Positions 1-23,951 of a stretch of 23,951 bases of DNA are shown in pieces (within the stretch, counting starts at the first letter, position 1; each line of letters begins with the position of its first letter). The DNA lies in IMG/VR virus record IMGVR_UViG_3300014914_000042, positions 1-23,951 of that record; one strand, written 5' to 3'. A program made the translations under genes and the position numbers. Source of the DNA: a virus. The notes under the pieces are model-generated. The model was not told the DNA's origin and searched no databases. It saw only the letters and a program-made list of their open reading frames with translations.

Positions 1-8
1 ATATAAGT

Positions 9-437
9 ATGAAAACCCATGGGATGTCTAACACTAGATTTTATAAAATATGGAAAGGGTTAAAAACTAGATGTTATAACAGGAATTATAAGCATTATGC
101 TGATTATGGCGGTAGAGGTATAAAAGTATGTGATAGATGGCATAAATTTGAAAATTTTAAAAAAGACATGTATGTCACATATAAAGACACATTATCCATA
201 GATAGGATTGATAATAACCGAGGATATTGTACAGAAAACTGTAAGTGGGCAACAAGGCAAGAACAAAATCGTAACAAAAGAATGCACAAGCTAACAAAGG
301 AAAAAGTAAAACAGATAAGAATTGAGTATAAAAATGGCAGCTATGGGATTGGTGCTTTTCTAGCTAGAAAATACGGTGTTTGTAATGCAGTAATATCAGA
401 AATAGTAAACTATAAAAGAAATTATGCTGACATTTAA
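9..437 (+). CDS. HNH-type (homing-like) endonuclease with C-terminal DNA-binding module
   Basis: Predicted free-standing phage endonuclease of 142 residues. Residues 10-55 carry the usual opening of this family (a W-x-x-x-K-x-R-C-Y-N stretch, then Y-G-G-R-G-I-K-V-C-D-R-W). Residues 63-90 form the nuclease-like core, S-I-D-R-I-D-N-N followed by N-C-K-W-A-T-R-Q-E-Q-N. The first His of a classical HNH is Asp here, as is common in this phage family. Residues 95-138 look like a small helix-turn-helix of the 'LT.E.V..IR..Y..G' kind that would set target choice. The gene sits 19 bases before the small terminase. HNH genes next to terminases occur in cos phages as packaging cofactors, but this family is more often a selfish homing nuclease. 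A start at 21 is also possible. The window begins only eight bases upstream, so its promoter is not visible. Confidence 0.8.
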   Translation: MKTHGMSNTRFYKIWKGLKTRCYNRNYKHYADYGGRGIKVCDRWHKFENFKKDMYVTYKDTLSIDRIDNNRGYCTENCKWATRQEQNRNKRMHKLTKEKVKQIRIEYKNGSYGIGAFLARKYGVCNAVISEIVNYKRNYADI

Positions 438-456
438 TACTTTTTAATAAAGAAAT

Positions 457-852
457 ATGACTAAAAATAAAGGCGGAAGACCTACTGTGTTTACTAAAGA
501 AACTATGCAAAAACTTGAACAGGCTTTTGCTATCGGTTGTCCTATTGCAGAAGCGTGTTTCTATGCAGGGATTGCTGAGAGAGCTTACTATAATTATAAA
601 AAATTAAACCCAGAGTTGGTGCAGAATTTGGAAAGGCTGAGGAATAAGCCAGTTTTAAAGGCTAGACAAACTATTGTTAATGGGCTTGGTGAGGCTGACA
701 ATGCAAAATGGTATCTTGAAAGGAAAAGGAAAAAAGAGTTTTCTACTAGAACCGAGCAAGCTGTTGAAGCTTCACTTGTTGATAAAACAGTTGATGCGAC
801 TAAATTCATTAATAACCTATTAGATGACGATAAAGAGGATACGGACGACTAG
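457..852 (+). CDS. terS: Terminase small subunit
   Basis: Likely DNA-recognition subunit of the packaging motor; it would bind the packaging site and load the large terminase. The 131-residue protein opens with the G-G-R-P-T-V-F-T signature common in phage small terminases. A predicted helix-turn-helix follows at residues 15-50 (the I-A-E-A-C-F-Y-A-G-I region, then A-Y-Y-N-Y). Further on are a charged helical segment (residues 55-75) and the residues A-K-W-Y-L-E-R-K, also typical of the family. The tail is acidic. The gene directly precedes, and overlaps by 29 bases, the large subunit, as expected for a coupled pair. The start follows an A-rich leader with no Shine-Dalgarno. The stop is TAG. 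Confidence 0.85.
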   Translation: MTKNKGGRPTVFTKETMQKLEQAFAIGCPIAEACFYAGIAERAYYNYKKLNPELVQNLERLRNKPVLKARQTIVNGLGEADNAKWYLERKRKKEFSTRTEQAVEASLVDKTVDATKFINNLLDDDKEDTDD

Positions 853-2425
853 GGAGTGTTTGATTGTGTTGCGAAAAGCGTATGCAACAGGTGATCAGCA
901 AGTTATTAGTCAAACACGATGGTCGTTAGGAAAAGAATCTTTTAGGGGGTTCGTTTTGGCGTATTATTTCGAAGCAATGAAATATAAAAATGCTGATTTC
1001 TTAGAGAAATGGCAAGACTTATTAGAATTTGATGAGTTTGAAATGATTCTATTAATAGGGTTTAGGGGGTCGGCGAAGACGTCTCTTGCTAAGATATGGG
1101 CTACTAGAGTCATTTTGTATAAGATACATGAGCTTGTCGGATATGTTTGTTATGAGAAAGAAAAGGCTAGTGAATCGTTGTTTGATATTATGACATGGTT
1201 GCAAAGTCACCCTTTGATTATTCAGGATTTTGGTGACCAGTTCGAAAAACCTATTGATTTGAGACCAGAGAAAAAGACTCAAGGGAATTTTGTAACGACT
1301 TCGGGTGTTAGGGTTACGGCTATATCTATTAGTCAGACAGTACGTGGTAAGTTACATGAGTTTGAACGTCCTAATTGTTATATTGTAGACGATTTCGAGA
1401 ATAATACGACGAAAAGGAGTGCTGTGATGACGTTTAAAACTAAAGAGTTCTTTCGTGAATTGCTTTCAGGGTTAGGGAATAATCCCAATTTGTTATTTAT
1501 TTCTAACTACATATCAGATACGGGGTCTGTTGCATGGTTAGAGGGGTTTGCTAATGGAAATAAGGATTTTCATGTTGAAAGGCAACCGTTGATCTTAGAT
1601 GGTAAAATTACATGGCCAGATAAATACGTATTAACAGATACTGAACGTGAAAAATCAAAACAAGAAGAAAAGCCTATATCTATTGAAGCGTTAAAGAGAA
1701 AATTGAATAAAGATGGTGAAAAGGTTTTTGAACAAGAGATGCTGCTTGAGCCTATTACTAAAGGTGATATGTTCTTTGATCGTGAAATTGTTGATAAACG
1801 TATTAAAGCAATTGGAAGTGCTAAGCCTGTGATAAAAGACGGGTGGAAAATTTGGGATGAATACAGAAAGGGTGGGAACTATGCCATTGCTGCGGATGTT
1901 GCCGAGGGGTTCGGGAATGATTCAAGTGTTATACAGGTGATTGATTTAGATAATGGGAAACAGGTAAGGGAATTCGAAAGCAATTTGGTTCAACCTTCTC
2001 GCCTTGGTAAAATGATGGTTGAGCAAGGAGTGAAAGCCAATAATTGTATATTGTGTCCTGAGCGAAACAGTATCGGTGTTGCCGTGGTTGATTCGATCAA
2101 AAATGAGGATTATAATAATATCTATAGGGAAAAAAGTGTTGATAAGATCTCAAACAAACCTGTTCAAAGGTTTGGCTGGTATACAAGTTCAAAAACAAAA
2201 CCAATGATGCTGTTTGAGTTTAAGAGGGATTTTGAGGCTGGTGAGATTGAGATTAATTCGTTGCAATTATTGCGAGAAATGCGGGCATTTACTAATGATA
2301 AGGTGACGGATACAAGGTTTGATTCAGAGTTGTCTAACCATTTTGATAGAGTTATGGCGTTCGCTATCGTGTGGCAAATGAGGAAAGTAAACAGGGTGAA
2401 GGGCTTTGTAAATTATAGTTCATAG
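824..2425 (+). CDS. terL: Terminase large subunit (ATPase and nuclease)
   Basis: Packaging motor and headful or cos nuclease, 533 residues, a normal length. ATPase domain: a Walker A-like G-F-R-G-S-A-K-T-S at residues 79-87 and a Walker B of I-V-D-D-F-E at 187-192. RNase H-like nuclease domain: A-D-V-A-E-G with D358, the acidic residue of C-P-E-R-N at E413, and H-F-D ending at D508, which fit the three metal-binding positions of phage terminases. The start at 824 overlaps the small subunit by 29 bases. A TTG or GTG start at about 860-870 cannot be excluded, because the next in-frame ATG would already remove part of the ATPase domain. The gene ends with TAG and is followed by a 62-base spacer with no clear terminator. 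Confidence 0.95.
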   Translation: MTIKRIRTTRECLIVLRKAYATGDQQVISQTRWSLGKESFRGFVLAYYFEAMKYKNADFLEKWQDLLEFDEFEMILLIGFRGSAKTSLAKIWATRVILYKIHELVGYVCYEKEKASESLFDIMTWLQSHPLIIQDFGDQFEKPIDLRPEKKTQGNFVTTSGVRVTAISISQTVRGKLHEFERPNCYIVDDFENNTTKRSAVMTFKTKEFFRELLSGLGNNPNLLFISNYISDTGSVAWLEGFANGNKDFHVERQPLILDGKITWPDKYVLTDTEREKSKQEEKPISIEALKRKLNKDGEKVFEQEMLLEPITKGDMFFDREIVDKRIKAIGSAKPVIKDGWKIWDEYRKGGNYAIAADVAEGFGNDSSVIQVIDLDNGKQVREFESNLVQPSRLGKMMVEQGVKANNCILCPERNSIGVAVVDSIKNEDYNNIYREKSVDKISNKPVQRFGWYTSSKTKPMMLFEFKRDFEAGEIEINSLQLLREMRAFTNDKVTDTRFDSELSNHFDRVMAFAIVWQMRKVNRVKGFVNYSS

Positions 2426-2487
2426 ATTCAAAGTTCGTTTTTTCTAGGAAATATAGTAAGATGTAAATAGAATATAAAAAAATATAT

Positions 2488-3840
2488 ATGGCTACAGAAA
2501 TAGTTGGTAAAATCGAAAGTGCTAGACTGAAAAAAATCACAGGGTTCGAAGAAATGTTGACTGATACATATTTGAGTAATTTGAATAATAAACAGACAAG
2601 GTTTATTTACGACAAGTTTTTTAAAGGGAGTGCATCGTTAAGGAAACAAAGGCTTTCGCTTTTAAATATATCCTATTCGTTACCTCTTTTAATTTCTGAA
2701 AAGATTGCGGACTATGTGGGGACTCCACAAACAGAGGTTGGAGTTGATTTGCATGATTATATCATGTCATATGCTTGGGGTGGGTATGCTGTTTTTAAAT
2801 GTGAAAAGAGGGATGGAAAGTTTGTTATCACACAACACAATACTGATGGATATGTTAAGAATGATGACGGGTCAGAGGATTTACTAACTTACCTGTTAAG
2901 TGAAAATGCTAATGGTGTGATTGAGAAATATATATTGAAACAAACATACTACAAAGGAACTGTGACAAACAATTTGTATAAGATGGCTAATGCTACTGAT
3001 TCAACAACTACAACATCAGTAATTAGTGAGGACAATCAGTTTGATGGGAGTATCAAGGGGTCGCCTGTGTTATTAAATTCGCTAGATGCTACTGCTCATC
3101 TATCAGAATCAGAAGTATTAGATGGTAGCTTTAACCCTATTGTTGTTGTTAACAATACGAAAATTAGCAGTAAGGTGTACGGAGAAAGTGAGATATCAAA
3201 GGTTAAATCATTGATTTCTTCAATAGAAATACAGTTGGTTAATCTACAGGATCAATTGTTGAAGCACTTACAAGCAAAACTTGCAATACCGACGTCAAAA
3301 TTACCAATTGATAGTAATGGAATGGTTAACATGGCTAATCTTGAAGTTATAGGGATGGAAGCTGGTGATCCAATGCCTCAATATATAATAAATGAAAACA
3401 AACAAATAGAAAAATCTTTTGTACTGATTGAACACATGATCAGGCAAATAGCTGTAGTGTTGTCCATGCCTGTTGATTTCTTTGGATTAAAAAATGAGGG
3501 GGGTGTTGAGAGTAAAGAGGCTAAAATGATAAAACTAAGCCCTTTTATTAAAAAGATTGAAAGAGTGAGAAAGCATTTTACTACAGGATTACAACAATTG
3601 GTGAAGATCTCAAAGAGCTGGGGGGTAACTACTAGCGATGTTATTGTTTGGAGTGGTGTGTTCCCGACTGATAAAGCGGTTGAGGCTAATGAATTATCAA
3701 TAGCTTTGGATAGTCAGTTGATTAGTCGAAAGAAAGCTATAATGAAATACCAAGACATTACTGAGGACGAAGCTAATATAGAAATGGCTTTAATTAATAA
3801 TGATAATGCAACAATAAATGACGAAGACTTACCTATCTAG
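2488..3840 (+). CDS. Portal protein
   Basis: Predicted portal, the dodecameric ring at the capsid vertex through which DNA is pumped. It has 450 residues, at the short end of the SPP1 gp6-like range. Supporting signs are the position between the large terminase and the MuF-type head protein, the early K-x-R-L-S-L-L-N region with L-I-S-E-K-I-A-D-Y-V, a central helical region (about residues 235-330), and the M-P-V-D-F-F-G-L and G-G-V-E-S-K-E-A-K segment (about 327-350) seen at the portal clip and stem boundary. The C-terminus is acidic. The start is preceded by an A-rich leader. Its 3' end overlaps the next reading frame by 23 bases. Assigned by position and family pattern rather than by a catalytic motif. 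Confidence 0.87.
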   Translation: MATEIVGKIESARLKKITGFEEMLTDTYLSNLNNKQTRFIYDKFFKGSASLRKQRLSLLNISYSLPLLISEKIADYVGTPQTEVGVDLHDYIMSYAWGGYAVFKCEKRDGKFVITQHNTDGYVKNDDGSEDLLTYLLSENANGVIEKYILKQTYYKGTVTNNLYKMANATDSTTTTSVISEDNQFDGSIKGSPVLLNSLDATAHLSESEVLDGSFNPIVVVNNTKISSKVYGESEISKVKSLISSIEIQLVNLQDQLLKHLQAKLAIPTSKLPIDSNGMVNMANLEVIGMEAGDPMPQYIINENKQIEKSFVLIEHMIRQIAVVLSMPVDFFGLKNEGGVESKEAKMIKLSPFIKKIERVRKHFTTGLQQLVKISKSWGVTTSDVIVWSGVFPTDKAVEANELSIALDSQLISRKKAIMKYQDITEDEANIEMALINNDNATINDEDLPI

Positions 3841-4564
3841 TGAGCATGAGCAAATGCATAACACCTCGGAAAGGCTAGAAGAGGAATCAGCTATACGGTT
3901 TAACGAACTTATAGGGGTTTTTATTCTTATTGGTGAAAGTGTGCGAACAAAGAAAGAAAAGAAGGCAATGATTAGGCGTGAGGTTTTAAAGATGAACAAA
4001 TGGATTGATAAGTTTAGTGATAACTCTACAAAAATCTATAACAGGTATGTAAAGAAGGCGTATAGGCAAATGGGTAAGCGAGCAAAGCAATTGTCTGGTG
4101 CGCAAGCTAAAGAACGGACTTTGTTAAAAGATGAACTTGTAGGGAATATGAAAGGTAAACTTAGTGATTATGAAAAGAAAGCACAACGGCTTGTATTGAT
4201 GAAAGAGCTTGAGAAGCTTCGAGAAGCTGATCTTGGTTATAAGAATGCAACTGCAAAATCAGTTGTGAATAAAAAAAAATTAAGGAAAAATTTCGTATTC
4301 ATGACAAGTAAGGGGAAAAGGATGAAAACTAATCATATTATGAAACTTGTTGTTGGTGATGCTATATGGCAAACCATGATGAGTGCAAAGGTTAGTACGT
4401 GGACTGATGCTGGTGAGAAGTGGGGTATTTGGCGTTCTATTATTGATAGTAGAACTACTCCATATTGTCGTGCAATGAATGGTAAAAAAATAGATATAAG
4501 AACGCATGCGATACCGCCAGTGCATTATGCTTGTAGATCTACAGTTGAAATCATAAATAAATAA
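3818..4564 (+). CDS. MuF-type minor head protein (SPP1 gp7-like)
   Basis: Minor capsid protein of 248 residues, expected inside the head close to the portal. The C-terminal 50 residues carry the MuF signature: W-x-S/I-I-I-D-S-R-T-T-P-Y-C, then M-N-G-K, then P-P-V-H-Y-A-C-R-S-T. These conserved Cys and His positions define the domain. The N-terminal 150 residues are strongly basic and helical. The start at 3818 lies inside the portal gene. An in-frame ATG at 3854, just after the portal stop, is an equally reasonable start and would remove 12 residues. No toxin domain is fused to the MuF part, unlike in some Firmicutes prophages. Confidence 0.85.
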   Translation: MTKTYLSSEHEQMHNTSERLEEESAIRFNELIGVFILIGESVRTKKEKKAMIRREVLKMNKWIDKFSDNSTKIYNRYVKKAYRQMGKRAKQLSGAQAKERTLLKDELVGNMKGKLSDYEKKAQRLVLMKELEKLREADLGYKNATAKSVVNKKKLRKNFVFMTSKGKRMKTNHIMKLVVGDAIWQTMMSAKVSTWTDAGEKWGIWRSIIDSRTTPYCRAMNGKKIDIRTHAIPPVHYACRSTVEIINK

Positions 4565-4570
4565 AACAAT

Positions 4571-4735
4571 ATGCAAAAATGGGCAAAAGTATCATTGAAT
4601 CAAATGCTACAAGTTACAAAGAAGGAGCTTTATATCATGCGAAGGAATAGTGCTATCAGATTTATACCTGTGTTTGTTATTTATTCGTTATTAAGCATTT
4701 CTTTATTAAAATTGGCACAGTATATGTTGACTTAA
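4571..4735 (+). CDS. Small single-pass membrane protein, unknown
   Basis: A 54-codon frame lying six bases after the MuF gene. Its ATG follows the same A-rich, Shine-Dalgarno-free context (ACAAT before ATG) as its neighbours. The first 30 residues are basic and polar (K-W-A-K, K-K-E-L, M-R-R-N). Residues 31-50 form one hydrophobic helix rich in I, L, V and F. It ends with TAA two bases before a good promoter, so it would close the first late transcription unit. No function is recognised. It could be a membrane-active accessory peptide or simply a short unconserved frame. Confidence 0.5.
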   Translation: MQKWAKVSLNQMLQVTKKELYIMRRNSAIRFIPVFVIYSLLSISLLKLAQYMLT

Positions 4736-4736
4736 T

Positions 4737-4765
4737 TTGACCAATTGGCAAAAAGTGACTATTAT
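4737..4765 (+). promoter_or_regulatory. Sigma70-type promoter for scaffold and capsid genes
   Basis: TTGACC at 4737-4742 and TATTAT at 4760-4765 with an exact 17-base spacer. The -35 box is identical to that of the promoter after the holin. It lies in the only sizeable gap before the scaffold gene and would start RNA at about 4772. It matches the need for extra capsid and scaffold RNA. Confidence 0.6.
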
Positions 4766-4771
4766 TTAAGT

Positions 4772-4882
4772 GCATGCTAATCCGTTTTAGGAAAAACGTT
4801 AAAAGTTCCCGACATGATTGTCGTTAAAAAATCTTTACGTCTTGATATAGACGGTAAAATTAATATTTTAACATAAGTAATT
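4772..4882 (+). promoter_or_regulatory. Structured 5' leader of the scaffold-capsid transcript
   Basis: About 110 bases between the predicted start of transcription and the scaffold ATG. It contains two short stem-loops: CGACA/TGTCG around 4810-4823, and CGTCT/AGACG around 4838-4853. A 20-codon frame (4814-4876, starting M-I-V-V-K-K) lies inside and ends six bases before the scaffold start. It could be a leader peptide or chance. There is no Shine-Dalgarno before the scaffold ATG. Confidence 0.35.
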
Positions 4883-5575
4883 ATGGAACAAGAAGCAGCA
4901 GTGAAAGAAGCTATCGCAGAACACTACAACTCTCTTACGGAGGATGAGCAGGGGAAGTTTGATGCAATGTCTGATGAAGATAAAGAACTTCATAATAAAG
5001 AAATCGCCGCTAAGTTGAAATCAAAACATGAGGAAGGGGGAAGCAATGACGACAAAGTGCCTCTTGCTAAAATGCTTGAGTATAAACGACAGGCGAAAGA
5101 AAATGCGGAAAAGTTAGCTAAGTATGAGAATGAAGCTAAACTGAAAAAAGAAGCGGACATGGCTAAGAATGGGGAATACAAAGAACTCCTCGAAGCCAAA
5201 ACCACTGAACTTGAAAGCTTAGTAGCTGAAAATGCGGAGCTAAAAGACCACCTGGGTGTGTTCACCAAAGGAATTGATGAGAAAGTTGATAAATTTTTAA
5301 ACTCTATCACAGACGATACAGATAAAGAAATGATCGAGGCAATTCTAAGCGGTAAAAATGCGAGTGAAAAGGCTAATCTATTACCAGCACTTCAAAGCAA
5401 GTTCGGACATCCTGACAATATTAATAATAATAATGTTAAAGGGAGTCATAAACCGCCTACTAGCGAAGTTGAGATTGCGGAACTTCAAACAAAAATTGAC
5501 TCGGCTGTCAAAGACGGTAAACCAATGGATGTTTTAAAGCTTCAAGCTCAATTAAGAACGCTAAGGGCGAAATAA
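4883..5575 (+). CDS. Capsid scaffolding protein
   Basis: Predicted internal scaffold that guides assembly of the major capsid protein and then leaves the procapsid. It has 230 residues and is very rich in Glu, Lys and Ala. The long central coiled coil (residues about 65-130, with runs such as A-K-E-N-A-E-K-L-A-K-Y-E) and the hydrophilic, low-complexity linker (I-N-N-N-N-V-K-G-S) at about 180 are typical of gp20-like scaffolds. The basic C-terminal helix (about 195-230) would be the capsid-binding end. It lies 20 bases before the major capsid gene. No protease motif is present, so any maturation protease would have to be elsewhere. Confidence 0.85.
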   Translation: MEQEAAVKEAIAEHYNSLTEDEQGKFDAMSDEDKELHNKEIAAKLKSKHEEGGSNDDKVPLAKMLEYKRQAKENAEKLAKYENEAKLKKEADMAKNGEYKELLEAKTTELESLVAENAELKDHLGVFTKGIDEKVDKFLNSITDDTDKEMIEAILSGKNASEKANLLPALQSKFGHPDNINNNNVKGSHKPPTSEVEIAELQTKIDSAVKDGKPMDVLKLQAQLRTLRAK

Positions 5576-5595
5576 TTCACTAATCAAAAACAATT

Positions 5596-6783
5596 ATGCC
5601 TAATTTACAAAATTCTCAAGAATATAATGCAATACATATTCCTGACGTTAACCAAGTTTTCACTAGTCTAATGAAGAACAAACCAATGGTCTCTTCTATA
5701 ATTGGAATGAGTGGAAAAGCTCTTAATCACAAACATGAATGGTTAGAGTACAAAAAAAGTCCTACACAATGGCAAACTGATGGAGCAACTGTTGCAGGTG
5801 TAACTACACTAACTTTCGACAGTACTGAGGGGGTACAAGTTGGAGACGTATTGAAATTCACTGCATCCACTGGTGCATCTATTTCTGTTAAAGTTAAAGT
5901 CCTTACTGTTGTTGACGCAACTGATATTACAGTGACTCGACCATATGGTGGGACTACTGATATGACTATTCCTGATAATGCTATCGTTTCTCTTATCTCA
6001 AGAGCTAAAAACGAAAACAGTGGAGAAGGTCTTGGAGAAAATGTTAAACCTTCAAGAGTATTCAACTTCACACAAATTTTCAGACGTGATCTTGGTCTTT
6101 CAAGAACTACTTTACAAACTGCTCTTTACGGTTTAGCTACTGAAGCTGATCGAAATGCTAAGGTTGAAGAATTAGTTAACTTCCAAGTTGCTAATCAACT
6201 AGCTGATATCGCTTACGAGTTCAACAACTCACTAATCGATGGTGTGAAAGAAGAACGTGTAGACGGTGCTGCTGCTGGTTCATTCGGTGGTATACTTCCA
6301 TTCATGGAAGCTCAAGCTTCATCTCAATATGACGCATCAGCAAATTCTGTTTCTTCTCTAATCTTGAACAACGCTATTGATCAAGCAGTAGGAAACGGAG
6401 CAAACGGAACAGAATTAACTGTTTTGCTTTGTCATCCAACTCAAGCACGAAAAATCTCTGCTTTCAACACATCTGGAAACAATCCAGTAATGAGTAGAAC
6501 AGAAACAGTTTCAGGTTCTTATGTTGTTCAATATCAATCTGATCTTGCTGGAACAAATGGAGGGGCTTTAACAACTATCGTTGTTGACAGAAACTTCCCA
6601 CAAGACAAAATTGCTATCTTGAACCCAGAAAGTTTAAACATTGCACCAATGCAAAACTTCTTCGTACAAGAAACAACTGATCTAAAAACTGACGGACGAA
6701 CTTGGAAATTACTAGGAGAACTTACTCTAGAATTCAAGAACGCTGCAGATTCATCAATGTTAATTCACAATTTAGCTTTATAA
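5596..6783 (+). CDS. Major capsid protein (HK97 fold, SU10-like family)
   Basis: Main shell protein, 395 residues. The region around residues 155-180 (N-F-T-Q-I-F-R-R-D-L-G-L-S-R-T-T) resembles the conserved N-x-x-Q-I-F stretch of the SU10 (DUF5309) capsid family. Residues about 65-140 form a beta-rich insert (V-G-D-V-L-K-F then Y-G-G-T-T-D) seen in the same family. The C-terminal strand ends L-E-F-K-N-A-A-D-S-S-M-L-I-H. The codons look more biased (many GAA, GCT, AAC, TTC) than in neighbouring genes, as expected for the most abundant protein. A strong terminator follows 26 bases after the stop, so scaffold and capsid form a bounded unit. Confidence 0.9.
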   Translation: MPNLQNSQEYNAIHIPDVNQVFTSLMKNKPMVSSIIGMSGKALNHKHEWLEYKKSPTQWQTDGATVAGVTTLTFDSTEGVQVGDVLKFTASTGASISVKVKVLTVVDATDITVTRPYGGTTDMTIPDNAIVSLISRAKNENSGEGLGENVKPSRVFNFTQIFRRDLGLSRTTLQTALYGLATEADRNAKVEELVNFQVANQLADIAYEFNNSLIDGVKEERVDGAAAGSFGGILPFMEAQASSQYDASANSVSSLILNNAIDQAVGNGANGTELTVLLCHPTQARKISAFNTSGNNPVMSRTETVSGSYVVQYQSDLAGTNGGALTTIVVDRNFPQDKIAILNPESLNIAPMQNFFVQETTDLKTDGRTWKLLGELTLEFKNAADSSMLIHNLAL

Positions 6784-6808
6784 GTTAGTTATTAAACAGT
6801 GAAAAGAT

Positions 6809-6833
6809 AGAGAGCAGAAATGCTCTCTTTTTT
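6809..6833 (+). terminator. Intrinsic terminator after the capsid gene
   Basis: A perfect 8-bp stem, AGAGAGCA with TGCTCTCT, closed by a GAAA tetraloop and followed at once by TTTTTATTTTTATTTATT. The position directly after the capsid gene fits a transcript ending there. Confidence 0.88.
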
Positions 6834-6897
6834 ATTTTTATTTATTAATGAAAATACGATATACTATAAATGAAATATATATATAACTATTAAATAT

Positions 6898-7170
6898 ATG
6901 AAAGCATTTGAAGCACAAAAAGGGAAAAGAATTTATTGCATAACTGGCGATATCTTTTTCGTTGCTTCGATTTACAAAACTGATAAAAAGGAAGAAATAG
7001 AAGCTCTTGATAGATGTTTAGATGTTAAAGAGGTGAAGTCTAAAACAGTAAAAGCTGATATTCAAGGTGATTATGAATTTGAGGGAAAGGTGTACAAAAC
7101 CGAAGCAGCAATGAAGGGGGCAATGACTAAAGCAGCTAAAAAAGAAGAAGTAAAAGAAGAAACAGAATAA
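6898..7170 (+). CDS. Small head-region protein, unknown
   Basis: A 90-residue protein. Residues 1-65 look like a small mixed alpha/beta fold (K-R-I-Y-C-I-T-G-D-I-F-F-V-A and E-I-E-A-L-D-R-C-L-D-V-K-E-V), and residues 70-90 form a lysine- and glutamate-rich tail. Short proteins of this build are common after capsid genes in metagenomic phages, but I do not know their role; a decoration or connector accessory role is a guess. The start follows the run of TATA repeats after the capsid terminator, with no Shine-Dalgarno. Transcription must either read through that terminator or start from a weak upstream signal. Confidence 0.7.
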   Translation: MKAFEAQKGKRIYCITGDIFFVASIYKTDKKEEIEALDRCLDVKEVKSKTVKADIQGDYEFEGKVYKTEAAMKGAMTKAAKKEEVKEETE

Positions 7171-7189
7171 TCTAATCACAAAAACAACT

Positions 7190-7480
7190 ATGTTTAATCA
7201 ACAAATAATCCCTACACAAGCAGTACCTGGGCAATATGGTCTTGTGATTGTTAATCCTGACGGGTCAACAGTTGGAGGAGGGGTTCAAGGAACTTTATCT
7301 TTAATAAAAGAACAATCGGACTATTTGCAAACGTTTTCATATCTAGATGCTGGTGCTGCTGATGAACGTGTGAGTACAATAGTTCACAATTCAGCTACTC
7401 TTTCACAAAGCATTACAGAAACTTTTGCTTATACTGGATCAGCGGGGAATTATAGAATATCAACAATAACACTATCATAA
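7190..7480 (+). CDS. Small structural-type protein preceding the fibre
   Basis: A 96-residue protein with no membrane segment and a beta-rich look (the segment Y-L-D-A-G-A-A-D-E-R-V-S-T-I-V-H, then Y-R-I-S-T-I-T-L-S at the end). It stops one base before the fibre ATG, so it is probably translated together with the fibre and may be its partner or attachment protein. No catalytic motif is visible. The function is unknown; the link to the fibre is inferred from spacing and composition. Confidence 0.65.
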   Translation: MFNQQIIPTQAVPGQYGLVIVNPDGSTVGGGVQGTLSLIKEQSDYLQTFSYLDAGAADERVSTIVHNSATLSQSITETFAYTGSAGNYRISTITLS

Positions 7481-7481
7481 C

Positions 7482-10400
7482 ATGGGATTATCCGACACAA
7501 TTAAACATTTAAACGGGATAGGTGGAAAACATAAAGCTAAAGATATAAAAATTACTGATACAGGTGGTTTATATACGAGTGACAACGTTGAGGAAGCTTT
7601 ACAAGAAATCGGGGATAAAAGTATGACTGATCCAATGACAACAAGAGGTGATGTTATTGTTCGTGATTCGAGTAATGCAACTGCTAGACTTGGAGTAGGT
7701 ACAGACGGACAAGTTCTTACTTCTGACGGTACAGATATTAGTTGGGAGGATTCTGTAGGGGGAGAAGCTTCAACTGGGGCAGTAGTAAAACCAACTATCA
7801 CAGATAATGGAGATGGCACTATTGATATAGGAACTAATGGTGTTGTTAATTATATGACTACTGCTGACGGTGTTAGTGGAGTAATAGAAAGAGTTAATGC
7901 AACAACAGGTGTAACAGCTTTAGCATTGACTGATGGTGTTAATAATTATGTTTATTCTGATTATAATGCAGGTTCTCCAATTTATGCAGTAACAGTTAAT
8001 TCATCAGAATTTGGAGCAGATTATAGGAAAATACCTTTAGCTAAAATTTCAAAAGAAGGAAATGAACTGTATATGATGGAATATGATTCACAAGGTATTC
8101 TATTGGCAAATAAACACCTAATGAAAGACACGATCCTTAATGACCCACAAAGACAAGACGGTTTAACATTATCGACTTCTGCTACTAGAATTTCAACAAT
8201 CAGTTCAGGTTCTGCTTGGTTCTCGGTCGAGAGATATTCTTTAGCTGAAAATGTTTCAGGAACTTCTGGGACACTTACAGAATGTTATTTAACTGCTGGT
8301 ACTTGGAATAAAGCAGTAGTAACTTCATACGATTCAACTTATTATTCAGACGGTACAGATAGACAATCATTAGGGACAAACAAATATGTCGCTAAATATT
8401 TCTTTAGGGGTATTGGAGATGATAATGATGTTTATTATACTCATGGAGATACTTATAATTCAGAAGCTTCGGCTTTATCAGAAGCCGTGCCACCTACACC
8501 GTTTATAATATCTTCTCATGCTTTGTATGTTGGTAAAATAGTAATAAAACAAGGTGAAACGAATGGTACAGCTTATCCTAGAGCTTGGGGAACATCAGTT
8601 GTAGGTTCTGCAGTACAAAATCACGACGATTTGGCTAATATCAACCAAGCAGGTACTGGTATTGCAAATGGTCATATTGATGACGGTGTACAAACTATTG
8701 CAGGTGTAAAAACCTTTAGCGATGGTATTGTTGGAGATATAACGGGAAATGCAGACACAGCAACAGCTTTAGAAACTGCTAGAAATATTGCAGGACAAAG
8801 TTTTAATGGTACAGCTGATATAGATATAGCATCTACTGATTTAACTGATACAGCTAATATAGCTAAACTAGATGCAGCTAATACATTTACAAATACAGGG
8901 GATAATAGCTTTGCTGGTAATGTAGGAATAGGAACGACTAGTCCAGCAGAAAAACTAGATGTTATTGGGGATGCTCACTTTTCTGCGAATGGAAATAGTG
9001 GAGTAGAAATAAAAACAAATTCATCTAACACAGGTTTAATCACAGCACACAATCTATCTCCAGCAGACCCTGGTACAAGTACAATAAGCGAGGGTGCAAA
9101 CTTTGGGTTTAATGGGGCACCCTCTAATTTTTTCGGAATGGGGTTAGGTGCAATTAGAAATGGCAAGTGTGATATTTGGTTTCAAACTGGAAATATCAAT
9201 GGAGGCGGTTATAGATTTTATAAGGGTATAACTGAACTGGTTACAATATCGAAAGATGGTGATATAGGCATAGACGCACCAAATCCAATAGAAAAACTCG
9301 ACATTGACGGAAAAGCATCAAGTTCATTTATAAGAATGTGCAATAACAATACTGGGAGATTAGACAATGAGGGATTATATGTTGGTGTTGCAGGGACAAC
9401 GGGAGAAGGATATATTGGAACAAGACATAATAAAGCATTACATTTTAGAACAAACCAAAAAGACGCTCTATTTATAGACATAAATCAGAATGTAGGTATG
9501 AACACAACTACACCACAATTTTTATTAGATCTTGATAAGGATATACCTACTATTCTAAAAGCAGGAGATGATAAGCCTATATACCTAATGAGAGATTGTG
9601 CAGTAGGATTTAACGGTTATTATGATAATGGCTGGAAATATGGTAAAGGGTCTAGTAGTGATTATGCAGTATATACAGCAATCAACGCTGGTTTAGGTAC
9701 ATATACTATCGCAATTACAGAAAATGCTGGGGACGATGGAGACGAAGCAGTTTTTTCAGAGGTGGTAACAATTACTAAGGACAAAAATGTAGGTGTTGGA
9801 ACAACTAGTCCAGATACAAAACTACATATTCACGATGCAGAAAGTGATGCAACCATTACGCTATCTGGAGACGATGCAACTGCTGGTATAGGTAGAATTA
9901 ATTTTACAGATACTACAAGTGGCTATACAACATTATTTAATGTTCTTGGCTCTAATAGGGCGGGTGATGACAGTAATCGATTGACGTTATGGACTACACC
10001 GAATGGTTCAAATTATCATAAATATTTTACAGCACTAGAAAATACTGCAGAAGACAATAGTGCAGGTGATATGGCGTTTGCTGGGAAAATAGGTATAGGA
10101 ACAGATGCACCAACAACAGAACTTGAGGTTGTTGGTGATATAACAAGCGTTGGAACTAAATGGACTGCTAGAACAAGTGCTGCAAATAATGGTTGGTATG
10201 GTATTGCATATGGTAACGGAATGTTTGTAACCACTAGTGATACTGGTACTGGTAACAGAGTTATGACCTCACCAGATGGTATCAACTGGACTTCAAGAAC
10301 AAGTGCTGCAAATAATAATTGGAGTGGCGTTGCGTATGGTAATGGTCTTTTTGTGGCAGTTGCTTATACTGGTACTGGTAACAGAGTTATGACTTCACCA

Positions 10401-11237
10401 GATGGTATTAATTGGACTGCTAGGACAAGTGCTACAGATAATCGTTGGATTAGCATTACATATGGCAATGGAATGTTTGTGGCAGTTGCTTATAGTGGTA
10501 CTGGTAACAGAGTTATGACCTCACCAGATGGTATCAACTGGACTTCAAGAACAAGTGCTGCAGATAATAATTGGATTAGCGTTACATATGGTAACGGTCT
10601 TTTTGTGGCAGTTGCTTATACTGGTACTGGTAATAGAGTTATGACCTCACCAGATGGTATTAATTGGACTGCTAGGACAAGTGCTACAGATAATCGTTGG
10701 CGTGGCGTTACATATGGTAACGGTCTTTTTGTAGCCGTTGCTTATACTGGTACTGGTAATAGAGTTATGACCTCACCAGATGGTATTAACTGGACTTCAA
10801 GAACAAGTGCTGCAAATAATAATTGGAGTGGCGTTGCGTATGGTAATGGACTTTTTGTAGCCGTTGCTTATAGTGGTACTGGTAATAGAGTTATGACCTC
10901 ACCAGATGGTATTAATTGGACTTCAAGAACAAGTGCTGCAAATAATAATTGGCGTGGCGTGGCGTATGGTAACGGAATGTTTGTAACCACTAGTGATACT
11001 GGTACTGGTAACAGAGTTATGACCAGTGGTAAACAGCTTGTGAATGAACAATCCAATAAAATTGAACACGGCGAAAAGAGCTTCACTGGTAATGTAGGTA
11101 TTGGAACAACTAGTCCTACTTCTAAACTACAAGTAACAGGATTACCTGAATACACAAACAATACAACAGCAACAGCAGGCGGTTTAACAGCTGGAGCTTT
11201 TTATAGAACAGGAGATACACTAAAAGTCGTACATTAA
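7482..11237 (+). CDS. Large fibre protein with seven-blade propeller repeats
   Basis: A 1251-residue fibre. Residues 1-95 are a typical fibre N-terminus (N-V-E-E-A-L-Q-E-I-G, then T-T-R-G-D-V-I-V and G-Q-V-L-T-S-D-G). The shaft carries six spaced repeats of the N-V-G-I-G-T-T-S-P type at about residues 480, 593, 669, 769, 869 and 1204, each followed by K-L-x-V/I. Residues 894-1187 are seven 42-residue units with W at the start and an Asp-box-like S-P-D-G-I-N-W. The last 30 residues (A-G-G-L-T-A-G-A-F-Y-R-T-G-D ending K-V-V-H) match a C-terminus common on phage fibres. There is no S74 chaperone domain. Its place between capsid and connector genes is unusual for a tail fibre and raises the option of a head fibre. 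It probably binds host surface sugars or proteins (inference). Confidence 0.88.
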   Translation: MGLSDTIKHLNGIGGKHKAKDIKITDTGGLYTSDNVEEALQEIGDKSMTDPMTTRGDVIVRDSSNATARLGVGTDGQVLTSDGTDISWEDSVGGEASTGAVVKPTITDNGDGTIDIGTNGVVNYMTTADGVSGVIERVNATTGVTALALTDGVNNYVYSDYNAGSPIYAVTVNSSEFGADYRKIPLAKISKEGNELYMMEYDSQGILLANKHLMKDTILNDPQRQDGLTLSTSATRISTISSGSAWFSVERYSLAENVSGTSGTLTECYLTAGTWNKAVVTSYDSTYYSDGTDRQSLGTNKYVAKYFFRGIGDDNDVYYTHGDTYNSEASALSEAVPPTPFIISSHALYVGKIVIKQGETNGTAYPRAWGTSVVGSAVQNHDDLANINQAGTGIANGHIDDGVQTIAGVKTFSDGIVGDITGNADTATALETARNIAGQSFNGTADIDIASTDLTDTANIAKLDAANTFTNTGDNSFAGNVGIGTTSPAEKLDVIGDAHFSANGNSGVEIKTNSSNTGLITAHNLSPADPGTSTISEGANFGFNGAPSNFFGMGLGAIRNGKCDIWFQTGNINGGGYRFYKGITELVTISKDGDIGIDAPNPIEKLDIDGKASSSFIRMCNNNTGRLDNEGLYVGVAGTTGEGYIGTRHNKALHFRTNQKDALFIDINQNVGMNTTTPQFLLDLDKDIPTILKAGDDKPIYLMRDCAVGFNGYYDNGWKYGKGSSSDYAVYTAINAGLGTYTIAITENAGDDGDEAVFSEVVTITKDKNVGVGTTSPDTKLHIHDAESDATITLSGDDATAGIGRINFTDTTSGYTTLFNVLGSNRAGDDSNRLTLWTTPNGSNYHKYFTALENTAEDNSAGDMAFAGKIGIGTDAPTTELEVVGDITSVGTKWTARTSAANNGWYGIAYGNGMFVTTSDTGTGNRVMTSPDGINWTSRTSAANNNWSGVAYGNGLFVAVAYTGTGNRVMTSPDGINWTARTSATDNRWISITYGNGMFVAVAYSGTGNRVMTSPDGINWTSRTSAADNNWISVTYGNGLFVAVAYTGTGNRVMTSPDGINWTARTSATDNRWRGVTYGNGLFVAVAYTGTGNRVMTSPDGINWTSRTSAANNNWSGVAYGNGLFVAVAYSGTGNRVMTSPDGINWTSRTSAANNNWRGVAYGNGMFVTTSDTGTGNRVMTSGKQLVNEQSNKIEHGEKSFTGNVGIGTTSPTSKLQVTGLPEYTNNTTATAGGLTAGAFYRTGDTLKVVH
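10161..11042 (+). repeat. Seven tandem 126-bp coding repeats (propeller blades)
   Basis: Seven in-frame copies, each exactly 126 bp, with Trp codons at 10161, 10287, 10413, 10539, 10665, 10791 and 10917. Copies 2-6 are nearly identical. Two subtypes alternate: T-S-R-T-S-A-A-[ND]-N-N (copies 2, 4, 6, 7) and T-A-R-T-S-A-T-D-N-R (copies 3, 5). Copies 1 and 7 share the variant M-F-V-T-T-S-D-T, and copy 7 drops the Asp-box Trp end, so these cap the array. Confidence 0.95.
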
Positions 11238-11249
11238 GACTACTAATAT

Positions 11250-11275
11250 AGGGAGGTTTTGTAGTTCCTCCCTTT
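11250..11275 (+). terminator. Possible terminator after the fibre gene
   Basis: A 7-bp GC-rich stem, AGGGAGG with CCTCCCT, with a 10-base loop, then TTAAAATAAA. The U-tract is short, so termination may be partial. It lies 13 bases after the fibre stop. Confidence 0.5.
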
Positions 11276-11312
11276 AAAATAAACTACACATTTAAAACTT
11301 ATTAAAAAAACT

Positions 11313-11447
11313 ATGTTTAAAATTACAGAAGAAACACTACAAAAGGTTGTAAACTATATGGCTCAACAACCATATGCACAAGTTTTTCAGCTAATAGCTG
11401 AGCTACAACAACTAGAAAAAATTGAAGAAAAAGAAACTAAAAAATAA
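11313..11447 (+). CDS. Short fibre-associated helical protein, unknown
   Basis: A 44-codon frame beginning after an A-rich leader (TTAAAAAAACT before ATG). The peptide is helical: I-T-E-E-T-L-Q-K-V-V-N-Y, then Q-P-Y-A-Q-V-F-Q-L-I-A-E-L-Q-Q-L-E, with a charged tail. Small proteins with this pattern (L-Q-x-V-x-N-Y-x-x-x-x-P-Y-x-x-V-x-x-L-I) are common next to phage fibre genes, but their role is not known to me. It ends one base before the next start, which supports real coupled translation. Confidence 0.65.
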   Translation: MFKITEETLQKVVNYMAQQPYAQVFQLIAELQQLEKIEEKETKK

Positions 11448-11448
11448 C

Positions 11449-12090
11449 ATGACAATAGAATACATATCACAGGCAGGACTACTCGGAGTTGGGGCAATAG
11501 CAATATTTCTTACGTACTTATATTTTAAAAAGAAACTAGACGAAACCCCGGTATCAAATCCACAAAAACACAGGTTCTTTAACCTTGTTGAATATGAACT
11601 ATTAAACAGAATCCCAAACATAAAACTTTATCATAATGAGGTGTATTGTAAAGGTAGGACTGAATTGTTCAGGGATATATTACAGATCAAATTTAAACAT
11701 TGGGAGGATGGGTTAAGAGAAGCAATGGTAATGGGAAATGACAAGATGAGTGACAATGAATTACAATCACTTCTAGAAAGGGCGACATTAAACTTCGTAA
11801 AAGGTTATCAAAGAGAGTGGAAAGACACACTACAACTAGATAAAGATAAAATAGCACTTGTAACTAATAAATTTAATAAGTGGCATCAGAGTAAAGTAGA
11901 GATGTACATGGATTCTATTAGAGGAATTTGCCAGGGAAATTCTTTTAGTTCAGTAAGGGAAAAGGCTAATGCTTTCCTAGAGGTTAATTGCTCAATGTTG
12001 ATACTCACAATTATTGATGCAGAGGAAAGTTTGGGGAGTTTAAACGGAGATTTATCAGGTACACAATACAAGGATAACATAATAAAATAA
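11449..12090 (+). CDS. Membrane-anchored protein of the fibre cluster, unknown
   Basis: A 213-residue protein with an N-terminal membrane segment at about residues 6-25 (the G-L-L-G-V-G-A-I-A-I-F-L-T-Y-L-Y-F stretch), then a K-K-K stop-transfer signal. This orientation places the remaining 185 mostly helical, charged residues in the cytoplasm. I chose the start at 11449, directly after the previous stop, over an in-frame ATG at 11422 that lies inside the preceding gene. No known domain is recognised. The position, between a fibre and connector genes, is unusual for a membrane protein. It could be a superinfection-exclusion or assembly factor, but nothing in the sequence proves either. Confidence 0.75.
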   Translation: MTIEYISQAGLLGVGAIAIFLTYLYFKKKLDETPVSNPQKHRFFNLVEYELLNRIPNIKLYHNEVYCKGRTELFRDILQIKFKHWEDGLREAMVMGNDKMSDNELQSLLERATLNFVKGYQREWKDTLQLDKDKIALVTNKFNKWHQSKVEMYMDSIRGICQGNSFSSVREKANAFLEVNCSMLILTIIDAEESLGSLNGDLSGTQYKDNIIK

Positions 12091-12095
12091 GCGTT

Positions 12096-12125
12096 TTGTT
12101 CCCTATTGTCCTGATATGTTATACA
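12096..12125 (+). promoter_or_regulatory. Weak candidate promoter before the connector genes
   Basis: TTGTTC at 12096-12101 and TATACA at 12120-12125 with an 18-base spacer, in the 69-base gap before the connector gene. The boxes match the consensus only partly. Confidence 0.25.
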
Positions 12126-12159
12126 CTAAAATCAGTATTAATATTATTAATAAAAAAAT

Positions 12160-12768
12160 ATGATTGTAACAGTAGACGAAATAAAGACATATTTATATGG
12201 AACAACAGTACCTGCAAGTTATGACACTCTGTTTACACAGTTGATAAATGAAGTTGAGGCAGAAATAAAATCATATACTGGTGTCGTTATCGGTAATGAT
12301 ACAGAGTATGTATCTATTTCAAATGAGGTTGGCGACGGTGCTAATGTTCCTGTAATTAGAACTAGGTACAAACCTGTTAGAACACTTACAAAAATTGAGG
12401 TAAAGGATACAGATTTTAATTGGGTTGAAAACACTGATCAAGATTTATCAAATATTGATATAGATGGCAGTGTTATTCATACTAAAAGTGTTTATGCTAG
12501 GGGTGTTATGAATTTAAAATTTTCATATACGGCAGGATATTTAACAACTGAAGTTCCAGAGGATTTAAAAAGGTGTGCGATTATGATGGTTATTAGTGCT
12601 TTTAATAAAAGGGAATCAATCGGATATAATTCGCAAGATGTATTAGATTTAAGTTTAGCTATATCAAATACAACACCTATTGAAATAGCTAATATTTTAG
12701 AAGAGTATAGGGGAAACTATTTGGAAAAAAATAGGATAAGAGTCGAAAATGCAGCAGCAACTTATTAA
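12160..12768 (+). CDS. Head-tail connector (gp6-like adaptor)
   Basis: Predicted adaptor ring beneath the portal, 202 residues. The N-terminus (V-T-V-D-E-I-K-T-Y-L, then D-T-L-F-T-Q-L-I-N-E-V-E-A-E-I-K-S-Y-T-G) is the recognisable helical start of the gp6/gp15-like connector family. A beta region follows with P-V-I-R-T-R-Y-K-P-V-R-T-L and then A-G-Y-L-T-T-E-V-P-E-D-L-K-R-C-A, both typical of the fold. It starts a run of connector and tail genes with minimal spacing. At 202 residues it is somewhat longer than the shortest members. Confidence 0.85.
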   Translation: MIVTVDEIKTYLYGTTVPASYDTLFTQLINEVEAEIKSYTGVVIGNDTEYVSISNEVGDGANVPVIRTRYKPVRTLTKIEVKDTDFNWVENTDQDLSNIDIDGSVIHTKSVYARGVMNLKFSYTAGYLTTEVPEDLKRCAIMMVISAFNKRESIGYNSQDVLDLSLAISNTTPIEIANILEEYRGNYLEKNRIRVENAAATY

Positions 12769-12779
12769 GCACAAACATT

Positions 12780-13097
12780 ATGAGAACAAACATGGTTTTT
12801 ACGACATACAGGAGGATCACAGAGGGGAGCGAAAGGAAATACAGCACTACGCCTACACTTGAGAATGTAACGGGCTATATGACGCCATTAACAGCTGAAA
12901 AGAGTGCGATGCTGGGTGTTGATTATGCTGTTGACACATATAGTGTGCAAACAGATTCACAAGATTTTGAAAGGCATGATAAAATTGTAATTGCATTCCC
13001 TACACTTTTGGCTGGTGACTATTATGTAACAGGGTTAAAGAAACATTTCCTTAATGGATTAGAGAAAAGTAGTTTAATAATAAACCAAGATGCTTAG
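12780..13097 (+). CDS. Head closure (stopper) protein
   Basis: A 105-residue beta-rich protein (R-I-T-E-G-S-E-R-K-Y, then F-E-R-H-D-K-I-V-I and G-D-Y-Y-V-T-G-L-K-K). Its size and place between the gp6-like connector and the gp10-like protein are those of a head-tail stopper, which would seal the head after packaging and join it to the tail. There is no decisive motif. Its end overlaps the next gene by eight bases (ATGCTTAG), so the two are translationally coupled. The stop is TAG. Confidence 0.7.
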   Translation: MRTNMVFTTYRRITEGSERKYSTTPTLENVTGYMTPLTAEKSAMLGVDYAVDTYSVQTDSQDFERHDKIVIAFPTLLAGDYYVTGLKKHFLNGLEKSSLIINQDA

Positions 13098-13509
13098 TAT
13101 CGAGATTGATCAGAAAAAAGTGGGAACAATGCTTGCACTTGCACCGGAAAAAACACGGAATGCATTAAAAAAATCATTACAAGAAAGTTCTGCATTCGTT
13201 CAGAAAGATGCTCAAAAACTAGCACCTCTAGACACTGGCGAATTAAGCAAAAGTATAACAACTAAGGTTCATGGGCATCATTATGCAAAGATAGGGACAA
13301 GTCTGGTTTATGCAGCGATACAGGAATATGGTGGAACTATAAAGGCTAAAAACAAACCGTATTTACATTTTAGAACAAAGTCAGGGAATTGGGTAAAGGT
13401 CAAAAGTGTTGTTATAAAGGCTAGAAAATACATGGAAGGAGCGTATAAAAAGAATATAAAGAAGGTTGTTAAAACGTTTGAAAAGAATATAGATGCAATA
13501 TTTAAATAA
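13090..13509 (+). CDS. HK97 gp10-like tail completion protein
   Basis: A 139-residue protein of the HK97 gp10 family, which acts at the head-tail joint or tail end. The core is clear: A-Q-K-L-A-P-L-D-T-G-E-L at residues 41-52, then S-L-V-Y-A-A-I-Q-E-Y-G-G-T at about 71-83 (the A-P-x-D-T-G-x-L and Y-A-x-x-x-E-Y-G-T signature), then an aromatic P-Y-L-H-F region. The C-terminal 35 residues are strongly basic and helical. Confidence 0.9.
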   Translation: MLSIEIDQKKVGTMLALAPEKTRNALKKSLQESSAFVQKDAQKLAPLDTGELSKSITTKVHGHHYAKIGTSLVYAAIQEYGGTIKAKNKPYLHFRTKSGNWVKVKSVVIKARKYMEGAYKKNIKKVVKTFEKNIDAIFK

Positions 13510-13515
13510 AAATTT

Positions 13516-13953
13516 ATGAGTTTAATCAGTATTAGAACACAGATAGTATCATTGTTAGATAATATAAAAGTAGCAGCTGGATTTAATGCTGTTTATTATG
13601 ATGCACCAACGTCTATCAATGTAACTCCTGCTGTAGCTGTTATTTTGGGCGGATTTAGTGAAGAAATTGGATCAAATGCGGGAAACATTTTAAACTGTAC
13701 ATATACAATCCGTGTAATGGTTGAAAAAAAGGAAAGTGATTTTAATGATGTTGAACAAACAAGTAAAGTTTTAAACATTACAGATGCAATTCTTGCTGAA
13801 TTTAGGAAAAAAGAAAACACAACGCTTAGTGGAGCATCGTATTCAATGATGACTGCAAATGGATCTCCGTTACAAATAGGCGAACTTGAGCAAATTAACG
13901 TATTTTATGTTAATATAGAACTAGCTGTAAAAGAATATAATTCAATTTGTTAA
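13516..13953 (+). CDS. Tail terminator protein
   Basis: A 145-residue protein that fits the tail terminator (gpU-like), the ring that stops tail tube growth and joins the tail to the head. The N-terminal helix I-R-T-Q-I-V-S-L-L-D is followed by the beta strands of the fold (A-V-A-V-I-L-G-G-F, then C-T-Y-T-I-R-V-M-V-E). The second helix begins at about residue 75 (V-E-Q-T-S-K-V-L-N-I-T-D-A-I). Called mainly by position directly before the tail tube block and by secondary structure pattern. Confidence 0.78.
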   Translation: MSLISIRTQIVSLLDNIKVAAGFNAVYYDAPTSINVTPAVAVILGGFSEEIGSNAGNILNCTYTIRVMVEKKESDFNDVEQTSKVLNITDAILAEFRKKENTTLSGASYSMMTANGSPLQIGELEQINVFYVNIELAVKEYNSIC

Positions 13954-13962
13954 TAAAAAAAT

Positions 13963-14139
13963 ATGGATAAAGCTAAAAAAACAGTAATGAATGATGAAAA
14001 AAAGGAAAAAGTTGTTAAAAAAGAAGAAGTAAAAAAACAACCTATGAAAGACTTTGTTTTTTTTGAAACAGATAAAAATGTTATAATAAAAGCAATGGAT
14101 CTAAAAGAGGCAACAGAAAAATATAATCTAAAAAAATAA
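13963..14139 (+). CDS. Short lysine-rich protein next to the tail tube
   Basis: A 58-codon frame, too short for routine prediction, that fills the gap before the tail tube gene. The start is preceded by TAATAAAAAAAT. Residues 1-28 are a charged K/E-rich stretch. Residues 30-58 look like a small folded part (F-V-F-F-E-T-D-K-N-V-I-I-K-A-M-D-L-K-E-A). The next ATG begins one base after its stop. Its build is reminiscent of the lysine-rich protein at 6898, but no function is recognised. Confidence 0.6.
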   Translation: MDKAKKTVMNDEKKEKVVKKEEVKKQPMKDFVFFETDKNVIIKAMDLKEATEKYNLKK

Positions 14140-14140
14140 T

Positions 14141-15121
14141 ATGGTTAATCAATTAGGAAGACTAAATGGAATAGGTTTAGCAAAAGAAGCAGTGAGAGGA
14201 ACAGCAATAGCAACGCCAGATTTTTGGTTACAATGGGAAGCTATCAACCATGATGATGTTGTTACATATGTTGACAATGTGAGTGGTAGTGGTTCAGTTG
14301 TTGATTCTAGAGGTAGTGAGGTTGTATCTAAACATGCTGAAGGCGGTTATGATTTCTTAATCGGGTCAGAATCTTTTGGATTACCTTTGCTGTCTACACT
14401 AGGTGCTGTATCAAGTGCTGCTGCTGGTGGTGAGACTGCTGTATATGATCATACATTCACACTAACTAATACAAGTGAAAGACAAACGTTAACAGTGTTT
14501 GAGGATACACCAAATGGTGATCGAAGTTTTGCAAATGCTGTTTCTTCAGGAATTTCAATCAGTTTTGAAGCTGGTAAATTAATGAATTATAGTCTTGGGT
14601 TGACTTCATTTTCTGGAGAATCAAAAACGCTTTCTGCTAGTTGTCCTGTGGAAAATGTTTTTAGGCCACAAGATTTCAGTATTAAAATGGCTGATGATGT
14701 TGCTGGTTTAGATGCTGCTTCAGTAATAGTAGTAAAAACTGCTTCGGTAGAAATTGCATGCGCTGCAACTCCAAACGTTGTACTAGGTCAATTAAACCCT
14801 GCTGATATATTAAGTGGTACGTTCGGCATAACTGGTAAATTTTCTTTACTAATGGACGATGCAACTTATACAGATTTACAACTAAATGGATCACATAAAG
14901 CACTTAGATTATCACTACAAAATGGTGATGTTGATATCGGTGTAGCTTCGCATCCTGGATTCACGATGGATTTGAGCAAATGTTTCTTTCAAGAAATATC
15001 AAACAGTAAAGGACTTGATGATTTAGTTGAGCAAGAAGTTACATTTAAAGCGACTATTGATTGTGCAACTGGATTGATAGTTGACAATGTGGTTCTTACA
15101 AATACAACTGCAAGCTACTAA
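14141..15121 (+). CDS. Major tail tube protein
   Basis: Predicted tail tube subunit of 326 residues. The N-terminus (G-R-L-N-G-I-G-L-A-K-E-A-V-R-G-T-A) is a familiar opening of phage tail tube proteins. The body is almost all beta strands with many Ser, Thr and Gly, and includes the glycine-rich turn S-S-A-A-A-G-G-E-T-A. It lies between the terminator and the tape-measure chaperone, where a tail tube protein is expected. At 326 residues it is longer than simple tube proteins and probably carries an extra surface Ig-like part near the C-terminus (inference). Confidence 0.85.
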   Translation: MVNQLGRLNGIGLAKEAVRGTAIATPDFWLQWEAINHDDVVTYVDNVSGSGSVVDSRGSEVVSKHAEGGYDFLIGSESFGLPLLSTLGAVSSAAAGGETAVYDHTFTLTNTSERQTLTVFEDTPNGDRSFANAVSSGISISFEAGKLMNYSLGLTSFSGESKTLSASCPVENVFRPQDFSIKMADDVAGLDAASVIVVKTASVEIACAATPNVVLGQLNPADILSGTFGITGKFSLLMDDATYTDLQLNGSHKALRLSLQNGDVDIGVASHPGFTMDLSKCFFQEISNSKGLDDLVEQEVTFKATIDCATGLIVDNVVLTNTTASY

Positions 15122-15144
15122 TATTAATTAAAAAAGTAAAAAAT

Positions 15145-15456
15145 ATGGATAATATTTTCGTAGATGATTCACTAATAAAGATTGATTTAAAAGATGGTTT
15201 ATTTGTAGAAGTGACTGCAAGTATGTCATATGTAGAGTTTAAAACTTTATTTGCAAAGGGTGAGCAAACTGATTTAGATTTCTTAGTGGCAGTTGTAAAG
15301 AAATGGAACTTTAAAAGTAAAGATGGTGTAGAAATGCCATGTAATGAGGACAATATAAGAAAGCTCTCCTCTAAAATGGTTATGCCATTAGCTAGTGAAT
15401 TGATTCAAATTTATATGCCGGAAAAAAAAATTCTACAGGACTCTATAAAAAAATAG
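15145..15456 (+). CDS. Tape-measure assembly chaperone, unshifted form (gpG-like)
   Basis: A 103-residue protein in the position of the tail assembly chaperone that coats the tape measure during tail building. Residues 7-45 include D-D-S-L-I-K-I-D-L-K, and the rest is helical (C-N-E-D-N-I-R-K-L-S, then A-S-E-L-I-Q-I-Y-M-P). It is the short product of a frameshift pair: it ends with TAG at 15454-15456, directly after the second A-rich slip site. The longer form is listed separately. Confidence 0.82.
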   Translation: MDNIFVDDSLIKIDLKDGLFVEVTASMSYVEFKTLFAKGEQTDLDFLVAVVKKWNFKSKDGVEMPCNEDNIRKLSSKMVMPLASELIQIYMPEKKILQDSIKK

Positions 15457-15638
15457 TCAGAGGGTATAAAGTCATTGATGGAAGTGAAGAATATACGGAC
15501 TATGTAATGTCAAAAGAGTTTGGTTTGGATTGGAAACGTTATAACAACAAAAGAATGCAAACCTTTATTGAAATAATGAATTACGAAACAGAGAAAGCAA
15601 ATAACCAAATTAAAAAGAATGGCAACAAAAGAAGTTAA
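15145..15638 (+). CDS. Tape-measure chaperone, -1 frameshift long form (gpGT-like)
   Basis: A programmed -1 shift would give a fused 164-residue form. Two A-AAA-AAA heptamers in the reading frame (at 15423-15429 and 15447-15453) precede the stop. Both are the ideal slippery type, and a shift at either one enters the same open frame. That frame runs to TAA at 15636-15638, overlapping the tape-measure start at 15619 by 20 bases. The shifted part (I-V-R-G-Y-K-V-I-D-G, then K-E-F-G-L-D-W-K-R-Y) has no own start codon in a good context and would otherwise leave a 160-base gap. The G/GT pattern is well known in siphoviruses. The share of ribosomes that shift cannot be read from sequence. Confidence 0.75.
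15423..15453 (+). promoter_or_regulatory. Tandem slippery heptamers for the -1 frameshift
   Basis: Two A-AAA-AAA heptamers 24 bases apart, each placed so that two AAA codons sit in the ribosome. The first lies in a run of nine A bases after GG. The second is followed at once by the TAG stop. No strong downstream pseudoknot is obvious by eye. Confidence 0.75.
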
Positions 15639-18378
15639 TATAGTCATAAAGGCAACGGACAAGGCAACTAAGACGTTTTCCAAAGTTGGGAAGGCGTCTG
15701 TTGCTTTTGCTAGTGCCATTGGTGTAATGGCAATAAATGCGGCAGTAAAGTTTGAGAAACAGATGGCTAGTGTTTCGACATTGCTAGATGGTGATGTCGA
15801 TAAATCAATTAAAAACCTTACGTATGGCATCGAGGATTTATTAAGGACTATGCCTGTTACAGCTGATGAGCTAGGAATTGCTGCATATGATGCTGTTTCA
15901 GCTGGTTTTGGTGAAACTGCTGATACATTATTGGTTTTAGATGCTGCATCAAGATTAGCGGTAGGTGGTCTTGGTACGGTTAAAGAGGCAACACTGTTAA
16001 CAACAGGTGCATTAAATTCTTTTGGAATGAGTGCTGAAGACGCTGATGAAGCTGCTGATATCTTATTCAAAACAGTTAAAAAAGGTACAACAACAGTATC
16101 AGAACTAACACAATCTTTTGGTAATGTTGCACCAATCGCAGTCGATACAGGTGTTTCATTGAAAGAATTAAGTGCTGCCACTGCTGCAGTTACTACAACA
16201 ACTATGAAAGCATCAGCTGTTCAGAACAGTTTGCGTCAGCTCTTTTTAGAAATGACTAGTGATACAACAAAACTTGCTGGAGCTTTTGAGCAAATGGGTG
16301 TTTCAAATGTGAAAGCTGCTGTTGAAGCAGAGGGATTTGTACCTTTGCTAGAGCGTATGAAAGTTGAGCTTGGTTTAACAGATAATGAGTTTAAGAATTT
16401 AATTAGTTCAGCTGAGGCGAAAACGGTAGCAATGGGATTGTTAGGTAGTCAAAGTGATGAGTATATTGAGACTATGGCTAGTATGCAAGATGGAACTAAT
16501 GCATTGACTGATGCGGTTGATAAACAAAGCGAGTCGTCAGCTGCGCAATATCAGATGTTGAAAAACAATTTAAATGTAGAATTAACGCATTTAGGTAATA
16601 CTATTTTGCCAGCCTTAGTGAATGGAATGGGTTTAGTTAATACAGCCATAAATGAAACTACTGGCTTATTTTCTGAGTGGAAAGGTGTTATTAGTGACGC
16701 AGGGCAAGACACGTCTAGATACATGACTATCGTATCAAACTTAAAAATAGCTGTAGACAAATCAACTGGTGCTGAGAAGGATTATTTAAAAGCGGTGTTA
16801 GCCACGGCTGAGGTTGGACTTAAAAAGCAAAAGCAGATGGCCGACGGTCATATTATCATGGCTACAAATATGATGGACATAGAAAGTGACATGAAAAAAT
16901 CTATAAAAGATTTGTCAAAGCAGTGGGGTGTTGATTCTAAAAAGATGGGTAAATCAATGGAGGGGTTAAGTCTTGACACTATTGCATATTTGTCAGAAAT
17001 AGACGGAGAGTTCTCACAGGAAGTATTGTTGTCTGGTGTACGAGCTAAAGAAATGACAGAAAATTATGCAGAAGGCATAAGCGAAGGGCTGCCTAGTGTT
17101 GAGGGTGCTGTTGAGAATGTTATTGCAACTATTGATAATATTGATGATACAGATTCTGCTATTTGGGGTGTGCATATGTTGGGAAATCTTGCACAAGGGA
17201 TGCGGGATAATTTACCGGCTGTCAGTAGTGCTGTTGATGCGACTATGTCAATCATCAGAAGGCTACAACATTCAACAAATGAAGAACTTCCGGAAGAGCT
17301 TTGGGGTCAACATGCCAGTGAAAACTTCGGGGTTGGTTGGATGGTAGGTAATCAAAAAGTTAAATACGCTGTTGGTGAAACAGTAAGTATTTTAAATGCG
17401 TTTGGTCAAGAAGTTGATATAGTTGTTGGTGATGTTTCAGGATATTGGGATGCGTATACAACAAAGCTTGACGACACAAATAAAAGTCAAAAAGAATTAT
17501 TCAGTGACGGTATTACTGGTATAGCAGAAATGCAGAAGGAGTATGAGTCAGAGGTTGCTAAAATTAAGAACACAATATCAGGATTACAGGAAGATCTTTC
17601 AAGTATCTTTGGTGAAGCAAGTGAGAAAGAAGCTGAAAATAGAAATAAATTAGCAAATGCCATTGTTGGAAGTGAGGAAAAAATGGCAGATATAAAAGCG
17701 CAAATTCAAGAAGAAAGTGATTGGGTTAAGCGTGATCAATTACAAAGAGCATTTGAAGAGGAACAGGTTGTTAGAGATGAAAACAAAGCTCTTATTGAGC
17801 AAATGGAAGTAGAAGTTACAGAGATTAAAAGATATAATAACCTAACAAGACTTGGGCAAGCTGTCGAAACATATCATAAGGAGCAAGAAGCTTTAAAGAT
17901 TTGGAAAGATGATGCAATAGCTTCATGGCAAGAGCAATACAACGAAGCTGAGACATCTTTAAAAGGAATTCAAGAACTTTGGGGAATTAGAACCGAAGCA
18001 CTTAAGGAATATATGGGGGAGGAAATAGGCAAGAATGGTGAGTTAAAATCAGCTGTTGAAAGTTCTATTGACGAGGTGAAGGAATTAATTAATCAATTAA
18101 AAGAATTAGACAGGCAACAGTCATCAATGGGCATGAGTTCTGGCGGTGGAAGCGTTCCGCGTATGGCAAAGGGTGGTATTGTTAATAGTCCTACGCTTGC
18201 ATTGATTGGTGAAGATGGTCCGGAGGCAGTTGTACCATTGAACAAGAAGAACAACCCAATGTATGGTGAAGGTGGTGGTACTATCATAAATATAACAGGA
18301 ACATTCTTATCAGAAGATATAGCCGAGGAGCTTGGCGACACTATTGTTAGAAAATTAGCACTTAGCACCAGATTTTAA
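15619..18378 (+). CDS. Tail tape-measure protein
   Basis: Sets tail length and later leads DNA ejection; 919 residues. An N-terminal charged helix (K-A-T-D-K-A-T-K-T-F-S-K-V-G) is followed by the conserved minor tail region at about residues 50-300 (E-L-G-I-A-A-Y-D-A-V-S-A-G, then L-V-L-D-A-A-S-R-L-A-V-G, then L-T-T-G-A-L-N-S-F-G). A long coiled coil covers about 640-830. Residues 849-880 hold the R-M-A-K-G-G-I-V-N-S-P...G-E-D-G-P-E-A-V-V-P-L-N motif found near the end of many tape measures. No embedded lytic domain is visible. It starts inside the tail of the chaperone's shifted frame. By the usual 1.5 angstrom per residue rule the tail would be about 140 nm. Confidence 0.95.
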   Translation: MATKEVNIVIKATDKATKTFSKVGKASVAFASAIGVMAINAAVKFEKQMASVSTLLDGDVDKSIKNLTYGIEDLLRTMPVTADELGIAAYDAVSAGFGETADTLLVLDAASRLAVGGLGTVKEATLLTTGALNSFGMSAEDADEAADILFKTVKKGTTTVSELTQSFGNVAPIAVDTGVSLKELSAATAAVTTTTMKASAVQNSLRQLFLEMTSDTTKLAGAFEQMGVSNVKAAVEAEGFVPLLERMKVELGLTDNEFKNLISSAEAKTVAMGLLGSQSDEYIETMASMQDGTNALTDAVDKQSESSAAQYQMLKNNLNVELTHLGNTILPALVNGMGLVNTAINETTGLFSEWKGVISDAGQDTSRYMTIVSNLKIAVDKSTGAEKDYLKAVLATAEVGLKKQKQMADGHIIMATNMMDIESDMKKSIKDLSKQWGVDSKKMGKSMEGLSLDTIAYLSEIDGEFSQEVLLSGVRAKEMTENYAEGISEGLPSVEGAVENVIATIDNIDDTDSAIWGVHMLGNLAQGMRDNLPAVSSAVDATMSIIRRLQHSTNEELPEELWGQHASENFGVGWMVGNQKVKYAVGETVSILNAFGQEVDIVVGDVSGYWDAYTTKLDDTNKSQKELFSDGITGIAEMQKEYESEVAKIKNTISGLQEDLSSIFGEASEKEAENRNKLANAIVGSEEKMADIKAQIQEESDWVKRDQLQRAFEEEQVVRDENKALIEQMEVEVTEIKRYNNLTRLGQAVETYHKEQEALKIWKDDAIASWQEQYNEAETSLKGIQELWGIRTEALKEYMGEEIGKNGELKSAVESSIDEVKELINQLKELDRQQSSMGMSSGGGSVPRMAKGGIVNSPTLALIGEDGPEAVVPLNKKNNPMYGEGGGTIINITGTFLSEDIAEELGDTIVRKLALSTRF

Positions 18379-19878
18379 ATGAATATACAGGTTAAAGTAA
18401 ACGCAGTAGATGTTACTAGTCAGATTGATTTTAGAACGTTTAAAAAGACTGATGTTTTGACTAGTCAAGTGGATAGTCTAGATTTTAAATATACTAAATA
18501 CGGTGATAGAACTTTTGTCCCTCAAAGGGGTGATGAGGTTGTAGTTACTGATACAGACATATCAACTATATTGTTTGGCGGAATCATTGTTGAAGTTAAT
18601 TTAGAGCTTCAAAAGAATTCAGTAGTAGACTATTTTGTTAAGTGTTCAGATTATTCAGCTGAATTGTCAGGGGATTTAATAGCTAATACATATGAGGATA
18701 AAACTATTCAATATATAATTGAGGATATTTTGCCTAGTGGATTCACTGCAACTAATGTACAAGGTTCAATTGTTGTTGGTAAGATTGTATTTAATTATAT
18801 GAATGTTTCAGCGTGTATAAAAAAGCTAGCTCAACAGATCAATTATAATTGGTATGTTGATTATTCAAAAGATGTACATTTCTTTGCAAAGAGTACTGAA
18901 CCATCACCGTTTAACTTAACAGATGATGACCCTAATTTAATAGGTGGTACATTGCAAATTGACAAGTCAAATAGTCAAATGCGAAACAGTGTTTACGTAC
19001 TTGGCGGGACATTTGTTGGTAACAGTAGGGTTGAAACATATGATTCAGTAGCTAATCAAAAACAATTTCCATTAGCTAATAAGTTTTCGGCAAAGCCAGC
19101 AGTAACTCAAAACGGTTCACCAATAGCAGTTGGAACAGAATATTTACAAGATTTTCCAGACGGACCATTTGCAGCATTGTGGGATTATAACCAAAAATAT
19201 TTAAGATTTGAAACAGCTCCTACTGCTGGTGATGTAATAGCTATAACAGGAACGCCGCTAGTACCTGTAATAGTTAAAGTCGATGAAGTTGTGAGCATAG
19301 GTAACAACGGACTTAGGCAGTTTAAAATAGAAGACAAGTCAATCAAAGATACAGACACAGCAAAGCAGAGAGCGTTGGCAGAATTAGAAGCATATAAAGA
19401 TGGTGTAGCGTCTGGTAGTTTTTCAACTTATACAGATGGATTGCGAAGTGGGCAGACTATACAGATCACAAATACCCTTTTAGACATTAGTGAAAGTTTT
19501 CTAATAAAGAAAGTTCGTGCTAAAATGTTAACGAATGACACGATTATTTATACTGTTACTTTAGTAAGTTTTAAAATCACTGGAATAATTGAGTTGTTAC
19601 AGGATTTACTAAATATCAAGACAGAGCTAACTGATTTAGATGAAAACACTACACTTACAAAGATAAATCAAATAAGCGAAACAATAGACTTTGATGAATT
19701 GATTGAGGTTCAGGCACAAGTGCAAATTAATGAGATTATAGATGTTGCTGAAAATGTAAGGGAAAACCCTTGGGGAGCTGGTGTGATAGAATGGGTTTGG
19801 GGGATATACACACCAATAGGTCTAGCAGATCCAAAGAGACACCCGAAATATAATAGAGGTGCAAAATATCAAAGCTAA
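18379..19878 (+). CDS. Tail hub or distal tail protein (late control D-like)
   Basis: A 499-residue tail tip protein whose ATG directly follows the tape-measure stop. The first 230 residues resemble the tail hub fold (N-terminal V-N-A-V-D-V-T-S-Q-I, then F-G-G-I-I-V-E-V, then C-S-D-Y-S-A-E-L and W-Y-V-D-Y-S-K-D-V-H-F-F), the pattern of baseplate hub domains related to gp27 and gpD. The C-terminal part holds helices (L-D-L-L-N-I-K-T-E-L-T-D-L) and ends in a short W-x-W-G region. It is probably the hub or platform of the tail tip. I see no peptidase or lysozyme motif. Confidence 0.8.
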   Translation: MNIQVKVNAVDVTSQIDFRTFKKTDVLTSQVDSLDFKYTKYGDRTFVPQRGDEVVVTDTDISTILFGGIIVEVNLELQKNSVVDYFVKCSDYSAELSGDLIANTYEDKTIQYIIEDILPSGFTATNVQGSIVVGKIVFNYMNVSACIKKLAQQINYNWYVDYSKDVHFFAKSTEPSPFNLTDDDPNLIGGTLQIDKSNSQMRNSVYVLGGTFVGNSRVETYDSVANQKQFPLANKFSAKPAVTQNGSPIAVGTEYLQDFPDGPFAALWDYNQKYLRFETAPTAGDVIAITGTPLVPVIVKVDEVVSIGNNGLRQFKIEDKSIKDTDTAKQRALAELEAYKDGVASGSFSTYTDGLRSGQTIQITNTLLDISESFLIKKVRAKMLTNDTIIYTVTLVSFKITGIIELLQDLLNIKTELTDLDENTTLTKINQISETIDFDELIEVQAQVQINEIIDVAENVRENPWGAGVIEWVWGIYTPIGLADPKRHPKYNRGAKYQS

Positions 19879-19895
19879 AAGATAACTTAAAATAA

Positions 19896-20435
19896 ATGAT
19901 AAATTCAAAAGTAAAAATTACAGGACACGTAACAGCTAAGTGTTATGATCAAAGTTGTTTATCAGCCGAAGACTTGGCATACAATAAAAAACTAGTTGCT
20001 AGTGGTGGTGACAGGTCAACAATGAAACTTGGAAAGCTTAGTTGGAAAGACGAAAAAACAAACCTAATATCAAATGAGGGTTTTGAGGTTATCGGTCAGC
20101 TTTTAACGGGGCTGTATGGTTCAACTGGTGAGATTACGCATTGTGCATTAGGAACAGGCACAACAGCACCGACAACAAGTGATACGCAACTAACAACAGA
20201 AGTTTATAGAAACAATGTTGCATCTAGTGCAGTTGTAAGCAATATAACTGATTTAACAGCTTACTATTCAGAAACAGAAGTGACAGGAACATTTGAAGAG
20301 TTCGGTACATTCATTGATGGAACAGCAGCGGTAAATAGTGGTAAACTATGGACTCATGTTTTAACAGGTGGCTGGACTAAATCTAGTAGTGAAGCGTTAG
20401 TGATTTCAATTACTTATACAATGACCTCATCATAA
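19896..20435 (+). CDS. Tail tip protein, fibre-like
   Basis: A 179-residue protein with a fibre-like middle: I-T-H-C-A-L-G-T-G-T-T-A-P-T-T-S-D-T-Q-L at about residues 80-100, a stretch often seen in tail proteins, then beta strands rich in Thr, Ser and Gly. The N-terminal 45 residues include two Cys (C17 and C21) and a K-L-G-K-L-S-W-K-D segment. It is probably a tail tip or short fibre component. No enzymatic motif. Its partners are likely the hub gene before it and the protein at 20587. Confidence 0.65.
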   Translation: MINSKVKITGHVTAKCYDQSCLSAEDLAYNKKLVASGGDRSTMKLGKLSWKDEKTNLISNEGFEVIGQLLTGLYGSTGEITHCALGTGTTAPTTSDTQLTTEVYRNNVASSAVVSNITDLTAYYSETEVTGTFEEFGTFIDGTAAVNSGKLWTHVLTGGWTKSSSEALVISITYTMTSS

Positions 20436-20436
20436 A

Positions 20437-20580
20437 ATGATTATAGAAATAAAATTAGAAACAAGCGATAAAGTTAAAGTTGCTAGGATGATAAATAGGT
20501 TAAACCTTGAGCAATCAAAAAATAAATATGATTTATTATCGTATAAGATAGACGGAAAAGAGCAAATAAAAACTAACTAA
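20437..20580 (+). CDS. Small tail-cluster protein, unknown
   Basis: A 47-codon frame that begins one base after the stop of the previous gene and ends six bases before the next start, so the whole gap is used. The peptide is charged, with many K and I (I-E-I-K-L-E-T-S-D, then M-I-N-R-L-N-L-E-Q-S, then Y-K-I-D-G-K-E-Q). No domain is recognised. The tight spacing is the main support that it is real. Confidence 0.55.
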   Translation: MIIEIKLETSDKVKVARMINRLNLEQSKNKYDLLSYKIDGKEQIKTN

Positions 20581-20586
20581 CAAGAC

Positions 20587-21486
20587 ATGGTTCAAATATG
20601 GAAAGACCCAAACACATACGCATCAAGTGACGTTGCAATAGGGGATGACGTCACTATTTCCGACCACAATACGGTCAGGGAAGACATTGTGAGAAACACG
20701 AAAATCCCACAACGATTCGGCTATTGTAGCGATATGGATTATAATGTCGAAGCGTCGTCTGGTGGCGTTTTTATTGGAAACCATCAAATGGTAGTTGGCG
20801 CATATCACAACTCAACATACTTCAATTTTTTATACGAGAATCCATACAAAGGGACTTCCACTTCGGATAAAATAAATCACGATTACCCTTCTTTTGACGG
20901 CAGGACTATTGCTGGCATAGAAGTAAGAGGATATGCAGTGATCGGGTATTACGCATATGTGATGATTGTATTGGATGATGATGACTCAGCTGATTTTAAT
21001 TATATTGTAGAAAAGTACGACCTAAGAGACGACACGCATGTCGCAACAATGTACGAGTCTGGATGGTCAACGGGGTGGATGCAATACGCTTCAATGATGA
21101 GTGATGGTACATATTTATACATAAACTATGACGGCTCAACGGATGACACAAAAATAAACTACATTAAAAAATACTCCATAGGCGCAAGCACTTTGACCTA
21201 CGTGGAAACGTATACAATGCCATTGACACACACAAAAGATGGTTTTGTGATGGATTTGCGTAGGACAAGCGCTGTACTGAATGACACTTACATTATCTGT
21301 GGGTATTGGGTCTCCGGCAAAGGGGGTGTGTTTGTATTCGACACAAGTGGCTCATTAGTACTCGATCCTGTGATTTCTTCATATACATTATGCAATAAGG
21401 TTTTTGAAGGGTACCCATATCTGCAGGGTACTACTAATGATAGCTGGTATAGGCATGCCCTTGGGGATTATTTAGAAAACTTATAG
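20587..21486 (+). CDS. Putative receptor-binding or tail-tip propeller protein, unknown
   Basis: A 299-residue soluble protein of mostly beta strands. Residues 6-38 (K-D-P-N-T-Y-A-S-S-D-V-A-I-G-D-D then I-S-D-H-N-T-V-R-E-D) recall the short anchor motif of tail fibres with a 'D-x-V-T/I-x-x-x-x-N-x-x-R-D' shape. The rest has repeated aromatic Y/W-rich strands (Y-V-M-I-V-L-D-D-D-D, then Y-L-Y-I-N-Y-D-G-S, then Y-I-I-C-G-Y-W-V-S-G-K-G-G) that suggest a propeller-like adhesin. It seems richer in GC than its neighbours and uses more CG-containing codons, a hint of separate ancestry. It lies between tail and lysis genes, where receptor-binding proteins commonly sit. The function is inferred only. 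Confidence 0.6.
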   Translation: MVQIWKDPNTYASSDVAIGDDVTISDHNTVREDIVRNTKIPQRFGYCSDMDYNVEASSGGVFIGNHQMVVGAYHNSTYFNFLYENPYKGTSTSDKINHDYPSFDGRTIAGIEVRGYAVIGYYAYVMIVLDDDDSADFNYIVEKYDLRDDTHVATMYESGWSTGWMQYASMMSDGTYLYINYDGSTDDTKINYIKKYSIGASTLTYVETYTMPLTHTKDGFVMDLRRTSAVLNDTYIICGYWVSGKGGVFVFDTSGSLVLDPVISSYTLCNKVFEGYPYLQGTTNDSWYRHALGDYLENL

Positions 21487-21495
21487 TACGACACA

Positions 21496-21513
21496 GCCAC
21501 ATGAAAGTGTGGC
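21496..21513 (+). other. Stem-loop between tail and lysis genes
   Basis: A 7-bp stem, GCCACAT with GTGTGGC (one T-G pair), and a GAAA loop, in the 51-base gap before the peptidase. No U-tract follows, so it is not a good terminator; it may be an RNA-processing or stability element. Confidence 0.45.
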
Positions 21514-21537
21514 ATTATAGAATTTAACTTATATCAA

Positions 21538-22137
21538 ATGATACTAGCTGACACTGTAGAATATAAATTTAGACGTCCGCTAAATCAGAAACAATCGCCT
21601 AGCTGTTCTACACACGCTTTTTTAGGTATGCTTGCTGAATTGGTGGAAAATAAAACAGGTGAGAATACAGACTTTGACTATCTAGGAGAGTTCGAATCAA
21701 TGGAAGAGATGCGCAAAAATAAAAGGCGTCTTAGTTACCTACTCTCTAAAGGGAGTCAAGGATTTAAAACTCTAGATGATAGACTTGTTAAGGTTAAGGC
21801 CTATAAAAGAGCGGGTAAATATTTTTCTGGAACTAAAACAGCTGAAAGAATATGTAGGGATCTACAATTAATAGGACCAATGCTCACAAAGATAAGGTTA
21901 CACAAAAACACAAGCCTTACTAAATGCGGATTTAACAAAGTACTGAAAAAGATCTCTGGAGAATGGACAAGGAGCACGCACGCTATTGTTATAACAGGGT
22001 TTAATCTTAAGAGGGAGACATTTATCATTCAGAATAGTTGGGGACTTAAGAAGTCATATAGAGAAATTAAGTGGAAAGATTTTGTAAAAATATTCCGAGA
22101 AGGGTATTTTATTAAAACAATATCAATAACTGATTAA
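21538..22137 (+). CDS. Papain-like (C1 family) cysteine peptidase
   Basis: A 199-residue protein with all the parts of a papain-type active site: the oxyanion Gln and nucleophile in N-Q17-K-Q-S-P-S-C23 (Gln six residues before Cys, as in papain), His in S-T-H148-A-I-V-I-T-G, and Asn in I-Q-N166-S-W-G. There is no signal peptide or propeptide, and the protein is shorter than eukaryotic papains. The position right before an amidase and a holin points to a lysis role, for example cutting host cell wall or surface protein cross-links once the holin opens the membrane. This is inference; a structural or host-protein processing role is also possible. No Shine-Dalgarno precedes the start. Confidence 0.82.
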   Translation: MILADTVEYKFRRPLNQKQSPSCSTHAFLGMLAELVENKTGENTDFDYLGEFESMEEMRKNKRRLSYLLSKGSQGFKTLDDRLVKVKAYKRAGKYFSGTKTAERICRDLQLIGPMLTKIRLHKNTSLTKCGFNKVLKKISGEWTRSTHAIVITGFNLKRETFIIQNSWGLKKSYREIKWKDFVKIFREGYFIKTISITD

Positions 22138-22139
22138 TT

Positions 22140-22428
22140 ATGATTACACCAATGGATTACAACCCCAGTAGGTGGGGATGGCGATATGGGAGTAAGATGG
22201 GGCGGAATACTAACACATATCAAAAAGTATGTTAGGGACTGGAATAATAGAAACAATAACATGGCACATGGAATAGCTCTTACTGGGTTTGATAAAGAAA
22301 AGAAAGTCTTCTATTTGGCTAATAGTTGGGGCGATGCTAAAAGCGAGAGAATGATTAGATTTGAAGACCTCTACAAGGTGTATGCAAATATCACATTTGT
22401 AGAAGGTGTTACAGTTTTTAAAAAATAA
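22140..22428 (+). pseudogene. Broken second papain-like peptidase copy
   Basis: A second, incomplete copy directly after the first. A canonical-looking ATG at 22140 (after GATTAATT) opens a 31-codon frame that ends at 22235. The frame beginning at 22186, shifted by +1, carries the conserved His-Asn half: N-M-A-H-G-I-A-L-T-G-F-D then Y-L-A-N-S-W-G, ending at TAA 22428. The Cys half is missing. The simplest reading is a deletion plus a frameshift in a duplicated gene. A +1 recoding or a functional 80-residue product from 22186 cannot be ruled out, since the His-Asn frame is undamaged. Without the Cys it should not be an active peptidase by itself. Confidence 0.6.
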
Positions 22429-22438
22429 TTTTATCTAT

Positions 22439-23140
22439 ATGAAGAAAACAGCAATCAATATCCATCATACAGCACACTTTGCTAAAAATGATGTTGCGAA
22501 ACAGCTAAACAGTGTAAATTCTGGACACAAGGCACGTTGGAACGCCTCAACACGGTCTAGCCTTGGATACTATGTTGGTTATCACTATCTAATAGAGAGA
22601 GATGGTGAAGTTGTACAATGTAGAAAAGATTCAGAGATAGGAGTTCATAATAACAAGGGGCTTGTATGGTCAACTCGTGGTCGGATTTCTGCTAATTACT
22701 ATGCTATAGGGATTTCTTTTGCTGGGAATATGAGTAGGCAAGAGTTAACAAGTGCTCAAATTAAAAGTGCTGTAGAACTTATCGAAAGGCTACAAACTGA
22801 ACACGACATAAAAGATGATCAAGTATTGCCACATAGGCATTATACACCAACTCAATGTCCCGGTAATAACCTACCAGACCCGTTATGGGCGTATTTAAAA
22901 GAGATGGCTAATAAGATGCAAAACGAACCACGATTAGATAGCCCTATAGTAGCTTGGTGTAAAAAGTGGGGTATTATTACTAAATGGAGTACTAAACCAT
23001 CTGATAGCGAGTTAAAAGACGGTTACATTGCTTATAAGATTGGGTATCTAAATGCAACTAAGGCTAATAGGAAGAAAATATATACACTAGAAGAAATCAA
23101 CAAAGGAATGGAAGAAGTAATTAATAACTTAAACAAATAA
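22439..23140 (+). CDS. N-acetylmuramoyl-L-alanine amidase (amidase_2 endolysin)
   Basis: Endolysin that cuts the bond between muramic acid and the stem peptide. From the ATG at 22439 it has 233 residues. The zinc ligands fit T7 lysozyme and PGRP-type enzymes: H9 (I-H-H-T-A), H132 (P-H-R-H) and C140 (T-Q-C-P-G), with the His-Cys spacing of eight found in that family. The W-S-T-R-G-R and Y-A-I-G-I-S-F-A-G stretches are also typical. After about residue 165 is a short extra region (D-S-P-I-V-A-W-C-K-K-W-G, then L-E-E-I-N-K-G-M-E-E) that may bind the wall. An in-frame ATG at 22406 lies inside the preceding frame and is a poorer start. No signal peptide, so release depends on the holin. Confidence 0.93.
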   Translation: MKKTAINIHHTAHFAKNDVAKQLNSVNSGHKARWNASTRSSLGYYVGYHYLIERDGEVVQCRKDSEIGVHNNKGLVWSTRGRISANYYAIGISFAGNMSRQELTSAQIKSAVELIERLQTEHDIKDDQVLPHRHYTPTQCPGNNLPDPLWAYLKEMANKMQNEPRLDSPIVAWCKKWGIITKWSTKPSDSELKDGYIAYKIGYLNATKANRKKIYTLEEINKGMEEVINNLNK

Positions 23141-23142
23141 AC

Positions 23143-23388
23143 ATGGAAATTTTAGAAAATTTAGACGTGATCGCAGCGATCGGTGTAATGTCAACATTCT
23201 TGATACAAGCAATTAAAAAGACATTCGGGAAAAAATACATCTCTTTGATCTCAAAGATTATCCCAACACTGATAGCTTTAACCATTGCTGTAATGGCAAA
23301 CTATGGCCTTGAGGAAACAATCCTAAACGCTGTAGCGCTTGGTGCTACCATCTATACTGCATCAGCGGGGTTGTACAAGTTGAAGTAA
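23143..23388 (+). CDS. Holin
   Basis: An 81-residue membrane protein two bases after the amidase. Three hydrophobic segments are visible at about residues 7-24 (I-A-A-I-G-V-M-S-T-F-L-I-Q-A), 33-54 (I-I-P-T-L-I-A-L-T-I-A-V-M-A) and 58-78 (A-V-A-L-G-A-T-I-Y-T-A). Short basic loops (K-K-T-F-G-K-K at 25-31) and a C-terminal K-L-K fit holins. It would form the membrane lesion that lets the amidase reach the wall. The start follows TAAAC, without a Shine-Dalgarno. A very good promoter starts two bases after its stop. Confidence 0.88.
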   Translation: MEILENLDVIAAIGVMSTFLIQAIKKTFGKKYISLISKIIPTLIALTIAVMANYGLEETILNAVALGATIYTASAGLYKLK

Positions 23389-23390
23389 AA

Positions 23391-23419
23391 TTGACCCTAG
23401 GAAAGTAGTCATATATAAT
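23391..23419 (+). promoter_or_regulatory. Sigma70-type promoter after the holin
   Basis: TTGACC at 23391-23396 and a perfect TATAAT at 23414-23419 with an exact 17-base spacer. The predicted start of RNA is about 23426. It is the strongest promoter in the window. Confidence 0.75.
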
Positions 23420-23425
23420 CAGAGT

Positions 23426-23490
23426 ACTCACAAATATACTTTGTGATCTTACGACGACAAACAAACCATCACTTAGCTGGTGGTTTTTTT
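23426..23490 (+). ncRNA. Putative small RNA, about 65 nt
   Basis: Between the promoter above and an intrinsic terminator lie about 65 bases with no ORF. They contain a 7-bp stem (TCACAAA at 23428-23434 with TTTGTGA at 23440-23446, 5-base loop), a short unpaired linker and the terminator stem. GTGAT at 23443-23447 could also pair with ATCAC at 23468-23472, a switch that would open the terminator, so an attenuator of the downstream region is an alternative reading. No known RNA family is recognised. Confidence 0.5.
23463..23490 (+). terminator. Intrinsic terminator (plus strand)
   Basis: Stem AAACCATCA (23463-23471) with TGGTGGTTT (23478-23486), one T-G pair, 6-base loop CTTAGC; seven T in a row at the end. 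It ends the late operon or the small RNA. Confidence 0.88.
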
Positions 23491-23530
23491 GTGCTACATG
23501 CCCACTACATGCAATTTGTGGCTAACATAC

Positions 23531-23558
23531 ATCGTTTTCCAGACACCAGTAAAACGAT
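23531..23558. repeat. Inverted repeat before a 17-codon frame
   Basis: ATCGTTTT (23531-23538) and AAAACGAT (23551-23558), perfect over eight bases with a 12-base loop. It ends exactly where the AGGAG ribosome site (23559-23563) begins, so as RNA it could affect access to the ribosome site. It could equally be an operator. Confidence 0.6.
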
Positions 23559-23569
23559 AGGAGTAAATT

Positions 23570-23623
23570 ATGTACAAGTTTACCTATTACTTAACATTCG
23601 TAATTTTGCTACTTAACATTTAA
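23570..23623 (+). CDS. 17-residue hydrophobic peptide with Shine-Dalgarno
   Basis: A very short frame with a perfect AGGAG site (23559-23563) six bases before the ATG, unlike any structural gene in the window. After M-Y-K the peptide is aromatic and hydrophobic (F-T-Y-Y-L-T-F-V-I-L-L-L-N-I). It could be a small membrane peptide (toxin-like or lysis-related) or a regulatory leader peptide. Chance is also possible, as it is very short. Confidence 0.35.
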   Translation: MYKFTYYLTFVILLLNI

Positions 23624-23706
23624 GAAGTCTTTTTAGCTTATACAGGGGTTTTTATCGGGGTCGCTAACAACTCATTACTTGCAAAGCCACATATTATTAA
23701 TTAACA

Positions 23707-23728
23707 AACAGGAGTAATTACTCCTGTT
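23707..23728. repeat. Perfect 22-bp palindrome
   Basis: AACAGGAGTAA followed by its exact complement, with no loop, centred between 23717 and 23718. Loopless symmetry suits a dimeric DNA-binding protein. It touches the T-run of the minus-strand terminator. Confidence 0.75.
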
Positions 23729-23759
23729 AAAAAAAAGACCCTTGAAACACAAGAGTCTT
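23729..23759 (-). terminator. Intrinsic terminator facing the minus strand
   Basis: Read on the minus strand: stem AAGACTCTTG with CAAGGGTCTT (one C-A mismatch), loop TGTTT, then a run of T bases (23736 down to 23729). It implies minus-strand transcription arriving from the right, converging on the late operon. Confidence 0.75.
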
Positions 23760-23798
23760 ACCGAGAACAATTAAGTGCCGCAACCTTATTGTCCCCTT

Positions 23799-23826
23799 AT
23801 TATAGGTTAAAGCCTAAACCTATAAT
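23799..23826. repeat. Inverted repeat containing two -10-like boxes
   Basis: ATTATAGGTT (23799-23808) and AACCTATAAT (23817-23826), perfect over ten bases around an 8-base centre. Each arm holds TATAAT, one per strand, but no good -35 box lies at the right distance. It may be an operator or the stem of an RNA. Confidence 0.65.
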
Positions 23827-23843
23827 ATAAATATTCTTATTTC

Positions 23844-23881
23844 ACTTTTTACACTTTTTACCACTTTTTACGACTTTTTAC
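23844..23881. repeat. Four ACTTTTTAC direct repeats
   Basis: Copies start at 23844, 23853, 23863 and 23873, a 9-10-10 base spacing close to one helical turn. An inverted partial copy (GTAAAAA) follows at about 23890. Such phasing is typical of iterons or arrays of operator sites. Confidence 0.7.
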
Positions 23882-23923
23882 ATTGATTTGTAAAAACTAA
23901 AATCCGCAGAGAGGAGAAGAGAA

Positions 23924-23951
23924 ATGGCTTATATAAGGTATAATATAATAT
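23924..23951 (+). CDS. Possible start of a gene cut by the window edge
   Basis: An ATG at 23924 with a strong AGGAG site at 23912-23916, seven bases before it. Only nine codons (M-A-Y-I-R-Y-N-I-I) are visible before the window ends, and the purine-rich stretch could create the site by chance. If real, it would lie on the far side of the minus-strand terminator. Confidence 0.25.

Follow-up and report, generated by a model that had tools for sequence, protein, structure and literature searches.

The locus and its array of 126-bp units

The window analysed here is a virus record of 23,951 bases (IMGVR_UViG_3300014914_000042). An ORF at 7482 to 11237 (+ strand) encodes a fibre-like protein of 1251 aa with a match to a tail fiber family (PHROG phrog_1833, E 1.5e-6). 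This protein has an N-terminal TSDNVEEALQEIG motif, a C-terminal LKVVH and six modules of the form (N/D/K)-(V/I)-G-(I/V/M)-x-T-x-x-P-x-x-x-L. A repeat array lies between the fibre module KIGIGTDAPTTELEVVGD, directly upstream (10086 to 10139, +), and the fibre module NVGIGTTSPTSKLQVTG, downstream (11091 to 11142, +), and probably forms a propeller module near the tip of this tailed-phage fibre-like protein. A second record, IMGVR_UViG_3300014913_000005 (34,241 bases), derives from the same phage: positions 1 to 15234 of the window differ from it by a single base, at 13921, and the seven units of the array are identical in the two contigs, which may share reads. As both ends of the second record overlap one stretch of the window, the map is probably circular.

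The upstream neighbour of the fibre gene encodes a major capsid protein of the SU10_MCP family (5596 to 6783, +; Pfam PF17236, E 5e-40; PHROG 1328) and the downstream neighbour a head-tail adaptor (12160 to 12768, +; PHROG 442, E 2e-16; Pfam PF05135). As the fibre gene is thus situated in the head module, a capsid-attached fibre is possible, and its attachment site may be the head or neck instead of the tail tip. In Bacillus phage 268TH002, which has a related capsid protein, the capsid gene is followed by one annotated as encoding a head fiber protein. No similarity was found between this protein and the 96-aa protein preceding the fibre in the window, or between the N-terminal part of the fibre and the two large genes that follow the capsid gene of Vibrio phage 1.284.A. 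Among relatives, the propeller genes are found after tape-measure and Dit genes (L013), after a tape-measure gene (L009) and before a tail protein gene (L012). Since these propeller proteins are carried in tail modules, the position of the gene in the head module may not mirror the location of the protein on the virion.

Several other features of this phage were noted. A 22-bp tandem repeat lies downstream of the capsid gene, ahead of the next small gene (6843 to 6895), and a short tandem repeat, CACTTTTTAC, occurs in four copies at 23843 to 23881. Two neighbouring genes (21538 to 22137 and 22186 to 22428), which precede an Amidase_2 endolysin gene, resemble papain-like cysteine proteases, with a Peptidase_C1 match below the cut-off (E 0.0017). 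These putative protease genes show a Cys in SPSCSTHAF, a His in STHAIVITGF and an NSWG motif, the second gene having the His/Asn half only. A small gene at 9 to 437 resembles another gene elsewhere in the genome (L098, 8141 to 8551) and shares a SIDRID.RGY motif; these genes perhaps encode HNH-type endonucleases, although no HNH match was obtained in Pfam for the gene at 9 to 437.

As originally predicted, the array consists of seven in-frame units of exactly 126 bp (42 residues), which span 10161 to 11042 and correspond to residues 894 to 1187 of the protein. Self-identity was 0.87 at a lag of 126 as compared to 0.23 to 0.34 at lags of 42, 84, 125 and 127, indicating that the repeats are not due to chance. 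The units run on the + strand from 10161 to 10286, 10287 to 10412, 10413 to 10538, 10539 to 10664, 10665 to 10790 and 10791 to 10916, and the seventh (10917 to 11027) is a full repeat only up to about 11024 to 11027, where it ends at strand c (NRVMTS). Unit pairs differ by 6 to 30 nt. The near identity at the DNA level that had been proposed holds for blades 1 to 6 (73 to 95% over 126 nt; 82 to 95% for neighbouring units in the middle of the array), but the range drops to 67% when blade 7 is included; the low values involve this blade, the last 18 nt of which (SGKQLV) are non-repeat sequence. Blades 1 and 7 are the most divergent, and the median amino acid identity between blades of this array is 0.80. 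Alternating subtypes, also proposed, can be seen as S/A at residue 3 and N/R at residue 11 but are confined to the first third of the unit. An expansion by 252-bp steps was not borne out, as even- and odd-lag identities did not differ significantly (p = 0.2 for all seven blades, p = 0.1 for blades 2 to 6).

Predicted fold, ring closure and the short Asp-box

A model generated by AlphaFold2 from an alignment of 32 sequences, from both viral and bacterial loci, was a closed ring of 28 strands in order (7x4), with a pLDDT of about 94 to 99 for the propeller and a pTM of 0.78. The best match among solved structures (VIA-align, PDB) was virginiamycin B lyase, 2z2o (Z 33.1, 2.3 A, 276 residues), which is a seven-bladed propeller and has a sequence identity of 13% to the array over the common fold. 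The next match was the highly repetitive propeller 2ymu (Z 29.4), and the top Foldseek matches were Ycf48. A profile-based sequence search of the PDB gave weak matches alone, the best being to Ycf48 (E 0.015). The model predicts a closed ring of seven blades with four strands each, and together with the whole-ring match to 2z2o and the Foldseek matches it supports the closed seven-blade propeller that had been suggested from the repeats.

The strand order in the model is 1 + 7x3 + 6, such that a lone d-strand precedes blade 1 and blade 7 contains only strands a, b and c. The lone strand, K-W-T-A-R-T (10158 to 10175, +; strand E35-37 of the model), would pair with blade 7, its K-W-T-A-R completing this blade as the fourth strand in a 1+3 'velcro' closure. 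The W-T-x-R N-terminal end and the NRVMTS C-terminal end are common to nearly all of the aligned relatives. A special relation between blades 1 and 7 had been read as a matching of ends at ring closure; the relation is real, but the end match would stem from the N-terminal d-strand, and the tract shared by these two blades is a separate, exchange-like feature.

Six SPDGINW motifs are present between 10269 and 10919 (+), with starts at 10269, 10395, 10521, 10647, 10773 and 10899, and each falls after strand c and before strand d in the model. In Asp-box propellers, the short Asp-box has the form S/T-x-D/N-x-x-x-W/F/Y and lies in the loop that joins strand 3 to strand 4, closure is of the 1+3 type and there are at most n-1 motifs (PMC2716378). 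The array has six motifs for seven blades and a strand order that fits such a closure; the lack of SPDGINW from blade 7 would be explained by the N-terminal d-strand standing in for its missing fourth strand. The Asp-box-like motif of the original prediction is thus present but belongs to the short form: S-P-D-G-I-N-W is one residue short of the full 8-residue Asp-box, S-x-D-x-G-x-T-W. A Pfam search gave no match to a BNR/Asp-box family. Pfam matches to DUF4982 and RHS_repeat were rejected as chance hits to the repeats, since no single stretch passes alone.

Origin of the blades and a proposed constraint on their number

Identical residues in different blades of the window array are encoded by the same codon at a frequency of 0.83, as compared to 0.42 expected from phage codon usage and 0.38 between these blades and those of other genomes. 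The closest blades in other genomes have about 85% protein identity. These values imply that the blade is old and conserved while the array was recently made or homogenised, a pattern that Pereira and Lupas describe in other propellers (PMC9218822). The median blade identity exceeds the 60% used to define highly repetitive, recently amplified propellers, and the codon sharing provides the accompanying relatedness at the DNA level. The blade variants are mosaic. The first part of blade 7 is similar to that of blades 2, 4 and 6. From nt 49 to nt 108 it matches blade 1 without a single difference (p 0.0015 uncorrected; about 0.03 when corrected for 21 pairs), as against 10 differences over nt 1 to 48. 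Near sites are more compatible than far ones (linkage decay, p about 0.001). The proposal of recent expansion or recombination among blades is thus sustained by both codon sharing and linkage decay. Comparable exchange signals were observed in L013, L118, L036 and one L124 array, and were absent, by the same test, from L104, L108, L111, L014 and L012. A PHI-like test of the window array on third codon positions only was not significant (p 0.4; nine sites, hence low power), and this loss of signal means that clustered selection could contribute. Duplication would have generated the blades, and blade-to-blade exchange would maintain their likeness while the requirement to close a seven-membered ring holds their number fixed.

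Blade number was assessed by running a blade profile over fetched relative loci and counting distinct arrays with strong blades that were clear of a contig edge. Seven units were present in 87 of 116 arrays and fourteen in 7, the remainder having 3 to 6, 8, 11 or 22; because a seven-blade query was used to retrieve the loci, the counts may be biased to sevens, though the search patterns lay within single blades. Identical proteins from different samples retained their counts: 35 units in L007, L008 and L010, and 7+7 in L014, L015 and L016. Arrays with intact ends and other counts were found in L118 and L130 (five units each), L131 (six) and L035 (eight). Structure prediction for the five-blade array of L118 gave an open, unclosed form, with the N-terminal closing strand absent and poor confidence past the fifth blade. 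The existence of such arrays indicates that the count can change but does so uncommonly, and some of them could reflect assembly collapse. Searches for close relatives that started from the capsid, portal, tape measure and fibre N-terminus yielded the sister contig or distant matches only, and a literature search found nothing direct on repeat variation in phage propellers. In addition, the protein encoded at 2 to 6118 of L007 has at least 2038 aa and carries five complete seven-bladed propellers of the same type (35 blades), L008 and L010, from other samples, being alike. Three consecutive propeller genes of seven blades each occur at 1246 to 4939 of L019, and the Magnetococcales bin of L041 to L044 contains at least four paralogous propeller loci.

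The original prediction held that repeat number could change the adhesin and host range, and the array could in principle be a length-variable contingency locus, in which one or two units are gained or lost through slippage or recombination, with an effect on blade number and hence on receptor choice. Neighbouring units in the middle of the array are similar enough to recombine, the mosaics look exchange-like and a few relatives have five, six or eight units with intact ends. Nevertheless, we consider such a locus very unlikely: the sister contig of the same phage likewise has seven units, exactly seven is the count in most of the arrays, identical proteins keep their 7+7 or 35 units across samples, the five-blade relative is predicted to lack the closing strand and the even/odd step is absent. 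That the count of seven is itself an assembly artefact, due to collapse or expansion of near-identical units, is less credible still. Short reads can collapse 126-bp repeats, and the source is a metagenome contig whose sister may share its reads; however, the units can be told apart by their nucleotide differences, both contigs give the same count, and seven is the structural optimum as well as the mode of the relatives.

Probable role of the propeller and comparison with known systems

In a set of 43 seven-blade arrays, variability was highest at unit positions 11, 13, 27 and 28 and lowest in strand c and the c-d hairpin. In the model, the four variable positions would lie where strands a and b reach the d-a/b-c end of the blade, which corresponds to the top face. 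In Asp-box propellers, function resides on the top face whereas the Asp-box face has a structural role (PMC2716378), a rule that the variability of the 43 arrays matches. Each unit would supply strands d-a-b-c, the six SPDGINW hairpins would hold the bottom rim and the variable top-face residues would form a repeated, near seven-fold symmetric ligand-binding surface, whose ligand would most likely be a host cell-surface glycan or protein. Receptor or glycan binding is the best reading given the flanking fibre modules, the fibre-family match and the phage precedents. The propeller probably binds something on the bacterial surface, and it may have an adhesin role and an effect on host range.

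It is also conceivable that the propeller is an enzyme, a glycosidase or lyase acting on a capsule or glycan, since virginiamycin B lyase is the best fold match and glycosidases are frequent among Asp-box propellers (PMC2716378). We regard this as improbable because it is difficult to see where nearly identical blades would accommodate an asymmetric active site, the identity to 2z2o is low over the shared fold and blades 1 to 6 have few variable residues. Somewhat less remote, though still doubtful, is the idea that the propeller serves the fibre as a structural spacer or oligomerisation platform and binds no ligand. The near seven-fold symmetry and the lack of unique surface residues would suit such a role, and the propellers of the phi11 receptor-binding protein form a platform within the trimer; the hypervariability of the top-face residues across relatives points instead to selection for binding. 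It is highly probable, in our judgement, that the array is a short-Asp-box seven-blade ring near the fibre tip, which binds ligand through its top face and evolves by duplication and exchange with a count fixed by closure. We are far more tentative about a wider scenario, in which a head fibre of a siphophage bears a near seven-fold lectin-like propeller, the module passes by exchange between head fibres, tail-tip proteins and surface proteins of bacteria, and ongoing gene conversion spreads top-face variants; we think this unlikely.

Recently amplified propellers of Asp-box type are already known, and the array is a well-supported but ordinary example. It provides a natural case in which blades were recently copied within one gene and the count is seven or multiples of seven in more than 100 relatives, and hence a simple system for studying the limits that ring closure sets on repeat expansion. 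Should the host be bound through the top face, exchange could spread one binding variant around the whole ring at once.

Recently amplified, highly repetitive propellers have been described by Pereira and Lupas (2022, PMC9218822) and by Afanasieva (2019, PMC6805158). Those of Pereira and Lupas likewise have near-identical blades throughout the ring, lineage-by-lineage amplification at the DNA level and peaks at 7 and 14 blades. Their set stresses WD40 and VCBS blades and already includes viral cases, whereas here a short-Asp-box blade is found in a phage fibre. The Asp-box propellers of Quistgaard and Thirup (2009, PMC2716378) share with the array the n-1 motifs and a top face that varies over a conserved bottom, and their 1+3 closure is the type predicted here; the short motif is usually present in one or two of their blades, but in six of seven here. 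Among database proteins, several BFVD fibre proteins of uncultured Caudovirales contain this propeller, and one of them, A0A6J7WX40 (1020 aa), has 55% identity over the propeller; it is named for an intramolecular chaperone domain and has other fibre modules, whereas the window protein has no such Pfam match. A protein of the giant virus Hokovirus HKV1 named for collagen triple helix repeats (BFVD A0A1V0SF56) has 51% identity to the propeller, a sequence match which suggests wide transfer of the blade. Propellers are also found in the phage receptor-binding proteins phi11 gp45 (5 blades), PRD1 P2 and PhiKZ gp131C (7 blades) (PMC4901313), to which the profile search of the PDB gave no sequence match. 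In these, as here, a propeller forms part of a virion protein for which receptor contact is proposed, and in phi11 the ring is closed by an N-terminal strand (PMC4901313), as we infer for the window protein. The blades of these three proteins are divergent, in contrast to the near-identical blades of the array.
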